Shown: one piece after another, positions 1-64,000 of the stretch | How the letters are laid out: each line of letters starts with the position of its first letter | Position numbering within the stretch: the first letter of the stretch is position 1 | Assembly (NCBI GenBank): GCA_023129115.1 | Contig: JAGMCR010000011.1 | Span: forward strand, 1 to 64,000 | DNA length: 64,000 nucleotides | Direction: 5' to 3' | Source of the DNA: Candidatus Iainarchaeum sp. | GTDB lineage: Archaea > B1Sed10-29 > WALL01 | Translations under genes and position numbers: made by a program | Notes under the pieces: generated by a model | The model's database searches: none | Seen by the model: only the letters and a program-made list of their open reading frames with translations | Told to the model about the DNA's origin: nothing

Positions 1-25
1 CGTTATAATCCCTCCGGGCCCGCTT

Positions 26-71
26 ACAACCCTTTTCTGTGAAGCATTACAGAAAAAGCGTTGACGGAAAA
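26..71 (+). repeat. Hairpin repeat, copy A
   Basis: One of four copies of an intergenic element that carries ACAACCCTTTTCTGT on one side and GAAAAAGCGTTGACGGAAAA on the other. In this copy the arms CTTTTCTGT (32-40) and ACAGAAAAAG (50-59) form a hairpin with a short loop. It ends just before the gene that starts at 85. The other copies are at 2684-2742 (minus), 58997-59065 (minus) and 63680-63757 (plus). Confidence 0.6.
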
Positions 72-84
72 GAAGTGATGCAGC

Positions 85-534
85 ATGAAACGAAACGAAG
101 CATTCTTTTCTCTCTACGAGAACTTTTTCCTAGCCATGAAAAAAGACCTCGGCGAGGAAAAAGCGCTAGAATTATTCACAAAAGTAATGCACAACGGCCT
201 GAAGAAAGCGTACGACGCCTCCGGCTTCACGCGCGGCAGCGTCGGCGACTTTGTCCGGGTAATCACCGAGCGCGACGAGGGCGTGGGTCTCCGAGTTGAG
301 TTGGTCCCAGGCGAAGGCAAAATCATTTACCGCTTCCTCGACGACCCGTTCCCCAACTTGAAGAACAAAGTAGACGCCGCAAAGCTCGACGCGACGTACA
401 TTGCGTTCAAAGTCAGCTACCTCCTGGGCGACGGCTGGGGCTACACGACAACAAAGCACTTGTGGCGCGGCGACTCCTTCACAGAGCACGTTATTTCTTT
501 TGCCGCCTCTGGCGCCGCTTCTCCCGCCTCATAG
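85..534 (+). CDS. Hypothetical protein, possibly ATC hydrolase-like fold
   Basis: A 149-aa soluble protein without a signal peptide or membrane segment. The first 50 residues look helical. The middle has alternating charged and hydrophobic strands, and the C-terminal half contains LLGDGWGYTTTKHLWRGD. This layout vaguely resembles the L-2-amino-thiazoline-4-carboxylic acid hydrolase-like family, but no catalytic signature can be confirmed, so function is unassigned. The start follows an intergenic hairpin repeat. The last 44 bases overlap convergently with the 3' end of the membrane-protein gene on the other strand, which may mean the final Ala/Ser-rich residues are not conserved. Confidence 0.6.
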   Translation: MKRNEAFFSLYENFFLAMKKDLGEEKALELFTKVMHNGLKKAYDASGFTRGSVGDFVRVITERDEGVGLRVELVPGEGKIIYRFLDDPFPNLKNKVDAAKLDATYIAFKVSYLLGDGWGYTTTKHLWRGDSFTEHVISFAASGAASPAS

Positions 535-1561
535 CCCTTTCCTCGAGCTCCTTGAGCTTCTTCTGCTTTGCCTTGCCCTTTTCCTCGTCCCAGAGGGGCT
601 TGGCTTTTTCCTTTGGCCTGGGCTTGGCCTCCTCGGGCAGTGGCTTGTGGAACACGAGGCTCGTCCCGCCCGCTGCAGGCGCGACGGCGAGCGTCCCTGT
701 CACAAGGAAGAGGGCGAGTATTGCCCCCGCGTACGAGAGCTCGATGTTCTTGAATATGAACTCAAAGAAGCTAAGCGACCGGATGAGCGTGCCCGCGGTC
801 TCTTCGGACTCGCTGATGCGGGTGAGGGTGACCTGGACCTCTGCATCGAGCGCCGCCTCGTAGTCAGCGGAATAGCTCGCGTACAGCGCCTCTACTTCCT
901 GCTGGTCCTCGAGCCTGTAGCTGGCATAGTCTGGCGCGACCTGGGAGATGAACTCGCCCCACTCCATTTTTGGCCCGCTCTTTTCTATGATGAGCTGCCG
1001 TATCTGGCCCTCGTCCAAGTCATCCACGCCGAGCATGGCGACGCCAGTGACCCCGGTGACGAACTGGTCCCTGTACGGCTCGGGCTCCACGGCAACAACA
1101 ACAAGCACGCCCACGAACGACACGATTGCTATCGCAATCATCGCCTTCTTGGCGTGCTCGAACCCGATGCCGAACTTGCTCCCCTTGGCCTTGCTTGACA
1201 TGAAGCCCGCCACTGTCGTGCCGATGACGTAGGCCAGGCCAATGACTGTGTAAGTTGTCATCTGTGTCCAGAAGAACACGGCGCCGAACAGCACGACTAT
1301 GAGGCTCACCAGCGCCGCCAGGCCAGCGGCCCGGATAGAGCCGAGGAAGCGCGTCGCGGAGAACAATGCCCCCATCGAGACGCCGAGCAGCCCGAGCCCC
1401 AGCAGCAGGAGCACGGCATTGAGCCCCAGCAGCCCGTAGTAGAACGACGGGCTCATGAGGTTGGCTATCGAGAACCCAATCGTTGACAGCAGGCCCACGG
1501 CGCACATCCCCGCGCTGATTGAGATTGCCGAAGCGGCCCCAAGGAAGTGCTTTTTCATCAT
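491..1561 (-). CDS. Multi-pass membrane protein of unknown function
   Basis: A 356-aa integral membrane protein. About five hydrophobic segments lie in the first 160 residues (near 5-30, 42-65, 78-98, 103-122 and 138-157). A soluble acidic loop of about 110 residues follows, then another membrane segment near 272-297. The last 45 residues are a very basic Lys/Arg/Glu tail that should face the cytoplasm. I do not recognise the family. The start codon overlaps the stop codon of map by four bases, so the two genes are translationally coupled. Since MetAP trims nascent chains, a ribosome- or secretion-linked role for a membrane protein with a basic tail is conceivable but unproven. Confidence 0.75.
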   Translation of the reverse strand: MMKKHFLGAASAISISAGMCAVGLLSTIGFSIANLMSPSFYYGLLGLNAVLLLLGLGLLGVSMGALFSATRFLGSIRAAGLAALVSLIVVLFGAVFFWTQMTTYTVIGLAYVIGTTVAGFMSSKAKGSKFGIGFEHAKKAMIAIAIVSFVGVLVVVAVEPEPYRDQFVTGVTGVAMLGVDDLDEGQIRQLIIEKSGPKMEWGEFISQVAPDYASYRLEDQQEVEALYASYSADYEAALDAEVQVTLTRISESEETAGTLIRSLSFFEFIFKNIELSYAGAILALFLVTGTLAVAPAAGGTSLVFHKPLPEEAKPRPKEKAKPLWDEEKGKAKQKKLKELEERAMRREKRRQRRQKK

Positions 1562-2430
1562 TTCGTCGTCACCTCACACCCGTCCGCGGTCACGATGACT
1601 GTTTTTTCGGCCTGTGAGACCAGGCCCGTGTCAATGAGTATTGGATAGGCAGTGAATATTTCCCTGGAAATGATTTCACGCAGCGCTATTTTAAGCTTTA
1701 GCCCTGTGCACACGCCCGCCAGGTGCCTCTCGGCAAACGGGAAGTGGGGGAAGTGCTCGCTGGCGTAGGCCACGACCTTCCGGGCGTCCGCGTTCCGTAC
1801 CGGGCCCTCCTTGTTCAGCGAGAATATCTCGACCCGACGCTCCTCAGTCACTCTCCCGCGGCCCATCGAGGCAAAGGGCTCGATTGCGATTGCCATGCCC
1901 TCCTCGAGCGCGAACCCTGAGCCCGTCTCGATGTTCGGCACGCTGAGCCCGCTGTGCAGGAGGTTCTGGGCGAGCACGTGCCCGCCGAGGTTCGCGATTG
2001 GCCTGAACCCATACCCCTCAATCGTGTCCCCTACAATCTTCCCGAGCGCCGGGCTCTCCACCCCCGGCCTTATCGCGGCAATTAATTCTTCCAGCGCCTT
2101 CTCGCTCGCCTCGACCAGCTTGCTATTTTCCCCTGTCAGGTCAATAGTGATGGCGGTGTCGCCGACGTACCCGTTGACGTGCGCGCCGACGTCCAGCTTC
2201 ACGACGTCCTTGCCGAACACCGTGTCGTCGTTGACTCCCGGGGTGTAGTGCGCCGCCTGGTTGTTGAGTGATATGTTTACCGGAAAAGCGAGCCCGTCCG
2301 CTTTTTCCATTATCTCTTTCTCGATTGACTCGGCGGCCTTCAGCAGCGACGCGCCGGGCTTGACTTTTTTGGCGCCCTTCTGCAGCGCTTCCCACGCGAT
2401 TTTGCCTGCCTTGTGGTAGTCCTCTTCCAT
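1558..2430 (-). CDS. map: Methionine aminopeptidase, type II
   Basis: Cytoplasmic dinuclear-metal enzyme that removes the initiator methionine from nascent proteins. From the ATG at 2430 the protein is 290 aa, the usual archaeal length. All metal ligands of the pita-bread fold are visible: H61 (NQAAHYTP, substrate-side His), D80 (KLDVGAHV), D91 (GDTAIT), H151 (LGGH), E184 (AIEPF) and E275 (AEKTVIV). The roughly 60-residue insert with FPFAERHL before the last ligand marks it as type II. An upstream GTG at 2439 is in frame, but the ATG lies exactly 26 bp from a TATA box at 2451-2462 and is preferred. It is followed by a coupled membrane-protein gene. Confidence 0.96.
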   Translation of the reverse strand: MEEDYHKAGKIAWEALQKGAKKVKPGASLLKAAESIEKEIMEKADGLAFPVNISLNNQAAHYTPGVNDDTVFGKDVVKLDVGAHVNGYVGDTAITIDLTGENSKLVEASEKALEELIAAIRPGVESPALGKIVGDTIEGYGFRPIANLGGHVLAQNLLHSGLSVPNIETGSGFALEEGMAIAIEPFASMGRGRVTEERRVEIFSLNKEGPVRNADARKVVAYASEHFPHFPFAERHLAGVCTGLKLKIALREIISREIFTAYPILIDTGLVSQAEKTVIVTADGCEVTTK

Positions 2431-2450
2431 CTGGTTCACTTAATCCGCGG

Positions 2451-2462
2451 TTATTTAAATAA
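2451..2462. promoter_or_regulatory. Palindromic bidirectional TATA box
   Basis: TTATTTAAATAA is a perfect 12-bp palindrome. Its centre is 26.5 bp from the ATG of map (2430, minus) and 26.5 bp from the ATG of the small gene at 2483 (plus). That is the canonical archaeal TATA-to-start spacing for leaderless transcripts in both directions, so one box probably serves two divergent genes. Confidence 0.7.
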
Positions 2463-2482
2463 TGTTCCCGTAATTGTTTTTC

Positions 2483-2683
2483 ATGGACCCGGCGAGTAGG
2501 ATGCGGCAGGAAATGGCGCTCGAAAAGTTCGAGAAGCTCAACGTGGTCGACAGGCGGCGCGTCCTCCACCACCTAAACAAAATGGCCCACGGCAAGGGCT
2601 ATTTCAACGAGCGCGACCTCCGCGAGAAAAAGCCGTACATCTGGGACCAATTGTGTGCCGAGGTCGTTAGCAAGCTCTTCTAG
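2483..2683 (+). CDS. Small charged protein, 66 aa
   Basis: A small soluble, mostly helical protein rich in Arg, Lys and Glu (for example VVDRRRVLHHLNKMAHGKG and FNERDLREKKPYIWDQL). I do not recognise the family. A TTG three codons upstream is in frame, but the ATG at 2483 sits exactly 26 bp from the palindromic TATA box shared with map and gives a leaderless mRNA, so it is chosen. A hairpin repeat (copy D) begins directly after the stop codon and could act as its 3' end. The basic, helical nature would suit RNA or DNA binding, but this is only composition. Confidence 0.6.
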   Translation: MDPASRMRQEMALEKFEKLNVVDRRRVLHHLNKMAHGKGYFNERDLREKKPYIWDQLCAEVVSKLF

Positions 2684-2742
2684 CTTTTCCGCCAGTGCTT
2701 TTCCACTGTTCAGCCGTAAGGCTGTAACAGAAAAAGGGCTGT
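2684..2742 (-). repeat. Hairpin repeat, copy D
   Basis: Read on the minus strand it has CCCTTTTTCTGTTA, a central hairpin (CAGCC/GGCTG, 2711-2724 on plus), then AACAGTGGAAAAGC and a degenerate GGCGGAAAAG. CTGTT and AACAG extend the stem. It starts immediately after the stop codon of the 66-aa gene and ends before the promoter of the next gene. Confidence 0.6.
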
Positions 2743-2761
2743 GGCCAAGCTCTTCTAAAAC

Positions 2762-2770
2762 CTTATTATA
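2762..2770 (+). promoter_or_regulatory. TATA box of the gene at 2793
   Basis: CTTATTATA is centred about 27 bp before the ATG at 2793, with no Shine-Dalgarno between them. This fits a leaderless archaeal transcript. Confidence 0.55.
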
Positions 2771-2792
2771 CCCCTTTTGCAATAATCTATTC

Positions 2793-3149
2793 ATGGCACA
2801 TGGCGAGCGGTCTTTTGGGGAGAAGCTAACGAAGAAGCTCTTCTGGTCGAGGAAGATAAAGGCAGACTACAAGGAGCTTACTAAAACTAGAATCCCGTTC
2901 CGCGGCAAGGACGCGCTGGCCAAAGTCGCTTCCAAGATAAAAAAGCACGAGAAAGACGTGGCCGCCCAGACCAAGAGGCTGAAGGCGAGCAAGGCACGCG
3001 CCGCCGACAAGTCCCTTTCTGAAAAAGATAGGGAGTCGTTCCGAAATACTGAGGTTGACTTCTACGAGGGCGACGTGAAAAAATACACGAACCGTGTCAA
3101 GAAGCTAAAAGAACTGGCCCAAAAAATCCGCGACCACATCGGCGCCTAG
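2793..3149 (+). CDS. Lysine-rich coiled-coil protein, 118 aa
   Basis: A highly basic, fully helical protein starting MAHGERSFGEKLTKK and dominated by heptad-like Lys/Glu/Leu patterns between residues 30 and 115 (ASKIKKHEKDVAAQTKRLKA, KKYTNRVKKLKELAQKI). There is no membrane segment and no Cys. I do not recognise a family. The start is chosen because a TATA box is 27 bp upstream. An in-frame extension towards 2655 would cross that promoter. It overlaps polB by four bases at the 3' end in convergent orientation. Its composition would fit a nucleic-acid or membrane-surface binding protein, but no activity can be assigned. Confidence 0.65.
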   Translation: MAHGERSFGEKLTKKLFWSRKIKADYKELTKTRIPFRGKDALAKVASKIKKHEKDVAAQTKRLKASKARAADKSLSEKDRESFRNTEVDFYEGDVKKYTNRVKKLKELAQKIRDHIGA

Positions 3150-6100
3150 GCCCACGCGCCGAGCCCTGACTGCTTCGTGCCGGTCGTCAACTCATCAGCG
3201 CTTATTCCCAATTCTGCCAGAATCTTCATGACCGCCGGCAAGAGCTGGTGCGTCACGTAGTAGTCGACGTCCGGCTTCCGCTTCCCCAGCATCCTAACCG
3301 AATAGCTCCGGTCGCCAATGTTGCCCGCGCCCTGGCACACGACGTACTCAATCAGCGTGCCCTTCCCCACTTTTTCTCCTGCTTCCTCGAGCCGCTTCGC
3401 CGCGCGCACGTGCGGCCCCTGCGACGCATATCTGTCTATCCTGCGCTTGAGCTGCGTGCGGATTACATACTCCTCGATTGGCACCTCGTTCTTCCGCACC
3501 TGCTCAATCTTCTCGAGCACCAACGCCTTCGCGCCCTCCACGTCGTTCTCCAGCACTTTCTGGATTACCTCGCGCTGTGTCTTCTTCGCGATCTGCGACC
3601 AATCCCTCCGCACGAACTCGAGGCCCTTTATCTCGACCTGCCCGTCCTCGCGAATCAACGCGTACCGCTTCTTCGCCGCGCCGCCCTCCTTCTTGGTAAC
3701 GAAAATCCCGCGCGGGTAAAACCCCTCCAGCTCCAGTTCCATCGTGCCCGGCAGGGAGTCGTTGTAGTCCTTCAAAAACTTCAAGACTTCGTCCTTGCTT
3801 TTTCCGCCGCGCAGCATGAACACACTGTCCGTGTTATGTAGCAGTATTTGCCCGCAACTATCTACAAACATGTGTGAGTTAGAAACACTTAAGTCATAGA
3901 CGTAATCTGTGTTTTGTTCTTGGGTTATCGTAGTCTCCATTCGTGAATTGTGTTTTTTTGACGTCTTAACCGTGTAAACTTTTTTGCTTGGCCGGTATTG
4001 CAAAGAAAAGTTTATCCCAAGCTGTTTGAGCAGTAGGGTTACTCCTCCAATCAACTGTTGTGAGTTAGTGGTATAAGCAAAATTGTCTTCACAGTATTTT
4101 TGTGAGTACCTTTTGTCAAAGGATTTTGAGCCATCACCCAAGAGCAACCAGTCCAAGAAGTACTTTTGTTTGTTTTTTGGTAAGTGGAAAATGAACTCAG
4201 GTATTTTTTTACCTCTGCTCTTTTGCCCACAAAATTGTTTGAAAACTACTGCAGCCAATTGACTCATCATTTGTAGTTTGTGTGTTTTGTCTTGATACGT
4301 AAGTGTTTTATTACTATATCTAAGCGTTCTTTTGTTTTTATTTGGTGATACTATACTGGCAGAAGTGTTCTCAAACAACAAGTGATAATCTGTTTTCAAC
4401 TGTTTCAAGAGTTTTGTATCACTGTTTGCTATTGATGCACCCCACCTCGTTTTAGTGGTTTCAGGTGTGCTGGAACTGCCTTCTCCTATGTAAAGGGCGA
4501 GGAGGCGGAGCAACGCGTCAAACTCCTTGGAGTCAAGGGGTATGTGTCTCTTGAGCTTGACTGGTTTTTTACGTGTTGTCCAATTGAACCAAACAAACTT
4601 TTTATCTGCTGAAACACTCGCGGTTTTTTCTCTTCCTTTGTAAGTCGTGGTGTGCGAGTAATCTTTAATCCATTCATAAACATCAATTTTCTTGATTTTT
4701 TTGACTGTTGGGATTTGGTTTATCCTCGCAAGGTGTTCAGTAGTTATCTCCTCTGGTTTTGCGCATACGTACCCGCCTCGTTTGTTTATTATTAACGAGT
4801 GGTCTTTGGTTACTCGTGTTTCACCGTATTTTTGGTTCACTCGGAATATTTTCTTCTTTGTTTTATGGCGTATAACCTCAGTTATTGGTTGCCATTCAGG
4901 TTTCTTGGTTTTTGGGTTTGCTGTCAGCGCTTTGTGGTTTTTGAGTGGGATAACCTCTTTGCCCCCCACTTTCACGGCATTATGCCTATTTTCATTGAAG
5001 AGTTCCCCAATATTTTTTATTTGTATAACTCCGGTTGGGTCAAGAAGGGTTACAAACCGGTCTGAGGTTATGCTGTCCCCATATATTACCTTGAACCCGC
5101 GCTTCTCCGCCTCGGCGGCAGCGTCCTTGATGAACTTCCTGCCCCACGCAGTAGTGGCTTCCGCGCAGTCGAACGAGTACCACCGCGCCCGCGCGTAATT
5201 TAGGTAGCCGTAGGTTGCATTGGCCGCGATTTTAAGTGCTTTGTTTTCAGCGTCCAACAACTTTTTTTCTTTCCCACTTGCCTTCTTCAATTTCTTTTTC
5301 GCCTCGGCCCGCGCGCCGGTGACTTTCTCGAGCATCTCGGGAATCAATCCCTTCTTTTTCCTGCAGAACTTCTGCCCCATCGGCGACTCGAACGGCTTTT
5401 TGCAGCAGCCGCAGTCCAGCGTGCCCGGGTCGATGTTGTGCGAAATGATTATGCTTGGGTACAGCCCCTTGAAGTCCAAGACAGCAAGGTCCTCGTGCAG
5501 CCCCGGCTCCGGCTCTTTTACAAAAGCGCCCTTGAGCTGCTTGTTGATGCGTGCCTTGAACTCGCCCTCGACCGGCCTGTTCGGAGCGATTTCGCCGCGC
5601 TTCTTCGCCATCCGCAGCAGCAATAACTCGACAATCTGGCTCGAGCTCATCCGCGACACGTCGAACGGCATCTGGTTAATCAGCTTGGACAATGCAGTAT
5701 AAAGCGGCAGCAGCTGCTCGCCCAACTCATAAGCCGCCTCCGCGTCCTGCAGCGAATAAGTCGCGAGCTCCTCCATCTCTTTCTTGTCTGCCTTGTCCCA
5801 AATCTTCCACAGGTTCTTTGTTTCTATGTCCAGCTTTTCCTTGCCCGTCAATTCCTTGTAAACGTCTTCGAGCGTGTACCGCGGCAGCTTCAGCGCCCCG
5901 ATTATGGAAAGAAAAACCATGCCGCGGTAGGCGTCGATGTGCACCCTCCCAGGAATCCGCGCCTTGAGCCCGCGCATTCCCTGGCGGAGCGCGATTCCCT
6001 CGCCAGTGCCAAGGCTTTTCTTTATCCCCAATTTCTCCAGCCGTGTCTTCACGTAGGGCAGGTCAAAGTTGTCGCCGTTGTATGTGTACACGACGTCCTG

Positions 6101-6664
6101 CCCCACGTCAGAGACGAACCCCTTGAGCATTTCTTCCTCGTTCTTGTAGCTCTTCACGAACGGGAGGTTGATTTTTTTCCAGGTGTACACCCCGCCTTTT
6201 TTCCCGTCGTGCGCTGACACCATCACTATGGGGTCCTTTTCGGCCTCGGGCATCCCCCGTGGGTTGTACGTCTCTATGTCAAACGCAATCCGCGTGGGCT
6301 CGTACTCCCCCCCAGCTTTTTTTGGCTTCCCGCCCCCCCACTCGTACATGCTGAACGGGACAATGTCGTGGTCAATCAAGTAGCGCTGCGTGTACGGGAT
6401 GTCGTACTCGTAAATCCTGCCCTGTTTCGCCAGCTCCTCGCGGAGCTTGGGCACGTCGCCCGGCGCCCTGACAAACACTTTCCACAGCCCGCCCACTCGC
6501 TCCGCTTTTTTCAGCAGCTCGTGCTTTGGCGCAGCCCCCTCAAAGTAAAAGTACGGGTCAAAAGCCTCTTTTATCACCTCAAGCTTTTTGCCCTTGACGT
6601 AAAGGTCGACGTGGCTCTGGCCGTCGTCTTCTGAGTGCCCAATGTCGATGAGAGCGCCTTTCAT
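3146..6664 (-). CDS. polB: Family B DNA polymerase with an in-frame intein
   Basis: Replicative or repair DNA polymerase with 3'-5' proofreading. The 1172-aa precursor contains a 414-aa intein, leaving a 758-aa mature enzyme of normal archaeal size. Exo I (FDIETYNP, about residue 130), Exo II (YNGDNFDLPY, about 195) and Exo III (YSLQDAEAAYE, about 305) are intact. Pol motif A (DFKGLYPS, about 400) and motif B (KIAANATYGY, about 482) follow. Motif C is split by the intein as YGD/TDS and would be restored to YGDTDS after splicing. A GGFAKQSGLGAWA-type basic tail follows the thumb (TGTKQSGLGAWA at the end). ATG at 6664 is preferred over the in-frame TTG at 6676 because GCTATAAAAA lies 17-26 bp upstream. 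Without splicing the catalytic Asp pair would be separated, so polymerase activity depends on it. Confidence 0.96.
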   Translation of the reverse strand: MKGALIDIGHSEDDGQSHVDLYVKGKKLEVIKEAFDPYFYFEGAAPKHELLKKAERVGGLWKVFVRAPGDVPKLREELAKQGRIYEYDIPYTQRYLIDHDIVPFSMYEWGGGKPKKAGGEYEPTRIAFDIETYNPRGMPEAEKDPIVMVSAHDGKKGGVYTWKKINLPFVKSYKNEEEMLKGFVSDVGQDVVYTYNGDNFDLPYVKTRLEKLGIKKSLGTGEGIALRQGMRGLKARIPGRVHIDAYRGMVFLSIIGALKLPRYTLEDVYKELTGKEKLDIETKNLWKIWDKADKKEMEELATYSLQDAEAAYELGEQLLPLYTALSKLINQMPFDVSRMSSSQIVELLLLRMAKKRGEIAPNRPVEGEFKARINKQLKGAFVKEPEPGLHEDLAVLDFKGLYPSIIISHNIDPGTLDCGCCKKPFESPMGQKFCRKKKGLIPEMLEKVTGARAEAKKKLKKASGKEKKLLDAENKALKIAANATYGYLNYARARWYSFDCAEATTAWGRKFIKDAAAEAEKRGFKVIYGDSITSDRFVTLLDPTGVIQIKNIGELFNENRHNAVKVGGKEVIPLKNHKALTANPKTKKPEWQPITEVIRHKTKKKIFRVNQKYGETRVTKDHSLIINKRGGYVCAKPEEITTEHLARINQIPTVKKIKKIDVYEWIKDYSHTTTYKGREKTASVSADKKFVWFNWTTRKKPVKLKRHIPLDSKEFDALLRLLALYIGEGSSSTPETTKTRWGASIANSDTKLLKQLKTDYHLLFENTSASIVSPNKNKRTLRYSNKTLTYQDKTHKLQMMSQLAAVVFKQFCGQKSRGKKIPEFIFHLPKNKQKYFLDWLLLGDGSKSFDKRYSQKYCEDNFAYTTNSQQLIGGVTLLLKQLGINFSLQYRPSKKVYTVKTSKKHNSRMETTITQEQNTDYVYDLSVSNSHMFVDSCGQILLHNTDSVFMLRGGKSKDEVLKFLKDYNDSLPGTMELELEGFYPRGIFVTKKEGGAAKKRYALIREDGQVEIKGLEFVRRDWSQIAKKTQREVIQKVLENDVEGAKALVLEKIEQVRKNEVPIEEYVIRTQLKRRIDRYASQGPHVRAAKRLEEAGEKVGKGTLIEYVVCQGAGNIGDRSYSVRMLGKRKPDVDYYVTHQLLPAVMKILAELGISADELTTGTKQSGLGAWA
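3833..5074 (-). mobile_element. PolB intein with LAGLIDADG homing endonuclease
   Basis: A 414-residue protein-splicing element inserted between YGD and TDS of polymerase motif C, a known pol intein site. It begins with Ser (SITSDRF), has a block B TKDHSLI with the conserved His, and ends YVYDLSVSNSHMF...LLHN followed by Thr as the +1 nucleophile. Two LAGLIDADG-like blocks, LLALYIGEGS and LDWLLLGDGS, indicate a homing endonuclease, and the acidic residues are retained in both. The DNA of this stretch is clearly AT-richer than the flanking exteins, which supports horizontal acquisition. All splicing residues look present, so it is probably active. Confidence 0.93.
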
Positions 6665-6680
6665 GGCTAAGCCCAATATG

Positions 6681-6690
6681 TTTTTATAGC
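6681..6690 (-). promoter_or_regulatory. TATA box of polB
   Basis: On the minus strand this reads GCTATAAAAA, 17-26 bp before the polB ATG at 6664, compatible with a leaderless or nearly leaderless mRNA. Confidence 0.45.
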
Positions 6691-6728
6691 CTTACGGGTT
6701 TATGCTTTATTAACCTAAAGGTGCTGCC

Positions 6729-7223
6729 ATGCCCTCCACGAGACACAGGCCGCGGCCGTCTTCGTCGGCCGCCGGCGCCGCACAGCCCAGAATGTCCGCG
6801 AGCCTCGCCTCTCTCGACGCCAAGCTGAAATTGATTGCGCAGCGGCTCAAGATAATGGAGAACAACGAGCAGGTAATCGGCCGCACCCTCGTCTCGCACA
6901 ACAAGAAAATGAAGGAGCTCGAGGCCCTGGCCGCCGCCGGCGGGGGCAAGGGGCTCGACCTGGCGCGGCTCAAGGACACCATCCGCGACGAATTGAAGGC
7001 CGAGCTAATGGGTGGCGGGCAAATCGCGCCGCCGCTGGAGCACGGCGCGCCGACGAAGCGCACTTCTTCTGAAATAATTAACCTGCGCAAGTCTGTCGAA
7101 GAGCTCCGCCAGGAAGTCAACGAATTAAAGTACGTCGTGGACTCAATCAACCCGCTGGAGTACATCACGCTCGACCAGCTGAACGACGTCGTGACCAGAA
7201 AAATCGAGAAGGCCAGGAAATAG
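6729..7223 (+). CDS. Coiled-coil protein, 164 aa
   Basis: The first 20 residues are basic and Pro/Ser/Ala-rich. Heptad-like coiled coil covers about 23-65 (LDAKLKLIAQRLKIMENNEQ) and a second coil about 115-140 (IINLRKSVEELRQEVNELK). The protein ends in a compact YITLDQLNDVVTRKIEKARK segment. There is no membrane segment. I do not recognise the family. It is divergent from polB and convergent with the HerA-like gene, from which it is separated by one base. The TATA-like TTTATTAA about 20-26 bp upstream supports the chosen start, although Met22 is also possible. A second coiled-coil gene lies on the other side of the HerA-like gene, so the three may form one complex. Confidence 0.65.
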   Translation: MPSTRHRPRPSSSAAGAAQPRMSASLASLDAKLKLIAQRLKIMENNEQVIGRTLVSHNKKMKELEALAAAGGGKGLDLARLKDTIRDELKAELMGGGQIAPPLEHGAPTKRTSSEIINLRKSVEELRQEVNELKYVVDSINPLEYITLDQLNDVVTRKIEKARK

Positions 7224-7224
7224 G

Positions 7225-8694
7225 CTACATAGCGCTGAGCGTCGGCCTTAAATTAATGCGGTAGACGGGCTTGCCCTGCTCGTTCACGCTGGCATTGTTG
7301 CCCTCAATCACCTGGATGTCCATCGTCGCGTTTTGGAGTATTTCGGTGTCGAGCCCGGCGTGGCTCTTGGCCACTGCGCACACGCCGATGCCAGTCTCTC
7401 CCGCGAGCTTGAGCATCGTGTTTGCCTCGCGGTCCAGCTTTGTCTCGGGCGCCCCGATTATGCTGGGGTCGCTGACTACGACGAGGACCTTCATCTGGCT
7501 GCTGGCGAACTCTTTCTTGTAGCTCTCGTAGAGCGTCTTGAGCGTGCAGTAGACCAGGCCCTTGCGGATGGATGGCTTGATGCCCTTGGTGTCCACCACG
7601 GCGATGCGCCCCATCTTCTTGAGCCACGGCGCCACGATTTCCTTGGGCTCGAGCGTGCCGTCGAACAGCCCGGGGTAGGCGAGGCCGAGGAGGCGGCAAA
7701 TGCGGATGGCCCTCGCCGCGAAATACTTCTTTTCCTCGGTCTTGATTCCCTGCAGGTGCTCTATCAGGCCCTTGAGGTTGAACGGCTTCTTCTCGAGCGC
7801 CTCGCCCACCAGCTCCATTTCAGTGCCGTGGCCCGCGCCGGTAATGTCCCCGAACAAGTCCTTGTCAAGGAGCTTGAGGTCTATGAAGAAGTCCGCGCCT
7901 GGCTTGAACCTCCTGAGGGGCATGCCCATGGGGTCCACTGCCAGGTCATACTTGCCGTAGTCGTCCGTGTTCGGGCTCGGCGTGTCCGCCTTCTCGAAGC
8001 CCTCGAACACCACGCCGGACACGCCGTTGATGACGCAGCCCTCCATCAGCACGTGCAGCGCGAGCCGGGTGTCCTCGCCGGACAGTACGGTGAGCAGGAA
8101 CGACTTCACGTCTTCCTCTGCCTTTTCTCCGGACAGGTTGTTGCCGAGGTGCAGCCGGCCCGTCAATTGCGTGGACTCGAGGCCGGGGCCTTCCTTCCTC
8201 ACCACGAGGGACGGCATGGCAAGCGGCTCGCCGAACAATTCGTTCGTGTCCTTGAGCTGCGCGTACTTGGCCTCGACGAGCTTGATGGCGAAGTCGCCGC
8301 TCTTCTGCCGCACTTCTACGGCGCGCTTCTCGAGCTCGTTCGCGTGCCTGTCCGCCACGCCAATCAATTCCCGCGGAGAGAACTTGACGTACTCGGGCAT
8401 CGTGGCGATGGCGAGGAACGAGCCCTTGTACGTGGGCGTGTTCTTCTGGATTACGACTGTGTTCTGGCCCGCGGCCTCGAAGAACCCGCCTGGGTTCCCT
8501 TCCACGAGGAAGAGCTTGGCCATGAAGAACACCATGCCCTTGACCAATTCGCCACGGCGGTCGTATATCATTACGAGTAGCTCCTTGTCGGGGTTCTCGT
8601 GGTACGAGATTTCCCGGTCACTCCATACCCCTGAAAGAATGTGCTTCCAGGGCCCGTGGGGGAGGTCAAGCGCCTTCAGTCCAAGCACCCGCAT
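7225..8694 (-). CDS. HerA/VirB4-like ATPase-fold protein lacking a clear P-loop
   Basis: A 489-aa soluble protein. The C-terminal 120 residues look like the end of a HerA/FtsK-type motor: a strand plus DPS (MKVLVVVSDPSIIGAPETKL), then ETGIGVCAVAKSHAGLDTEI, which matches the 'old ways of finding Q/S loops' region, and a final YRINLRPTLS. At the position where Walker A (GxxGxGKS/T) should be, near residues 185-225, I see only LHLGNNLSGEKAEEDVKS, which does not fit. Either it is a catalytically dead relative or the resemblance is only structural. Family assignment is therefore tentative. It sits alone on the minus strand between two coiled-coil genes and is divergent from the one at 8757. Confidence 0.4.
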   Translation of the reverse strand: MRVLGLKALDLPHGPWKHILSGVWSDREISYHENPDKELLVMIYDRRGELVKGMVFFMAKLFLVEGNPGGFFEAAGQNTVVIQKNTPTYKGSFLAIATMPEYVKFSPRELIGVADRHANELEKRAVEVRQKSGDFAIKLVEAKYAQLKDTNELFGEPLAMPSLVVRKEGPGLESTQLTGRLHLGNNLSGEKAEEDVKSFLLTVLSGEDTRLALHVLMEGCVINGVSGVVFEGFEKADTPSPNTDDYGKYDLAVDPMGMPLRRFKPGADFFIDLKLLDKDLFGDITGAGHGTEMELVGEALEKKPFNLKGLIEHLQGIKTEEKKYFAARAIRICRLLGLAYPGLFDGTLEPKEIVAPWLKKMGRIAVVDTKGIKPSIRKGLVYCTLKTLYESYKKEFASSQMKVLVVVSDPSIIGAPETKLDREANTMLKLAGETGIGVCAVAKSHAGLDTEILQNATMDIQVIEGNNASVNEQGKPVYRINLRPTLSAM

Positions 8695-8756
8695 ATTTAA
8701 ATAGTCCTAGTTGGTATGCTTACAACGTCGAAACCGTATTTATAGGTTGTGCAACT

Positions 8757-9176
8757 ATGGACGAGGCTACGCTGCAGCGCATTGTCGGGATTGTCAAGAC
8801 CATGCAGTCCAGCGGCATGGGCGAGGCCGAGATAAGGGAGAACCTGCGGCAGATGGGCGTTGCCGACGAGGAGCTGGCGGGAATTCTTTCGCAGGCCGGC
8901 TTCTCCGCACCGGCGCCCGCGCCCCCCGAGCCAGAAGTCGCGCCCCCGGTGGCAGAGGAGCACATGGAGCGCCTGCACGCGAACGTGAGCGAGCTCCACG
9001 CCAAGCACGACGACATGAAGGAATCCCTCTCGGGGCTCGGCGAAATCATGCGCGAAATCCAGGACATCAAGGCAGAGCTCGCGGACATAAGGCCACAGCT
9101 CGGCGCCCTGAAAAGAATCAACGAGAACCTCATCGAAATCAACAAGAAAATGCTGGCGCGGCTGGCGACGAAGTAG
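8757..9176 (+). CDS. UBA-like N-terminus plus coiled-coil protein, 139 aa
   Basis: Residues 1-45 (ATLQRIVGIVKTMQSSGMGE, then IRENLRQMGVADEELAGIL) form a three-helix pattern like small UBA or helix-turn-helix modules. An Ala/Pro/Glu linker follows (48-65). A long coiled coil fills 68-135 (MKESLSGLGEIMREIQDIKA and onward). No membrane segment. Family not recognised. The last 15 codons are repeated at 11605-11640 on the far side of the HEPN/MNT island, which suggests something inserted at the 3' end of this gene. The gene is divergent from the HerA-like gene and may work with it. Confidence 0.65.
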   Translation: MDEATLQRIVGIVKTMQSSGMGEAEIRENLRQMGVADEELAGILSQAGFSAPAPAPPEPEVAPPVAEEHMERLHANVSELHAKHDDMKESLSGLGEIMREIQDIKAELADIRPQLGALKRINENLIEINKKMLARLATK

Positions 9177-9185
9177 CTATTTTTA
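9140..9185 (+). repeat. Direct repeat, left copy (3' end of coiled-coil gene)
   Basis: CAACAAGAAAATGCTGGCG, nine extra bases, then ACGAAGTAGCT and a T-run. It includes the stop codon of the gene ending at 9176. An 18-base core, GCTGGCGACGAAGTAGCT (9161-9178), recurs exactly at 11617-11634. The two copies bracket the HEPN/MNT/TnpB segment. Confidence 0.7.
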
Positions 9186-9202
9186 GGGAAAAGGATGGGT
9201 TC

Positions 9203-9577
9203 TCAATCCAGGTGCTTGTCGACTATTGTTTTCATCCTCTCGCAGTGCTTTCCCATGGAAGCGACTTCTCCCTTGCTGAGCTTGTCAACAACGCCGTATT
9301 CTGCCTCGCTTTTCTTGCCCAGCAGATAAGAAAAGTGTGCCACGTACTTTTTGTAGTCTTGTCCCAGGAACTTTGCGAGGCTTTGCACCTCTCTTTTCAG
9401 TACTTGCTTGTGGTCTGCTGCTTTTGGGATGTGGTGGAGGTATTTCTGGCACAGGAAGTCATTGAATTTTATGGCCGCGAGGATGAATAGTGTGGCACCG
9501 CTGTCAACCCGGTTTTCGCCGTAAAGCCTTTTCGCGTCGCTGTAGTACTCCAGCCCCTTGTCATAATTTTCGGTGCG
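9203..9577 (-). pseudogene. HEPN-domain protein, 5' end removed by the TnpB element
   Basis: The reading frame is open from the transposon edge near 9577 to the stop at 9203 and encodes about 125 helical residues: YDKGLEYYSDAKRLYGENRV, SGATLFILAAIKFNDFLCQK, then KKSEAEYGV and a C-terminal helix. This is the pattern of the HEPN (SAV_6107-like) proteins that pair with MNT nucleotidyltransferases. No ATG, GTG or TTG is available at the expected N-terminus. The frame runs into a stop at 9593 inside the element. The only internal start (GTG at 9388) would give 61 residues lacking half the bundle. The MNT partner is intact on the same strand beyond the transposon. The canonical RX4-6H RNase motif is not seen. 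Confidence 0.7.
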
Positions 9578-9681
9578 AGGAAACCACTCAATTCATGGGG
9601 TGGGGGAATCGCACCTCCATCCTTTCTCGGCAACCCATAGCCGAAAACCACCTAAATACTTCTTGCTTGATATGTTCCAGA

Positions 9682-10881
9682 ATGCCTGCTATTAAATGCT
9701 TGAGGTTGAATCTGCTCAAGCCTTCAAGAGAGAAGCAAAGAATGTTGAACGGGCTTGGTAGTGAATATGCCCGGGTTTTTACTGAATTAAGAGCAATATA
9801 CAGCTTTGCTCACTTCACTTCTGCTATTGAATTGCACGAGTGGACTTATCGCGCTGTCCGCAGGGACTCCTTTTTGCCTTGCCAGCTCGTGCAGGAAGCC
9901 ACGCGCTTGGTCAAGGCAACCATCAAGCAAAACAATCCCACTCCCCACCCGAGGTTCAACACGCGGGTGATGTCGTTCAAGACCACCAAGCGAGGAAACC
10001 CAGTGCTTTCCTTGAGTTTCAAGCCACGCAAGCGTGTCCTCATTCCAATCGCTCAAGACGGCGCTTGGAAGCGATTCAACTCTTTTGTTGCTAATGGCTG
10101 GGCTTGTTCCAGCGTTGTTTACCACAACGGTGTTATTTGGGCGACCATCAAGAAAGACTTTGAGCCTGCCAAGCCAGCCACTCACCACATTATTGGTGTT
10201 GATGTTGGATGCAGGTGCTTGGCGGCAGTCACTGCCTACTATTCCTTTAACCACAAAATCAGGAAACAGCTCTATTTCGGCAGAGATGTTGCCATTCGAC
10301 AGGAAGGGTTTTCCGTACGGCGTGCGAGCCTCCAGTCCTTGGCGGATAAGGGAAGCCGAAGAGCAGCCAACTCTCTCGAAAGAACGAAGCGAAAGCAAAG
10401 CAACTTTGTGAGGAACAGGAGCTATGAAGTCGCTTGGCAAATCGTTGGGCTCGCCAAGAAGCATCGGGCCACTATTGCCATTGAAGACCTCAACAAGCTC
10501 AAAGAAAACGTTGTTGTCAAAGGAGCGAAGCAACTGAATAAAACCACTCAACGGCTTCCTTATCGCAAGCTTCGCTTCGCTCTTGAGAGCATTTGCTTGG
10601 TTGAGGGAGTGCCCCTTGTTGTAGTTAACCCCCACAACACTAGCAGAACTTGTTACGCCTGTGGGACAATTGATAAAAGAAATCGCATTAATGGAGGCAA
10701 GCTCTTCAGGTGCGTTGGCTGCGGCTTCGTTGCCAACGCTGACAGAGTTGGCTCTGTTAACATAGCTGGCAGAGCGGCCGAGAAGCAGGTGTTGCTTCAA
10801 GACCAGTCTTCTGCTGGTCAGGTGCCTGTAAACGCACCTTTGCGTTCCGATGAAAGTCGTGGTTTGGCATTGTATGCCTAA
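9682..10881 (+). CDS. tnpB: TnpB RNA-guided endonuclease of an IS605-family element
   Basis: A 399-aa TnpB, ancestor-type relative of Cas12, expected to cut DNA at sites matched by an RNA from the element's right end and next to a short target motif. The N-terminal REC/wedge region (1-160) precedes a RuvC-like nuclease with all three acidic residues: D in IIGVDVGCR, E in IAIEDLNKL and D in VANADRVGSVNIAGR. The zinc finger CYACG...FRCVGCG lies between the last two. Start: ATG at 9682, with a TATA-like CCTAAATAC about 27 bp upstream. A longer frame to 9490 would run outside the transposon. The frame is uninterrupted, so it is probably functional. tnpA is absent. Confidence 0.94.
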   Translation: MPAIKCLRLNLLKPSREKQRMLNGLGSEYARVFTELRAIYSFAHFTSAIELHEWTYRAVRRDSFLPCQLVQEATRLVKATIKQNNPTPHPRFNTRVMSFKTTKRGNPVLSLSFKPRKRVLIPIAQDGAWKRFNSFVANGWACSSVVYHNGVIWATIKKDFEPAKPATHHIIGVDVGCRCLAAVTAYYSFNHKIRKQLYFGRDVAIRQEGFSVRRASLQSLADKGSRRAANSLERTKRKQSNFVRNRSYEVAWQIVGLAKKHRATIAIEDLNKLKENVVVKGAKQLNKTTQRLPYRKLRFALESICLVEGVPLVVVNPHNTSRTCYACGTIDKRNRINGGKLFRCVGCGFVANADRVGSVNIAGRAAEKQVLLQDQSSAGQVPVNAPLRSDESRGLALYA

Positions 10882-10922
10882 GCTACTCCTTGAGGAAAGC
10901 CACCGTTTTCAAACGGTGGTAG
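10800..10922 (+). ncRNA. Predicted reRNA (omega RNA) of the TnpB element
   Basis: In TnpB elements the guide scaffold RNA covers the 3' end of tnpB and the right end, finishing in host DNA that acts as guide. Here the region ends in a perfect hairpin CCACCGTTT-TC-AAACGGTGG (10900-10919). The guide would therefore start near 10923-10927 and read into the 3' end of the MNT gene. The 5' limit is a guess from known elements. Confidence 0.45.
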
Positions 10923-10923
10923 T

Positions 10924-11541
10924 TTACAGTGCCCTTTTGAGATGCTCAATATACTCCCCTCCCGCCAATGCCTCGCCTTCGCTTAGGATATTGAATATGA
11001 ACCTGTCGCCTTCTTTAAGCCTTGCCCCGGCCTCTTTCTTTGTCATGACTACTGTGGAGATTACTGCTTTCTTGAGTGTGGCCGCGTCGCTCAAGACTTT
11101 TTCCTTCACTCTTTTTTTGGCTCCAGAAGAAGGGGTTATTACCAGGATATCAATGTCGCTAAGGGCCCCCATCTCGCGGCGTGCTGTTGAGCCATAGACA
11201 ACAAGTGCCGACACGTCTTTCCCTGATTTCGCTATTAAATTCCTGGCGAACCTCCTGGCATATTGATGGGCCCGCTTCTGGGGCTCGCTAAACAGTTTCG
11301 AGAGCTCGGGGAGCAAGAAAAAGCCTTGGTCGATGCTTACTGCCTTGCTGTTCCCTATATGGGTGACTTTAATCAAGCCACTGCCCTCCCATTCCCTGAT
11401 GACTTTGCTGACCCCCGATTTCGGCGTGCGGGTGAGTTTTGCCAGCTCCGAGACGGAGTAAATGTCTTTCTTGTGCCCAAGGAGGAAATCCAGGAGCTTT
11501 GCCTTGGTCTTTGAGCCCACGAGGGCATTCACAAATCTCAT
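10924..11541 (-). CDS. mntA: wHTH-MNT nucleotidyltransferase (antitoxin of HEPN/MNT pair)
   Basis: A 205-aa protein with an N-terminal winged helix (residues 5-75: SELAKLTRTPKSGVSKVIRE) and a minimal nucleotidyltransferase domain (105-200) with the GSx10DxD signature VVYGSTARREMGALSDIDIL. MNT antitoxins neutralise HEPN RNases, in known cases by AMPylation. The winged helix suggests self-regulation. ATG at 11541 is chosen over an in-frame TTG at 11562 because tandem 16-bp palindromes directly precede it. Its HEPN partner is downstream on the same strand but separated by a TnpB element whose right end coincides with this stop codon, so the original C-terminus may have been altered by the insertion. 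Autonomous MNT expression would now lack a functional toxin. Confidence 0.85.
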   Translation of the reverse strand: MRFVNALVGSKTKAKLLDFLLGHKKDIYSVSELAKLTRTPKSGVSKVIREWEGSGLIKVTHIGNSKAVSIDQGFFLLPELSKLFSEPQKRAHQYARRFARNLIAKSGKDVSALVVYGSTARREMGALSDIDILVITPSSGAKKRVKEKVLSDAATLKKAVISTVVMTKKEAGARLKEGDRFIFNILSEGEALAGGEYIEHLKRAL

Positions 11542-11544
11542 AAC

Positions 11545-11580
11545 GTTCACTATTATGAACAATTGTTCAAAAATATGAAC
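11545..11580. promoter_or_regulatory. Tandem palindromic operator of the MNT gene
   Basis: GTTCACTATTATGAAC (11545-11560) and GTTCAAAAATATGAAC (11565-11580) are two copies of GTTCA-N6-TGAAC. Their centres are 20 bp apart, two helical turns, and TGAACAATTGTTCA is palindromic across the junction. A TATA-like CTTTAAATATT lies just upstream (11587-11597, minus strand), so a bound repressor would cover the transcription start. The likely binder is the winged helix of the MNT protein. Confidence 0.65.
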
Positions 11581-11604
11581 AACCTAATATTTAAAGTTAT
11601 CCCC

Positions 11605-11640
11605 CAACAAGAAGATGCTGGCGACGAAGTAGCTGTTTTT
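11605..11640 (+). repeat. Direct repeat, right copy
   Basis: CAACAAGAAGATGCTGGCG then ACGAAGTAGCTG and a T-run. This is the 3' end of the coiled-coil gene at 8757-9176, including its stop codon, with a 9-bp deletion and one or two substitutions. It does not belong to a gene here. Confidence 0.7.
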
Positions 11641-11668
11641 TTAAGTCTGCAACCCCTTAGTTTATGGC

Positions 11669-13021
11669 ATGCACGCACACGTCAAGGCCAAGGTGGCCAA
11701 GCACCGGAACCTGCTCGAGAACAGGGCGAAAGAGTTCAAAGCCAAGTACCAGCCCCGGCTCGAAGAGGCAAAGAAAAAGTCCCAGGAATACCGGGGGGTT
11801 ATGGACACTATGGATGGGGGGGCTGCCGTTTCCGACATCATGAAGCGCAGCGACATAAAAACAAAGCCGGAGGCCCAACGTGAGATTGTCCTCGCCCGCT
11901 TCGACAACAAGAGAATGGCTGCGCGCCTGTCTCGTGCCATGGAACGGGTGGACGGCAAAGTCAATTCCGCAAAGGAAATGGACGACGCACTCAACAACAT
12001 TTCCCGCCTTGACGCAGACGCCAGGCAGCGTGCGTTGGGAAATCTCCAGTCATATTTCCCTGAAGAAGACTTCAGCGAAGTGCAGCAGCAGCACAAAACC
12101 CTCTTGGAAGAGGAGCGTGAGCAAGAGCGCGAGCGGTGGTTCCCCAAATACGAAAAGGAATTCGACCCGGAGTCAATCAAGCACTTCACCGACAAGCGGG
12201 CAGTAATCGATGTGCTGGAGCACTTGCTGGAGGACACAACCCACAATGCCTTTCACGGCACTTCTTCGAGCGCACTGCCCGGCATAAAGAAAAAAAAGGG
12301 GCTGGTGCCGGCTGGCGAGCTCATGAAAGAGACGATGCCGCTCTCGGGCGAGCTGGAGTCTGGCATAATAGACGAGAAGGGTCAGAAGGGGATAAATCTG
12401 GACGCGATATCTTTTGCCCAGAAATATCGGGACGCGGCGTCGTATGCAGACGCCACTAATACTATCGGCCGCAAGCACTGGACGCGTGCTGGAGCCGTCA
12501 AAGATATTGAGGCCATTGAGAACATACAGGACCTGCAGTTCGCGAGAATGCTTGGGGGAAACTACAGCGACAAGATTGGAGAGCGCAAAGAAGTTCTTGA
12601 GAAGTACGGTGAAGACAGCCGCGAGGCAAGCCTTTATGCCAGAACCGGTGGCAGCACGGTAAAGCGCTACAATATAGAAAAGGAACGGCTCAGCCAATGG
12701 CCCACGCTGGAAGAAGAGGACAAACCAATCGTCGAGGGTGGATTCGCGGTCATAGTGCAGCCGCACGGAGAAGGGTTGGCCCATGAGGAGTTCCGCAGGC
12801 CGTCTGCCATATCTGAAAAGCTTTACCCGGAGGTCCCACTGGAGAACGCGGCGTTTTTTGTCCCCAGCGAGAATGTTGAAGAAGTAAGCGAATATCTCGG
12901 CAGCCACAAAAAAGTATTTTCACTAAACGCACTCCACGAAACAATGAAGCACGATGAGCACATCCTCAATAACCGCTCACGAATGGAGTTCATAAAGAAA
13001 AAGCTTGAGGAAAGCAGCTAA
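11669..13021 (+). CDS. Putative ADP-ribosyltransferase-like protein
   Basis: A 450-aa soluble protein. Residues 1-190 are helical and highly charged (coiled-coil-like). From about 193 the sequence FHGTSSSALPGIKKKKGLVP fits the first strand and loop of the diverse ADP-ribosyltransferase/Tpt1 fold (HGT...I...GL.P). Further marks are DAISFAQKYRDAASYAD (about 250-266), the usual 'A..YA' second segment, and VPLENAAFFVPSENVEEV near the C-terminus, where such proteins often carry a final strand and the catalytic Glu. The acidic catalytic residue cannot be pinned down, so activity is unknown. It starts just after the right repeat of the HEPN/MNT island and is convergent with the Cys-rich surface protein with no gap. 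Confidence 0.45.
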   Translation: MHAHVKAKVAKHRNLLENRAKEFKAKYQPRLEEAKKKSQEYRGVMDTMDGGAAVSDIMKRSDIKTKPEAQREIVLARFDNKRMAARLSRAMERVDGKVNSAKEMDDALNNISRLDADARQRALGNLQSYFPEEDFSEVQQQHKTLLEEEREQERERWFPKYEKEFDPESIKHFTDKRAVIDVLEHLLEDTTHNAFHGTSSSALPGIKKKKGLVPAGELMKETMPLSGELESGIIDEKGQKGINLDAISFAQKYRDAASYADATNTIGRKHWTRAGAVKDIEAIENIQDLQFARMLGGNYSDKIGERKEVLEKYGEDSREASLYARTGGSTVKRYNIEKERLSQWPTLEEEDKPIVEGGFAVIVQPHGEGLAHEEFRRPSAISEKLYPEVPLENAAFFVPSENVEEVSEYLGSHKKVFSLNALHETMKHDEHILNNRSRMEFIKKKLEESS

Positions 13022-13630
13022 CTATTTCTTCCTCTCGCTCCAGATGTAGAGCGTGTACACAAGAAGCACAGCCACTGCAAGAACAACAATCGCGCTGCTG
13101 ACGTCCGCGAACGGCACGAGCGCCGGCGCTTCCTGGCCAGCAACCAGTATGGAGTAGTCGCCGTCGTAGTACTCAATTGTGCCGTTGACCACGCGCTTCT
13201 GGCCCTCCATGGGGCACGAGTACTCGCCGTAGAACTCTGTCTCCTCGATTGTCTCGCAGCCCGTGAACTGGTCCATGAACGCGAGGACCGTGATTTCCTC
13301 GCCGGCCGAGACTTTTTCAATGGCGCACTGGTACTCGTAGTCAATCTCGTCAAGAATGATGTCGGTGTCGAACGGTATGTACATGCTGCAGGCCTCGTAC
13401 TCGAGCCCGGTGCTCTCGGCGTGCGCAAAGCACCCTATCTCCTCGAGGGAGCCGAACTCGTTCTGCACAGAATAGCACGTCACGTCGCTCGTGTAAGTTA
13501 TTTCCGCCTCTATCTCAGTGGCCTGCGGGCACACCAAATGGTCGCTGTACGTTTCGCACCCGGTCTCTGCGTCGACCTCAACCGCAAGAGCTGCACACAG
13601 CAAAAGCAGCACAAGCAAGACTCGCTTCAT
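13022..13630 (-). CDS. Cys-rich secreted protein with C-terminal membrane anchor
   Basis: A 202-aa surface protein. A signal peptide (MKRVLLVLLLLCAALAVEVDA) is followed by an ectodomain with eight Cys residues (TGCETYSD, LVCPQ, VTCYSV, IGCFAH, EACSMY, YQCAIE, TGCETIE, YSCPME), likely four disulfides. The C-terminal VPFADVSSAIVVLAVAV...WSERKK is a hydrophobic stretch with a basic end. Such a tail could be a plain anchor or a cleavable archaeosortase signal, since an archaeosortase-like gene is present at 52.7 kb. One N-glycosylation sequon (NGT) is present. It is transcribed towards the ART-like gene and upstream of no other gene on its strand for 70 bp. Confidence 0.7.
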   Translation of the reverse strand: MKRVLLVLLLLCAALAVEVDAETGCETYSDHLVCPQATEIEAEITYTSDVTCYSVQNEFGSLEEIGCFAHAESTGLEYEACSMYIPFDTDIILDEIDYEYQCAIEKVSAGEEITVLAFMDQFTGCETIEETEFYGEYSCPMEGQKRVVNGTIEYYDGDYSILVAGQEAPALVPFADVSSAIVVLAVAVLLVYTLYIWSERKK

Positions 13631-13701
13631 TGGATACGCTTACCCCCCACTTCCTAATAAACTTATCACCCCGGGCCCCACGGGAAGTGCAGGCGCTTGC
13701 T

Positions 13702-14136
13702 TTACCCGCGGAAAAAGTTGCCGATGCCTATGGGGAAGCCGATGAACACGTTTTCCAGCGCCCCCATGGGCCCCTGCCTGCCGTAGTTCTGGAACGGGAG
13801 CATTCCCCTCATCACGCCGGCGACGTGGGGGTTTTGCACCCCCCTCGTGGCGATGTTCATGAAGTCGGGCTGCCCCCCGATGCTCATGGGCGACGGGCCG
13901 CTCATCATGGCCTGCCAGACGTTGTCCTCCTGCTTTTCCCACATGTCGTCCGGCGCCTCGACGAGCTTGTGCCTGGGCCGCGGCCTGGCCTGCGCCACGG
14001 GCGCCGGCGCCCGACTCTTAAGGGTGTCGAGCGTCAGCTGCAGGGCAATCGCTATGAACCCAAAGATGACGAGAAGCTCTGACCGTACCACTGTCCCAAG
14101 CAGTATGAGCACGATGGCGGCCAGGATAGCTATCAT
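13702..14136 (-). CDS. Small membrane protein 8 of operon, 144 aa
   Basis: The last gene of an eight-gene operon of tiny membrane proteins. Two membrane segments fill residues 2-38. A Pro/Arg-rich cytoplasmic linker follows (APAPVAQARPRPRHK), then about 80 residues rich in Met, Pro and Gly (MMSGPSPMSIGGQPDFMNIA) that end in a hydrophobic VFIGFPIGIGNFF. It shares the layout (two helices, Pro-rich linker, tail) of the three genes upstream but lacks their xRxxPxW motif. It begins six bases after the upstream stop. No known family. Confidence 0.65.
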   Translation of the reverse strand: MIAILAAIVLILLGTVVRSELLVIFGFIAIALQLTLDTLKSRAPAPVAQARPRPRHKLVEAPDDMWEKQEDNVWQAMMSGPSPMSIGGQPDFMNIATRGVQNPHVAGVMRGMLPFQNYGRQGPMGALENVFIGFPIGIGNFFRG

Positions 14137-14142
14137 CGCGCA

Positions 14143-14511
14143 TCACTCGTAGCTGCTGCCCCCAAACACCCGGTGGCCGAGGCGGGCGGCCCGGCCGGCG
14201 CCCTTGCCCATGGCCTTTTCGACCCAGGTGTCGCCGCCCCAGTTGGGCCTGACGCGGATGTTCATGAACGAGGGTATCCTGAACGGCGGGCCGCGCGTGG
14301 TCTCTATTATTATGGGCTCGAGCGTCTCGGCGCCGTGGACCCTGACACCAGCCGTGGACACACCCTTGGCCACGATGCGCTTGGGCGCCATCAATACAGA
14401 GGAAATCACGAGCAGTATGAATATGCCTATGGCGAGGCCGGGGTATCCGGCGATGTACACCGCCACGCAGACGGCGCCCATCATCATCAGCTGCTCTGTG
14501 TCAAGGTTCAT
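14143..14511 (-). CDS. Small two-helix membrane protein, paralogue 1, 122 aa
   Basis: Two membrane helices near residues 8-40, a short basic stretch, then a soluble tail with the family motif: EPIIIETTRGPPFRIPSFMN followed by IRVRPNWGG and WVEKAMG. The same order of elements (PxII, GPP or GEAP, P, a basic-hydrophobic strand, PxW, W/F-E, G) is seen in the next two genes upstream. The tail is predicted to face the cytoplasm by the positive-inside pattern. It starts five bases after the preceding stop. Function unknown. Confidence 0.65.
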   Translation of the reverse strand: MNLDTEQLMMMGAVCVAVYIAGYPGLAIGIFILLVISSVLMAPKRIVAKGVSTAGVRVHGAETLEPIIIETTRGPPFRIPSFMNIRVRPNWGGDTWVEKAMGKGAGRAARLGHRVFGGSSYE

Positions 14512-14516
14512 TCAGT

Positions 14517-14903
14517 TCAGTCCTTGCTTCTCCTGAGTGCACGCCCCATCATTACACTGCGGAACATGCGGTGCATCAGGCCAACCCCACCGCTCGCGTC
14601 CTCGAAGAAGTTGTTCGCGTTCCAGTTGGGCTGGATTTTCAGCCTGAAGTCAGGCGGGTAGAGGTAAGGCGCTTCGCCCGTGTCCTGGACAATCACCGGG
14701 GTCAGGATTTCTTCCTCTTTTTGTGGGGGCGCGGCCTGTGCCACTGGCTGCGGCGTGTGGATTGAGACCGTGGACAGGATTATGAACACCGCACCGATGC
14801 CGACGAGTATCGCGAGCCAGGTGAGGTTGAGGTACATGGCGAGGATTAGCACGAAAGCCAGGAGCCCGACCGGCCGCTGTATGTTGTCGTTCACGCTCGT
14901 CAT
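14517..14903 (-). CDS. Small two-helix membrane protein, paralogue 2, 128 aa
   Basis: Starts at ATG 14903, which has a strong Shine-Dalgarno GGAGGT seven bases upstream. The in-frame TTG at 14918 overlaps that Shine-Dalgarno and is not used. Membrane helices lie near residues 11-45, then a Pro/Gln-rich linker (HTPQPVAQAAPPQKEEE), then the family motif TPVIVQDTGEAPYLYPPDF, LKIQPNW and FFEDASGG, and a basic end. The start is one base from the upstream stop. Paralogous to the genes at 14143-14511 and 14905-15258. Confidence 0.65.
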   Translation of the reverse strand: MTSVNDNIQRPVGLLAFVLILAMYLNLTWLAILVGIGAVFIILSTVSIHTPQPVAQAAPPQKEEEILTPVIVQDTGEAPYLYPPDFRLKIQPNWNANNFFEDASGGVGLMHRMFRSVMMGRALRRSKD

Positions 14904-14904
14904 G

Positions 14905-15258
14905 TCAGTGACCTCCAACCTTGCCGCGGCCCTTTGGCTTGAAGGCCTGGGCCAGGAGCCCTGCGCCGACGCCTGCCGCGCCGAACGCGTTCTCCCACCA
15001 CTGGTAAGTGTTCCACCGCGGGGCGACCCTTATCCGCATCCTGGAGGGGTATATGCTTGGGGGGCCCGAGTACCTGCGCTTGACTATGATGGGCCTGATT
15101 TTCGGCATGCCGCTGGCGACCGGCATGGGCGGCTCGTTCCTGACGCCCCAGACGTAGGCGGCGATGAGCAGCCCGCTGATTACCGAGAGCCACGCCATGT
15201 TATAGGCGAGCCCAACCCACACCACGGTGGCGAGCAGCAGGATGGTCAGTATGTCCAT
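14905..15258 (-). CDS. Small two-helix membrane protein, paralogue 3, 117 aa
   Basis: Two membrane helices near residues 2-42. The tail holds RPIIVKRRYSGPPSIYPSRM, IRVAPRW and WWENAFG, matching the two downstream paralogues, and ends in a Gly/Lys-rich basic segment. A GGGGGAAG Shine-Dalgarno lies just before ATG 15258, and the start is immediately after the preceding stop (TAGATG). The Shine-Dalgarno of the next gene is embedded in the last codons, so expression is coupled. No function is known for this motif to me. Confidence 0.65.
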   Translation of the reverse strand: MDILTILLLATVVWVGLAYNMAWLSVISGLLIAAYVWGVRNEPPMPVASGMPKIRPIIVKRRYSGPPSIYPSRMRIRVAPRWNTYQWWENAFGAAGVGAGLLAQAFKPKGRGKVGGH

Positions 15259-15546
15259 CTATCTTCCCCCAAGGAGCATTCCGGGCGAGTAGTAGCCAGC
15301 CCCGCCTTTTTCTTTGGTGAACATGAATATCCCAAGCACGACCACGGAGGCGATGAGCATTATGACTTCCTGCTGCGCCTGGAACATGTACACCAGGAGC
15401 AGGCCGATTGCCGCCACCGCCAGCAGGCCCTTGCTGCGGACTGCCACGACGAACAGGAGCATCAGGAGGGCGGCGGCCCACGTGACGCCCTGGTTAATCG
15501 TCACCATTATCATGATGAGGAAAATGACAACAGTGAGTGTGTCCAT
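15259..15546 (-). CDS. Small membrane protein, three to four helices, 95 aa
   Basis: Almost entirely hydrophobic: helices near 4-18, 21-36, 40-56 and 60-77, then a short Gly-rich tail. There is no soluble domain and no recognisable catalytic residue. A GAGG Shine-Dalgarno precedes ATG 15546 and overlaps the stop region of the upstream gene. Size and topology recall VirB2/VirB3- or CedA1-like subunits of conjugation and DNA-import systems, but no motif supports that. Confidence 0.6.
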   Translation of the reverse strand: MDTLTVVIFLIMIMVTINQGVTWAAALLMLLFVVAVRSKGLLAVAAIGLLLVYMFQAQQEVIMLIASVVVLGIFMFTKEKGGAGYYSPGMLLGGR

Positions 15547-15556
15547 TTACTCTTCC

Positions 15557-15799
15557 TCACTCTGGGTGTGGCCCGGGGATGAACGTGTTCTCGAACGTCT
15601 CGAAGAACGCGTAGCCGAAGAACAGCGCTATGACGATTACTAGCACGCCCATGTGCTGGTAGATCGTGAGGTACACGATGATTATGGCCAGCAGTATGCC
15701 TACCCTGCGCGAGCCGGTCATGCCAATGGCCCACTGCGTCAGGTAGACGAATACGAACAGTATCGCCGCCAGCTGCAAATCAGTCCACAGGTCCCCCAT
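15557..15799 (-). CDS. Small membrane protein, 80 aa
   Basis: Three hydrophobic helices (about 8-26, 31-46 and 49-67) with an acidic-aromatic C-terminus (FFETFENTFIPG). The start is ATG 15799, with GGTGG four bases upstream. The in-frame TTG at 15814 overlaps nothing useful. An AT-rich stretch with TAATATAAAC about 40 bp upstream may be an internal promoter, since the gap to the previous gene (38 bp) is the widest in the operon. Confidence 0.6.
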   Translation of the reverse strand: MGDLWTDLQLAAILFVFVYLTQWAIGMTGSRRVGILLAIIIVYLTIYQHMGVLVIVIALFFGYAFFETFENTFIPGPHPE

Positions 15800-15837
15800 A
15801 TTTCCACCTTGCAATTATTTTAACTTTCTTGTTTATA

Positions 15838-16182
15838 TTACTGTGCCAGCTTGAACAGGGTCAGCCCCCAGAACAGCATGCCGAAGAGGCCGAACCCCAT
15901 GAATGTCCATATTATGTAAAGCCCCAGGGTGAACTGGGGCAGGATGAACACGAATATGTATATCAATACCCCTGCAATCGCGTAGCTCAGCATTCCGGGG
16001 CCCACGACGTTCCTGACCCACGAGAAAACCATTATGGCTGCAGCCACCTGGAACAATAGCATCAGTTCCGACGAGAGCGAGACCGCGACTATCGGGAGGA
16101 ACAGTATCAGCCCAAGTATTATCAGAATCGCGGGAAGCATGAGCCCCGCGGGAATGAGCCCGATGAATCCCCTGTCCCCCAT
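15838..16182 (-). CDS. Membrane protein, four helices, 114 aa
   Basis: Hydrophobic helices near 12-33, 38-55, 62-85 and 90-108, with short loops and no soluble domain. ATG 16182 overlaps the upstream stop as TGATG and has GAGGTG in front, so the two are translationally coupled. The in-frame GTG one codon earlier is also possible. Family not recognised. Confidence 0.6.
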   Translation of the reverse strand: MGDRGFIGLIPAGLMLPAILIILGLILFLPIVAVSLSSELMLLFQVAAAIMVFSWVRNVVGPGMLSYAIAGVLIYIFVFILPQFTLGLYIIWTFMGFGLFGMLFWGLTLFKLAQ

Positions 16183-16556
16183 CACACCTCACCTGTCTGC
16201 ATCCGCGCGAGGACTCCCCTCTGGTCCCCCGCCCTTGCCTCTGGGCCAACCCCATAGTGCCCTCCGCCGAACGCGAGGTCTGTGATTGCCCCGCCGATGC
16301 CCATTATAATCAGCAGATAAACAATCGTGAGGGGCCCGAAGACGTAGAAGTACTGGAACAATGCCAGGTACCCGATGAACAGCATCACTATGGTTGCCAC
16401 CAATCCGCCGCCGAGGTGCCCGCGCACCCACCCGATTATGAAGAGCAGCATCACGATTTTAAGGCCAAGAATAACGAGCTCGCAGTAGGGAATGAAGGCG
16501 CACACGCCGCCCATGGTGCCCATGCCGCTGCTCAACACGGACTGGAGGAAGCCCAT
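16182..16556 (-). CDS. Membrane protein, first gene of small-membrane-protein operon, 124 aa
   Basis: Begins with a short amphipathic segment (MGFLQSVLSSGMGTMGGVCA), then three to four helices between 20 and 95 (including IVMLLFIIGWVRGHLGGGLV and PLTIVYLLIIMGIGGAI). The last 35 residues are Gly- and Arg-rich. A signature of two Cys (C19, C25) flanks the first helix. It has its own TATA box 24 bp upstream and opens the eight-gene operon running to 13702. No family recognised. Confidence 0.65.
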   Translation of the reverse strand: MGFLQSVLSSGMGTMGGVCAFIPYCELVILGLKIVMLLFIIGWVRGHLGGGLVATIVMLFIGYLALFQYFYVFGPLTIVYLLIIMGIGGAITDLAFGGGHYGVGPEARAGDQRGVLARMQTGEV

Positions 16557-16573
16557 GGGCTAGAAGAAGAACC

Positions 16574-16585
16574 GCGTATTTAAAA
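16574..16585 (-). promoter_or_regulatory. TATA box of the small-membrane-protein operon
   Basis: On the minus strand this reads CTTTTAAATACG, centred about 24 bp before the ATG at 16556. It is divergent from the promoter at 16592. Confidence 0.6.
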
Positions 16586-16591
16586 GATTAT

Positions 16592-16601
16592 CATTATATA
16601 C
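16592..16601 (+). promoter_or_regulatory. TATA box of the gene at 16624
   Basis: CATTATATAC is centred about 27 bp before the ATG at 16624, with no Shine-Dalgarno between. Confidence 0.6.
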
Positions 16602-16623
16602 TATTCACGCGAAAACTTCTGTT

Positions 16624-16980
16624 ATGGCAAAGCCCAGGAAGAGAATCTCCAAGATTGCTGGCGGGTCCGGCGCTGTCCAGGCGCAGTCGATTCAGAGGAC
16701 CCTGACCTGGACTAACCCATTGAAGTTCCTGCAGAACATCCGCTACCAGAGCTTTTTGGGTGACGACAAGAAAAAGGCGCTGGAGGGCCCGCACCCGCAC
16801 GCGCCGTTCGGCGAAAAGGTGCGCCACCACCTGGACCGCGTGCAGAGGAAGACGGGCAAGCGCTCGCTCTCCCACGTGACCCCAAAGACGCTCAAGGACA
16901 ATGTCTCACCCCACCTGGACAAAGTAGAGGAAGAGCACGGCCGCCGCTCGCTCTGGGCCCACCTTCTCGAGAAGGACTAG
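16624..16980 (+). CDS. Basic protein with duplicated HLDxV motif, 118 aa
   Basis: A Lys/Arg/His-rich soluble protein. Its C-terminal half contains two copies of one unit: VRHHLDRVQRKTGKRSLSHV (about 71-90) and VSPHLDKVEEEHGRRSLWAH (about 98-117), each with HLD-x-V-x5-G-[KR]-R-S-L. The N-terminal part has MAKPRKRISKIAGGSG and a TNPLKFLQNIRYQSF segment. No family is recognised. Leaderless, from its own TATA box, divergent from the membrane-protein operon and overlapping the stub gene by four bases at the 3' end. Confidence 0.6.
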   Translation: MAKPRKRISKIAGGSGAVQAQSIQRTLTWTNPLKFLQNIRYQSFLGDDKKKALEGPHPHAPFGEKVRHHLDRVQRKTGKRSLSHVTPKTLKDNVSPHLDKVEEEHGRRSLWAHLLEKD

Positions 16981-17363
16981 CAGTCCAGCGGCTTTTCTAT
17001 GGCATAGTTGTCAATCATCACCAAATCCACGGATTTGCCCTCGCACCCGTTTTTCGTGATTTTGACGTTTAGCTGAGCTCCGAGCGGCAAGCTGAAGCTC
17101 GCTGTGCCGTCTTCCGCCATGCTGGTGAGCCGCTGCTCGCCGTAGACGACGGTCACGCGCGCCCCGGGTGTTGTCGTGATGTCCAGCCTATACTTTACGC
17201 CGGGAAAAAGCAGGAAAGCCAGCCCAAACAGGATTATGAGCCCAATTGCCGTCAAAACAGCCCAGCTGGGGAGGCCCAGGCCCTCAATCGGGTCCGTAAG
17301 CACGTAAAGAGGTATCCCCCTGGCCTCAAGCCCGTCCACGAAGTCGTTCCATCGAGAAGCCAT
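16977..17363 (-). CDS. Stub protein with the giant-protein membrane anchor, 128 aa
   Basis: Residues 1-65 carry the same anchor as the four giant proteins upstream: W-x-DFVDGLEARGIPLYVLTDP-I-E, then GLPSW and one membrane helix (about 36-56). One Ig-like beta unit follows (ITTTPGARVTVVYG...DGTASFSLP) and the protein ends after KPLDC, where the giants continue for more than 2000 residues. The start is ATG 17363, with AGGTG six bases upstream. That Shine-Dalgarno overlaps the stop codon of the lectin-like frame, so the stub is coupled to the giant gene. It could be a regulator, a competitor for the anchor's partner, or a gene remnant. Confidence 0.65.
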   Translation of the reverse strand: MASRWNDFVDGLEARGIPLYVLTDPIEGLGLPSWAVLTAIGLIILFGLAFLLFPGVKYRLDITTTPGARVTVVYGEQRLTSMAEDGTASFSLPLGAQLNVKITKNGCEGKSVDLVMIDNYAIEKPLDC

Positions 17364-17372
17364 TGCCGGCAC

Positions 17373-17933
17373 CTATACCTTATTGGTGTAACTAATGTAG
17401 TCAATTTCTAGGTTCGTGCTGAGGTCCATGTATTCGGCGAACCCCACAGGCATGCTGCCCTTGGCCTCAGTCGTTTCAGCAACTTTCTTGAAGGCCTTGC
17501 CCTCCTTGACATAATACTTTGTCGTGCCACTGGGGTCCCATACAATCTTGTAGGTGTGCCACGCATTTGTGTTCGCGCTGTCCCCCAAGGTAAATTTTTT
17601 GTAACCTGAAGAGCTGCCATACGTCGCGTCGCCCTTTATGTACGTGGCGGCACTGAGGTAATTGGTGAGGCTGCTAGTGCCGTAGAACACGTGGAACTTC
17701 CCGCCGCTGTAGTCGTGGAACCCAAACCACGGGTCCCACTCGTCCACAGTAGTCCACTTGGCCCGGACTTCCACCGTGCCCTGCGTGTACCACTCACTCG
17801 TCTTGAGGCCGCAGTGCACGTGGTCCCCTGTCGCGGCCTCGCACTTGGCTATGCCGTTCGCAGCGACGAACGGGTGCGCCCCCGCAGTCACCCACCTGCC
17901 GCTGTCGGAATCAAAATTGTCAGTCCACGCTAT
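17373..17933 (-). CDS. ConA-like lectin/glucanase domain in -1 frame of the giant gene
   Basis: About 186 residues open in the -1 frame after the stop of the 2807-aa giant protein. DNFDSDSGRW starts the jelly roll, followed by GTVEVRAKW, WDPWFGFHDYSGG, WHTYKIVWD and a final LEIDYISYT, the strand order of LamG/GH16-like concanavalin folds. No GH16 catalytic ExDxxE is seen, so binding rather than hydrolysis is likely. There is no proper start: the first in-frame GTG is at 17891, inside the domain. It is most simply the C-terminal domain of the giant protein, reached by frameshifting at 17933-17939 or separated by a one-base sequence error. Confidence 0.65.
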   Translation of the reverse strand: MAWTDNFDSDSGRWVTAGAHPFVAANGIAKCEAATGDHVHCGLKTSEWYTQGTVEVRAKWTTVDEWDPWFGFHDYSGGKFHVFYGTSSLTNYLSAATYIKGDATYGSSSGYKKFTLGDSANTNAWHTYKIVWDPSGTTKYYVKEGKAFKKVAETTEAKGSMPVGFAEYMDLSTNLEIDYISYTNKV

Positions 17934-17939
17934 AAAGGG
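17930..17939 (-). other. Possible -1 programmed frameshift site
   Basis: On the minus strand the zero frame reads TCC CCT TTA TAG. C CCT TTA fits the X XXY YYZ slippery heptamer (CCCTTTA), with the stop codon next. A -1 slip would continue ATA GCG TGG, which is exactly the frame of the lectin-like domain. A homopolymer error in the GGGG run would give the same picture. Confidence 0.45.
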
Positions 17940-20900
17940 GACACCACCACCGTTATCGGCGGGAGCTCGCCCTCAAACCCGCTGTTGTCTGTGTAGGTCA
18001 CCTTTATAGTGTACGTGCCTTCGGCGTCATATTCCTGGCTGTTCCAGCCGGTTGGCCCACTTGCCGTTCCAGCGCTGTTCCACGAGAACGTCGAGGTGCC
18101 AACTCCCCAGTCAATCGTTCCCGTGCCCCCTTCTGTGCCCGCTGCCACGATGCTGAACGTCAGCGTGACAGTCCCGCTCCCTATCATGCTGGTCGTGGAC
18201 GGGCTTGCCCCGATTGTCGGGCCCTTGCACGCGCTGGAAGTCGGGTCCGGCTTGCACGGGTCAGTGTCGTCCGGGTCCTCTGCAGAGCACGCGTTGCCGT
18301 TGACGCTGTAGCCATAGCCGTCGCCGTCATTGTCAATGCACTTGTCGCCGCACGTCCCGCTCACCGGCGGGTCGTTCTTTTCTTCCTCGTACGCGTTGAC
18401 CTCGATTATGGACGGCTTAAGGTCAACGTCCGGGGTCACGGACTTCTTGAACGAGTACCTGATGTACCGCATCATGAACTCATCGTCAAGCACGTCGTGC
18501 TGTGTGCCCGAAACCCTTCCAGTCTCGGTGATGTGCGTCCACTTCTCGCCGTCCGACGAGCCGTCGAGGAAGTAGCCCTCGTACAGCGGGCAGCCGTCGT
18601 CCTCCAGGAACGTGTCAATCTGCTTGATGTTCGCGACGTGTCCCATGTCCACGATTATCTCACACTTCTTGCTCCCGGCGTTGCACCAACTAGCGCCAGT
18701 CGTGTAGCTGTCGTCAATCGCCTTGTCTCCGCCACCCTCCGCTGTGACTTCAGCGTCATCGTACTCATCAGACGCGTGGTCCACCCACAGGTTCTCGACG
18801 TAGTAGTCGCACGTCAGCTTCTGCGCGCCCGACCCGCTCACCATCACGGTGAGGTAGGAATCGCTCTCAGTGGTCTCTAGCATGAACTCTTCGCTGCTGG
18901 AGCGCCCTATCTCGCCCGTGGAAATGGCCGTGTCCGGAGTATTGGCTGCGTTCTCGGGGATGTTGTCGCACCCGCCGTACGTCTCCGGCCGATTGGCCGT
19001 CTTCCACAGTGACACCACGCCAGTGCCGGCTGCCCCTCCAGTGTTCTCGACAGTCGCGTAGACGTCATAGACCAGCCCGTCGCTCTGCAGGGCCTTGCTG
19101 ATAACAAGGTTGGCTCCAGCGGACTGTGTTGCCGTGAGTGTTGTCCACACAGGGTTGCTCTCGATGCCGTCGTCGTCCCTCACCACGAGAGTCACGTTGT
19201 ACACTCCCGGCCCAGGCACTGCGTACTGGTACTTGGCGTCGCCCGTGGTGGACGGCTCCTCGTCGCCGATTGGGTTGAGGGAGATGTAGTCAAGCGTCTT
19301 GGCCCCACCGGTTGTGGAGACCTCCAGCTTGTACCTGCCCTTGGCCAGGCTCACCTGGCTGGTGTAGGCAGTGTCCTCTATCTTGAGGTCGAACGTGCCG
19401 CTCCCGCCGATTGTTATGGCGTAGTCGGTCGGCTCGCCGCTGTTTGGGTTCGCCATGTTGTCGGGTATGTCAAGCCAGTACTGGGCATACGCCTGCCCAA
19501 TGCTCTCCAGCTGGAACTTGTTGCTCGAGTCCTTGTCATACGTCACGGTAAACCCGCTCTCGGCGATGTACTCCTCTGCCTCGACAACCGCGCCGCGGCT
19601 TATTGTCCACATGTAGTCCACGATTTCGCCGTTTGAGTCATAGCTGTCCGAGCCATCGAGCGTCACAATCGGCGTTGCGCTCAGGTCCGCGTATATCGGG
19701 CCCTTCACCACGGCAGTCGGCTGGCCGGCCGCAGTAAGCGCCCAGACACTCTCCGTGTTCCAGCCCGGCCTGTTGGTGCCGATGGTGCCCTCTGTCCAGT
19801 ACTCCACAAGGCTAATCGCGAGCTGCTGCCTGTAGCCGCTGAGCAGCTCGGAGTCGTCGCGGTAGTCCGGGTTGTTGTAGCACAAGCCAAAGCGCACGGC
19901 CTTGTCCTCGAACCCGCTGCCCTCGCTGATGTCGAGGTAGCCAACCACTCCGGTGCACTGGCTGGTCAGCCAGTCAAAGTCAGTGTTGTCCTCTATCTGG
20001 CCAATGTAATAGTCCTGGTAGTCAAAGCTGTAAGAGCTCTTGTCATAGTCTGTCTCGAACACGTTGTAGTGCGAGCCGTAGCTGAACAAGTGCTTCTGCT
20101 CGATGTTGAGGTGCCCGCGGTCAATCGCCTTCTGGAGGTCGCTGACGAACGGCCCAATGCCGAACCCGCCAGTGCTCCTGAAGCCCGCGTAGTCGACGCT
20201 CCCCGGCTCCGACACGCGGAGCGCGCGGTCAAGGTTCATGTAGCCAATTGGCTCGGCGTAGGCACCGGTCGTTTCGATGGGCGCGCACTTCTTGTTATTG
20301 CACTCGCACCCGCTGTCGCAGTCGCTGTCCGTCGTGCACTTGGGGTATCGGCAGGTGCCAGATATGGGCGGCCAGCCCGGAACGCATTCCTGGCATTTTG
20401 GGCACGTCCCGGGTATGTGGGTGAAGCAGCTGTCGCCTTCAGGCTCCGGGCCACGCTTTACTGCTTCTCTCCAGCACCACTCCGCTTCGGTGGCGTCGGC
20501 GCCTGTCTCGATTTCAATGTCTCCGCCGCCCAGCGTCCTGAAGTCAACAGTGACCAAGCCGCACAACATGTCCTCGTTCACGACCCACAGCTCCTTCGCG
20601 TCGGTCGGCGCTGCGCTGCCGGTCTTGAACGCGTTGCTGATGTCGCCGTAGTAATACTCGTCCATCACCTTCTGGAACGTCGACACTTTTACGTCCTCGG
20701 CGCCGAGCGCGTAAGTCGCCTGCGGCGTCCCCGCCTCTGCGTCAGCCAGGACTGCCATGACGAACTGCTCTGCGTCGCACACGCTCGCCCGGGTCCTGCC
20801 GCCGGCAAGCGCCGTGATTGCACACCCACCCGTTGTTATCTCGGTGGGGTCAGCGGTCTCGCGCACAACGACCTGGCTTCCAACGAGCCCCGCCACGTCG

Positions 20901-23900
20901 CTCTCGCAGTTGACGTTGAAGATGAGCCTGTTCGGCTCGCCGCCGCCGACCACTGGAATCTCGAGGTACGCGATTTCCGTGCCACTGCATATCGCTGTGT
21001 CGGGCGAGCCCTTAATGGTCATCCTTGCGTGGCCGCCCGGCGGAATCCTGTCGGTGTCGCTCTGGGGTATGCCGTCCTTGTTGTGCACGCGGTCAATGCT
21101 GTACGACAGGCCGTAAGTCTTCTCGACCCCAAGCGGGACCCACGCGAACGTGCCGAACACCACCGGGGTGTCCCAGTAGTTCGTGACGTCCACGACTTTG
21201 GAATAAATATCATTCGTCGTGAAGTCCCAGTCGAACGGGCCGGCCGGCTCTATCTTGATGCCGCCGATCTTGAACGTCTTGTTGACGACGAACCTGTCGC
21301 CTTTTGCGTACAGTGTCAGGTTGCCCGGCAGCAAGCCGCTCCTGGGGTCGCCCCCGCCCGGCAGGTACCTCACGTACTGTAATAGGCTGTTGCTGAACGG
21401 AATCAGCAGTGCGTCATCGTTCTTGTCGTCCTCGTAGCCCTCGCCGCTCTTGAGCATCCACTCGGACAGGGAGTCGCCGGTCGCGTCAATGATGCTGTCC
21501 GACTCCGCGCCAATCCCGAGCGCCACGCCCTTCGGGTTCTCGGCGTCCTTGCGCACTATGTCCGCGACGAGCGCCGCTGTGTAAATGTCAAGGCCCTTCC
21601 TTTCATCCAGGCCGCCGGATGGCGGGATAATCCCTGTGAGCTCAATGTCATAGTCGACCCACCCGTGCTTGAACGAGCCCTGGGGCCACGGCAGCACGCC
21701 CTCGATGTCTGCGCCGCTCTCGAACAGGTAAATCTCGAGGTCCGACGCCTCGGTCAGGATGGTGTCGGTGCCGGCCGCCAGCACGCCCTCGCCGACGAAC
21801 GCTATCCAGTCGCTCTCGTTCGCCGAAAGTGTCCAGTCGTACTCCAGCTTTTCCTCGGTGGGCTCGTAGCCCAAAGACGAATAGTTAATCAGCAGAAGCT
21901 GGCCGAGCGCGTCGTCGTACTGCCCGCTCTCGACAAGCAGGCGCATGTTGACGGGCACGTCATCAATGTCGATTTCGTCGGCAGCGCTGCTGGTTATTTT
22001 CTTGAACCACGTCGTCTCGCCGGCTATCTTGCTTTCCTTGAGTATGCTCAACAGCTCGAACGTCGCGGTGTCGCAGTTTGCGTGGCTGTTGGAGTCCTGG
22101 TACAGGTGGCCGCTCCACTTGTAAGCCCCGCACAGCGTCACGGTGTGCTTGCCGTAGCCGAAGTCCTGTGGGATGACGACGCTGCCGTTAATGCTCTCGT
22201 TCGCCGCCAGCGTGGTGCTCACGAGCGGTATGGTGAACGTGTACTCAAGGAAGCCGTCCGAGTCAGTCACCCACCCGGTGAGGTTGACCTCGTACGCGGG
22301 GTTGGTGGAGTCGTTGACGTCCCAGTTCGTGAATGTCCAGTTGGCGTTGATTGCGCTGACGTCCACTTTGTACGCGCTGGTGAAGTTCAAGTCAAGCGTC
22401 ACGCCGAGGTCCTGGAGCGTGGCGTTGATTGTTGGCTTGATGGTGACTGCCTTGGCGTCGCACGCCGTGGTGCCGTCAATTGGGTTCCACGCACTGCCGT
22501 CGTACTTGAAGTACCCCACGCACACCGTGATGTTCTTGGGGCCTCCTCCCTCGGAGCCCCATAGGAACTTGATGCTCGTGTCCGACTTTCCGCCCTGGAT
22601 TCTTGGTATGTCGACGTAGAGCAGTTCGCTTGGCTTGTCCGGGTTCCACTGGTGTACGCCGTCTATGAACATGAACGCCTTTGGCTCGAGCGAGTTCCCG
22701 CCCGCCTCAGCCGGGCCGTAGCTCCCAGTGTAGTTCAGTATCGCCAGCGGCTCGTCGCCGAGGTTGCTGATTGTCGTGCTGATTGTGACGTCGTCGCCCT
22801 CGTTGACAGTGGCCGGCGAAACGCCGATTGTGACGTCCATTTCAGGCAGGTCCACGACCTCGACCTGGAGCGTGTCGTAGAATATCTTCGGCTCGCCCGC
22901 GGTCTCGACGGCCATCCCGACGGTGATGGTCTGAGTGCCGGTCTCGCTGGGCACGTAGTCAAAGATGAATACGTTGTCGGCCACGGTCGCGTTGTGGATT
23001 GCCCCGCCAGTGGCGTAGGCATAGAGCCTCCCGGTCTCGAGCGTGGCGCCGGTCGCGAGCACGTCCTTCACGCCGCCCCACTCAAGCGCGAGGGTCGAGC
23101 CCCATATGAAGCCCTGCTTCTCGATGGTATAAACATTGTCGCCCTCTGCGAGGTTCATCTCTTCCCAGCCATTGAGCTCGCCGCCAATCACGATTGGCAT
23201 CACGTGCTTGTAGAACTTCGCCCACGGCTGCTGGTTTCCTTTGGTCCTGTGCTCGTCCTGGATGAATATGGTAAGGTCCTTGGACAGCGAGGCGTCGGCG
23301 TTCTCGAAGTTAATCAATGCGCCGAACCTCCTCCCCTCGGTCGAGCCGTACTCGGGCACGTGGTAGGACGGGATTACTTCAGTGGTGTGGTCGTAGAAGC
23401 GTGGGTCTTTGCCAATGAGGCTGCCCACGACCTCTGTCGCGATTATGTTGGTGACCGAAGTCTCTTCCTCTGGCTTGAGGTCCCTCACGTTGAACAACAG
23501 GTCCTGCCTTGAGTGGTCGTTGAGGAGCGTGGTCTGGGCCTCGTACTCGCCGCTGATTCCGCCGGTCTCCTTGAGCTGCGTCTCCATCTTGATTGCGAGC
23601 CTCAATTCGTCGTCCGCGTCGAGCGAGTAGTCGCTGCCCATGGTGTCGCTCGGGGGGCTGATGCGCGAGGGGTCGCTGACCCTCGTCACGGGGAAGATTT
23701 CCTGCTTGATTCCGCTGGTCCTCTCGATGCTCCCCGAGTACCCGGCCGGCACTGCGTACGGGTAGCCGCCCTGTGGCATGGTGCTAAGCTCGACCACGTA
23801 GCTGTTGCTCGGCACGCGGGCCTTGGCCCTGAACTGCAGGTAGAATGTGCTTCCCTCTGCGAACGTGTACGCGTCCTTGAACTGCTTGATGCTCCAGTCG

Positions 23901-26353
23901 CCGACAACGTTCTTGCCGGCCTTGTCCGTGGAGAGCCACGCGTCGTAGAGGTAGAAGTACGGGTGGTCCTCGAGGAACCTCCACCCGCTCGTCTTGGTGT
24001 TTATCTTGACCGGGACGTGCGTCCACTTGCCGCCGTTGGTCGCGAACTCGGAGCCCTCGGGGCTCATCCAGAACGCGCGGTAGCTTACCTGGGCGTTGTC
24101 GCTCTTGACGTTGCTGCGCACGTGCAGCGGGATTAGTATGTCGTACACGCCGGCGTCGTCGTAGTTCGCAATGTCAATCCTGAGGTACTTGGACGCGCCC
24201 GTGGTCTCGGGGTAAATGTTCTGGTTGTAGATGAAAGTGTCCGCCGTGGTGAGCGCGCTGATTGCGGGGTCTTCCACAACGAAGTCCGTGAGTGCGACGT
24301 CGCGGATCAGTATGGGCGTGGCCTCGATGTCCTGGAGCGAGCCGATTCCGCCGGTGAAGAACTCGACGTAGACGGTCGAGAACGGCTCCTGTGTCTGGGG
24401 GTCGTAGTAAGGCAGGCCCAGCGCGAGCTTGGCGTAGTAATTCCCGCCCTCTTCGAGGTCCTTGGTGTACTCGTCCTTGTCCTCGTCGAGCATCGTGACC
24501 TCGACGTTGTTCTTGACGCCTGTGACGTCAATAGTGTATTCCCTGCTCTTGTTGTCGAGCTTGATTGGCGATGTTATGACGGGGCCGAACTGCTCGCCCG
24601 TGGTCGGCGAGGTGAAGCTGGCCTTGAGGTAGACAGTGCTGCCCTTGTCGAAAGTGAACTCGGCCATCCTGTTCGAGCCCGAGACTTCGCTGCCGACGAG
24701 CTCTGGGAACCTCGTGGAGTAAGTGATGTCGTAGAGCTCGACCTCGACTCCCTTGTTGGGCTCGCCCTCGACCTCGGTCAATACCTTGAGCGTGGCCTGC
24801 GGCGGGATGACCGTGAGGTCGACTGTCGTGGTCTCGCCCGCGACGACCTGTGCCAGTATAGTGTCGCTCCCCTCCTCTTCCGAGGTAACGGAATAGCTCC
24901 CCGCCAAAAGCCTCCCGAACTTGGCGAGGCCTTCGTCGTTGGTCTTTGTGCGCTTGAGTATCTCGTCCACCTGGAGCAGCTGGACCATCACGTCCTCGAG
25001 CGGCTCGCCCACGCCGTGGGCGTTTATTACCTCAACCTCGAGGTAGCCCGAGTTGGTGTCGTCGAGGGGCGTGAGCAGCGCCTGCGCGCTGGTGGTGCCA
25101 CCGGTGAAGTCAATTTCGGTGGGCATGTAGTTGGCGAACGAGACCTTGGCGGTGTACGACTTCTGCTCGAGCCTGAAGCTGGCCTTGCCGTCGGCGTCGC
25201 TGTAGCCGTAGTAAATCTTGGTGCCGCTGTCGAGTATGTCGAGGTAGGCGTTCGCGACCGGCGTGTTGTCCCTTGCGTTGAGCACTGTTATCGTGGTCTC
25301 GAACCCTTTCTCGAGCGTGATGTCGATGCTCTTGTCCTGGTTGGCGATGTAGGAAGTCGTCGTCTCCGGCGCGTATGCCGTGCCGGTGTCCTCTGCCTTG
25401 ACGTAGTACGCCGTGTTCTCGGGCAGCACCAGCGTGGCGATGCCGTCGCTTCCCGTGGTGGACTGGAGTATAATATTGGAATAAGTGAACGAGAGCGGGT
25501 TTCCGCTTGCGTCCACCGCCGTCACCCGAATGCCGCTGGCGGGCTGGCCGTCGCCCCGCACCGTGACCGTTGCTGTGTAGACGTAGCTCGCTGTGCTGAC
25601 GGTCGGGGTGTACACGTCTTCCTGCTCCTCCATGAGCTCAATTTCGTAGTCGTCCTGCACGTCCTGGATGAACCGCTCCATGGTGGCGGCGTATTCGTAG
25701 CCGTCGCAGCTTATTTCAACTGTCTGGCCTTCCTGCGGGCAGTTGTCGTCGCTGTACGAGAGGAATAGCTTTTTGCCGCTGACGACCCAGCCGAGGTCTG
25801 CGGCGGTCCTGTCGCGGTTCTTGACCGAGACCCTGCAGCTGCGTGGGTACGCGCCTGTGGGCGTCGTGAGGGCTGCCTGGTCGAGGCTTTCTGCGGCGGT
25901 TATGCATGCCGCGAAGGCTGGGCTTACCCTGCAAACCAATTTCATGAACAATTCGTCGTCGCCGGCGAGCGTCAAGTACTCTGTCTGGGAGTCACAGTCG
26001 TCTTTTTCGACCAGGACCTCAATTTCCTGGTCTAATGGCACCATCAGTTCTGCATAGCCGTCGCTATCAGTGGTCGCGGTAAGCGCTGTGGAGCCGAACA
26101 TTGCGGCTACTTCGGCGCCTTCGACGCTTTGGCCGAAGCTCGTCACCTGCACTGTCAGCGTCGCCCCTGGGGCTGGAAGCAGCATAAATGCCACGAGAGC
26201 AACGAGAATCAGTGCGACCCCGCCAACGACCGGGAGGCTCGGGAGCCCTGCGGTCTCGATTGGGTCGGTAATCGCGCGGATTGGAATCCCTTTCTTGTCC
26301 AAGTCCTCCACGAGTTTGTACCATTTTTTCTCAAGATTAGAATAGAAACCCAT
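17930..26353 (-). CDS. Giant surface protein 1, Ig-like repeats, PKD and F5/8 C domains
   Basis: 2807 aa, or about 2993 if the frameshift occurs. Short cytoplasmic segment with the anchor motif KWYKLVEDLDKKGIPIRAI-TDPIE, one membrane helix (about 41-60), then an outside chain. About 60-900 holds CarboxypepD_reg/CNA-B-like beta units (GFETTITVLNARDNTPVANA). The CDAEQF domain common to all four giants is near 1850, and a Cys-rich knot near 1975-2020 (CPKCQECVPG, CDSGCECNNKKC). A PKD-like domain (2220-2420) appears interrupted by a CBM-like insert. A discoidin/F5-8 C domain lies at about 2530-2655, a Ca-binding DNDGDGYG at 2670-2695 and a last Ig-like domain. The likely role is adhesion to carbohydrate or cells. 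GAGGT precedes the ATG. Confidence 0.88.
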   Translation of the reverse strand: MGFYSNLEKKWYKLVEDLDKKGIPIRAITDPIETAGLPSLPVVGGVALILVALVAFMLLPAPGATLTVQVTSFGQSVEGAEVAAMFGSTALTATTDSDGYAELMVPLDQEIEVLVEKDDCDSQTEYLTLAGDDELFMKLVCRVSPAFAACITAAESLDQAALTTPTGAYPRSCRVSVKNRDRTAADLGWVVSGKKLFLSYSDDNCPQEGQTVEISCDGYEYAATMERFIQDVQDDYEIELMEEQEDVYTPTVSTASYVYTATVTVRGDGQPASGIRVTAVDASGNPLSFTYSNIILQSTTGSDGIATLVLPENTAYYVKAEDTGTAYAPETTTSYIANQDKSIDITLEKGFETTITVLNARDNTPVANAYLDILDSGTKIYYGYSDADGKASFRLEQKSYTAKVSFANYMPTEIDFTGGTTSAQALLTPLDDTNSGYLEVEVINAHGVGEPLEDVMVQLLQVDEILKRTKTNDEGLAKFGRLLAGSYSVTSEEEGSDTILAQVVAGETTTVDLTVIPPQATLKVLTEVEGEPNKGVEVELYDITYSTRFPELVGSEVSGSNRMAEFTFDKGSTVYLKASFTSPTTGEQFGPVITSPIKLDNKSREYTIDVTGVKNNVEVTMLDEDKDEYTKDLEEGGNYYAKLALGLPYYDPQTQEPFSTVYVEFFTGGIGSLQDIEATPILIRDVALTDFVVEDPAISALTTADTFIYNQNIYPETTGASKYLRIDIANYDDAGVYDILIPLHVRSNVKSDNAQVSYRAFWMSPEGSEFATNGGKWTHVPVKINTKTSGWRFLEDHPYFYLYDAWLSTDKAGKNVVGDWSIKQFKDAYTFAEGSTFYLQFRAKARVPSNSYVVELSTMPQGGYPYAVPAGYSGSIERTSGIKQEIFPVTRVSDPSRISPPSDTMGSDYSLDADDELRLAIKMETQLKETGGISGEYEAQTTLLNDHSRQDLLFNVRDLKPEEETSVTNIIATEVVGSLIGKDPRFYDHTTEVIPSYHVPEYGSTEGRRFGALINFENADASLSKDLTIFIQDEHRTKGNQQPWAKFYKHVMPIVIGGELNGWEEMNLAEGDNVYTIEKQGFIWGSTLALEWGGVKDVLATGATLETGRLYAYATGGAIHNATVADNVFIFDYVPSETGTQTITVGMAVETAGEPKIFYDTLQVEVVDLPEMDVTIGVSPATVNEGDDVTISTTISNLGDEPLAILNYTGSYGPAEAGGNSLEPKAFMFIDGVHQWNPDKPSELLYVDIPRIQGGKSDTSIKFLWGSEGGGPKNITVCVGYFKYDGSAWNPIDGTTACDAKAVTIKPTINATLQDLGVTLDLNFTSAYKVDVSAINANWTFTNWDVNDSTNPAYEVNLTGWVTDSDGFLEYTFTIPLVSTTLAANESINGSVVIPQDFGYGKHTVTLCGAYKWSGHLYQDSNSHANCDTATFELLSILKESKIAGETTWFKKITSSAADEIDIDDVPVNMRLLVESGQYDDALGQLLLINYSSLGYEPTEEKLEYDWTLSANESDWIAFVGEGVLAAGTDTILTEASDLEIYLFESGADIEGVLPWPQGSFKHGWVDYDIELTGIIPPSGGLDERKGLDIYTAALVADIVRKDAENPKGVALGIGAESDSIIDATGDSLSEWMLKSGEGYEDDKNDDALLIPFSNSLLQYVRYLPGGGDPRSGLLPGNLTLYAKGDRFVVNKTFKIGGIKIEPAGPFDWDFTTNDIYSKVVDVTNYWDTPVVFGTFAWVPLGVEKTYGLSYSIDRVHNKDGIPQSDTDRIPPGGHARMTIKGSPDTAICSGTEIAYLEIPVVGGGEPNRLIFNVNCESDVAGLVGSQVVVRETADPTEITTGGCAITALAGGRTRASVCDAEQFVMAVLADAEAGTPQATYALGAEDVKVSTFQKVMDEYYYGDISNAFKTGSAAPTDAKELWVVNEDMLCGLVTVDFRTLGGGDIEIETGADATEAEWCWREAVKRGPEPEGDSCFTHIPGTCPKCQECVPGWPPISGTCRYPKCTTDSDCDSGCECNNKKCAPIETTGAYAEPIGYMNLDRALRVSEPGSVDYAGFRSTGGFGIGPFVSDLQKAIDRGHLNIEQKHLFSYGSHYNVFETDYDKSSYSFDYQDYYIGQIEDNTDFDWLTSQCTGVVGYLDISEGSGFEDKAVRFGLCYNNPDYRDDSELLSGYRQQLAISLVEYWTEGTIGTNRPGWNTESVWALTAAGQPTAVVKGPIYADLSATPIVTLDGSDSYDSNGEIVDYMWTISRGAVVEAEEYIAESGFTVTYDKDSSNKFQLESIGQAYAQYWLDIPDNMANPNSGEPTDYAITIGGSGTFDLKIEDTAYTSQVSLAKGRYKLEVSTTGGAKTLDYISLNPIGDEEPSTTGDAKYQYAVPGPGVYNVTLVVRDDDGIESNPVWTTLTATQSAGANLVISKALQSDGLVYDVYATVENTGGAAGTGVVSLWKTANRPETYGGCDNIPENAANTPDTAISTGEIGRSSSEEFMLETTESDSYLTVMVSGSGAQKLTCDYYVENLWVDHASDEYDDAEVTAEGGGDKAIDDSYTTGASWCNAGSKKCEIIVDMGHVANIKQIDTFLEDDGCPLYEGYFLDGSSDGEKWTHITETGRVSGTQHDVLDDEFMMRYIRYSFKKSVTPDVDLKPSIIEVNAYEEEKNDPPVSGTCGDKCIDNDGDGYGYSVNGNACSAEDPDDTDPCKPDPTSSACKGPTIGASPSTTSMIGSGTVTLTFSIVAAGTEGGTGTIDWGVGTSTFSWNSAGTASGPTGWNSQEYDAEGTYTIKVTYTDNSGFEGELPPITVVVSPL

Positions 26354-26403
26354 TTTGCATTACCTCAGTAAAGCCCTATATTATATGCACAATTAATGAA
26401 GGA

Positions 26404-26418
26404 CAGTATATAAATAGG
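26404..26418 (-). promoter_or_regulatory. TATA box of giant gene 1
   Basis: On the minus strand this reads CCTATTTATATACTG, about 58 bp before the ATG. It gives a leader of about 30 bases that contains the GAGGT Shine-Dalgarno. A second, weaker ATATAATATAGG lies nearer the start. Confidence 0.5.
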
Positions 26419-26444
26419 TTACCCGCCGTGGCTCCCCCCGCTCA

Positions 26445-29400
26445 TTATACATTCCAGCAGCAATACCTGCTTGGCCACGAGCATTCGCCAACTCCGCTAA
26501 AGCAATAGTCATAACTACTATCGCTGGAGCCCTTACACGTGAACCCGTATGATGCAGGGTTTTCTGGTAGGTGGCGAGCAATGTAATCTATGGCATATGC
26601 CTCGCAGGAAATCTTAACACACTCATTTTCATCACCGGCAGTGCCACAATACGGGTAGTCGTCTGGGCAGTCACTGTCCTCGTCACAGAGGCATTCGCCG
26701 TAGCTAGTGCCAACCCCTACAGTGAAATCGCAGAAGCCGGACGCACACGCATCATTAGACCAGCACCATTTCCCCAACCCCAGCAAACCCTCCTTTGTGG
26801 CACTGACTGACTTCGCTTCTGCATCGGCAAGGCTCCCCTTGTTGCCGTACTTGTCCATGGCCAGCACCTTGTAGGAGCAGCCATCATCGCAGTCCGGATA
26901 TTTTTCACTGTAGGACAGTATTGAAGTCTTACCTGCTTCCGTGTAGCCCCCGTCCCCAATCTTCTCATAGATTATGTACTTTATTGGCGGGTGCGCGTCA
27001 GTCGCGGCCTTCCACGTCAGGTCTATCCTGCTTACTGTTCCAAACGAGTAGCTTACCTCTAACTTCTCTATTCCATTGAACGACGGCGGCGTGGTGTCCG
27101 CATCTACTTCGGTATAGCTAATGTCCGCGGCTATCGCAATGCTCATGTAGTCAAGGCACGCAGCCGGCGCGCAGGCACGGATGTACCTGAACGACTGGCT
27201 TCCCGTCGAAACGTCTTCCTTGAACCGGCCCCAGAAAAGTGTTGGCTGCGGCGGGTCCATTGCGGATCCCTTCGTGGAGACAGTCGATATGCTTGTGACA
27301 AAATTCCAATCGCAGTCTGTGTACCCCTCCATTGGATAGCTGCATTTCGCGCCGCCGTTGCCACACGTCAATTTGAGGCCCAGGCCGCACGCACAGTGTT
27401 CCCATTGGCCATTATCCTTACGCGCGTCGTCCTTGCCCATGTCCTGCCACACTTCATCAGCACCCATCTCCGTTGCTGTGCACCCACTTGCCACGTCTAT
27501 CCGGAGGGTGTCAGTATCGCCTGGGTCACTGCCCGTCGAGTACCTGACCTTCAGCGGGCTCGACAAAGTCACTGTCGACCCCACGTCGAAGTACCTGCAC
27601 GCCGCATAGCACCCCATGCCGGACGCCTCCTTCATGACGTATATCTCAACGGTCTTGGTTACCGAGGCGTCCTGGTCATCAGTGACCGTGATGCTAAGCG
27701 TCTTCTTGCCAGTGCTGGTGTAACTGTGCGATGCTTCTTTTGTCTTGGCCGTGCCGGTGTCACCAAAGTCCCACGCATACGTCAGACTGCTGTCATCGTC
27801 AGTTGCGTTGACATCATACGTCCCCGGTTCATCCAGCAGTATGACCTCTGGATAAATAATGTCATTTATCACGGGCGGAATGTTCTCGACCGTGAGGGCC
27901 CCAATCGCCTCGTACCACTCGCCCCAGTCCCCCTCGCTGTCCTGGAGCCTGCAATGCAGGTCATAGTCGCCCACGCCCATGTCCTTGGGCACAGTGAGGC
28001 TAGCCACGTAGCCGCCCTTGTCCGCCTCGTACTTGGCTGCCCCCAGCCACGTCTTCTCCGGCGTCGTGCCCGTTGGCCTCTTGTACTTTATTTCCGCGGC
28101 CTTCAGCGAGGCACCCGTGAGCAGGTCTTCTTTGTCTTCTCCCACGCACACTACCTCGGTCGCCTCGGTGCGGTAGACGGGGTTCGGGTCTGCGGCCAGC
28201 GACGTGACGTACGGCAAGTTGTTCTTCACTTTTATCGGCAGGCTTGCCTCAGTGGTGCTCACCATAAAGTCCTGGTCCTCTATCCTGCACGAAAGCATGT
28301 AGTTGCCCTTTGCTGCAGTCAGCTCGGGCGTGAAGCTGAATGGCTCGCCCGCCATCGTCGCCATCATCCCGTCCACAAGCGCCAGCCGCAGTGGCAGCGG
28401 CGTTGGGTGGCCGTCGTGCGGGGCAAGCATGCTCAAATAGCTGGTCTCGCTCTCCGGGGTGTACGAAATCCACGCGTTCAAGGTATTGTCCTCAGTGTCC
28501 TTGCCCTCGCACACGAGGCCTTCAAGCGTGTCGCCCCTGAAGACCTCGCCCTCCGGTGCGGTGAAGCTAAGGGCCTTCGGGTTGATGAGGTCGTCATAGT
28601 CCGGGTCAGTGTTCGGCAGCGCCTCCACTGCCCCGCACTCCTTGCCGGTGACTATGCCCCTCTGGTACTTGGGCCACGTCTCTCCAGAGAACCCGCTGCC
28701 GAGGTGCAGGTTGTTCTCGTGCCTCCGCTCCAGCGGGTAGTCGGTCGCCACGTGCCCCGTGTCCTCGAACCACATCAGCTCGCGCATGCCGGTGCTGTAC
28801 TTTTGCTTGAACGCGCAGTCGCCGGAGCCGCCCGCGCAGTCTGTGGGCGAGCCGCCAATGCCCAGCCCGCGCTTCACGACGTCGCCCCTGTCACTAAGCG
28901 AGACCGAGAGGCTGTCCCCGCTGATTTCGCCCTGCAGGAGCGAGAAGTCAACGTAGTAGCACGCTTGGTCGTCGTCCGCGCTTTTCGCGCTGGCGTTGTA
29001 CGCGTTGTTGTAGCAGTAGGCGCCAAGCCTCTCGACCATCGACGTCGCCTCTGCAACTCCCGGTGGAAGCAAATAGACCGGCACCGGCTTGCCAGCGGAG
29101 CCGCCCAGCACAGTGCCGACATTGTCGTACGGCACCATGCCCTTGAGGTTGGCCTCCATCTTGCCCACGGTCTCGGTCCCGGTGTCGCCAGTCTTGTGGA
29201 TTGTGGTCTCGCACTTCACGACCACGTTGTCGCCGTCGGCCTGGCCGTCCGCCGTGACGCTGATTGCATTGGCAATGTCCACTGCCCTGGCCAGCGTGGA
29301 CTCGAACGTGTACTCGCCAGGCTGGCTCGCCTCCAGCGTGTCGCCATAGCCGTGCGCCATCGGCGTCTCGGCGCGCACGCCGCCAACGTCCTTGAACAGC

Positions 29401-32400
29401 GCCATCGTGCACGTCGTCCGCGCGGCGTCAACTTCCTGGTCGTCGAACCAGCTGTCCGTGAAAGTGATGTTGATTCGCGGCGTCGCTGGCGTGCACGCGG
29501 TCACGTCATACTTCGCCGGCGTAATCGTCACCACCGGTGGCGCCTCGTCGTACACGAAGTCGAACGGCGCAGTCAGCTGCTGCGGCACCTCGCCCTCGGC
29601 CGCGAACTCGACGCACGCCACGTCTATGATGTTGTGCCCGTGGCTGAGGGTGACGCCCTGGCAGTTGTATTTCGCCTCGTAGCACCCGTGCCCGTCTGAC
29701 TTGCAGTCGACCTCGAGGCAGTTCCTGCCGCCGATTCCGCAGCCCGTAAGGCCCACGGTCGAGGATGCGTCGATGTATAGGTCTGGCTGCCCGACCTTGG
29801 TGTAGTAGTACACCTCGTCCACCAGCGTGACCGGCGTGTTGACAGTGTCCACGGTTATTATCGGTACGCCCTCGGGGTAGTAGTAGACAGCCCCGCGCGC
29901 CACTCCGTCGTTGCCGTTGAAGTCGAAGCACGTCACGTTGAACCTCAGCAGTGTGTACCTGTCCTTCGGCAGTCCCGTCGGCTCGGGCGAGTTGAACTGC
30001 GTCCTGCTGTCGCAGTCGAAGTTCTCGTTGTCCGTTGTCACGCACTCCCTGGCCGGGAACGTCTTGCTGCCCACGGCGTCCAGCTCGAGCAGGCAGTAGT
30101 CCACGCCGTACCTGTCCTCCGCGACTGCGGTGAAGATGACGCTGTCGTCCTGTATCGCGGTCAATGCGGGAATCGTGACCGACGGCGGCTCTGTGTCCTT
30201 CACGAGGAACGTCGTCGCCCACTTCGCGTACGCAGTGTCCCTGCACGACGCCTTGAACAATACATAGTCCTCCGCGGGCAGCTCCCAGTTCACCACGCTT
30301 GACCCGAGTGCTTCGCGCCTCAGCTGGTTGCCCGCCTTGTCCTCCATCACAAGTATGCAGTCCCGCCCCGACGAAGTCACGTGCACGTCGACGTCAGTGT
30401 CCCGCGTGGTGTGCACGTCGCTGCCGATGGAGTCGTCCACCCGCACCGATACACCCGGCACAACAATCGCCGGCGGGGCCTCGCAGGCCGCAAGGCCGGC
30501 CAGCACCACGCCGCCGCGCGCGTTCTTCAGGATGTAAGTGTTCGCGCCCGTGGCCCAGTGGTGCTCCATGTTCGCAAGGAAGCAGTTCGCGTTGCCGTCA
30601 ACCGTTCCAACAAAGAAGTCCGCGCCATCGCGTATTGGCGCCATCGCGAAGTAGCCGGTGCCGCCGCGCAAGAGCTCTTCCCTCTCCTTGAGCCATTTGT
30701 ACTTGGCAAAGCCCAGGCCCTTAACATCACTCTTCGAGAGCTCGCGGTACTCGACTGTGAACACCGCCTCGTCGTTTGTCCCGAGGCCGTGGCCAAGGAA
30801 CGTGTCCTGCTCCGAGTCTTCTGTCGCAGCCATTGTCTTGGTAAGGTCTTTTGCGAACGGTATTCCGGGGTTGGTGTTCATCGCGCCCGCAAAGTAGTAC
30901 TGGCTCGACGGGCTGCACCACGGCGCGTCTGTCTTCTTGGCAGTGAGCTCCATCCTGCCCATGCTGCCTTTCCTGAACACTGCCTCAATTAGCCCGCACT
31001 TGATGTCGGGCACGATGAGCGCGTTGTCGCTCTCCTCTCCCCTGCCGCCGACCGTGCCGGGGTAGCTGAGCGACATGGTCTTTCCTGTCTCGTCCACGAC
31101 TTTCGCGTTGACAAAGTCGTTGCCGAACGCATACACGTGCCTCTCAGTGTCCTTGTCTGAATCGTGCAGGTTCTCCGCCGCGAGCAGCAGCGCCTTGCTG
31201 AGCTGCTCCGCGTCGCACAGGTAGGCAGTGTCCCCAATGAGCTGGCACGAGCCCCTCTTTATCTCGCCGCTCTCCCTGAACACGACGTAGTCGCCCGCGC
31301 CGGGCCCGCGCGTCAGGTCGCAAGTGACGTCCGCGAAATAAGTCCCGGACTTGGTCATGCCGCCGCCGGACGCAGTAACCTTAATCGTATTATTACTAGT
31401 CTGCTGGTTGCACTCGATGCTCTCGGCGGCAGCAGTGAGGTAGACCTCTGCCCTGCCGTACGCGGGAATCACGTGCCCAGGCACTTCTTCCCACTTGTCG
31501 TTGAGCATCACCGCCTCGACCGAGATGTCGAGGTGCTCCTCCTGCAGGCTTGGCGACAGCACGAGCGACGCGGGCGCGTCGTTGTTGTTTATGACCGTGA
31601 CAATCTTCTTGCTGAGCACCGGGTGCAGGTCGTCCAGCACAAGCGAGGGCTTGCGGTAGTCCTTTTCCTCGGGCTCGAAGAATATGCCCTTGATTGGCGC
31701 GATAGAAAAGAGCTCGACGAACTCGCGGTGCCGCGCCGAGACCGGGATGCTGCTCCTGGTGAGGTCAAGCTCAAGCCCTTCGCTGCTGAAGTATCCGCCG
31801 TCCCTCAGCACGAGGGCCTTCCCCTCCGCATTCACTTCCGCATCCTCCATGAGCGCGCCGTTGCGGAGCGGCCGCACCCGCAGCTCTGCCGAGTCGGGCC
31901 TGAGGTCTCCAGTGTTGCCCATTGTTTCTATTGCGTAGTCGACAAGCCCGTGCGTGATGTACTGCCAGCCCTGGTCGTCCAGGGTTATTGCTATCTGGCC
32001 GGGGGCCTTGCCAGTCCCGGTTATGGGTGCCTTCACAGAGACCCCGCTGCCCACGGCAATCTCCTGCCAGTAGTTGAGCCCGCTTATCCCCGGGGCATTG
32101 ACGCCCATTGTGAACGTCTGGTCGGCCTCGCCCTGGTTCCGGAACTCTATCTCCACGTCAATTTCCCGCGGGCCTTCCTGCGACAGCGAGCCGAGCGTGT
32201 CAAGTGGCAGGAACCTCCCCCAGTTGCAGCCGCCGGGGTATCCCGCTGGCGGGCACACGAGCGCCTTCGGCACGATGGCAGCCTTCACGCCGGGAATCGG
32301 CGTGTCGAACTCTATGTCTTCGGGATTAAGGCCTTGCGACCCGTCGACCGTGAAAGTGAGCGGGCTCTTCCTGTTGTTGAAGAACTCGAGCGTGGCCTCC

Positions 32401-35033
32401 TTGACCGCGCTCATCGCCGCCATCTTCATGATGATGTGGACTGGCTCGCCTTCCCTGATTTCGTACTGGAGGCTCGCGGTCTGCGGCAGCGAGGGCGACA
32501 TTGCTTTCGTTTCGCCGCCGGCCTCGTACTCAATCGGCCTGATGTGCTTGGCGCCGCTGGACGGCGGGCGCGAGTCAAGCTTTATGGTGAATGTCTTCGA
32601 GTTCTTCTTGGGCATGGCGAGCACGTGCACGTACAGCTGCTCCCCCGGCATAAGCAGCGCGCTCTCGCTCCACATTCCTTCGGGCGCGTCATAAGCACCA
32701 AACCCCGCCTTGTAGCTGCTGAAGTACGCGTTGATTAGCTCTGTCCACTCTGTCCCGCCCGTGAGCGTGACCTGTGTTTCCTGCCAGCCGCCCTGGATTT
32801 TTTCGCCGCCAGTGGTCTCCCAGCGCGCGCGGTAGTGCAGTGTTGTGCTGCCCCTCGCCTCTGCCTTGGCGATTAATGGAATCGTGACAGTGTGCGTCCC
32901 GCCGGGGGCAGAGTACCGGATGTACTTTGAAGTGCCTGGCTCTTCCTTGATGGGCGGCTCGCCGCCGCTGTAGACGTCACTCGCCTTGACAGTGCTCCCG
33001 CTTGGGCCCATTACCTCGCCGAGCTCGACGGGCGTGTTGATTGGGTGGTCCTTGCTGCCCTGCTCTCCGCTCCATACCTCGATTACTGTGGCGGCGTACT
33101 GCTTCCGCGCGCCGAGTGAGCTGACAGTCGCCTGGGCAGTGCCGCCCGGGAGCATGGAGTCCGGCGCATCCATCACAACCGATTCTCCACCCACTGGGTC
33201 GGGCGTGCTGAACATCAGGTAGGCCTCAGTGTCGCCGGTCACGAGTATGCTGCTGCTACTGGCCGGCGGGTAGTCCCTGTACTCGCCCTCGAGGTAAATG
33301 CTCTGGCTGAGGTAGACCTCAAACTCGGCTTTCCCGTCCGCGCCGGTCTGCTTCTCGTCCAGCTTTTCGCCAGTGGCCCTGGACAGGAGCCGCACTGTTG
33401 CCCCACTCAAAAACTCTGTGAGCGTCTTGGCCCTCACCGCCAAAACAAATCCCTTGGGCTGGACAGTTATTGTCTTTTCGACCACACCCCCTGCCGCCAG
33501 CTCGAATCCCTCAAACTCCTGCGGGCTTGGGGTCGCGGGCGCGACTGCGCTGAGCCCGTACTGCCCGGGCGCCATGCCCTCGAACACGCACTTGCCGCTG
33601 TCGCCGGTGATGCAGTCGCCTGCCGTGATGTCGCCCCACGTGAGGAGCACGCGGGCGTTTTGGAGCGGCATTGTATCGGGGGCGAGCACGATTATTTTGA
33701 TTATCCCTTCGTCGCCTTCCACGACCTCGGCAAGGTCTATGTCGGCGGCTTCGCCAGCGCTGAACTGTGTGCTCCCGGGGTAGTAGCCACGCGGCGCCGA
33801 CTCTGCGCTGTATGTCCCACTGTCGAGCGAGACTGTCTTCTGCCCGCTGGCGTCGGCATTGGCCTTGACAAGGGTGACGCCGCCCTGCTTGACCATGATT
33901 GGCGCCCCGGCGAGCGGCGAGCCGCTGCCTGTGACGCGTATAGTGCTTTGCAGCCCGTCGTCCATCTTGAGCAGCACTTCCATTGAGTCGTCCGCCTTCA
34001 GGAGGCTGCTTGTTGCCGGGGCGTACACTTGGTTCAGGTCTTCTGCCCTCACCATGAACTCGAGGCCTTCAGCGATTTTGAGGACTGCGCTGCCGTCGAT
34101 GTTGGTGACGTCACTGGTTTTTGTGTTGCGGTAGCCCGTGATGTACTCGTTGCCGAGCGTGTCAATTGCAAGCACCCTGATGTTCGCAAGGCCCTGCCCA
34201 TCGCGGTTCTCGACTGTCACGTAAACGTTGTACAATGTTTCTGCCTTGAGCCCGCCTGTCCCGCTTGCGTGCACGAGGACTTCGCCGCTGATTCGCGCTT
34301 CGCTGACTATTTCGTCTGCGGTTGCGCGGCGGCTGTGCCAGTCGCAGTCGATGAATATTTCGTAGTCGTCCTGCACGCACTTTTCTGTGGAGAACATGAG
34401 GCGGTTCGTGCTGTCGATTACCCACTGGGTGTCTACTTCTCTGCCGTCTGGCGTGGTGGCGCTGAGCCGGCAGTTGCTTGGCTCGATGTTGTCTTCGCCC
34501 ACGATTCTTGCTGTGGAAAGTGTTTCTGGGAGCTCGAGGCATCCGCCGAATATTGCGCTGGTGAGGCACTCCATGTCGATTTCCCTTTCGCCGTCGCCAT
34601 CGACTTCTATTTCCAGTTCCCTGTCCTCACAGTTTTCGCGCGAGAGCTCGAGCCTGACTGTGCCGCGCGGCAATGACAGCTCCACTATTCCGTCGCTGCC
34701 TGTTTCGCCGCTGTCCACAAGGGTTTCCCCGGCGTATGCGCTCACTTGGACGCTGTCGAGCGCGCGGCCGTCGGCGCTTGCCTTGATTGTTATCTGGGCA
34801 CCCCCGCCCCCAAGGAAGAGGAATGCGATTCCGCCGATGATGAGCAGCAGCACAGCAATCGCGACGAGCACGCTCGGCACTTTTTCGTCGATTGGGTCAA
34901 TCACCTTGTACACGGGCACGCCTTTCGAGTCCAGAAAGTCAAGCAATGAGTACCACGGCCCCTCGAGGGCTGACAGTATCCCACCCCCCTGCTTTGCCGG
35001 CACCGGCGCCTGCCCACTCGTCGTCTCGTCCAT
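26445..35033 (-). CDS. Giant surface protein 2, Ig-like repeats, PKD, FN3 and Cys-rich tail
   Basis: 2862 aa. The anchor motif is GPWYSLLDFLDSKGVPVYKV-IDPIDE, with a membrane helix near 52-74 followed by Gly-rich sequence. Beta units such as GLQSTIRVTGSGSPLAGAPI run through about 80-700. The CDAEQL domain (SCQLIGDTAYLCDAEQLSKA) is near 1265-1290. Disulfide-rich Ig-like units follow at about 1600-2300, then a PKD domain (2390-2464, YAWDFGDTG), an FN3 domain (2650-2735, IDLTWKAATD) and a Cys-rich C-terminus with CASGFCDF, CDEDSDCPDDYPYCG and CSWPSRYCC. Extracellular adhesin-like protein. GGTGA precedes the ATG. The gap to the upstream giant gene is 11 bases, so genes 2 and 3 form an operon. Confidence 0.88.
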   Translation of the reverse strand: MDETTSGQAPVPAKQGGGILSALEGPWYSLLDFLDSKGVPVYKVIDPIDEKVPSVLVAIAVLLLIIGGIAFLFLGGGGAQITIKASADGRALDSVQVSAYAGETLVDSGETGSDGIVELSLPRGTVRLELSRENCEDRELEIEVDGDGEREIDMECLTSAIFGGCLELPETLSTARIVGEDNIEPSNCRLSATTPDGREVDTQWVIDSTNRLMFSTEKCVQDDYEIFIDCDWHSRRATADEIVSEARISGEVLVHASGTGGLKAETLYNVYVTVENRDGQGLANIRVLAIDTLGNEYITGYRNTKTSDVTNIDGSAVLKIAEGLEFMVRAEDLNQVYAPATSSLLKADDSMEVLLKMDDGLQSTIRVTGSGSPLAGAPIMVKQGGVTLVKANADASGQKTVSLDSGTYSAESAPRGYYPGSTQFSAGEAADIDLAEVVEGDEGIIKIIVLAPDTMPLQNARVLLTWGDITAGDCITGDSGKCVFEGMAPGQYGLSAVAPATPSPQEFEGFELAAGGVVEKTITVQPKGFVLAVRAKTLTEFLSGATVRLLSRATGEKLDEKQTGADGKAEFEVYLSQSIYLEGEYRDYPPASSSSILVTGDTEAYLMFSTPDPVGGESVVMDAPDSMLPGGTAQATVSSLGARKQYAATVIEVWSGEQGSKDHPINTPVELGEVMGPSGSTVKASDVYSGGEPPIKEEPGTSKYIRYSAPGGTHTVTIPLIAKAEARGSTTLHYRARWETTGGEKIQGGWQETQVTLTGGTEWTELINAYFSSYKAGFGAYDAPEGMWSESALLMPGEQLYVHVLAMPKKNSKTFTIKLDSRPPSSGAKHIRPIEYEAGGETKAMSPSLPQTASLQYEIREGEPVHIIMKMAAMSAVKEATLEFFNNRKSPLTFTVDGSQGLNPEDIEFDTPIPGVKAAIVPKALVCPPAGYPGGCNWGRFLPLDTLGSLSQEGPREIDVEIEFRNQGEADQTFTMGVNAPGISGLNYWQEIAVGSGVSVKAPITGTGKAPGQIAITLDDQGWQYITHGLVDYAIETMGNTGDLRPDSAELRVRPLRNGALMEDAEVNAEGKALVLRDGGYFSSEGLELDLTRSSIPVSARHREFVELFSIAPIKGIFFEPEEKDYRKPSLVLDDLHPVLSKKIVTVINNNDAPASLVLSPSLQEEHLDISVEAVMLNDKWEEVPGHVIPAYGRAEVYLTAAAESIECNQQTSNNTIKVTASGGGMTKSGTYFADVTCDLTRGPGAGDYVVFRESGEIKRGSCQLIGDTAYLCDAEQLSKALLLAAENLHDSDKDTERHVYAFGNDFVNAKVVDETGKTMSLSYPGTVGGRGEESDNALIVPDIKCGLIEAVFRKGSMGRMELTAKKTDAPWCSPSSQYYFAGAMNTNPGIPFAKDLTKTMAATEDSEQDTFLGHGLGTNDEAVFTVEYRELSKSDVKGLGFAKYKWLKEREELLRGGTGYFAMAPIRDGADFFVGTVDGNANCFLANMEHHWATGANTYILKNARGGVVLAGLAACEAPPAIVVPGVSVRVDDSIGSDVHTTRDTDVDVHVTSSGRDCILVMEDKAGNQLRREALGSSVVNWELPAEDYVLFKASCRDTAYAKWATTFLVKDTEPPSVTIPALTAIQDDSVIFTAVAEDRYGVDYCLLELDAVGSKTFPARECVTTDNENFDCDSRTQFNSPEPTGLPKDRYTLLRFNVTCFDFNGNDGVARGAVYYYPEGVPIITVDTVNTPVTLVDEVYYYTKVGQPDLYIDASSTVGLTGCGIGGRNCLEVDCKSDGHGCYEAKYNCQGVTLSHGHNIIDVACVEFAAEGEVPQQLTAPFDFVYDEAPPVVTITPAKYDVTACTPATPRINITFTDSWFDDQEVDAARTTCTMALFKDVGGVRAETPMAHGYGDTLEASQPGEYTFESTLARAVDIANAISVTADGQADGDNVVVKCETTIHKTGDTGTETVGKMEANLKGMVPYDNVGTVLGGSAGKPVPVYLLPPGVAEATSMVERLGAYCYNNAYNASAKSADDDQACYYVDFSLLQGEISGDSLSVSLSDRGDVVKRGLGIGGSPTDCAGGSGDCAFKQKYSTGMRELMWFEDTGHVATDYPLERRHENNLHLGSGFSGETWPKYQRGIVTGKECGAVEALPNTDPDYDDLINPKALSFTAPEGEVFRGDTLEGLVCEGKDTEDNTLNAWISYTPESETSYLSMLAPHDGHPTPLPLRLALVDGMMATMAGEPFSFTPELTAAKGNYMLSCRIEDQDFMVSTTEASLPIKVKNNLPYVTSLAADPNPVYRTEATEVVCVGEDKEDLLTGASLKAAEIKYKRPTGTTPEKTWLGAAKYEADKGGYVASLTVPKDMGVGDYDLHCRLQDSEGDWGEWYEAIGALTVENIPPVINDIIYPEVILLDEPGTYDVNATDDDSSLTYAWDFGDTGTAKTKEASHSYTSTGKKTLSITVTDDQDASVTKTVEIYVMKEASGMGCYAACRYFDVGSTVTLSSPLKVRYSTGSDPGDTDTLRIDVASGCTATEMGADEVWQDMGKDDARKDNGQWEHCACGLGLKLTCGNGGAKCSYPMEGYTDCDWNFVTSISTVSTKGSAMDPPQPTLFWGRFKEDVSTGSQSFRYIRACAPAACLDYMSIAIAADISYTEVDADTTPPSFNGIEKLEVSYSFGTVSRIDLTWKAATDAHPPIKYIIYEKIGDGGYTEAGKTSILSYSEKYPDCDDGCSYKVLAMDKYGNKGSLADAEAKSVSATKEGLLGLGKWCWSNDACASGFCDFTVGVGTSYGECLCDEDSDCPDDYPYCGTAGDENECVKISCEAYAIDYIARHLPENPASYGFTCKGSSDSSYDYCFSGVGECSWPSRYCCWNV

Positions 35034-35044
35034 TGCTTTTTCAC

Positions 35045-38000
35045 CTATACTATCGGTACGGCATCCACTTCTGTATCACTTTGTGTTTCGCATGTTTTCG
35101 TGCCCTCACGCCACTCATACCAATAATCCCAATTGCTCTCGCATGAAACAAAGTCAAAAGAGATTCCGTCCGCAAAGTAGCCACTGTCCCTGCTTGCTGC
35201 CCTGCACTCGTCCTCGTTCAGCCACTCGCCATAGTCCTCGTAGTCGTTAAGGAGGTCCCATGATGCAAAGCAGCCATCTATCACAACATCATAGCCACTG
35301 GGGGCTGCCACTCCTATCCCCATGTCTATCTCAGCCGCATCACAAGCAATGTGTCCGAGGCCCATCCCACCAAGGCCAAGAACAACAATACCAATTACTC
35401 CGGCAACCCCGACTATTGTAAGGGGGGTAGTTAGCCCAACGGTAATTACGTTCAGAGCCACCAATGAAATCACGATAAGTGCTGCCAGGGCAGCCGCACC
35501 AATGGCAATGAATGCCCCTTTCCAGAAGCCCTCGCATACCTCATCATGGCAGTCCTGCATATTGTCGTACGCAACGTAAGTATACATGCAATGCTTGTAT
35601 TCCCCGCCAACACATTCCCCATAGCCGAGGGTTTTGCATCCAAGCGCACTGTTGAATTCCCCATCCCTGTTGACGTCTTCCTTGTTGCCGACGCGGTCCT
35701 CGGCATAGTAGCAAACAGAGTACCCTCCCTCGTCTTGGTCTTCTTCGGTGAAGCTTGTGGAAGCGAAGTACCTCCACCTCTTTTTCCCCGTCTCCAGCGC
35801 CTTTGTATCGAGCTGGACCATGCTGTGGTACTCTTCGTCAAGCTTCACTGTTTTGTCTTTAACTGATATCCCAACCTTAGTGAATCTCTCAAATGCACTA
35901 GCATCAATCCCATAGCCTGCCAATTCCTCGTCTGAAAGGCGTATATTCGCGACATTGTCAAAGTCATTAACTTCAAATCCTGCTTCCCAAGCCACGCTAG
36001 CACAGCCACCCTCGCCGCCCTTGCCGATGCCGGTGTATACCTTCGCAGTGCTTGCGTAGTCCCCAACTGCTTTGCCATTGCTGTCGACACCCACAAAGTT
36101 TGTGCGCAGGTTCTGCGGGGCCTTAACCTTTCGTTCGTCGCCAGTGGCCTGGCTCAACCCCACGTACGTGGTAACCGGCGGAGTCGTGTCGAGCACAATC
36201 GGGTCCAGCGCCCGCGACATCATAACCGGGACGCCAATCTCGGCGCACTGTATCTGTATCCCCGTGTTCCGCCCCTCCCGTGTGATGACCCGGTCGCCGG
36301 ACGGGCTAATCGTCGGGCAGTTGTAAAACTTCTTGTAGTCCGAAATGCTCTTGGTGGGCGGTCCGCAGCTCACGCTCACGCCCATCGAGTTGCTGATACT
36401 GCACCCGGTCAGCGGGTTCTCGGCAGACACGGAAATCGGAATCACGAGATTGTCCGTGTTGACAATGAAGTAGCCACCCATCTCCATGAACCCGTGGACC
36501 TCTCCCTTGTCCTGGTCACACTTCGCGTCCGGCGTCGGGCCGTCAAGCGTCTTCATCCGCTCCAGCTCTGTAACAGGCGGGTCGCGGTAGGACTCGCAGC
36601 TGTACTGGATTCCTATTTCCGCCGTGCTCATCCTGAACACAGTCTTCTCTTTTCCCGCGGTGTTGCCGTGCACGTCAGTGCACGTTATGTTGAGCCTGTT
36701 GTGGCCCGTTGCCGTTGGCTCGCACCGGTCCATGATGTCCTCGTTCAGTGCGAGCGGCGGCGTGTCGCACGTCACCGTGTACTTGTTCCCGAGCAGCGGG
36801 TCGTCCACCGGGATGCCCACGGAGCACGTGCTCTCGTGAAGCTCTGGCGGGCATTCCCCGATTATCTTGCATTCAGCGACTTCGTACTTGTCAGTCACAG
36901 TGAACGTCGCCTTGACAGTCTCTTCTGTCGTCGCGCGATCCATTTTTTCGATTGTTATCACTGGCGCGTTGCGGTCGAGTATAATCTGCATGGACTCCCT
37001 CGTGGACCAGAGCCCGTCCGGCGACACACACGCCGCCTTCACTGTGTACATGCCGTCGCTTTCCTGGTTGAGGTTCCATTCATAGACCATAAGCGTGTTC
37101 TCGTCCTTCCACGGGTAAAAGTCCTTCCCGTACGGCGCGCCGTATGTAGCCGGCGACTGGCTCCCGCGCTCGCCGTCATAGTTCCAGACGTGGCACGTGG
37201 CGACCTCGCCCTCCACTTCAATTTCGACTGAAATCGTGGGGTCGCCAGTGGCTTTGGCGCCCAATTCGTACGGCGTGAGGGAATGGAGTTTCATTGATAT
37301 CTTTGGTATTTCGAGGCCGCCTGCCTGCACGCACTTGTCGAGGTCGAACACCTGCTGGCTGTTCCCTGTAAGGCGCAGGCTCCCGGAGTCGCCAAGCGTC
37401 CAGTACAAGGCCAGGTTCGAGAGCATGCACTCCCTGTGCCTTTCCAGGTTGTCCTCGCGCTCGTAGACAATCCCCATCTGCACGTCCCCATACGAGTCAA
37501 TGTTAAAGAATCCCGTGCTCTCGTACTCTGGCTTGAGCCACTTGTGCTTCGGGTCAGTGAGCTCCGCGTACTCGCTGGCGGTGAACTCCCTGTAGCTGAC
37601 CACATGCGGGGCCTCGCTTTCCCCGACAACCTCTTCCGGGTCAAAGTTCCCAAACAAGTGCTCCTTCGGCACGTACTTGTACACTGTTGAAGTAAACTTG
37701 TTGAGGTCGCTGTCCTGGGTGAAGCCGGCGTACTTGACTATCAGGAATGTCCTGGCCTCGTCGCGCAAGCCCTCGTCGTAGTTCATCATGCCGAGGAACA
37801 CGTTGGGGCTTTGGCCGCACCATCCCCAGCCGGCGTCCATGTCGATGTTGGCAGTGATTTTCTCGCCAAGCCCCTTCTCGAAAAGAATGGTCACCACGCC
37901 GCAGCCGATTTGTTCCTGGCTAATCACGAGGCTCCCGTCCTTGGCAAACGCGGCCTTGTGGACCACGTCACTGATGTACCTCGACCCATGCGCCATCCTC

Positions 38001-41000
38001 GCCTCGGACATTACCACGGGCGTGACCACGTCGTCCGCCAGCGCGAACTTCCTCACGAGCTGGAGGTTGTCGCTCTGCTTGAGCTCTTCCGCGGCCCTTA
38101 TCACGGCCATGCTGAACTGCTCGGCGTCACAGATGTACGCGATGTCGTTGTACGAGGCGCACGAGTCAGGAGTTATCTTGCTTGCCCTGATGCTTTCCCT
38201 GAACGTCTTGGTGGCCCTGAACTGCTGCCTGGCCTCTGGCCCGCCCTCGAACGCGCAGCTGAACATTATCGAGTAAGTCCCGGTGTCGAGCGCGTCACTC
38301 GTCTTCGGCTCTGCCTCGACCTCAATCTTGTTCACGCTCGGCGCGAGGTTGCACCCGGTGCCGGGCGGCTTGGCGCTTATCCACAGCTCTGCCCGGCCGC
38401 GCGCCGGGATGTCGCTGTCCTCGCCCACGAGCTCAAAGCCCTGCGCGTCGAATATTTTCACTCCACTGTCCAGCCCGTAGTTCTGTCCCTGCGGGTCGTT
38501 GTCGAGCTCTTCGTCCAGAGTCAATTCGAGTACCTCGTCCCAGTTATTCGTGACCACGGTGTAAGTGACGGCCTTGCTCGGCGTGTCGTCGTCCAGCACA
38601 ACACTGTTGTTTGCGGTCACCGGCTCGATGAGCGTGCCGTGCACTTCGTACGACCTCTCGAGCCAGCCGAACTCGGGGTGGCTCGCCTGCACCTTGAGGA
38701 AGCCCCAGTCAAAGTCAAGCCCTGCCGGGAGCGTTGTGTAGACTGTCTTGTTCCTGAAGCCGAGCGCCCTTGCCGCCCAGTACTCTTCCCCGCTCTTCGA
38801 GAGGCGTATCGCGTCGGCGTGCCCGTTTGTGTCGAACCCGTCCCCAATCACTTCGCCCTTCGGCTCCTCGAAGCTCTTCCGCAGCACCACGACCTGTATT
38901 TCTTTTGCGTGCGTGCTGAGCGCATTAAGCTCCGCGCCGCCAGCGCCCATTGCCACGAGCCCGAACTCGTAGCTAATCGCGGCGTGCGGGACTGTCTTCC
39001 ACACCTGCTCCTCCAGCCCCTCGGCCCAGAGGTAAACGTTGATTCCCCCGCCGTTCGCAGAAGCGCCCGTGCCGGTTATCACTGCTTCCCTTATCCCGTT
39101 CGCCGGCAGCTCGACTTTGTCGGGGTAGTCCAGGCCCTCGATGCCTGTGCCCTCGGCCCTTAGCAGGACTTCCTTGGCCGTGGCCTCGGCATTCCTGAGC
39201 CCCACTTTTATCTTGAACTCCCTGCCCTCTGCGCGGAACAGGTCATAGCTTGGCATTGTCCCGCCGGCAGGCATCTCGCCCTCGGCACAGCTGCCGGTGT
39301 AGGGCGGGCTCGGGCAAAGCGTGGTGAGCACGCGCATCCTGGCCTCGACATTGGGGATGACTGTCTCTTCGAACCCCTGCGAGATGTCCTTCACGCGGTA
39401 GTGGAGCGTGTTCTCGAGGTCGTTGAGCACCGCAATCTCCGCGTCTGCAGAGCCGTTCGGCCGCATCGAGACAACGAGGTGCAGCTCGTCGTCCACGTCC
39501 AGCGCGTAGTAGTCCTTTTCCTGTTTCGCCGGCGAAATCGTGGCGGGCAGCGACCCGTCGAGCTCTTCTGAATAAATCGTCCGCACCTTGCCGTCCGCCT
39601 TTTTTATCACGCCGCGGTAGGCGAGCGGAAGCATGTGCTTTTCCCCTGCACTCATGGGCGGGAACGAGTCTATCTTCACGACGTAGCTGTCGCTTTCCCT
39701 CGCCGCAATCGCCCGCACGTGCAGGAACGCGGTCGAGCCAGTGGTGAACATGGGCACGCCGTCTTCCTCGACCTGGATTTCCTCTTGGTCAATGGGGAAG
39801 AATGGCAGGCCCAGCTCTTCCTTTTTTTCCGCCTGTTCCTCGCCCTCTATCTCGGGGCTGGTGCTGAGGAACCGGTTGTACGAGCTGAAGTCGCCGGTCG
39901 CCGGGAACCACCCTGCCTTGTCTTCTCCCGCGCCAAGCACGTTAAGCGTCGCCTCTGCCCAGTCGCCGCCGTGGCTCGTGAAAATCCTTCTCTCGCTGTC
40001 GGTCCAGCTGGCGCGGTAGCGCACAGTGACCTCGCCGCTTGCCTCTCCCCTCGCGAACAGCGGAATTTCTATCTCATAAACAGTTGGCTCGTAGTCAGTA
40101 ATCGTAAACCTCAGGTACTTGCTTGACGTGCCCGGGCTTCCGTACACAGAGTCCTGGCCGTACGTGTAAGCGTCGCTCGCCGCGACAGTGACGCGCGGCC
40201 GCTGCTGCTTGTCGAACACGTAAGTGTCTATGGAGCCGAGCACCACGGGCGTCTGTATCGGGTTGGACTTGTCGCCCGGGTCGCCCACCCATATTTCGGC
40301 TACCGCCTTGTCGTAGTTTTCGCGCGTTTTCTCGTCCGCGTACGGCAGCTCAATCACGAGCTTGGCGGTGTACAGCTTGCCGGCGGAGAGCTCGCCCGCC
40401 TCTGGCGGGGTGAACGAGACAGTGCGCGTGATTTGGCTCAAGTCAATTTCCATGTCCCTGTCGGAGTTGAGCGTGAACGGGCTTGTGGTTGTGGGCCCGA
40501 AGTCCCCCATGTCCCCGTGGTACTCTGCCTCGACATAGACTTTTTTGCCGCGGTACGTCGTGAACTTGACGCGGCGGTTCTCGCCGCTTTTCCCGCTGTC
40601 CAGCTTTTCGGGCACGCCGTAGCTGATGTCGTAAAGCGTTACCTTGACGTCCTTGGCCGGGTTGTGGTTGACCTTGGTGAGCACGCGGAGCTCGACTTCT
40701 GCCGGGGCCACGAGCAGCTTCCGCTCGACTGTCGCCCCTGCGGCGAGCGTGATTTTCTCGCTCTCCTGGTAGCCAATCGCGCCCGGCGGCGTCGCCCTAA
40801 GCCTGTAGTCGCCGGCCAGCACTTTCCTGAACTCGCACATCCCGCTGCTGGGAGTGGTGCACGTCTTGTACACCATGCCGCTTTCTGTCACCAGGTCAAT
40901 CCTGACCTGCGCGAAGCCTTCCTCTATGCCCTTGGCGTTCAGTGCGGTCGCCCTGATGGTGCCGGAGTTGCTGTCGTCCAGCTTTTCCAGCACTATCTGC

Positions 41001-42445
41001 GAGTCGACCCCGCCGGTGACACTCGTCTCCAGCGGAATATAGTCCTCGTGGATTATTTGTGCGTCGTAGAGCTCGCCCTTGTCGAGCACGAGCGTCGCGC
41101 GGCCCTGGAAATCGGTCTTTTTCTCGATTATTGGGTCACCCATGACGCGGACAGTGGCGTACGCGACGGGCTTTTCGCCCACAACTGTTATCGTGGTCGG
41201 GAACCCCCTCTGCAGTACGAGCGAGAGCTCCTGCTGCCGCGTCTGTATCATCAGCCCGCTCTTGGTCGGGCGGTATACGTCCATTGAGTCTTCTGCCTTG
41301 ACGTAGTAGTTCTGCCCCGACGGGAGCACGAGCGTCGCGGTCCCGTTTTGGGTCCTGTCCTCGACAATGGTGTTGTCGTACCCGGTCTCGAGCAGCACGT
41401 CCCCCGAGTCCACGGCAGTTATTGTTATGCCGTCGAGCGCTTCGCCAGTGTCTGCCCTGACCGTGACGTAGGTCGAGTAAGTGACGTCGGTCTCTGGCTC
41501 GCTGCTGTTGCCGCCTGGCGGCACCGGGTCGTCGCCGGGCGGGATGAACTCATCCTTTCGCGTGTCTTGGCCGCACGTGTCGGCGTCCTGCGCGTTGTTG
41601 ATGCCGTCGCCGTCCACGTCGAGGTCGTCGACGTCAAAGATTCCGTCGTTGTCGTTGTCCTTGTCGCGCGAGTCGGGAATGCCGTCGGCGTCGCAGTCGC
41701 CCTGGCCAATGATGTCGCCGCCCGCGCCGCGCTTGCTAATCGTGACTTCCCCGCGCTCAATCATTTCGTTGCGGAGCTCGTCGATGAAGAGCGTGCGCTG
41801 GTGCCCCAAACAGCTGACCTGTATCTGGTAGTCGTCCTGCAGGCATACTGAGTCGTCGAGGAACATGGTGTTGCCGTCGATTCCCCAGTCGATTTCGATG
41901 GGGTCGCCGCCGTCCAAGGCAACAACCGAGCAGTCCACCAATGGCGTGTTGCCTTCGCCGACTACTGTGGCTGTCGAGTACTCTTCTGAGATAGTGCTGC
42001 ATCCCGCGAACTGCGGCGTCACCCTGCACAATAGGTCGAACTCTATTTCGCCGGGCGGCACAATGAACTCGGATTGGCTTTCGCAGTCCGCGCTGCTTGC
42101 CTCGACCTTGATTTCTTCTCCTGCCGGCAGCTCCAGCTCCGCAACACCGTCGCTCCCTGTCATCGCTTCAAGCCCAAATGCCGCCACAGTGGCGCCCTCG
42201 AGCGGTGTTTCGGCGGACGTGACTGTGACAGTGACTATGCCTGTGCCAAGCCCTGCGCCCATCAGGACATACGCAGCCAATGCAGCCACAATAATAAGCA
42301 CTCCCGCCACAAGCGGAAGAGACGGAATGCCGGCGTTTTCGATTGGGTCTATTATATTGTAGACTGGCACGCCTTTGTCGCTCAAAGAGTCCAGAAGCGC
42401 GTACCATTTGTCTTCAATCTGCCGGTATATTGCTGCCGCGTCCAA
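35045..42445 (-). CDS. Giant surface protein 3 with C-terminal membrane hairpin
   Basis: 2466 aa. Anchor KWYALLDSLSDKGVPVYNI-IDPIE, one helix near 38-60, then Ig-like units. A thrombospondin type 3-like Ca-binding run DADGIPDSRDKDNDNDGIFD lies at about 245-290. CarboxypepD_reg-like repeats include GFPTTITVVGEKPVAYATV. The shared CDAEQF domain is near 1425-1455. Cys-containing Ig-like units cover about 1700-2200. Unlike the others, two long hydrophobic helices are present near 2310-2365 (FIAIGAAALAALIVISLVAL and VGVAGVIGIVVLGLGG), followed by a 100-residue acidic Cys-bearing tail. Both ends may therefore be in the membrane. The start is TTG 42445, with AGGTGGT at -12 to -6. No better start exists because the anchor motif begins at residue 12. 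Confidence 0.85.
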   Translation of the reverse strand: MDAAAIYRQIEDKWYALLDSLSDKGVPVYNIIDPIENAGIPSLPLVAGVLIIVAALAAYVLMGAGLGTGIVTVTVTSAETPLEGATVAAFGLEAMTGSDGVAELELPAGEEIKVEASSADCESQSEFIVPPGEIEFDLLCRVTPQFAGCSTISEEYSTATVVGEGNTPLVDCSVVALDGGDPIEIDWGIDGNTMFLDDSVCLQDDYQIQVSCLGHQRTLFIDELRNEMIERGEVTISKRGAGGDIIGQGDCDADGIPDSRDKDNDNDGIFDVDDLDVDGDGINNAQDADTCGQDTRKDEFIPPGDDPVPPGGNSSEPETDVTYSTYVTVRADTGEALDGITITAVDSGDVLLETGYDNTIVEDRTQNGTATLVLPSGQNYYVKAEDSMDVYRPTKSGLMIQTRQQELSLVLQRGFPTTITVVGEKPVAYATVRVMGDPIIEKKTDFQGRATLVLDKGELYDAQIIHEDYIPLETSVTGGVDSQIVLEKLDDSNSGTIRATALNAKGIEEGFAQVRIDLVTESGMVYKTCTTPSSGMCEFRKVLAGDYRLRATPPGAIGYQESEKITLAAGATVERKLLVAPAEVELRVLTKVNHNPAKDVKVTLYDISYGVPEKLDSGKSGENRRVKFTTYRGKKVYVEAEYHGDMGDFGPTTTSPFTLNSDRDMEIDLSQITRTVSFTPPEAGELSAGKLYTAKLVIELPYADEKTRENYDKAVAEIWVGDPGDKSNPIQTPVVLGSIDTYVFDKQQRPRVTVAASDAYTYGQDSVYGSPGTSSKYLRFTITDYEPTVYEIEIPLFARGEASGEVTVRYRASWTDSERRIFTSHGGDWAEATLNVLGAGEDKAGWFPATGDFSSYNRFLSTSPEIEGEEQAEKKEELGLPFFPIDQEEIQVEEDGVPMFTTGSTAFLHVRAIAARESDSYVVKIDSFPPMSAGEKHMLPLAYRGVIKKADGKVRTIYSEELDGSLPATISPAKQEKDYYALDVDDELHLVVSMRPNGSADAEIAVLNDLENTLHYRVKDISQGFEETVIPNVEARMRVLTTLCPSPPYTGSCAEGEMPAGGTMPSYDLFRAEGREFKIKVGLRNAEATAKEVLLRAEGTGIEGLDYPDKVELPANGIREAVITGTGASANGGGINVYLWAEGLEEQVWKTVPHAAISYEFGLVAMGAGGAELNALSTHAKEIQVVVLRKSFEEPKGEVIGDGFDTNGHADAIRLSKSGEEYWAARALGFRNKTVYTTLPAGLDFDWGFLKVQASHPEFGWLERSYEVHGTLIEPVTANNSVVLDDDTPSKAVTYTVVTNNWDEVLELTLDEELDNDPQGQNYGLDSGVKIFDAQGFELVGEDSDIPARGRAELWISAKPPGTGCNLAPSVNKIEVEAEPKTSDALDTGTYSIMFSCAFEGGPEARQQFRATKTFRESIRASKITPDSCASYNDIAYICDAEQFSMAVIRAAEELKQSDNLQLVRKFALADDVVTPVVMSEARMAHGSRYISDVVHKAAFAKDGSLVISQEQIGCGVVTILFEKGLGEKITANIDMDAGWGWCGQSPNVFLGMMNYDEGLRDEARTFLIVKYAGFTQDSDLNKFTSTVYKYVPKEHLFGNFDPEEVVGESEAPHVVSYREFTASEYAELTDPKHKWLKPEYESTGFFNIDSYGDVQMGIVYEREDNLERHRECMLSNLALYWTLGDSGSLRLTGNSQQVFDLDKCVQAGGLEIPKISMKLHSLTPYELGAKATGDPTISVEIEVEGEVATCHVWNYDGERGSQSPATYGAPYGKDFYPWKDENTLMVYEWNLNQESDGMYTVKAACVSPDGLWSTRESMQIILDRNAPVITIEKMDRATTEETVKATFTVTDKYEVAECKIIGECPPELHESTCSVGIPVDDPLLGNKYTVTCDTPPLALNEDIMDRCEPTATGHNRLNITCTDVHGNTAGKEKTVFRMSTAEIGIQYSCESYRDPPVTELERMKTLDGPTPDAKCDQDKGEVHGFMEMGGYFIVNTDNLVIPISVSAENPLTGCSISNSMGVSVSCGPPTKSISDYKKFYNCPTISPSGDRVITREGRNTGIQIQCAEIGVPVMMSRALDPIVLDTTPPVTTYVGLSQATGDERKVKAPQNLRTNFVGVDSNGKAVGDYASTAKVYTGIGKGGEGGCASVAWEAGFEVNDFDNVANIRLSDEELAGYGIDASAFERFTKVGISVKDKTVKLDEEYHSMVQLDTKALETGKKRWRYFASTSFTEEDQDEGGYSVCYYAEDRVGNKEDVNRDGEFNSALGCKTLGYGECVGGEYKHCMYTYVAYDNMQDCHDEVCEGFWKGAFIAIGAAALAALIVISLVALNVITVGLTTPLTIVGVAGVIGIVVLGLGGMGLGHIACDAAEIDMGIGVAAPSGYDVVIDGCFASWDLLNDYEDYGEWLNEDECRAASRDSGYFADGISFDFVSCESNWDYWYEWREGTKTCETQSDTEVDAVPIV

Positions 42446-42477
42446 AGAGAACCACCTTTGCTTATGGTTATCATTAA

Positions 42478-42492
42478 GAGTATATAAATATT
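42478..42492 (-). promoter_or_regulatory. TATA box of giant genes 3 and 2
   Basis: On the minus strand this reads AATATTTATATACTC, centred 41 bp before the TTG start. It leaves a leader of about 15 bases that just includes the AGGTGGT Shine-Dalgarno. Confidence 0.6.
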
Positions 42493-42521
42493 GGGCGGGG
42501 GTTAGCCACCCATCTGCTTAA

Positions 42522-45500
42522 TTACTCCGAGGGCTCTTCTGTTGTTTCTTCAGGCGATGACTCTTCCTCGGGTATTGCCCTTTCGGCGCTTTCGGTCACC
42601 CATGACTTAAATGTGTTCAGCGGTGCTATTGGGTCTTTTGATGCCAGTGAGCCCCCCACGGGAACCGTATCCCTCTGGATTGTAACGATACAGAGGTAGT
42701 CGTTGCAACCGTCTGCACACACTGATAGGGTGCCCATCATGGCCCCACCGGAGGATAAGTCTGTCCTGCCTGCCCTGGCTGAGATGACATACCTTTGCGG
42801 CTTGCTGGGTGATGCCGGTTCTGCATATTTCGATGTGCAGACAAGGGCCTGGTAGTTGTCGGGCACTGCAACCTTAAAGATTAGGATGCCGGGGTGCAGG
42901 AATGCCGCAGCCGCCTCGGTCACCACTCCAGTTCCTTCCCAGAGCGATTCGCCTTTGTCGCTGTAGTCGCAGATGAGGTTGGTGTCGTAGTCTTCCATCT
43001 TGGACTGCACTGTTGCGCTGAGTATGCCGCCTGTCAGCCTCGCACCCGCTGCGCCGGCGCGTATGGCCCAGAAGGCGGGCTTGGATGCTTCGAACATTGC
43101 CCGGAGCACTGCACCGCCGGCGAATAGCCGCATCGGCATTTCGAGTGCCACTGTCTCGTAAGACGGCTCTTCAAACGTGCCGGTTGCCGTGTCCATGAAA
43201 GACAGCTGTTCGAACGGGGCGTTGGTGTGGCCGAAGCTGGCTCCTCCTGTCAGGAGGAGAACTCCTCCGGGTCCGGTAAAGCCAGATGCTGGGCCTAAGC
43301 TGCCTCCTGCACCGGCACCTAGACCACCACCAGTGGCTCCGCCACCGAGGCCTCCGCCTAAGCCACCACCGCCGGGTGGGATAATCTCATCCGGGATTAA
43401 GACTTCGTCAGAGTAATCGATTGTAGCGAAATCGTCATCCCACTCCATTGCGTCGCGGCCGAGATCGTCACTGACCTGCTCTGGATTTGTCACGTCGTCT
43501 ATATCGTCTTCCCAGGTGACTCGGTCGTTCTGCCTAGCGTTTCCTCTTTCTCGCCCTGCCTCCTGGTTGACTTCCCGGTTTTCTTCACTTGGCTCGCCCG
43601 GCGCCTGCGGTGGCAAGCTTTTCGCCGCCCTCATAGTGTTTATCAGGACGTCAATTGCTGTCCAGCACACTCCTGCGCTGGCGCAGTCGATGTTCCCGCG
43701 GCTGATTGTCTTGTGGTAGAGCTTTTTCTGGTGCAGGTTCCGGATGTCCTCGTTGCTTGGCTCGCCGTCGGTCATTATGACGAACGAGTAAACGCCGTCT
43801 TCGTCCATGGTGGAGTCAGGCAGGAACGTGCCGTCTGATATCGTGACCGAACCTTCGGCGCCCACATCATAGAATCCAGCGGCCTGTATCTGGTCAGGCG
43901 TTGCATCCATCCTTATGAGCTCGCACGCCTTGACTGCCATGTCGGTAACATCGCCTGTGTCCATGGCCTGCAGCTGCATATCTGCGCGAGTACTCGAGTC
44001 TACCACAATCCGGTTACCGACCTGGTCATAACAGCTCAAGTGGAACGGGTGCTGCATGTTCATGAGAACCACTGGCCACCTGGCGTATTCGTCTTCAGTC
44101 TCCGCGCGGTAGTCGCATGTGGCGCCCATGTATGTGTCAAGGCCGCGGCTTACCTGGCTCAGCCCGCACTTGTAGAGCAGGTAGCTCTCCACGTCACCAA
44201 GAATGTTTACGTGGACCTCACAGTTCACTATGCTTGAGTAGTCGTCCTTGACACTGAACTTCATGGTCGGCGCCATGTCCCTCTTCTCCGGGTCATTCAC
44301 GTCCCAGCCGTCACGGCCCCACGCGTTCATCTCGAAGTCCGTGAGTATCTCTGGAGCTGTTTCGTCCCACGTCCACTCGAACGACTTGCTCGTCGCCATC
44401 TTTTTCTCGCTCATGTCTGTGCACGTGATTTCCACGTCGTTCACCGCGTCCTGCTTGAGCTTGATTGGGCACGTCACGCGCAGGCTGCGGAGCGAGCCCG
44501 CGCTCACTGCCTCGGCCTCGCACGTCTGTGTTGCTGCGGCGGCAGTTGGCCACCTGAATACGTTCTCCTCCTCGACCTTGCCGGTGTAGCTCTCGGTGTG
44601 CGCCACAACACTGTACGCGCACGCCGAGGCGGGGTCAAGCCCGTCCATATCAGTGACAGTGAAGCCAAGCTCAAACACGTCTGACTCAGCAGTTGGGGTC
44701 ATGGTGAACCCGTCTCCCCATTCCTTGGTCCCGGACAGGGCCTGGGGCATGTCGAGGTTGTCGAACCAGAATATGCGGCTCAATGGGTCCTCGTCCTCGT
44801 TCGTGCCCATGATAAAGTCGTCCGGCACGCTGAACTCCGGCTTCTCGCTGCTGTACCTGAAGATGTCAATCGTGCCGAGCGTGGCCTCGTTGCCGACCGC
44901 GTCCCTGCACCACAGCTCCACCTGCGTGACCGCGTCTTCCTCCTCCATGTACGGCGACCAGCACTGGACTTGTGCATTCTGGTAATGCTGGTCTGCCCAC
45001 CTGCCTTCTGGCGGTATGTAGCAGCACCCGTCCATGTAGCCCATTATTCCGTCCTCTGCGTCGGTGCCCATCAGCGCGCCCGGCTTGCCGTCTTTAATCA
45101 CGCTGTTCGCGTTGTCGTCTGTCTGGTCCTTCGTCGGGTCAAAGATTCCGTCGTAGTCATCGTCACAAATCTCGTAGTTCGGCATGTCAAGCACGTCGGC
45201 CCGCAGCTCGCAGTACACGACCTCCGAGAAGCGGTCCCTTATCCAGATGTACTCGCCCTCGGTCGGGGGCACCATGGTTGCCGTGTCGTGGGTGGTCACG
45301 AGCCTCGGCAATGGCCTGATGAGCGTCATCGCGGAGTCGTCCAGCATAATGCTGTCAGTCACCTTGTGCGACGGCACGCCGTTCTCGTCCACGCAGTACG
45401 CGTTCACGTACTTCATGCCGCTCCCGCTCGGGAGCTCCCACGGAATTGCCAGCACATACGTGTCATCGCCCATGTCGATTAGCATGTCGGTCGTCACTTC

Positions 45501-48500
45501 CTCCAGTGGCGCGCCGCTCGCGTCTAGGTTGGACACGATACAGAACGACGGCTCGCCTGTGACCGTGAGCTCGACGTTCACGTCCGTCGTGCCGACAAGC
45601 TCGTGGTTGGCGGTCCCCTCTGGGTCGAAGCCGTAAAGCTTGAACTCGTCCGGAGACTCCTCAATAATTGTTGGGCCCTGCAGGTCAAGCAGTATGTCCG
45701 CGAGCGGGTAGAACGCCGGGTCCATCGCGCTCTGGAACGTTCCGGTGTCCCACTCCCAGCCGCTTGACTCGCCGGTGATGAGGTAATTCAGCAGGGCCTT
45801 TGCGTAAACAGCGCGGTACGCGGGAATCTGGGTGTAGGCGCCGCCCGCGCCGACAATCCTGTTCTCGTCGTACACCATGCCTGCGAGCACGTCCTTCTGC
45901 TCTGTGACGTGGAAGTAGCCGATTATCGGGTGCTCGCTGCTCAGCCTCTTCACAGCGTAGCTCGGGCACTTCCCTGTCTCCTTGCGCTCGCACTCCTGAT
46001 AGTTGAAGAACGACGCCGCCTGCGAGCCGCTCCGCTCCTCAATGTCGTCCGGCTCGTAGCCGAACAGCAGTGCGGCGTCAATGTCGTTGCCCTGCTCCTT
46101 GGACTTCTGGATTGCCTCGAGGAACAGCCGTGCCTCGCCCGCGAACGACATGAAGTAGCCGAAGTCGGGCCGCAGTAGCTTGTCGAAGTTCATGAGCCCG
46201 ATGACGTAGTGCGGGTGGTTCTTCTGGCACCACGTCGCGCCCGTTGTTATCACGTCGAACGAGACGTTCACGTCCTCGTCAAGGTTTATCTTGGTAAAGT
46301 TGACCAGGAGTATGCCGCACGAGGGGGTGTTCGTGAGCACTATGTCGCTCGTCGAGGACTGTAGGGCGGCAGCGGACTTGGCGTATATGTTCGCGACCTT
46401 GTCAATGCCCTCCTTGTTTTCCTTCACTGCCTCGTCCATGATTGCGGCAGAGAACTCGTCGTTGCCGAACGCGTAGTACTTGTAGTCATTGATTGACCCT
46501 GGCCTCTGCAGCAGCGAGTCCGCGGCCTTGGCGATTGCCACGCTGAGCTGCTCCGAGTCGCAGATGAACGCGTACCCGCCGTCCGCGGCGGCGGAGCAGG
46601 AGTCCATCGTAATCCTTTCCGGCGTCAATGTCTCGCGCGACACGAAGTTCGTGACCAGCGGCCGGGTTGGCGCCTCCACTCCCGTAACCTCACACGTCAG
46701 CTCGAGCGTGTAGTGCGCCGGCCTCGGCAGCTTGTCCACCTCGATTTCGAGTATGGTCGGCTCGATGTCGAGGCGGCACTTCGCCGTCCTGGCGGTCGCC
46801 GCAATGATTATTTCGGCCCAGCCCTCTGCGGGAATGGCGATTGCCTTGTTCAGGTCAGCGCCGCTAAGCGTCTCGAGCAGCACGCTCGGGCTGCCGCCCG
46901 TGTGCGTCTTGACCGTCATCACTATGTCCCAGCCCTCGCGCTCGAGGTCGCTCAGCTCGAACGACACCGCTTCCTTCCAGCTGCTGAAAATCTTGATGGT
47001 CGTGGGCTTTGTCTCGCCGAGCTTGAACGTGTTCCGCAGCACCACCGGGTAGTCGGGGTCGAACACGAGGCCGGAGACCTCGGACTCGTACTCAAGCCCC
47101 CCGAACAAGGGGCTGTCCGCGATTACCTTCACGCCGTCTTCCGACTGGAGCGGCTTGTCCGCGGGCACCTCGAACTCGAAGTACGGCTCTGCCTGGAGCA
47201 CGAGAGTCGCCTTGCCGCGGTTCCTGCCTGCGTGGACGTCCGCCTGGTTGTCGATAAGGGTGTCAGCGCCCATCGCCGTCTGGACAGTGCCCTCTCTCCT
47301 GATTATCTTGATTTGCAGCTCGTCAGTCGCCTCGCTTATCGTGGTCTCCACAGCGCCAAGGCTGAACGGCGTGACCTGCATCGAGTAGTCCACCGGGCCA
47401 TAGGCCACCATAGCCCACGGCGCTGTCGGCTGCGCAGTGCCCGACTCCCAAATGTAAACGCTTATTGTGTTCTGGGCAAGCGAGGAGCCGTACCCCGAAA
47501 TCACCATTGTCTCCGGCGCCGCCACCGTGGCCTCGTAGTAATTTGCGCTTGTCTCGTCGAACTTGATTGTCGAGTCAGCCGCCTCGAAGAGCACGCTCGC
47601 GGTCGCGTTGCCCTCGAGCTCGAGCGTGAGCTTGAACTTCTTGTTGTTGGTCGGGAGCGTCATGCCCTCGGGGTACTCGAAGTAGCACGAGCTGCTGTCG
47701 CCGAGGCCGTTGTCGTATCCTGGCACGCAGAAGCTGCTCGCCGCAGTGAGCGTCGCGGTCACGCCGACAATCGGGGTCGACCCGGTCCGGGCCTTGCGCG
47801 TGACCTCGTACGGCATGGAATTGTCGTAGTCGCTGAACACGGTGAGCGTTCCCTTGCCGCGCGCGGTTCCGCGCAGCGCGACAGTGAGCTCGAGCTCGTC
47901 GTCCTTCCCGAGCCTGTACGCCTCCTCGGAATTGCTTATCGTGAAGTCCGCGCCCGAGAGCGGGAACTCCGCGACGTTCACAGTACTGCCGGACGCGCGC
48001 GTTATCTTGCCGGAGTACGACAGCGCCTCGACCTTGTCGGGGATGTTCTTGACGTCAACGCTCCACGCAGTGATTGCTGAGCGTGCCTTGCCGTTCACGT
48101 GCAGGTAGAACTTCGAGCCCTCTGGCACCAGGGGCTCGCTAATCGCGTCCTTGCCGAGCTGCTTCGTGAAGTACGCGGAGTACGAGTAGAAGTTCCCTGT
48201 CTCGAGCTCGTTGTCCACGTCTGCCTCGCCAGTGAGCTTCACGCTGGTCTCGCTCCAGAGGCCCTCGTTGCTCGTGATTTCCTCGCCGCCGGCCTCCCAC
48301 GTCGCGCGGTAGCTGATTTTCACGTCGCCGCTCGCCGCGAGCTCGCGCGCATAGACCGGGATGTCGACAGTGTAAATCGTCGGGCGCGTGTACTTGTCGA
48401 TTGTGACCTTGATGTACTTGGAAGTGCCGTCGTCGCTTGTCTTCGGCTTGGACTGGTACTCGTAGTCGTCCGCCTTGGTAATGGAGCCCACGAACGGCTC

Positions 48501-50612
48501 CTGCGACGCGATGTCGCTCAAGTGAATCGGCTGGATGACCAGTGGCGTCTTGCGGATGTCCTGCACACCGCCCGGCTCGCCGACGAACATTTCGATGCTC
48601 GCCGAGTCATAGGGCTGGTTCGGCCGGTACTCGGGCAGGCTAAGCCGGAGAGTAACCGTTGCTTCCTCGCCCTTCGCGATTTCACGGGGGGCGTCCACCG
48701 AAACTTCTTCTGCGACGCGCGTGAGCCTGATGGTGGTCTTCCTGTTCTGGCTCATCCTCATCGGCGACGTCTTGAGCGGCCCGTACTTGGTGCCGGTCTG
48801 GTCGTCGATGTATTCCGCGACGAGGAAGTAGCGCGTGCCCTGGTCCATCACGAACTCGACCTTTCGCGTCGAGCCGCTTTCCTTGGTCTCGACGGGCTCG
48901 CTGTAGTCCGCGTTCCACAGCGTTACCTCGACGTCCTTCTTGCGCACCGGCGTCCCGATTATCTGGACTTCGGTCAATACCGTGAGCGTCAGTTGGTTCG
49001 GCTTCACGCTCAGCGTCTGCACAGTCGTGTTCTGCGCAGTGACCGCAAACGCGGGGAACGACTGCGCGGTGATTGCCCCCGGCGGAGTCGCCGAGAGGTG
49101 GTAAGCGCCTTCCTTGATTCTGCTGAACACGCACCTGCCGTCGACCGGAGAAATGCACGTCATCCAGAGCGTGTTGTTTCCCTCGGAGTACAGCTGCACG
49201 CGCACCCCCGAGAACTCTTCCTGCAGCCCGGTCGAGCTGACCACGTCCACCACAACCATGCCTGTCTTGGTCTCGTCGATGGGCGCCATGAACACGCTGT
49301 GGTCCACGCCGCCCGCGATGTCCGCATACGTCGCGGAGTAGTGGGGATGGCTCACGTCAACGCGGTACTGCATTCCCTTGAGCAGGGTGATTGCGTAGAT
49401 GCCGTCGCTGCCAGTGGTGCCCTGGGAAATCACCCGCGACTCGGACGACACAGTTACCGTGGCGCCGGCGATGGCCGTTTGCCGCGCCTCTTCCTTGACG
49501 TAAATCAGTGTCTCGTAGCCAGTGGCAAGGTTAAGTATAATCGCATTTTGCGACTGGGTGAGCGTTGCTTGGTAGGCGGACGCACTGGTGTACGGCTGGT
49601 ACGCGCCGTTGGGGTCGTCCAGCTGCAGGTGGAACTCCTGCTGGTCCGGGAACACAAGCCTCGCGGTGCCGGTGGCGTCTGTCGCGCCCTCGAGCTCGAC
49701 GCCGTCGAGCAGGACGAACAGGTCCATGCCGAGCGCGTCAACTGCCTTCACAGAGATGCCCTCGAGCGGCGTCCCGGCGGTGTTCTGGACTTTTACGTAG
49801 ATGTCGCGCGTTATCTCGACCGGGGGCAGCTCATCGGGCGTTTCGGGCTGGACGTCTTCCTTGACTGCAAGTGTCAAATAGCCGAACAATTCAAGCTCGG
49901 TGTACATGCCTGCGACCGTGCCGTCCCACTTGTGGTACTGGCAGTCGATTAGCACGCGGTGGTCGTCGTCCGGGCAGGTGCCGCCCTCGGAGATGTCGAG
50001 CAGGCCGTCCGAACCCACTTCGAACGGGTGGTCGAGTGCCTCGCCGAGCACGTTGTAGACGCGCATTGTGCAGGCGGACGGCAAGTTGTTCTGCTCGTCG
50101 GCGAGCTGGCTGACGAGCTTTTCCTCGCTGAGCAAAGAGCAGCCCGCGAACTCGGGCGAGACGCATTCCATTTCTATTTCAAGGGAGTCCATCTCTTCGG
50201 TGTCGATGAGCTCTATCGCGCTGCCGCATAACTCGCTCTCGACGACTGCCTGGTAGCGCTGGGACGGGTCCAGGTCAAAGTATACCTCTCCCTTGGAGTT
50301 GGTGGTGGCCTCGTACAGGGCTTCCGCATCGACTTCGAGCGTGACGAGCGCTCCCTTGACCGGGTTGCCGTCAGTGTCGACGACAGTGATTGTGAACTCG
50401 CCCGGAGCCATCCCGGGCACGCCAGCGGTCATCGTGTACGCGATGAGCGCGATAACGACAATCAGCACTCCGCCCACAAGCGGGAGGGACGGTATGCCGG
50501 CGTTCTCAATCGGGTCGATTAGTTTGTATACGGGAAGTCCCTTCTCGTCAAGCGAGTCGAGAAGGCCGTACCATTTTTCCTCTAGTTGGGAATAGATAGC
50601 ACCGAAATCCAT
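42522..50612 (-). CDS. Giant surface protein 4, Ig-like repeats, VWA-like segment, Gly-rich linker
   Basis: 2696 aa from ATG 50612 (MDFGAIYSQLEEKWY), chosen because GCGAGG lies 7-12 bases upstream and the sequence then aligns with giant 3. A frame extension to 50627 would use ATG within that Shine-Dalgarno. Anchor EEKWYGLLDSLDEKGLPVYK-LIDPIE, helix about 37-60, then CNA-B-like units (GYETLIYVKEEARQTAIAGA). The shared CDSEQL domain is at about 1340-1375. Ig-like units with paired Cys cover about 1750-2200. A VWA-like strand YSFVIMTDGEPSNEDI is near 2275-2290, a Gly-rich linker (GGGGLGGGLGGGATGGG) near 2410-2450, and a final beta domain precedes an acidic Glu-rich end. The VWA and Gly linker are unique to this one. 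Confidence 0.87.
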   Translation of the reverse strand: MDFGAIYSQLEEKWYGLLDSLDEKGLPVYKLIDPIENAGIPSLPLVGGVLIVVIALIAYTMTAGVPGMAPGEFTITVVDTDGNPVKGALVTLEVDAEALYEATTNSKGEVYFDLDPSQRYQAVVESELCGSAIELIDTEEMDSLEIEMECVSPEFAGCSLLSEEKLVSQLADEQNNLPSACTMRVYNVLGEALDHPFEVGSDGLLDISEGGTCPDDDHRVLIDCQYHKWDGTVAGMYTELELFGYLTLAVKEDVQPETPDELPPVEITRDIYVKVQNTAGTPLEGISVKAVDALGMDLFVLLDGVELEGATDATGTARLVFPDQQEFHLQLDDPNGAYQPYTSASAYQATLTQSQNAIILNLATGYETLIYVKEEARQTAIAGATVTVSSESRVISQGTTGSDGIYAITLLKGMQYRVDVSHPHYSATYADIAGGVDHSVFMAPIDETKTGMVVVDVVSSTGLQEEFSGVRVQLYSEGNNTLWMTCISPVDGRCVFSRIKEGAYHLSATPPGAITAQSFPAFAVTAQNTTVQTLSVKPNQLTLTVLTEVQIIGTPVRKKDVEVTLWNADYSEPVETKESGSTRKVEFVMDQGTRYFLVAEYIDDQTGTKYGPLKTSPMRMSQNRKTTIRLTRVAEEVSVDAPREIAKGEEATVTLRLSLPEYRPNQPYDSASIEMFVGEPGGVQDIRKTPLVIQPIHLSDIASQEPFVGSITKADDYEYQSKPKTSDDGTSKYIKVTIDKYTRPTIYTVDIPVYARELAASGDVKISYRATWEAGGEEITSNEGLWSETSVKLTGEADVDNELETGNFYSYSAYFTKQLGKDAISEPLVPEGSKFYLHVNGKARSAITAWSVDVKNIPDKVEALSYSGKITRASGSTVNVAEFPLSGADFTISNSEEAYRLGKDDELELTVALRGTARGKGTLTVFSDYDNSMPYEVTRKARTGSTPIVGVTATLTAASSFCVPGYDNGLGDSSSCYFEYPEGMTLPTNNKKFKLTLELEGNATASVLFEAADSTIKFDETSANYYEATVAAPETMVISGYGSSLAQNTISVYIWESGTAQPTAPWAMVAYGPVDYSMQVTPFSLGAVETTISEATDELQIKIIRREGTVQTAMGADTLIDNQADVHAGRNRGKATLVLQAEPYFEFEVPADKPLQSEDGVKVIADSPLFGGLEYESEVSGLVFDPDYPVVLRNTFKLGETKPTTIKIFSSWKEAVSFELSDLEREGWDIVMTVKTHTGGSPSVLLETLSGADLNKAIAIPAEGWAEIIIAATARTAKCRLDIEPTILEIEVDKLPRPAHYTLELTCEVTGVEAPTRPLVTNFVSRETLTPERITMDSCSAAADGGYAFICDSEQLSVAIAKAADSLLQRPGSINDYKYYAFGNDEFSAAIMDEAVKENKEGIDKVANIYAKSAAALQSSTSDIVLTNTPSCGILLVNFTKINLDEDVNVSFDVITTGATWCQKNHPHYVIGLMNFDKLLRPDFGYFMSFAGEARLFLEAIQKSKEQGNDIDAALLFGYEPDDIEERSGSQAASFFNYQECERKETGKCPSYAVKRLSSEHPIIGYFHVTEQKDVLAGMVYDENRIVGAGGAYTQIPAYRAVYAKALLNYLITGESSGWEWDTGTFQSAMDPAFYPLADILLDLQGPTIIEESPDEFKLYGFDPEGTANHELVGTTDVNVELTVTGEPSFCIVSNLDASGAPLEEVTTDMLIDMGDDTYVLAIPWELPSGSGMKYVNAYCVDENGVPSHKVTDSIMLDDSAMTLIRPLPRLVTTHDTATMVPPTEGEYIWIRDRFSEVVYCELRADVLDMPNYEICDDDYDGIFDPTKDQTDDNANSVIKDGKPGALMGTDAEDGIMGYMDGCCYIPPEGRWADQHYQNAQVQCWSPYMEEEDAVTQVELWCRDAVGNEATLGTIDIFRYSSEKPEFSVPDDFIMGTNEDEDPLSRIFWFDNLDMPQALSGTKEWGDGFTMTPTAESDVFELGFTVTDMDGLDPASACAYSVVAHTESYTGKVEEENVFRWPTAAAATQTCEAEAVSAGSLRSLRVTCPIKLKQDAVNDVEITCTDMSEKKMATSKSFEWTWDETAPEILTDFEMNAWGRDGWDVNDPEKRDMAPTMKFSVKDDYSSIVNCEVHVNILGDVESYLLYKCGLSQVSRGLDTYMGATCDYRAETEDEYARWPVVLMNMQHPFHLSCYDQVGNRIVVDSSTRADMQLQAMDTGDVTDMAVKACELIRMDATPDQIQAAGFYDVGAEGSVTISDGTFLPDSTMDEDGVYSFVIMTDGEPSNEDIRNLHQKKLYHKTISRGNIDCASAGVCWTAIDVLINTMRAAKSLPPQAPGEPSEENREVNQEAGRERGNARQNDRVTWEDDIDDVTNPEQVSDDLGRDAMEWDDDFATIDYSDEVLIPDEIIPPGGGGLGGGLGGGATGGGLGAGAGGSLGPASGFTGPGGVLLLTGGASFGHTNAPFEQLSFMDTATGTFEEPSYETVALEMPMRLFAGGAVLRAMFEASKPAFWAIRAGAAGARLTGGILSATVQSKMEDYDTNLICDYSDKGESLWEGTGVVTEAAAAFLHPGILIFKVAVPDNYQALVCTSKYAEPASPSKPQRYVISARAGRTDLSSGGAMMGTLSVCADGCNDYLCIVTIQRDTVPVGGSLASKDPIAPLNTFKSWVTESAERAIPEEESSPEETTEEPSE

Positions 50613-50641
50613 TGGTATCCCTCGCATAAGTTATCTACTTT

Positions 50642-50654
50642 GAGTATATATAAG
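50642..50654 (-). promoter_or_regulatory. TATA box of giant gene 4
   Basis: On the minus strand this reads CTTATATATACTC, centred 36 bp before the ATG at 50612. It gives a short leader with the GCGAGG Shine-Dalgarno. It has the same TTTATATACTC style as the promoters at 42478, 53250 and 63764. Confidence 0.6.
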
Positions 50655-50656
50655 TT

Positions 50657-52738
50657 TCATGCCTCTTCGGCCGTTACCCAGCCACATTCCCGCGTCACGG
50701 CGTCGTCCACCGTATTATAGGAATAAGTGCATTTCCTCACGTTGTTGACGTCCCGCTCCCACGACCGCTTGATTGCGTCCCCTGACACGGTGTCGTCGTA
50801 GCGCGGGTATTCCTTCCAAAGCGTGTAATTGTGCCCCCCGCCCCCTATCTCCCCGTAGTCGTCCTTGACGCGCGTGTACTTCGCGGCGAACACAGGCCTC
50901 TCAGGCTCTTGCTTGCCGGGGGTGCTGCGGTAGAGGCGGTAAATCTCTTCCACGCGGTAGAGCGTCTTCGAGTCGCACGTCCACTCAATTGGCTCTGAAA
51001 TGAACCACGGGCAGTCACTCTCCTCGTCGCCGCAGACAGTGGTGCAGTCGCCTGGGGTGCACCGCGTGTCGCCGGGCGACTCCTTGGTATAAATATTCCT
51101 CGCCGCCTCGCACGCGTTCTCCGCGTTGACGGCCGCTATGTCGTCTGCCGAGAGCGGCGGCCTGACCTGGTAGAGCGTGACGAACTCTCCGCAGTGCCAG
51201 TTGTCCCTGCCCTGGAACCCGTTGCCCTCGAGGTAGTACTGCTTCGAGTCGATGACAAGCTCGTAGTTCAGGTGCTCCTTGGCCACGCCCAGCCCAACCG
51301 CGACCTCGCTCTTGATGCTGTCGCGCATTTCCTTGACCTTGGCGGCCATTCCCCAGTCCTCGCCCGTCATGAAGCGCTTGTCGTACGCTTCAGTCGTGTC
51401 GACCAGCGTTGTCCCGGCAGTGTGGTGCTCTTTCAGGGCAAAGGTGTCGTCGTTCCCAAGGCACGTGTCCACGCCGTCGGCGTCGTTCTGCCCGCCAGTG
51501 TGCGCTATGCTCCCGCCGGGATAAACAGTAAGCTTCTGGCCCTCGCTGTCCCCGAGTGGCATTCCATTGAGCTTGAGCTTTGGCAGTCCCGCGCCAGTCG
51601 TGAACGAGGCATAGCCGGAGACGAATTCCGTGAGCGGCTTCCAGTCCGGCTTGCCAGTAAAATACTTGTCGAACCGGAGGTTCTGTGTTGTGGGGAACGG
51701 CTGGACAACCGGCCTGGCCTTTTTGCCTATGGCCCACGCCATGTAGTCCGAGAGCGTCCCGCCTGCCTCGAAGTAGTCTTCTGCCACGGCGTTGTCCACC
51801 TCGAACCCTGGCGCCCACCCGCTCCCCGCCGTGTTCTGCCCGACAGAGCCATAGTACCTTTCATGGATTGCGTAGTTGTAGTGGTACCACTCGCTGCCGT
51901 TGGTGCCCTCGTAGTCAGGGTCGTGGCTGTCGCCGCCGCCGGCGTTGTGCCACGACTCGTTCAATAGCTGGAAATTGTTGAACAAGTCAGACGTCAGTAC
52001 CGCGTACTTCATGAACGGCTCGTGCGTCGTGTACACCCTTTCTTCGGCGGGCATGAAGACCTCGAGCCGCTTGCCCTCGCTCGCGATTTCTGCGATTGGC
52101 TCTTCTGCGAGGGGGGTGAAGTCAATCGTGACCTCGATTCTGCCGTCCTTGCAGTCGTCCCACATGCAGTCCTTGAACTTGATGTCCTTGACTATGCCGC
52201 CGAACTCGACTGGCTTCGCAGTCACGTTCACGAGCGAGTACTTGCTGACAATTCCCTGAATCGTGTGCTGGATGCTGGACTCGAGAAGTGCCTTGGCAGT
52301 CAGCTCGTTGGCCGCGGTGAGGTTTACCTGGTGGAACGTGTTCGCCCAGCACGTCTGCTCGCCACTGGTGCAGTACTCCACGCCCGACGCAGTGACGCCG
52401 CACACGCAGTCGCCTTCGCCGCACTCGGGGTCGGGGAAGTTGAGGTCAGCGGCAAGCTCGCCGCTAGGGCAGTCGTTCACCACAATCGACATCACTGGCT
52501 CGCCACGGATTGAGTAGTCCTCGAGCCGCGACGTGATTGACGAGCGCACTTCCTCAATCACGCGGCTCTGCGCCTCGCCCGCGATGTTCACGAGCTCGCT
52601 CGAGCGGTACGCCTTCACGCTGCCCTGCACGGCAATCCTCTCGCTCGTGATTATGGACGTGACTATGAGCATAGTAATCAAAATAACAAGAGTCCCGACC
52701 ATGGGCGTGAAGACAGCGAAGCCCCGCTTCTTCTTCAT
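50657..52738 (-). CDS. Large prepilin-like surface protein, 693 aa
   Basis: Starts MKKKRGFAVFTPMVGTLVI: basic residues, Gly at the expected cleavage position and a 22-residue hydrophobic helix, the class III prepilin layout. After cleavage the helix would pack into a filament and the 660-residue head would project outward. The head has several Cys clusters (DPECGEGDCVCGV, CGDEESDCPW), Asn-X-Thr/Ser sequons (VNLTAAN, LNESWH, TNGSEW) and no enzyme motif that I recognise. The start abuts the stop of the archaeosortase-like gene (TGA|ATG), so they are co-transcribed. Size suggests a tip or minor subunit of the nearby pilus rather than the main pilin. Confidence 0.7.
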   Translation of the reverse strand: MKKKRGFAVFTPMVGTLVILITMLIVTSIITSERIAVQGSVKAYRSSELVNIAGEAQSRVIEEVRSSITSRLEDYSIRGEPVMSIVVNDCPSGELAADLNFPDPECGEGDCVCGVTASGVEYCTSGEQTCWANTFHQVNLTAANELTAKALLESSIQHTIQGIVSKYSLVNVTAKPVEFGGIVKDIKFKDCMWDDCKDGRIEVTIDFTPLAEEPIAEIASEGKRLEVFMPAEERVYTTHEPFMKYAVLTSDLFNNFQLLNESWHNAGGGDSHDPDYEGTNGSEWYHYNYAIHERYYGSVGQNTAGSGWAPGFEVDNAVAEDYFEAGGTLSDYMAWAIGKKARPVVQPFPTTQNLRFDKYFTGKPDWKPLTEFVSGYASFTTGAGLPKLKLNGMPLGDSEGQKLTVYPGGSIAHTGGQNDADGVDTCLGNDDTFALKEHHTAGTTLVDTTEAYDKRFMTGEDWGMAAKVKEMRDSIKSEVAVGLGVAKEHLNYELVIDSKQYYLEGNGFQGRDNWHCGEFVTLYQVRPPLSADDIAAVNAENACEAARNIYTKESPGDTRCTPGDCTTVCGDEESDCPWFISEPIEWTCDSKTLYRVEEIYRLYRSTPGKQEPERPVFAAKYTRVKDDYGEIGGGGHNYTLWKEYPRYDDTVSGDAIKRSWERDVNNVRKCTYSYNTVDDAVTRECGWVTAEEA

Positions 52739-53245
52739 TCACTTCTCCGTTAAGAGCCGGCCCAATTTAAGCTTTTCCCGCAGGACGTCCCGCAAATACC
52801 ACGCCGCGTAAAACCCGACAATCGCCACCACCAGTGTCGCGCGGAACAAAACAGAATGCACAATCTCCACTGCCCCCGCGCCCCACGCCTGCCACGCAAG
52901 CATCGTCGCCGCAATCCTCAAGGCGTTAATCATCATCACAAAAGCAAACGCCCCCGCAATCCCGAACACCCGCTCCCTCTTCGCGCGGTCCTCTGTCGAA
53001 AAAATCGCTCCCGCCAGCACAGCAACCTCAATGTCGCCCACGCACAGCGGAATCACGCGCACCGAAAGCGAGTTGAAGAACACGAGCGCGCCCTGCGAGT
53101 AAGCCACCCCGAACACCGAGAGCAGTGCCGCCGACATCCACGCGGTCAGCCCCTGCAGCGCCGGCATCACGCCAGAAAGCGCGAGATAGGCAAGGCTGCC
53201 GAATACCACAATCCCAACAGCAAATCTCAGGCCTTTCCCCGGCAT
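52739..53245 (-). CDS. Archaeosortase/exosortase family protein
   Basis: A 168-aa multi-pass membrane protein with about five helices. It carries the exosortase triad in order: C68 in VIPLCVGDIE, R110 in MMINALRIAA and H130 in EIVHSVLF, with usual spacing (42 and 20 residues). These transpeptidase-like enzymes cleave C-terminal sorting signals of surface proteins and attach them to a lipid. Candidates for a substrate in this window are few: the giant proteins do not end in a typical PGF-CTERM, while the Cys-rich protein at 13022-13630 ends VPFADVSSA, hydrophobic, RKK. It is co-transcribed with the large prepilin-like gene and divergent from the secretion ATPase, 35 bp apart. Confidence 0.75.
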   Translation of the reverse strand: MPGKGLRFAVGIVVFGSLAYLALSGVMPALQGLTAWMSAALLSVFGVAYSQGALVFFNSLSVRVIPLCVGDIEVAVLAGAIFSTEDRAKRERVFGIAGAFAFVMMINALRIAATMLAWQAWGAGAVEIVHSVLFRATLVVAIVGFYAAWYLRDVLREKLKLGRLLTEK

Positions 53246-53249
53246 TACT

Positions 53250-53260
53250 CTTATATACTC
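53250..53260 (+). promoter_or_regulatory. TATA box of the pilus ATPase operon
   Basis: CTTATATACTC is centred 26 bp before the ATG at 53281, a leaderless arrangement. The divergent archaeosortase-like start at 53245 lies only five bases away. Confidence 0.65.
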
Positions 53261-53280
53261 CCCCCACGTTTTTAAGGAAG

Positions 53281-55587
53281 ATGGCTGAGGAGAAGAGCCC
53301 TTACACTGTTAAGACTGAAGGCACAATCAAGTACCTGATTATTGACTGCCGCGGCTCGACCTACGGCCCAAGCATTGCGGACTACCCCCAGCGCATGTCC
53401 GAAGTAATCGGGTATTTGGGCAAGACAGACGCCGACCGCATCGTCCTCGCCGAAGTATACGAGCGCGTCTACGACGAGGACCAGACGCGCATGCTGAAGC
53501 AGCTCGCCGAGCTCCTGCAGAAGTTCCGCGTCAAGGGGGTGTGGTCCCCGCAGTACCTCGGCGGCGACGCGTGCTCCGCGTTCCTCCCCACGCGCCACGA
53601 CCTCGTCGTAAACATCGCGTCGGACCTCCTCCGCACCGACCCAATCCGCGCGTACATGAAGTGCATCCAGGCAATCCAGCGCGAGAAAGCACAGCTCCCC
53701 CAGCTGCCGCCCGAGCAGAAAGAATGCACGCAGACATTCCTCACCACGCTCGAGTACATCAAGGCAAACTTCGAGGCCACGGACCTAATCCAGCAGCTCA
53801 AGGGCTACGTCCGCAAGCTCAAGAAGCTGCCGCCAGGCCGCGGCTTCTACCACACCGTGTTCGAGGCCCAATTAAAGCCGTCGTTCATCGGCTCCCGGCT
53901 CATGTTCAAGCTCCCCGCGGAAATTGAGCTCCTCGACCAATACGAGGTCAAGGGCACGCGCGTGACAATCTACAAGCACCCCGAAAAAATCGAGTACCTA
54001 TACCACATCAACCCGCCCGAGTACTCCCTCACCCCCGAGCACTACTTCCTCTTGAGCAAGACAAAGGAAATAGTGAGCGAGTACCACCCCGAGGGCCTTG
54101 AGTTCACAGAGCTCGCGACGAGCAAGGACTACTTCATGCGCATCTACGAGACGACCATCGCAGACATCGCGCGGCAAAACGGAATCGAAGTCTCGCATAC
54201 AGACATCCAGCAGCTCGCGCGCATCGTCGCGCGCTACACCATAGGCTTCGGCATGATGGGACTGCTTTTGTCGGACGAGCGGCTCACCGACGTATACATC
54301 GACGCGCCGCTCGGGCAGAAGCCCGTGTACATTGTCCACAGCGACTACGGCCCGTGCCAGACCAACGTGTTCTTCTCGGAAGAAGAGGCCAACTCCGTGG
54401 TCTCGCGCTTCCGCTCCCTGTCGGGCAGGCCGTTCGACGAGGCGCACTCTGTCCTGGACTTCGACCTGCACGAGTACCACACGCGCACGTGCACAATCGG
54501 CCAGCCGCTCTCGCCGGACGGCGTCGCGTTCGCCTTGCGCTTGCACAAGGGAACGCCGTGGACCCTGCCGCAGTTCATCGACGTGAAGATGGTGACGAAC
54601 GAGGTCGCGGGACTGCTGTCATTCCTGATTGACGCGCAGGCGTCCTCGCTCATCGTCGGGAGCAGAGGCTCGGGAAAGACTTCATTATTAATGTCGCTCA
54701 TGCTCGAAATCCTCCCCTCGCTGAGGGTCATAACTATAGAGGACACGCTTGAGCTGCCGGTCGAGTACATGCGCAAGACCGGGTACAACATCTGCCGGCT
54801 CAAGACAAGGAGCGCAATCTCTGTCGGCGCGATTGCGTCCGAGGTGTCGCCCGAGGACGCGCTCCGCACCGCGCTCAGGCTTGGCGACTCTGTACTCATC
54901 ATGGGCGAGGTCCGCTCCAAGGAAGCGCTCGTGCTGTACGAGGCCATGCGCGTCGGCGCAGTGGGCAACGTTGTGATGGGCACAATCCACGCCGAGAACG
55001 CCTACTCTGTGTGGGACCGCGTTGTGAACGACCTCGGCGTGCCGAACACCTCGTTCAAGGCGACGGACATGTGCATTGTCTCCGCGCCAATCAGGTTCAA
55101 GGGAGCGCTGCAGAAGACGCGCCGCCTCGTCGAAATCACCGAGGTCGGCAAGACATGGTACGAGGACCCGGGCCGCGAGGGCGGCTTGATTGACCTGATG
55201 ACGTACGACGCGACGAACGACGTGCAGACCGTGCACAAGGACAACATTTTCGAGAACTCGCAGTTCTTCAAGAAAATCCAGCGGAGGCGCGGCATGGACA
55301 TCGACATGATTTGGGAGGACATCCAGCACCGCGCGTCCTCCAAGCAGTTCCTCGTGGACATGAAAAACGAGTACAAGATTCCCACGCTGCTCGAGGCGAG
55401 GTACACCGTCAGGATGAACGACAAGTACCTCCTGATGCAGGAGCTGTCGCGCCAGGAGCTTGGCAGTGTGGACTACCCCAAGGTGCTCGAGGACTGGAAG
55501 CAGTGGGTCAAGGACGGCTTCGTGAAAGAGCTGGTCTCGAGGAGGGATGCGCTTGCCAAGGTCAAGCCGGCGGCAAAAAAAGAGTGA
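53281..55587 (+). CDS. tadA: Type IV pilus/secretion ATPase (TadA/GspE family)
   Basis: 768-aa cytoplasmic hexameric ATPase that drives pilus assembly. Residues 1-300 are a long N-terminal domain longer than in bacterial TadA. The motor has Walker A GSRGSGKTS (about 460-468), an Asp box IEDTLELP, Walker B VLIMGEVRSKEA (about 538) and a His box GTIHAENA (about 567), all intact. An alpha/beta C-terminal extension of about 130 residues follows the motor. The start is ATG 53281, with a TATA box at -26. The tadC-like gene overlaps its end by 41 bases, so the two form the core of the assembly platform. Archaeal relatives include ArlI and PilB-like proteins. Confidence 0.93.
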   Translation: MAEEKSPYTVKTEGTIKYLIIDCRGSTYGPSIADYPQRMSEVIGYLGKTDADRIVLAEVYERVYDEDQTRMLKQLAELLQKFRVKGVWSPQYLGGDACSAFLPTRHDLVVNIASDLLRTDPIRAYMKCIQAIQREKAQLPQLPPEQKECTQTFLTTLEYIKANFEATDLIQQLKGYVRKLKKLPPGRGFYHTVFEAQLKPSFIGSRLMFKLPAEIELLDQYEVKGTRVTIYKHPEKIEYLYHINPPEYSLTPEHYFLLSKTKEIVSEYHPEGLEFTELATSKDYFMRIYETTIADIARQNGIEVSHTDIQQLARIVARYTIGFGMMGLLLSDERLTDVYIDAPLGQKPVYIVHSDYGPCQTNVFFSEEEANSVVSRFRSLSGRPFDEAHSVLDFDLHEYHTRTCTIGQPLSPDGVAFALRLHKGTPWTLPQFIDVKMVTNEVAGLLSFLIDAQASSLIVGSRGSGKTSLLMSLMLEILPSLRVITIEDTLELPVEYMRKTGYNICRLKTRSAISVGAIASEVSPEDALRTALRLGDSVLIMGEVRSKEALVLYEAMRVGAVGNVVMGTIHAENAYSVWDRVVNDLGVPNTSFKATDMCIVSAPIRFKGALQKTRRLVEITEVGKTWYEDPGREGGLIDLMTYDATNDVQTVHKDNIFENSQFFKKIQRRRGMDIDMIWEDIQHRASSKQFLVDMKNEYKIPTLLEARYTVRMNDKYLLMQELSRQELGSVDYPKVLEDWKQWVKDGFVKELVSRRDALAKVKPAAKKE

Positions 55588-57748
55588 CTCCACTCCCAAA
55601 ACGGACGTGGCAGAGCTCCTCTTCGGCGCGGGCAGGAAGAAGCCCAAGAAGAAAAAAGTGGAGAAGCAGCACTGGTACATCGGCTTCTGCAAGAGAGCGG
55701 CCAAGTCCTTCGGCAAGGGCGCGAAGAAGGAATTGACCGAGCAGTACAAGGTCGCGCTCGCCTTCCTCGGGTGGAAGCTGAAGCCCGAAGAAGTCAACGC
55801 CGCGCCGTTGGTGCCGATGTACTACGGCATGGCGCTCGCGTTCGTGTGGGCGCTGCTCAACCTGGTGTTCTCCGGCTTCATCAACGTTGGCCTTAAGCCG
55901 ATTGTTATCCTTGGCACGGAAACAGGCCGCGGCGCAATCGAGGGCGGCTTCCTCCTGATTGGCCACCCGCTTTCGATGGGCATCCCGCTGTTCTGGTACC
56001 TCGCGCCGTTCGCCATCGCGTTCTACGCGATGTACTATATACAGTCCACGCCGATGCGCGAGGCAGAGAAGCTGCGCATCCGCTCGCTCACATTCATCCC
56101 CGAAATCGTGAACTACTTTGTCATGGCGATGAAGGTCACGCCCAACCTCGAGCGCGCGATTGCGTTCGTCGCGGAGCACGGCCAGGGCCGCGTCGCCGAG
56201 GACTTCAAGTCGCTGCAGTACGACATCCACGTCGGCAAGTACCGGACCGTCGAGGAAGCTTTGGACAACCTCGCGTGGAAGTGGGGCGACTACTCCCCGG
56301 AGTTCAAGCACGCACTGATGCTCATCCGCTCCTCAGTAATGGAGGCGGACGAGGGCAAGCGGAACGACCTGCTGGACAAGGCAATCACGGACGTGCTCGA
56401 GGGCATCCAGGAAAAAATGGACTTTTATTCCCGCGCCATGCACCAGCCGAGCATCTACCTCTACTACTTCGGCGTGCTGCTCCCGCTCCTCCTAATCATC
56501 ATCATCCCTGTCGGCGCGATGATGGGCGGCGGCGGCATCGCGTGGCTCGCGGGCGCCATACCCCTCGCAATCATCTACAACGTGATGATTCCGGCCGCGT
56601 CGTTCCTCCTCGCGAAGAGCATTCTCGGGAAGCGGCCGCCGACGCGGGACGTCCCAAAAGTCCCCGTGGGCATGCCCGGCCTCCCCAAGCCGGGGTGGTT
56701 CAGCATCGGCGGGAGCCAGCTGCCCGTGACGTTTGTCGCCGCCGCGATTCTCGTTGGAATTGTCGCTGCGTCGTTCCTCGCGACGCCCATACTCGACCCC
56801 ATGCCGCGCGTGTTCGAGCCAATGTACGACTCGTACTGCCTCATCGGCTCGCCGACCGGCCTGTGCATCCCGTACCTCCAGTACGCCGGCATCCTTTTGG
56901 GCATCGTGGCCGCGTTCGGGTTCCACATGTGGTCGAACCACAAGGACCGCTGGGCCATGCAGCGCGAGATAATCCAGATGGAGAACGGGTTCCAGGAGAC
57001 ATTGTACATACTCGCGTCCCGCCTCGGCGAGGGAAGGCCGATGGAGGACGCGATGAAGCACGCGGCAGAGTTCATCCCCAACTCCCCCGCGACCAAGCGC
57101 ATTTTCCTGCCGACGCTGCACAACATGCGCATGCTCGGCATGACAATCAAGATGGCTTTGTTCGACGAGGCGTACGGCTCCTTGCGGTTCATCCCGAGCG
57201 GGTTCATCAAGGGCACGATGCGCATCGTGGTCGACTCGCTGGGCCTGGGCGTCCAGACCGCGGCCAAGTCACTGATTTCCCTTTCCCTCCAGCTCCGCGC
57301 CATGCAGAAAGTCGAAAAAGCGCTCAAGGCAATGCTTTCGGACATCACGAGCATGATGAGCACGATGAGCATGTTCATCGCCCCGGTCGTGCTTGGAATC
57401 ACCATCGCCTTGCAGCAAATCATCATGGGCGCGATGAAGTCCATGGGCGAGGCGGGCTTAGGGCAGCAAAGCACTGCGAACGTCCCCGGCATGAGCGCGT
57501 TCAAGATGCCCGAGCTGGGGGGCGGCGAGGCGCTCGAGGCCGCCGCGACGCAGGCAGAGCTATTGTTCATAATCAGCTTTTACATGGTCGAGATAGTCGT
57601 AATCCTCATGTACTTTGCCTCGCACGTTAACGAGGGCGACAACGAGCTCGCGTTCAAGATGGCGATTGCGCAGGCGCTGCCGATTGCGATGGCGATTTTC
57701 TTTGGCGTGACGTTCATGGCAATGAAGATGACGGCGATTGGGATCTGA
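55547..57748 (+). CDS. tadC: Pilus assembly membrane platform protein (TadC/ArlJ-like)
   Basis: 733-aa integral membrane partner of the ATPase. A basic N-terminus (KKPKKKKVEKQH) is followed by two type II secretion F-like domains, about 190-310 (LERAIAFVAEHGQGRVAEDF) and about 470-590 (LYILASRLGEGRPMEDAMKH), each placed between hydrophobic helices. At least seven helices are visible, including those near 85-105, 300-350, 385-405 and 640-730. The start overlaps the end of the ATPase gene and has GGAGGG directly before ATG. A GTG at 55607, 20 bases after that stop, is a weaker alternative. Archaeal homologues are ArlJ/FlaJ and PilC-like proteins. Confidence 0.9.
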   Translation: MRLPRSSRRQKKSDSTPKTDVAELLFGAGRKKPKKKKVEKQHWYIGFCKRAAKSFGKGAKKELTEQYKVALAFLGWKLKPEEVNAAPLVPMYYGMALAFVWALLNLVFSGFINVGLKPIVILGTETGRGAIEGGFLLIGHPLSMGIPLFWYLAPFAIAFYAMYYIQSTPMREAEKLRIRSLTFIPEIVNYFVMAMKVTPNLERAIAFVAEHGQGRVAEDFKSLQYDIHVGKYRTVEEALDNLAWKWGDYSPEFKHALMLIRSSVMEADEGKRNDLLDKAITDVLEGIQEKMDFYSRAMHQPSIYLYYFGVLLPLLLIIIIPVGAMMGGGGIAWLAGAIPLAIIYNVMIPAASFLLAKSILGKRPPTRDVPKVPVGMPGLPKPGWFSIGGSQLPVTFVAAAILVGIVAASFLATPILDPMPRVFEPMYDSYCLIGSPTGLCIPYLQYAGILLGIVAAFGFHMWSNHKDRWAMQREIIQMENGFQETLYILASRLGEGRPMEDAMKHAAEFIPNSPATKRIFLPTLHNMRMLGMTIKMALFDEAYGSLRFIPSGFIKGTMRIVVDSLGLGVQTAAKSLISLSLQLRAMQKVEKALKAMLSDITSMMSTMSMFIAPVVLGITIALQQIIMGAMKSMGEAGLGQQSTANVPGMSAFKMPELGGGEALEAAATQAELLFIISFYMVEIVVILMYFASHVNEGDNELAFKMAIAQALPIAMAIFFGVTFMAMKMTAIGI

Positions 57749-57755
57749 TTGGCTA

Positions 57756-58226
57756 ATGAAGCTACCGAAAATAGGCTCGCGCGGGCAGCAGTGGGAAGTG
57801 ATGAAGCTTTTGCAGGGCGGAGTCATCGCTGTGCTCATGCTCATCGTGGTCTATGGCGTGGTGAGCTCCGTCCGGGGCCAGACGCCGCGCTCTGACGTTT
57901 ATTCCGTGTCATGCGAAATCCTGGGCTCTGCCTACGCGGCGAGGGGCACGGGCGAGCGGTTCGTGCGCGAGGCCCTGCTGGTGGAGCAGGAAATCTTTTC
58001 CGAGGCCCTCGTCCAGTGCTCGGGCCTGCCGTCCGGGACATCGGTGAAGATGATGTGCAAGCACGCCTTTTGTTTGCACGACGGAGAGCCCCTGAACCGG
58101 GGGAGCGACTGCCGGCTGCACTCGCCGTGCTCGTCAATGGAGTTCGTGGCGGGCGATACCATCAACGTCTGTGCCGTCTGCGACGAGGGCGAGTGCCGCA
58201 TCTGGTTCGGCGAGAGCGAGTGCTAA
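57756..58226 (+). CDS. Prepilin-like protein, 156 aa
   Basis: Class III signal: KIGSRG followed by QQWEVMKLLQGG and a 20-residue hydrophobic helix, with cleavage expected after RG. Mature head of about 125 residues with nine Cys (for example CKHAFCLHDGE, CAVCDEGEC), likely disulfide-stabilised. It follows tadC by seven bases. An in-frame TTG at 57738 inside tadC is not needed. Transcribed with the ATPase and platform genes. Candidate minor or major subunit of the pilus. Confidence 0.72.
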   Translation: MKLPKIGSRGQQWEVMKLLQGGVIAVLMLIVVYGVVSSVRGQTPRSDVYSVSCEILGSAYAARGTGERFVREALLVEQEIFSEALVQCSGLPSGTSVKMMCKHAFCLHDGEPLNRGSDCRLHSPCSSMEFVAGDTINVCAVCDEGECRIWFGESEC

Positions 58227-58228
58227 CC

Positions 58229-58238
58229 TTTATATACC
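58229..58238 (+). promoter_or_regulatory. TATA box of the pilin gene at 58273
   Basis: TTTATATACC is centred about 39 bp before the ATG, giving a short leader that includes GAGGTAAT. A separate promoter here suggests high expression of this pilin-like gene. Confidence 0.55.
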
Positions 58239-58272
58239 TCGCCTCTGTTATCCAAAAACGAGGTAATGCTTT

Positions 58273-58725
58273 ATGCAACGTGGACAAGCATTTGATGCAT
58301 TCAAGCTTCTGATAGCCGCTGTCGTGGCAGGCGCCATTTTGGTCATCCTGCTCTCGATGATTAGCGGGTTCGTGCCTGTGGGCCAGGACCCACTGACGGT
58401 CATGGGGCAGGAGCTGAACAAGGTCAAGAAGGGCGGGGTTTGCTCGACTTCTTCCCAGGTAGTCCAGTTCAGCGATGGCCAGGAGTTCAGCGCGGACGCA
58501 GTGGCCCGTGAGGCAGGAATCAACTTGGGCCAGGTGCAGTTCTGCTGCAGCGGCGTTGAAGACGAGGGGGGCAAGTGTGATGGCTATATGTTCGACGACG
58601 AGGACGCGTTCGACTGTGATGAAGCGTCATTACTGGTAACCGCACAAATGTCCGGCAAAGTCCGTTCTTGTTGCCCAATCAGCAGTGATGCGCCCTGCGT
58701 CATTGGCTTCAAGGCAAGCAGGTAG
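58273..58725 (+). CDS. Prepilin-like protein, probable major pilin, 150 aa
   Basis: Begins MQRG, then QAFDAFKLLIAAVVAGAILV: the shortest leader and the best prepilin in the window, with an acidic residue at position +4 from the cleavage site. The head (about 115 residues) has eight Cys (GVCSTS, QFCCSGVE, GKCDGY, FDCDEA, RSCCPISS, APCVIG), so disulfides are likely. It has its own TATA box and a strong GAGGTAAT Shine-Dalgarno, unlike the other pilin-like genes, which makes it the best guess for the main filament subunit. A 54-aa pilin follows after seven bases. Confidence 0.75.
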   Translation: MQRGQAFDAFKLLIAAVVAGAILVILLSMISGFVPVGQDPLTVMGQELNKVKKGGVCSTSSQVVQFSDGQEFSADAVAREAGINLGQVQFCCSGVEDEGGKCDGYMFDDEDAFDCDEASLLVTAQMSGKVRSCCPISSDAPCVIGFKASR

Positions 58726-58732
58726 ATTAGCA

Positions 58733-58897
58733 ATGCTTTGGATGCTGAAGGCACTGTTCAGGGATAATCGGGGCGACGTGAACTGGACCCCGATTTATCT
58801 CCTTATTTTGGCAGCCATCGCAGCAATACTCTTGATTAGCGTAATCAAGCCCATGTTCCAGAGCGCGGTCTCCAGCGCGTCAGCTGGCTTGCCCTAA
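58733..58897 (+). CDS. Tiny prepilin-like protein, 54 aa
   Basis: MLWMLKALFRDNRG, then DVNWTPIYLLILAAIAAILL: a class III-type cleavage site (NRG) and one membrane helix, with only about 15 residues after it. The size is like the small Flp-type pilins used with TadA/TadC systems. It starts seven bases after the stop of the larger pilin and is probably co-transcribed with it. Strong hairpins begin right after its stop codon. Without a head it would form a thin filament or cap, or regulate assembly. Confidence 0.65.
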   Translation: MLWMLKALFRDNRGDVNWTPIYLLILAAIAAILLISVIKPMFQSAVSSASAGLP

Positions 58898-58949
58898 CCA
58901 GGGAAGGGGGACACCCCCCAGCCCTGGACGTTGACCTACGGCCAACGTC
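58898..58949 (+). other. Two consecutive hairpins after the pilin gene
   Basis: CCAGGG-AA-GGGGG-ACA-CCCCCC-AG-CCCTGG (58898-58927) is a strong stem-loop directly behind the stop codon. GACGTTG...CAACGTC (58927-58949) is a second one. They may protect the pilin mRNA 3' end. Confidence 0.55.
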
Positions 58950-58973
58950 AACCTGCACGGGATACCTGACCCC

Positions 58974-59005
58974 CGCAAGCTCGCTTGCGCTCGCAGTTTT
59001 TTTTT
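58974..59005 (+). terminator. Hairpin plus T-run terminator
   Basis: CGCAAGC-TC-GCTTGCG (58974-58989) is followed by seven bases and nine T (58997-59005), the poly-U that archaeal polymerase needs to stop. It should end the pilin transcript. The T-run is also the end of repeat copy B. The remaining 59066-59267 holds nothing that I can identify. Confidence 0.6.
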
Positions 59006-59065
59006 CCGTCAACGCTTTTCCACCGGGCGAGCGGAGCGAGTAACAGGAAAAGGGTTGTTATAATC
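58997..59065 (-). repeat. Hairpin repeat, copy B
   Basis: On the minus strand: AACAACCCTTTTCCTGTTAC, a variable CTCGCTCCGCTCG centre, GTGGAAAAGCGTTGACGGAA and an A-run. The flanks match copies A and C closely, while the centre is unrelated and does not form a clean hairpin. Confidence 0.65.
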
Positions 59066-59267
59066 TGCGGTGGCCAGCGCGTCTGCTACGATGCCGCGAG
59101 TATTTTGCTTGTGTATGGGATGATAATGGAGCAAGGCAAACAATTTGGTAAATTATCGATTCGACAAGGTAGTCACGGATAGTACAATTTCAATCTGGAA
59201 AACGGTGGTTGATGTTCGAATCCAGTCTATGCCCCTACTTGATGCCTCGGCAAGTTATATCAGTCAT

Positions 59268-59278
59268 CTTTAAATACC
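59268..59278 (+). promoter_or_regulatory. TATA box of the Panacea/RelE-like operon
   Basis: CTTTAAATACC is centred 36 bp before ATG 59309 and leaves a short leader with a GGGGGG Shine-Dalgarno. Confidence 0.5.
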
Positions 59279-59308
59279 TGTTTTTGTGTGTGTATAAGGG
59301 GGGATAAA

Positions 59309-59803
59309 ATGAGTGTCACGGAAAAGTACAAAGAAGTAGTTCACTACATAATCCAAGAATGCCAAAAATCCCCCACCTTTGGCATGACTCTCTTATACAA
59401 ACTCCTCTATTTCACAGACTTCGATTATTACGAGCTCAATGGAACATCTATTACGGGTACTGACTACCGCAGAATCCCTTTGGGGCCAGCACCTTGCGAC
59501 ATAGACATAGTTCTTTCACAACTAAAGGCAGAGGGTGCAATAAAAGAAACCCGCCTAGAATTTAGCGGGGTAAAACAAAGACGGCTTATTCCACTAGAGC
59601 CCGCAAAACCTGAACACCTTTCCGCCATTGAAATAAAACATATTGACAACGAAATCCAAAAATACTCTGGTTGGACAGCTAGGAACATCAGCGCTTTTTC
59701 TCACGAAGACATGCCCTTCAAAGCAACAGAGGAAAATGAACTAATCGACTACAAACTAGTGTTTTATCGGGGCGATAAGTTTTCTGTAAGGCAAGAAGAA
59801 TGA
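59309..59803 (+). CDS. Panacea-domain (DUF4065/SocA-like) antitoxin
   Basis: A 164-aa protein. The Panacea signature is visible: LLYKLLYFTDFDYYELNGTS, then ITGTDYRRIPLGPAP, which fits the 'KLLYf.d..y....G.....Y.......GP' core. Panacea antitoxins neutralise many unrelated toxins, so this is the likely antitoxin of the RelE-like gene that overlaps its end by four bases (ATGA). ATG 59309 with GGGGGG upstream is preferred over an in-frame GTG at 59288. Base composition is clearly more AT-rich than the flanking pilin genes, suggesting recent acquisition into the pilin cluster. Confidence 0.85.
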   Translation: MSVTEKYKEVVHYIIQECQKSPTFGMTLLYKLLYFTDFDYYELNGTSITGTDYRRIPLGPAPCDIDIVLSQLKAEGAIKETRLEFSGVKQRRLIPLEPAKPEHLSAIEIKHIDNEIQKYSGWTARNISAFSHEDMPFKATEENELIDYKLVFYRGDKFSVRQEE

Positions 59804-60159
59804 CATTCAACATAGGAAGCGTTCCAGAGTTCGATAAAGACTTAAAACGCTTGTCGAAAAAATATCGAACGTTGGATAGCGACTTCGAGACTTTTCAGAA
59901 AGCGTTGGCCGTTGACGGCCCAGCTCTTGTTGGAGTTGTTAGGATTAGTGGTTTGGGGGAGAATGTTCATACGCCCATCTACAAGGCAAGAAAATTCTAT
60001 TGTCAGGAGCTCAGGAAGACTAGAAGCGGGTTCAGGGTAATATACGCCCATGTGTGTGCTGAGAACAAGATAACCCTTCTTGAGATGTACCACAAGAACA
60101 AACAAGAAAATGAGGATAAGAAACGAGTCTTCAAGTATTTTGGTGAACCTAGTCCTTGA
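59800..60159 (+). CDS. RelE/ParE-like toxin
   Basis: A 119-aa basic protein with RelE-superfamily features: FDKDLKRLSKKYRTLDSDFE at the N-terminus, the core strand RKFYCQELRKTRSGFRVIYA and TLLEMYHKNKQENEDKKR at the end. Such proteins usually cut mRNA in the ribosome or poison gyrase. Arg/Lys in the core strand and the C-terminal Tyr-His are consistent with an RNase, but catalysis is not proven. Coupled by ATGA overlap to the Panacea gene, the normal antitoxin-first order. Confidence 0.8.
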   Translation: MTFNIGSVPEFDKDLKRLSKKYRTLDSDFETFQKALAVDGPALVGVVRISGLGENVHTPIYKARKFYCQELRKTRSGFRVIYAHVCAENKITLLEMYHKNKQENEDKKRVFKYFGEPSP

Positions 60160-60212
60160 TTAATTTGTCGCAGGGCCTGGGCTGTTGGGTAAAGCTTGTC
60201 TGCTTAAGTAAA

Positions 60213-60222
60213 GCATTTAAAC
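60213..60222 (+). promoter_or_regulatory. TATA box of the second pilin operon
   Basis: GCATTTAAAC is centred 27 bp before ATG 60245 and gives a leaderless transcript. Confidence 0.6.
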
Positions 60223-60244
60223 ACCCCCTTCTTTGTTTTTGGTT

Positions 60245-60805
60245 ATGGCCAGTCGCGGACAGGAAGAGGCGCCCTTCTCGCTTTTGCTTGCTGTGGCGAT
60301 GATGGCGCTCGTCATCCCCATAGCCGCCTACATGTTCCAGGGGTTCCAGGCGTGGGAGTGCCAGCAGCGCATCGAGAACAACATGGAGACCTTCGCGCGC
60401 GAGCTCGAGCTCGCCGCGACGCTCGGCGGCGGCAAGCGCGTCGTGGACATAGACCTTTCCCTCTACGCGTGCCCGGGCGTGCACGTCGACAACTTCACAC
60501 TGAAGAATCCTGGCCAGGACAGGTGCCAGGAAGTGTGCCACGACCCCAATTGCAGGATATTAGAGGCGGTGTACGAGGAGTTCGACGACGAGACAGGGGA
60601 ATCGCTGGGCTTGTCCGTGGCCTCGCAGCCGGTGTGCGTGCGGATTCCGGTGAACGTTGACTTTTCGACCCTGGACTGCGACCCAAGCGAGGGCTATGAG
60701 CCGCTTGCGGGCGAGGGCCTCGCGCCGGGCTATTACCGCATCGCACTCATCAAGGAGGGCTACCGCGTCCGCGTGTGCAGGGTCCCGGTTGAGAGGTTTG
60801 GCTGA
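60245..60805 (+). CDS. Prepilin-like protein, 186 aa
   Basis: MASRG then QEEAPFSLLLAVAMMALVIP: class III cleavage site with Gln at +1, as in several archaeal pilins, and a hydrophobic helix. The head has seven Cys (WECQQR, ACPGVH, RCQEVCHDPNC, DCDPSEG, RVCRVP). Start ATG 60245 with its own TATA box. An in-frame ATG at 60233 lies inside the promoter region. First gene of a five-gene operon (60245-62933), with the next start overlapping by one base (TGATG). Confidence 0.72.
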   Translation: MASRGQEEAPFSLLLAVAMMALVIPIAAYMFQGFQAWECQQRIENNMETFARELELAATLGGGKRVVDIDLSLYACPGVHVDNFTLKNPGQDRCQEVCHDPNCRILEAVYEEFDDETGESLGLSVASQPVCVRIPVNVDFSTLDCDPSEGYEPLAGEGLAPGYYRIALIKEGYRVRVCRVPVERFG

Positions 60806-61431
60806 TGAAGAAAGGCCTCGGGATGTGGATAATGAGCAAGCTCGTGCTCATGATTTTCCTATTCGCCTTGGTCCTTGTCCTCACCTTGTTCATGCGGGTA
60901 TACAGCGACAAGATAATTTCTGACACTGCGCAGAGCTACACTCTCCTGTGGAGCGAGGTCGCGAACGGCGCATTGCTTTACCGGTCGAGCAGCGACAGCG
61001 TGTTCCTCCCCGACATAATGCGGGTGCGCGAGGCGAACCGCGAGTACACTGTGATGGTGCAGAAGGTCGGGAGCGAGCGCGCCGTGTTCTTCCTGGCGTG
61101 GTACAAGCACGAGACCGCGGAAGACATGCGTGGGGAGGGGTTCGCGGCGGCGACGGCAATCAACATGCCGTCGGCGGTGGCTGGCGACGGCAAAATCCTG
61201 TTGTTCGAGGGCCTGGAGGGCGAGGTCGGGTTCGAGGAGCCGCTGGACCCCAGCGTGCTGATGGTTCGGCCGTCCGAAAGGGTGGGCAGGGACACGACGC
61301 TTTTGTTCACGCGGAAGGACGAGTACTTCTGCGTCGGCACGATAAAGGAGGGAGTGTCTGTCGAGCACTCGGTAAGCCTGTTCGGCGACTGCTGCCAGAA
61401 GGACTGGGATGATGTTGATGGCTGCTACTAG
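60805..61431 (+). CDS. Prepilin-like or single-pass surface protein, 208 aa
   Basis: MKKG then LGMWIMSKLVLMIFLFALVL: a prepilin-like site with a very short leader, although the first helix is longer than in the other pilins and lacks an acidic residue at +5, so a plain signal anchor is possible. The head is beta-rich (VMVQKVGSERAVFFLAWYKH) with three Cys close to the end (YFCVGTIK, GDCCQKD). Start overlaps the previous stop. The end overlaps the next gene by 23 bases, so translation is coupled. Confidence 0.6.
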   Translation: MKKGLGMWIMSKLVLMIFLFALVLVLTLFMRVYSDKIISDTAQSYTLLWSEVANGALLYRSSSDSVFLPDIMRVREANREYTVMVQKVGSERAVFFLAWYKHETAEDMRGEGFAAATAINMPSAVAGDGKILLFEGLEGEVGFEEPLDPSVLMVRPSERVGRDTTLLFTRKDEYFCVGTIKEGVSVEHSVSLFGDCCQKDWDDVDGCY

Positions 61432-61924
61432 GGGCTACATCGGCCCGCTGGGCGACGACTTCCCCGCGATTTTCCCGATAGCCATGGGCCTTCTCCTTTT
61501 CTTTTCCGCCATCACGCTGACGTACGACTATTACAACACCAAGCACGACGCCGCGCTTTTGCTTGAGGCCAACACCGCACTGGCAAAAGCCGCGCGCGCC
61601 CAGCTCGTGTTCACGCAGGACTACTGGGACGAGGAGGGCGGCGTGTGCGACTTGATTGACAAGACCAAGGCGAACTACGGCGTGCGCGCCAAGGCCGAGC
61701 TACTGCAGTTCGAGCGGCTGGGCCCAACGAAATACGACTTCAACAAAATAAGGAAAATCGATGGCAAAACCCTGGGCGACAACCCGTGCGTTGACTACGA
61801 GGACGACGACCGCAACCCATTGCCGTACGAGGGCGACTTCTTCATTTCCCTGACGTACCCAATCCTGCTGAAGTCTGGGAACGGCCAGGAGATAGCGACG
61901 CTGGTGGTGACGACGTGGATGTAA
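61409..61924 (+). CDS. Prepilin-like protein, 171 aa
   Basis: MMLMAATRG then YIGPLGDDFPAIFPIAMGLL: class III-type cleavage site after RG, then a 23-residue helix. A helical spine continues (NTKHDAALLLEANTALAKAA), as in pilins. The head has only two Cys and ends in a strand IATLVVTTWM. Of the three possible ATG starts (61409, 61412, 61418), all keep the leader intact. Overlaps both neighbours. Confidence 0.68.
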   Translation: MMLMAATRGYIGPLGDDFPAIFPIAMGLLLFFSAITLTYDYYNTKHDAALLLEANTALAKAARAQLVFTQDYWDEEGGVCDLIDKTKANYGVRAKAELLQFERLGPTKYDFNKIRKIDGKTLGDNPCVDYEDDDRNPLPYEGDFFISLTYPILLKSGNGQEIATLVVTTWM

Positions 61925-62484
61925 AGCGCGGCCAGGCAGTGGTCATCGACGGCCTGTTCTTCCTCATGATTTGCGGGTTTGCGGCGGCGACACTGTTGTG
62001 GGCGGGCTCTGTCTACGGCGACAAGAGCTTCGAGGCCTACCGCTACATTTACATGACGGACTACACAGGCGGCGCGATGGCTGTGCTGAGCAACCTCGAC
62101 TACGAGTACACGGTTTCAATCGGCGGCAGCTCCGCGGCCGTGAAGGCGGCGTGGCTCGACGAGCTCGGGTCGTACATGCTTGGCGAGTTCAACGAGACCG
62201 ACGCGCGGTACAAGGTGATGCGTGGGCACTGGGATACGCTGTGCAGCCAGGCGCCTGCGCCGCTATTGCTCACTGTCTACTCTGAGTACGAGGGCACTGC
62301 CCGCGGCACGCAGGAGGAGCCGCTCTACTTCGCGTGCGGCGAGGGAGACCGCAGCCTATTGAAGGCCCTCGAGGACGAGGACGGCGAGCTCAACATCTTC
62401 AAGTACCCGTACTATTCGTCGGACATTATGTCCAAGTCCTGCTCCACCCTGCGGTGCATAATGGACATAAAGATTTATTACTGA
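61915..62484 (+). CDS. Prepilin-like protein, 189 aa
   Basis: Starts at GTG 61915 with GGTGGTG about five bases upstream. VDVKRG then QAVVIDGLFFLMICGFAAAT: the class III site with Gln at +1 and a helix. The head (about 150 residues) contains one glycosylation-type sequon (FNETDA) and Cys pairs near the end (SKSCSTLRCIMD). No ATG start would preserve the leader, so the GTG is chosen. Overlaps the previous gene by 10 bases. Confidence 0.7.
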   Translation: MDVKRGQAVVIDGLFFLMICGFAAATLLWAGSVYGDKSFEAYRYIYMTDYTGGAMAVLSNLDYEYTVSIGGSSAAVKAAWLDELGSYMLGEFNETDARYKVMRGHWDTLCSQAPAPLLLTVYSEYEGTARGTQEEPLYFACGEGDRSLLKALEDEDGELNIFKYPYYSSDIMSKSCSTLRCIMDIKIYY

Positions 62485-62504
62485 AGTGATTATGGTGTAG
62501 CGGG

Positions 62505-62933
62505 ATGATGATTGAGCTCTATTTCACGTTTTTCCAGATGGTGCTGGAGTACGGCGACTACCCTGCCATGCTGATAATGGCTTTCCTGACGTCGCTCGTG
62601 GTGTTCGCGGCGGCAGTCGTGGCAAAGCTCGCGCTCGGCAAGGTAAAGCCGTGGTACTTCTCGGCTTTCCTCGTGACAGAAGGGTATTTCCTGCTGGCGC
62701 AGGTGTTCCTCGCCTTCTTCTATTCCACAGAAATAGGCATCCTCACGTTTTTCGAGCCAGCGACTTATACTTATCTCGTCTTCGTCCTCCCCATGGCAAT
62801 GGCGTACCGCAAGGCCATGGAGAAGTGGCCAGTCCTGCCGTGGCACTTCATGGTCTACGGCCTTTCCCTGCTGGCGTCGCTGGTGTTCTGGTACTTCGCG
62901 GTGTTTGTGTTCGGCATCTTCGCTCTGGCATAG
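62505..62933 (+). CDS. Four-helix membrane protein at the end of pilin operon
   Basis: A 142-aa membrane protein with about four helices (near 18-42, 50-68, 78-98 and 113-138), few charges in the loops and no soluble domain. I do not recognise it. It lacks the GxGD motif, so it is not a prepilin peptidase, although none is seen elsewhere in the window. It follows the last pilin-like gene by 20 bases, so it may be an assembly or anchoring factor. Confidence 0.6.
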   Translation: MMIELYFTFFQMVLEYGDYPAMLIMAFLTSLVVFAAAVVAKLALGKVKPWYFSAFLVTEGYFLLAQVFLAFFYSTEIGILTFFEPATYTYLVFVLPMAMAYRKAMEKWPVLPWHFMVYGLSLLASLVFWYFAVFVFGIFALA

Positions 62934-62975
62934 CTTTTATGCAGTGCTGCCCACAACAAGCACGGGGAGAGAGTT

Positions 62976-63374
62976 ATGGCTGTAGTATATGTCGATACTA
63001 ATGTCTATCTTGACTATTTTGAAAACCGCTGTGACCGGCTGAGGCCGCTCGGCGAGTTTGCCTTCCAATTTTTTAGGAGGGCGCTGAAATGTGAATTTGA
63101 GATTGTAATGTCAGACCATGTCATGGATGAGCTCGAGTCAGTTGTTTCTATTGAAACGATTGACATGTTTCTTGAGCCACTAAAAAAGAAAAATAAGATA
63201 AAGCTTGTTTTTGTGGAGCAAGCAGACGTCAGGAGGGCAAAGCGTTTGCCGACTCACTGGCAGGATGCGCTCCACGCCGTACTGGCCGAGAAAGCCGGAG
63301 CTGAGTTAATTGTAACCCGCAATGCTAATGACTTCGCCGGATTATTCCAGGCCGTATTTCCTGAAGATGTCTGA
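62976..63374 (+). CDS. vapC: PIN-domain ribonuclease (VapC-like toxin)
   Basis: 132 aa. The PIN acidic residues are present: D7 in VYVDTNVYLDYF, a Glu in DHVMDELES, D in HWQDALHAVL and the final TRNANDF with N/D. Small cytoplasmic RNase, usually held by a VapB antitoxin. There is no antitoxin directly upstream on the same strand. Instead an RHH gene is convergent and overlaps its last 33 bases. A GGGGAGAG Shine-Dalgarno and a TTTTATGC TATA-like box about 39 bp upstream support the start. Confidence 0.85.
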   Translation: MAVVYVDTNVYLDYFENRCDRLRPLGEFAFQFFRRALKCEFEIVMSDHVMDELESVVSIETIDMFLEPLKKKNKIKLVFVEQADVRRAKRLPTHWQDALHAVLAEKAGAELIVTRNANDFAGLFQAVFPEDV

Positions 63375-63623
63375 CCGGTCCTTCTGGATGTTTTTTTCCG
63401 CCCACGCCTGGCGTTCCTTGCGAGTCATTCTTTTTATTGGCTTGACGCTCCCCTTCAACTTCTCAAGCTTGCGGATGGCGACCATGGTCTCGTATTCCTC
63501 GTTCATCCGGCGAATGCTTTCCCTCACGTATTCTTGGACATTGCTGAACCCGAACTCATTGGCAAGGGCCTTTGCTTCCTTGTAGGCCAGGTCAGGAATG
63601 CGCAAGTGCACCATCTTCCCCAT
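63342..63623 (-). CDS. Ribbon-helix-helix antitoxin-like protein, 93 aa
   Basis: The N-terminal MGKMVHLRIPDLAYKEAKAL and FSNVQEYVRESIRRMNEEYE form the ribbon-helix-helix fold typical of VapB/CopG regulators. A Lys/Arg-rich C-terminal tail (KRMTRKERQAWAEK) would wrap a toxin. It is convergent with and overlaps vapC by 33 bases, so the pair is not an ordinary operon. An ATACC/GGTAT palindrome lies just upstream, a likely autoregulatory site. Confidence 0.75.
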   Translation of the reverse strand: MGKMVHLRIPDLAYKEAKALANEFGFSNVQEYVRESIRRMNEEYETMVAIRKLEKLKGSVKPIKRMTRKERQAWAEKNIQKDRSDIFRKYGLE

Positions 63624-63634
63624 GATACTATTTG

Positions 63635-63649
63635 ATACCTAATTGGTAT
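63635..63649. promoter_or_regulatory. Operator-like palindrome of the RHH gene
   Basis: ATACC-TAATT-GGTAT, with extra GATAC copies at 63624 and 63634, lies 12-26 bp before the RHH start. It overlaps the TATA-like CATAAATACC read on the minus strand. Confidence 0.45.
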
Positions 63650-63679
63650 TTATGCGTATTGGTGGTGGGGGGGCATTAA

Positions 63680-63757
63680 ACAACCCTTTTTCTGTTACAG
63701 GGGGTTAGCAGGCAAGCTAACCCCCTGAACGGCGGAAAAGCGTTGATGGAAAAAAGG
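63680..63757 (+). repeat. Hairpin repeat, copy C
   Basis: ACAACCCTTTTTCTGTTACA, a 12-bp perfect stem CAGGGGGTTAGC/GCTAACCCCCTG (63698-63727), then AACGGCGGAAAAGCGTTGAT and GGAAAAAAGGG. This is the most complete copy. It ends seven bases before a TATA box. Confidence 0.7.
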
Positions 63758-63763
63758 GAGCGA

Positions 63764-63776
63764 CATTTATATACTC
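63764..63776 (+). promoter_or_regulatory. TATA box of the secreted-protein gene at 63797
   Basis: CATTTATATACTC is centred 27 bp before the ATG, leaderless. Confidence 0.6.
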
Positions 63777-63796
63777 TCTAATGGTATAATCCTAGT

Positions 63797-64000
63797 ATGG
63801 ATAGGGCGTCCGCTGTGTTCATCGCGTTCCTCCTAATGTTCTCGCTGCTCACGCCATACACTGTGATGGCGCAGGAGAACGGCGGCGAAGAAGTGCCGGT
63901 GGCAGTGGTCATCCCTGCGAACGCGACTGGCTTCTGCCCGATTGGCCAGGCGCTTGAGGTCGTGAGCCTCGACTACCGCCAGGCCACTGCGCTGCAGGGC
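63797..64000 (+). CDS. Secreted protein, partial (runs off the window)
   Basis: The first 68 codons of a gene. MDRASAVFIAFLLMFSLLTP and YTVMA form a signal peptide with a likely cut before QEN. The mature start is acidic (ENGGEEVPV) and then contains a Cys (GFCPIGQA). The family is not recognisable from this fragment. It has a TATA box at -27 and lies just behind repeat copy C. Confidence 0.65.
   Translation, partial: MDRASAVFIAFLLMFSLLTPYTVMAQENGGEEVPVAVVIPANATGFCPIGQALEVVSLDYRQATALQG

Follow-up and report, generated by a model that had tools for sequence, protein, structure and literature searches.

A conserved archaeal operon of eight small membrane proteins and its HerA/VirB4-fold partner: a candidate envelope complex in Iainarchaeota

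The window, a 64,000-nucleotide stretch of DNA, is placed in the phylum Diapherotrites/Iainarchaeota by its named relatives. An earlier note had pointed out eight overlapping or adjacent genes encoding proteins of 80-144 aa, and an ORF check found all of them, here called O1-O8, on the minus strand at 13702-16556. From O8 to O1 the intergenic gaps are -4, 38, 10, 0, 1, 5 and 6 bases, and a ninth gene, SEC, with a signal and one membrane helix, follows O1 after 71 bases. The genes of the locus are:

6792-7223, plus strand: COIL, a coiled-coil protein adjoining P489, conserved in both phyla discussed below
7225-8694, minus strand: P489, 489 aa, HerA/VirB4 fold without the P-loop, a conserved operon partner
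8757-9176, plus strand: small helical and coiled-coil protein, kept beside the operon in both phyla
13022-13630, minus strand: SEC, secreted domain and C-terminal membrane helix, following O1 in the operon
13702-14136, minus strand: O1, 144 aa, membrane helices and putative cytoplasmic tail (HKLVEAP..W, LPF.NYG), diverged candidate fourth tail paralogue
14143-14511, minus strand: O2, 122 aa, membrane hairpin and basic tail bearing the EPIIIETTRGPPFRIP motif
14517-14903, minus strand: O3, 128 aa from ATG, membrane hairpin and tail bearing the LTPVIVQDTGEAPYLYP motif (an alternative TTG start is possible at 14918)
14905-15258, minus strand: O4, 117 aa, hairpin (residues 3-18 and 22-39), extended tail (40-84) with the RPIIVKRRYSGPPSIYP motif, helix (85-105)
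15259-15546, minus strand: O5, 95 aa, predicted to have three membrane helices, with an O4-related N-terminus
15557-15799, minus strand: O6, 80 aa, two to three membrane helices, MGDLWTDLQLA..TGSRR..YLTIYQH..FFGYAF
15838-16185, minus strand: O7, 115 aa, about four membrane helices, WVRNVVGPG loop
16182-16556, minus strand: O8, 124 aa, about three membrane helices, WVRGHLGGG loop
16977-17363, minus strand: short protein aligning with the N-terminal domain of the giants, with a membrane helix
17930-26353, minus strand: giant surface protein 1, 2807 aa, N-terminal domain WY..L..LD.KGIP....DPIE
26445-35033, minus strand: giant surface protein 2, 2862 aa, with the N-terminal domain of giant 1
35045-42445, minus strand: giant surface protein 3, 2466 aa, with the N-terminal domain of giant 1
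42522-50612, minus strand: giant surface protein 4, 2696 aa, with the N-terminal domain of giant 1
53125-55587: T2SSE ATPase of a pilus-like locus

O1-O8 are true coding genes under purifying selection, arranged in a tight operon. Compared with the same-genus genome G001, their products are 51-82% identical in amino acids, divergence is highest at third codon positions, and dN is 0.12-0.43 against a dS of 0.85-2.1 in the seven of eight genes with a computable dS (O3 is saturated).

The operon is built from two duplicated sets, set A of hairpin-plus-tail proteins (O1-O4, with the start of O5) and set B of multi-helix proteins (O6-O8). The description of the products as almost only membrane helices is wrong for O1-O4, each of which carries a tail of about 75-100 residues. 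The tail that O2, O3 and O4 had been proposed to share is confirmed by profile-profile comparison (E 2e-16, 3e-14 and 6e-15 over 100-118 columns), with none of 60 window-shuffled controls reaching the score of any of the three pairs. O1 had been suggested as a diverged fourth copy, and judged by its sequence this is supported through O4 (E 4e-7; 0/60 shuffles reach the score, the best of them coming within one score unit). The link by way of O3 is weak (1/60), and O2 provides none (25/60). The N-terminus of O5, the operon member best conserved across two phyla, resembles O4 in the same kind of comparison (0/60 shuffles). An AlphaFold2 model of O4 (mean pLDDT 85.7) consists of a hairpin, an extended conserved tail and a helix. 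The tails of O4 and O2 are net positive in 15 of 16 and 13 of 14 sequences, respectively, as expected of the cytoplasmic side, and O3 tails are near neutral. The multi-helix proteins form the second paralogous set, with shuffled controls reaching the score in 0/60 cases for O8-O7, 0/60 for O8-O6 and 1/60 for O7-O6.

None of the eight proteins has a convincing match in Pfam, NCBIfam, PHROG, PADLOC or the PDB, no described system was recovered, and a literature search by term, covering titles and the openings of abstracts, found no published description of the gene set. The best Pfam scores are chance-like (SP24, E 0.035, for O5; SAYSvFN, E 0.17, for O3). Among 39 aligned O2-O4 sequences, NfeD_membrane (6e-5) and ASFV_J13L (1e-4) each matched a single member, and the NCBIfam model for Na+/H+ antiporter subunit E matched the membrane part of O4 at 9e-4, far under its cut-off. 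The O6 profile found only the membrane helices of a receptor in the PDB, at E 0.15 and up, and searching by fold with the O4 model gave nothing. SEC likewise matches no family; its homologue adjoins the operon in 10 of 16 operon-bearing genomes and lies elsewhere on the stretch in one more.

The partner P489 is more familiar in its fold. Its core has the HerA-type fold, with a VIA Z of 22.5 to HerA 4d2i (rmsd 3.5, 269 residues) and again 22.5 to 7es4, 19.9 and 19.5 to the VirB4 chains 4ag5 and 4ag6, and 17 to TrwB. The best 50 matches of a Foldseek search are HerA or HerA-containing complexes, and a P489 profile matched only HerA chains in the PDB (E 3e-4, 0.08 and 0.19). An alignment with R388 VirB4 (VIA) covers the whole model but at an rmsd of 22. 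The fold shared with HerA/DndH-type ATPases spans residues of about 174-489 (rmsd 2.9-3.5); P489 differs from them in that the Walker A P-loop (GK[ST]) is absent at the aligned position in all 21 homologues and in that its N-terminal 175 residues have no HAS-barrel match. TCA17 matches to this N-terminal part are weak (E 0.8), and its order of strands and helices recalls a longin-type domain. P489 is apparently a HerA-derived pseudo-ATPase, as read from its sequence, although a missing P-loop does not prove the loss of all nucleotide binding. A pattern similar to GK[ST] occurs elsewhere in the chain in two homologues. The profile has no second match in the same genome at E 0.1. No PADLOC family matched P489, one homologue from a second phylum or O1-O8, which speaks against membership of a HerA-based anti-phage system.

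A small two-helix membrane protein with a cytoplasmic part, encoded beside a cytoplasmic protein of HerA/VirB4 fold, recalls VirB3 and VirB4 of type IV secretion systems, and a likeness in layout is possible. According to a passage in PMC9259494, VirB3 wraps round the N-terminal domain of VirB4. The O4 model has the hairpin and a tail that, going by its charge, would be the cytoplasmic part. Unlike that system, the operon holds several tail paralogues instead of one, its partner has no P-loop, and the O proteins have no useful sequence match to VirB3, TraL or PrgI. The earlier note had offered a conjugation or DNA-import channel as one idea. Set B would then be the pore or pilus, the tails would correspond to VirB3 and P489 to VirB4, and a separate ATPase would supply power. 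The fold of P489, the VirB3-like hairpin-and-tail layout, and a nearby DNA polymerase gene all fit such a channel. The uniform absence of the P-loop from P489, the one motor-like partner, does not, nor do the family searches: VirB3, TrbC and PrgI are absent among the Pfam matches listed for 39 set-A and 27 O7/O8 sequences, TraL appears once among the 25 families listed for set A (E 0.24), and no archaeal conjugation pilin in the PDB was matched. The archaeal Ced and Ted systems also combine small membrane proteins with a HerA/VirB4-like protein; in the portion of PMC9905601 on which we draw, CedB and TedB are ATPases and CedA and TedA have six or seven membrane helices. P489 is no such active ATPase by its sequence, no O product has more than four helices as predicted by simple hydropathy, and at E 1-10 the profiles built for O4, O6 and O7/O8 matched no CedA1 or TedC (VirB2-like) chain of the PDB, though a distant relation may exist. 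Membership of the operon in these systems is not supported, and we regard a DNA-import or conjugation-type channel as very unlikely. A possible likeness of O6-O8 to VirB2 pilins, by the W-[VA]-R/G loop between helices, found no support in any search.

The operon is conserved well beyond its own genome. It is present in 16 of 19 Iainarchaeota genomes, including all five that are at least 90% complete, and the order O7-O6-O5-O4 is kept in 16/16 genomes with O6. The O1 profile matched in ten of the 16 operon-bearing genomes, and gave no match in G011, G013, G015 and G018, though their contigs extend past its place. In 13 of the 16, the stretches fetched include P489; a giant-type ORF is likewise present in 13 of the 16 and exceeds 1,000 aa in 11. 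Where either is missing, a contig end is close by.

The same components recur together in a second phylum, which we guess to be Micrarchaeota because a passage of PMC12892359 groups Iainarchaeota, B1Sed10-29 and Micrarchaeota. Of its 116 genomes, 11 have P489, and 10 of these also have O5; none of the 105 that lack P489 has O5 (hypergeometric 1e-13, kinship ignored). The N-terminal domain of the giants was found in all 11 P489-positive genomes and in none of 11 sampled P489-negative ones. The three are often on different contigs. This co-occurrence tracks families (P489 in f31, f34, f36 and f38; negatives tested for the giant domain in f16 and f23-f27) and may thus reflect few evolutionary events. 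By eye, an xPIIV-type tail element is present in G091, G098, G102 and G104, and the motif is absent from some other tails of this phylum (G106, G088 and G140). The conserved order in one phylum and the co-occurrence in a second, together with the lack of a convincing known-family match, support the suggestion of a new envelope complex, and neither outcome that the earlier note had named as refuting it, a match to a known system or an operon confined to this genome, was observed.

Elsewhere the searches were largely empty. In a third phylum, that of G022, the O4 profile matched 0 of 145 genomes sampled and the giant N-terminal domain only one, a borderline case (E 3e-4, two stops inside); O4 was also found in 0 of 6 genomes of the phylum of G028. 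P489 matches in the third phylum covered only parts of the profile and were not counted: the HerA-type proteins encoded on the three stretches fetched are 680-681 aa long, and the only sequence inspected, that of G212, retains the P-loop. Two short partial O6 matches among 146 genomes of the phylum of G024 (E 1e-3) were not counted either. The O6 profile was built on one phylum and missed the second-phylum clusters later found through P489, so these empty searches are weak evidence of absence.

In the window the operon adjoins a locus resembling archaeal type IV pili (ATPase at 53281, a platform-like gene at 55607 and prepilin-like genes to 62933), and O1-O8 could form an accessory complex of that machine. 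The T2SSE ATPase lies on the same stretch as the operon in 8 of 16 Iainarchaeota loci, so the complex may have a powered role, and by eye O7 often starts with a prepilin-like [KR]G-F. However, O1-O8 themselves match no ATPase, platform or pilin family. The T2SSE ATPase, platform and prepilin genes accompany the operon only in Iainarchaeota; profiles of ATPase, platform and pilin found nothing in 15 second-phylum stretches, and there the O genes are still accompanied by the small helical gene and by P489 or giants. We give a pilus accessory no better prospects than a DNA channel.

To our knowledge, it has not been described how ultra-small archaea make their giant surface proteins and keep them in place. 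We tentatively propose, at somewhat less than an even chance, that O1-O8 encode a membrane complex whose tails dock P489 and which anchors or assembles these giants. The eight products would be subunits of one hetero-oligomeric complex of the cell membrane that grew as two small proteins were duplicated in tandem. Set A would supply a membrane hairpin and a cytoplasmic tail with a short conserved docking motif, and set B would add bundles, each of two to four helices. P489, perhaps as a ring, and its coiled-coil neighbours may be kept beneath the membrane by the tails, much like VirB4 by VirB3 in type IV secretion systems. The complex could then receive the conserved N-terminal domain of the giants, which would lie in the cytoplasm, and anchor or assemble fibres of roughly 1,000-5,000 residues at the cell surface. 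Since P489 lacks the usual ATP-binding loop, we propose that the assembly is a scaffold and not a pump.

The joint occurrence of O5, P489 and the giant domain would also fit an active exporter of the giants, with P489 as gate or ring and with the membrane potential, the ribosome or a distant ATPase as its source of energy. An archaeosortase-like gene does adjoin the giants. Yet the conserved core encodes no energy source, and Sec normally inserts N-terminally anchored membrane proteins, which makes an exporter unlikely. We would rate no higher the idea that the genes make a core scaffold of the envelope or of division that has nothing to do with the giants and whose distribution reflects common descent only. 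Such a scaffold would suit an operon that is near-universal in Iainarchaeota, follows families in the second phylum and has housekeeping genes (polymerase B and an M24 peptidase) beside it. Against this, most Iainarchaeota loci have giants upstream, and the O cluster of G102 and G104, relocated far from P489, sits two genes away from a giant. The O clusters of G091 and G098 have no giant within about 10 kb.

A wider and more doubtful conjecture is that both phyla inherited an ancient membrane machine that works without ATP, in which tandem-duplicated hairpin-tail proteins hold a pseudo-ATPase ring under the membrane as a dedicated base for thousand-residue surface fibres. A VirB3/VirB4-like layout would then have changed from pumping DNA to serving as a structural anchor or a hub for assembly, and these tiny cells might use it to grip partners. 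The locus offers a concrete, conserved and testable gene set in O1-O8, P489, the two coiled-coil proteins and the giant N-terminal domain, and in two phyla a motor of the HerA family has apparently become a non-ATPase structural part.

The eight small membrane-protein genes reported in the earlier note are present as it described, all on the minus strand with intergenic gaps of -4 to 38 bases; the observation is real and its reach is larger than the note stated. The genes discussed here are:

13702-16556 (-): O1 to O8, the eight genes (O1 at 13702, O8 at 16182-16556)
7225-8694 (-): P489, a 489-aa protein
8757-9176 (+): small helical gene
17930-50612 (-): giant surface proteins that share an N-terminal domain

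Compared with the same-genus genome G001, amino-acid identity is 0.51-0.82, third codon positions are the most diverged, and dN is well under dS in the seven of eight genes with computable dS, so that protein-level constraint is seen in every gene. Profile-profile comparison with shuffled controls separates two paralogue sets. O4, O3 and O2 form a strong set, which O1 joins weakly via O4 (the O2-O1 pair alone was not above control, 25/60 shuffles) and which the start of O5 resembles through O4. O8, O7 and O6 form the second. O7 (15838-16185) and its homologues frequently have a prepilin-like [KR]G-F or RA-F start despite about four membrane helices, and O7 is a possible prepilin peptidase substrate.

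Within Iainarchaeota, the O6 profile matches 16 of 19 genomes, including all five that are at least 90% complete; the three others are 61-85% complete. The order and strand of O7-O6-O5-O4 are kept in 16/16. O8 and O3 each occur in 15 of these genomes, O2 in 14 and, by profile, O1 in 10, with the labels O1-O4 in distant genomes assigned by gene order. Contig ends account for every absence of O8, O3 and O2 and for two of the six absences of O1; in G002 the cluster is divided between two contigs. The conserved neighbourhood runs from an archaeosortase-like gene, a long prepilin-like protein and one to four giants, through O8-O1, a secreted protein, the small helical protein and P489, to a coiled-coil protein, DNA polymerase B and an M24 peptidase. 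P489 was found on 13 of the 16 stretches and a giant-type ORF also on 13 (above 1,000 aa in 11); a pilus-type ATPase shares the stretch in eight. An ORF resembling a TnpB-type transposon protein by eye (9490-10881), together with other genes, separates the small helical gene from the operon; G001 lacks this insert.

P489 itself matches no Pfam family, and two of ten family members match DUF87, the HerA central domain (best 3e-4). Against the PDB, three HerA chains were the only matches of its profile. The AlphaFold2 model (mean pLDDT 82.7, pTM 0.63) matches HerA structures only over residues ~174-489, both by Foldseek (E to 1e-12) and by VIA. VIA gave Z 22.5 for both 7es4 (DndH-C; rmsd 2.9, 276 residues) and 4d2i (HerA; rmsd 3.5, 269 residues), and Z 19.9 for VirB4 4ag5. 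All 21 homologues, drawn from two phyla, lack GK[ST] at the P-loop position, whereas an ordinary HerA from a third phylum retains it. P489 is, judged from its homologues and its predicted structure, a HerA-fold pseudo-ATPase. Residues 1-140 (8275-8694) have a strand-helix order like a longin-type domain, with weak TCA17 matches only (E 0.8). The G008 protein is split across two ORFs (L026 12403-13759) by a frameshift or assembly error.

A second archaeal phylum carries the same association. P489 homologues occur in 11 of 116 genomes (>300 of 490 positions matched, E 9e-24 to 1e-82), not counting ten more listed matches that cover only ~100 residues of the HerA core. O-like genes adjoin P489 on seven of the 11 stretches; O5 is found in six of these (E 6e-9 to 6e-11), and other O families match more weakly (6e-3 to 3e-6). 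A cross-phylum O5 profile, built with those six rows included, matches exactly 10 of the 116 genomes, every one P489-positive. G066, the eleventh, has no O5 match, and its contig start falls inside the O cluster. G091, G098, G102 and G104 lay outside the profile yet are O5-positive, with O5 and P489 on different contigs, making the link independent of neighbourhood. The small helical gene still accompanies their O genes; G102 and G104 also have a giant gene (2,114-2,126 aa) at a distance of two genes. The giant N-domain profile matches all 11 genomes that carry P489, with 3-6 copies per genome and open frames of up to 5,182 aa. It matches none of 11 selected P489-negative genomes of that phylum, and one of 145 third-phylum genomes, there as a borderline match with two stops. 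Chance values for co-occurrence are 1e-13 and 1e-6 with kinship ignored; the positives belong to four families and the negatives tested to different ones, so a small number of events may underlie the pattern.

In the O4 model a hairpin of high confidence (pLDDT >90) precedes an extended stretch at 40-84, which is of moderate confidence and without secondary structure, and a helix at 85-105. The extended stretch holds the most conserved residues (P56, I57, R61, Y63, SIYP 68-71), suggesting that the tail is a partner-binding peptide. Tail net charge is positive in 15/16 O4 and 13/14 O2, favouring the cytoplasmic side for these, and about zero in O3. By eye, tail proteins of G091, G098, G102 and G104 retain xP[IV][IV][IV], that of G099 retains the later IP..M.MKV..NW....W.E element, and some in G088, G106 and G140 have neither.

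These data support the proposal of a new envelope complex, whose function we infer; membership of a DNA-import system, also suggested, is not supported. The O products would form a membrane complex in which the tails of O1-O4 hold P489 and coiled-coil partners beneath the membrane, and this complex may be the base for the giant surface proteins. The shared core is without any ATPase, which argues for a scaffold, not a pump. VirB3-VirB4 offers the closest working analogy; VirB3 is described as having two membrane helices and wrapping around the VirB4 N-terminal domain (PMC9259494). Homology to VirB3 is not claimed, since no sequence test supports it, and one paper states that archaea are without VirB3 and VirB8 homologues (PMC11868833).

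A short GH16-like ORF (17373-17891; Pfam Glyco_hydro_16, E 2e-5) lies between the giants and the operon, and an archaeosortase/exosortase-like gene (52739-53209) adjoins the giants (NCBIfam exo_archaeo, 33 bits against a cut-off of 23). A type IV pilus-like locus at 53125-62933, with a T2SSE ATPase, an eight-helix platform-like protein without Pfam match and a string of small prepilin-like proteins, recurs in relatives. Further along the contig (G000:C3 64001-103900; L036, L037) are a second pilus-type ATPase (74552-76258), a surface protein of 3,596 aa and more genes for platform-like membrane proteins.

Follow-up and report, generated by a model that had tools for sequence, protein, structure and literature searches.

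The 64,000-nucleotide stretch of DNA analysed here (the window) contains a gene of an uncultured DPANN archaeon for a giant surface protein, to which programmed -1 ribosomal frameshifting probably adds a terminal tail domain. As judged from its sequence and that of a sister species, this one gene probably makes the giant protein both with and without a binding tip. The gene, called in the sequence in frame 0 (17930-26353, minus strand), encodes 2807 aa with an N-terminal membrane anchor, CarboxypepD_reg-like repeats, PKD, F5/8 type C (residues 2537-2637) and a last Ig/PKD-like domain. Read from 26353 to 17930, it ends GTG GTG GTG TCC CCT TTA TAG. The heptamer CCCTTTA (17939-17933, minus strand) fits the slippery pattern X XXY YYZ in the 0-frame phase C CCT TTA, and the frame-0 TAG (17932-17930) lies directly 3' of it, as stated in the preliminary description of this DNA. 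The long open -1 frame reported there was also found: the tail (17373-17936, minus strand) begins with TTT, reads on past the giant stop as ATA GCG TGG ACT GAC AAT TTT GAT.. for 186 codons (isoleucine and the 185 aa of P0002) and closes with TAG at 17375-17373.

Among 106,763 sampled coding-like codons of the window genome, the only in-frame heptamer was the one at the shift site itself; in 32,667 sampled codons of the sister genome (G001) there were two, its shift site counted in. TTA accounts for 2.9% of the leucine codons of the window genome and CCT for 8.1% of its proline codons. The occurrence of in-frame CCCTTTA at the stop of the giant gene exceeds chance, although its rarity alone is not decisive, since a base loss from in-frame CCC TTT AT also yields CCT TTA. 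A -1 screen of the genome sample alone lacked the power to single out the site because many normal downstream genes are open in the -1 frame, and the junction of the sister genome was unlisted in it, as its AT-rich tail fell below the coding threshold. It is the heptamer and its conservation, not the screen, that single out the shift site.

The sister genome is one genome of the same genus, in which contig 39 (WALL01000039.1, DPANN group archaeon isolate S014_61_esom) carries the 3' end of the ortholog, with 42% aa identity across the last 231 residues, and the downstream stub gene (53%). The ortholog ends GTG GTG GTG GTG CCC CCT TTA TCA TAA and keeps the same in-phase C CCT TTA (L022:711-717), with the 0-frame stop one codon later than in the window gene. 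In the -1 frame, 153 open codons code for a C-terminal domain unlike the one of the window gene. The related genome thus has no single open frame at this site, and these features support the frameshift interpretation of the preliminary description, from which we infer the slip itself. The sister tail ends directly before TTAGGTGCC and the window tail at TATAGGTGCC before the stub, both at the same boundary. Over the aligned gene end the DNA identity is 56%, whereas the site GGTGGTGGTGYCCCCTTTAT is identical at 19 of 20 bases, with the only mismatch at Y. This stretch (17932-17951), consisting of the GGTGGTGGTG element, the heptamer and the next T, is conserved above the surrounding sequence in a comparison of two species only. 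Allowing up to two mismatches, a search of 19 genomes from the phylum found the 20-mer nowhere else; an exact match in IMG/VR (L129) lies in an unrelated context and was taken as chance.

The main alternative named in the preliminary description was that an assembly or read error had put the length of GGGG, the C run as read on the plus strand, wrong by one base. Lengthening the C run by a single base in each genome would indeed join the frames into continuous genes, and both assemblies are MAGs. However, since the sister species has the same heptamer in the same phase, an immediate frame-0 stop and an open -1 tail, a one-off assembly error is unlikely, and a sequencing or assembly error would need to have struck this one site in each of two species. 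Moreover, the five large genes of the locus stay open across 193 other C/G runs of 4-6, and the name of the sister contig (k151_...) is suggestive of MEGAHIT assembly from short reads, in which an error at C5 would be unusual. We therefore consider it very unlikely that the off-frame state, kept at the same site in the sister species, is an artifact.

A biological disruption of the frame was also considered, in which the change dates from the ancestor of the genus and was tolerated, leaving a gene that ends at its stop and, behind it, a relic tail that is no longer translated. The conserved CCCTTTAT is also the remnant expected of an ancestral in-frame Pro-Phe-Ile (CCC TTT AT) minus one C, so that the conserved bases could partly reflect ancestry, which counts against frameshifting. 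A relative from the same order (G007) has an ortholog with a beta-rich tail after the PKD domain, all in one frame, which counts in favour of frameshifting as well as of a relic; the terminal beta domain after PKD thus either predates the frame split or evolved at least twice. On the other hand, the -1 frames are open for 186 and 153 codons, compared with 4-11 stops in the other two forward frames of both tails, and codon usage in each tail speaks for the -1 frame. The sister tail is a different domain with a GC content of 0.43 (GC3 0.39) within a gene of GC 0.59, yet it lies in the same -1 frame. Taken together, these observations make an untranslated relic unlikely.

The divergent composition of the sister tail suggests that tails were recently exchanged; the window tail (GC 0.56, GC3 0.75) is near the values of its own gene. 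No sequence similarity was detected between the window tail and the sister tail (P0008), and the latter had no Pfam match. Only these two genomes carried the shift site; elsewhere among the relatives the gene is either shorter or a single frame: in G002 the gene ends earlier, close upstream of its own stub, in G003 (same family) it is one long frame, and in G004 a stub without a giant upstream was found within the stretch examined. Contig 39 of G003 also contains a 216-aa frame (L033, minus strand) for a predicted secreted beta-rich protein that is weakly like the sister tail (E 0.006).

The window tail was proposed in the preliminary description to be a ConA-like lectin domain. The fold part of this proposal is likely: P0002 scores 24.6 bits against the Pfam family GH16, just over its gathering score of 22 (E 2e-5), there is a weak match to Laminin_G_3, and the tail is probably a beta-rich ConA/GH16-like domain. 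Its single-sequence AlphaFold model is beta-rich and of low confidence (mean pLDDT 50, pTM 0.55). The top Foldseek matches of this low-confidence model were jelly-roll lectin, esterase and glycanase domains, with a best E of 1.9e-3 and none at E <= 0.001. The term lectin is a guess at the level of the fold, made from weak matches, and sugar binding is putative. No sequence match to P0002 was found in the PDB, and no homologs of the tail were found in 60 relatives or in the genome contigs searched.

The tail was also said to have no start codon of its own, which is right in substance: the first in-frame ATG, GTG or TTG is GTG 17891, the 15th codon, which falls within the domain. This GTG sits 38 nt past the giant stop, and neighbouring genes are often close or overlapping in the window genome, as would suit a separate tail gene expressed by termination-reinitiation or from an internal start. 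However, the SD-like AGGTGG abuts GTG 17891, the first start in the sister is codon 32 of its tail and has no SD pairing, and an internal start would cut the domain and give a protein with neither membrane anchor nor signal. A separate gene is thus highly improbable.

Just upstream of the heptamer, the internal SD-like element GGTGGTGGTG (17942-17951, minus strand) is a candidate stimulator of frameshifting. Since no 16S gene was found in the window genome, the anti-SD ATCACCTCCT was taken from the 16S 3' end of three relatives. In both species the element, a GTG run, pairs with it at -11.2 kcal/mol, compared with -9.3 for the lowest 1% of the gene's 10-mers; its spacing to the site is close, and, as a point against frameshifting, GTG runs also simply encode valine. 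In E. coli dnaX the SD-like element is reportedly further from the slip site than GGTGGTGGTG, and with this shorter spacing the element may only pause the ribosome. A downstream stem-loop or pseudoknot 5-9 nt from the site is a common but not obligatory element of -1 frameshifting. Folding downstream of the site, limited to stem-loops, gave nothing beyond shuffled sequences in either genome (z-scores near 0).

Genes for tRNA-Pro(GGG) and tRNA-Leu(UAA) are both present in the window genome. The former can pair with CCU and forms a better match to CCC, and the latter keeps two of three pairs on UUU; the two tRNAs suit a -1 slip at C CCU UUA. Both genomes have a short C run at the junction, and the frame might also be set at the DNA level by slipped-strand change of this run (phase variation) or by transcriptional slippage. 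The tracts usual for either process are far longer than the C4 of the window genome and the C5 of the sister, the off-frame state is found in both genomes, and TTTA, which would be dispensable for both mechanisms, belongs to the conserved unit. This explanation is the least probable of those considered.

In the programmed frameshifting that we favour, ribosomes on the giant mRNA would arrive at C CCU UUA, where the upstream GUG run may slow them via anti-SD pairing. tRNA-Pro(GGG) would re-pair from CCU to CCC and tRNA-Leu(UAA) from UUA to UUU, and a fraction of the ribosomes would enter the -1 frame and add the terminal beta-sandwich (ConA-like) domain, while the remaining ribosomes would terminate at the next codon. 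The slipped product would run through SPFIAWTDNFDSDSGR and the unslipped product would end VVVSPL. Since the giants are anchored at the N terminus, we infer that the C terminus is the distal tip, so that the membrane-anchored protein would be made both with and without a distal binding tip outside the cell. The tail domain differs between the two species, with the shift site retained. A more tentative possibility, which we hold to be somewhat doubtful, is that the conserved 3' module acts as a docking site for exchangeable tails: recombination would swap the tail, the ribosome would set the tailed share, and the symbiont could vary its host-binding tip while keeping an untipped form.

The E. 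coli dnaX gene is a cellular gene with two products, an internal SD upstream of the site and a clear stem-loop, in which the slip gives the shorter product. The giant gene resembles it as a cellular gene with an internal SD-like element upstream and two proposed products; in contrast to dnaX, the slip would lengthen the protein, and a stem-loop was not found. Reviews name fucA1 of Saccharolobus (Sulfolobus) solfataricus as the one unequivocal, well-shown case of archaeal -1 frameshifting (PMC8037382, PMC8211752) and ask whether other archaeal genes use it. Like the giant gene, fucA1 is an archaeal chromosomal gene, and a -1 slip at X XXY YYZ joins its two open frames, as is proposed for the giant gene. 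However, the enzyme encoded by fucA1 depends on its downstream part to be active, and its relatives in the Sulfolobales are full-length genes, whereas both species of the genus studied here keep the off-frame state with a stop at once and different tails. Conserved -1 sites have also been predicted in archaeal magnesium chelatase and in haloviruses (PMC5009743); these lie in other genes, are mostly A_AAA_AAR or G_GGA_AAN and have no exchangeable tail. CCCUUUA was proposed as the -1 site of giardiavirus in a paper that disputes it for other isolates (PMC8230311). The heptamer and its phase, C-CCU-UUA, are identical to those of the giant gene, but Giardia virus, for which a pseudoknot was proposed, is an RNA virus that infects a protist. 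No -1 frameshift case from DPANN was found in the literature searched, and the giant gene is the first candidate found for this group. What appears new at the sequence level is a -1 site that is conserved while the tail domain changes from one species to the other. This conserved candidate belongs to a surface protein that probably makes contact with host cells and, if true, recoding would set the ratio of tipped to untipped protein while the tip remains exchangeable.

The stub gene (16977-17363, minus strand; ATG at 17363) is a paralog of the giants' N-terminal anchor and first domain, that is, the anchor with one domain. Its AGGTG SD overlaps the stop of the -1 tail, as the preliminary description had noted. 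In the sister contig, the interval between the tail and the intact stub (L022:1179-2237) contains a truncated stub copy and a HicB/HicA-like toxin-antitoxin pair, neither of which is present at the corresponding place in the window genome. The giant gene belongs to four tandem giants (17930-50627, minus strand; 2466-2862 aa) with a common N-terminal anchor (..KWYxLLDxLDxKGxPVYxxIDPIExAGIPS..), which also occurs in giants of other families and classes. No -1 tail was found at the other giants of the window, where the open -1 frame past 35047 is the next gene. The giants are adjoined by a pilin-like protein of 693 aa (50657-52738), followed by an exosortase/archaeosortase-like protein (52739-53245, minus strand) slightly below the Pfam cut-off; a type II/IV secretion ATPase gene (53125-55587, plus strand) overlaps the archaeosortase-like gene on the opposite strand. 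Elsewhere in the window, a family B DNA polymerase of 1176 aa (3146-6676, minus strand) has an intein-like insertion, in which LAGLIDADG_3 scores over the cut-off and the intein splicing domain just under it.
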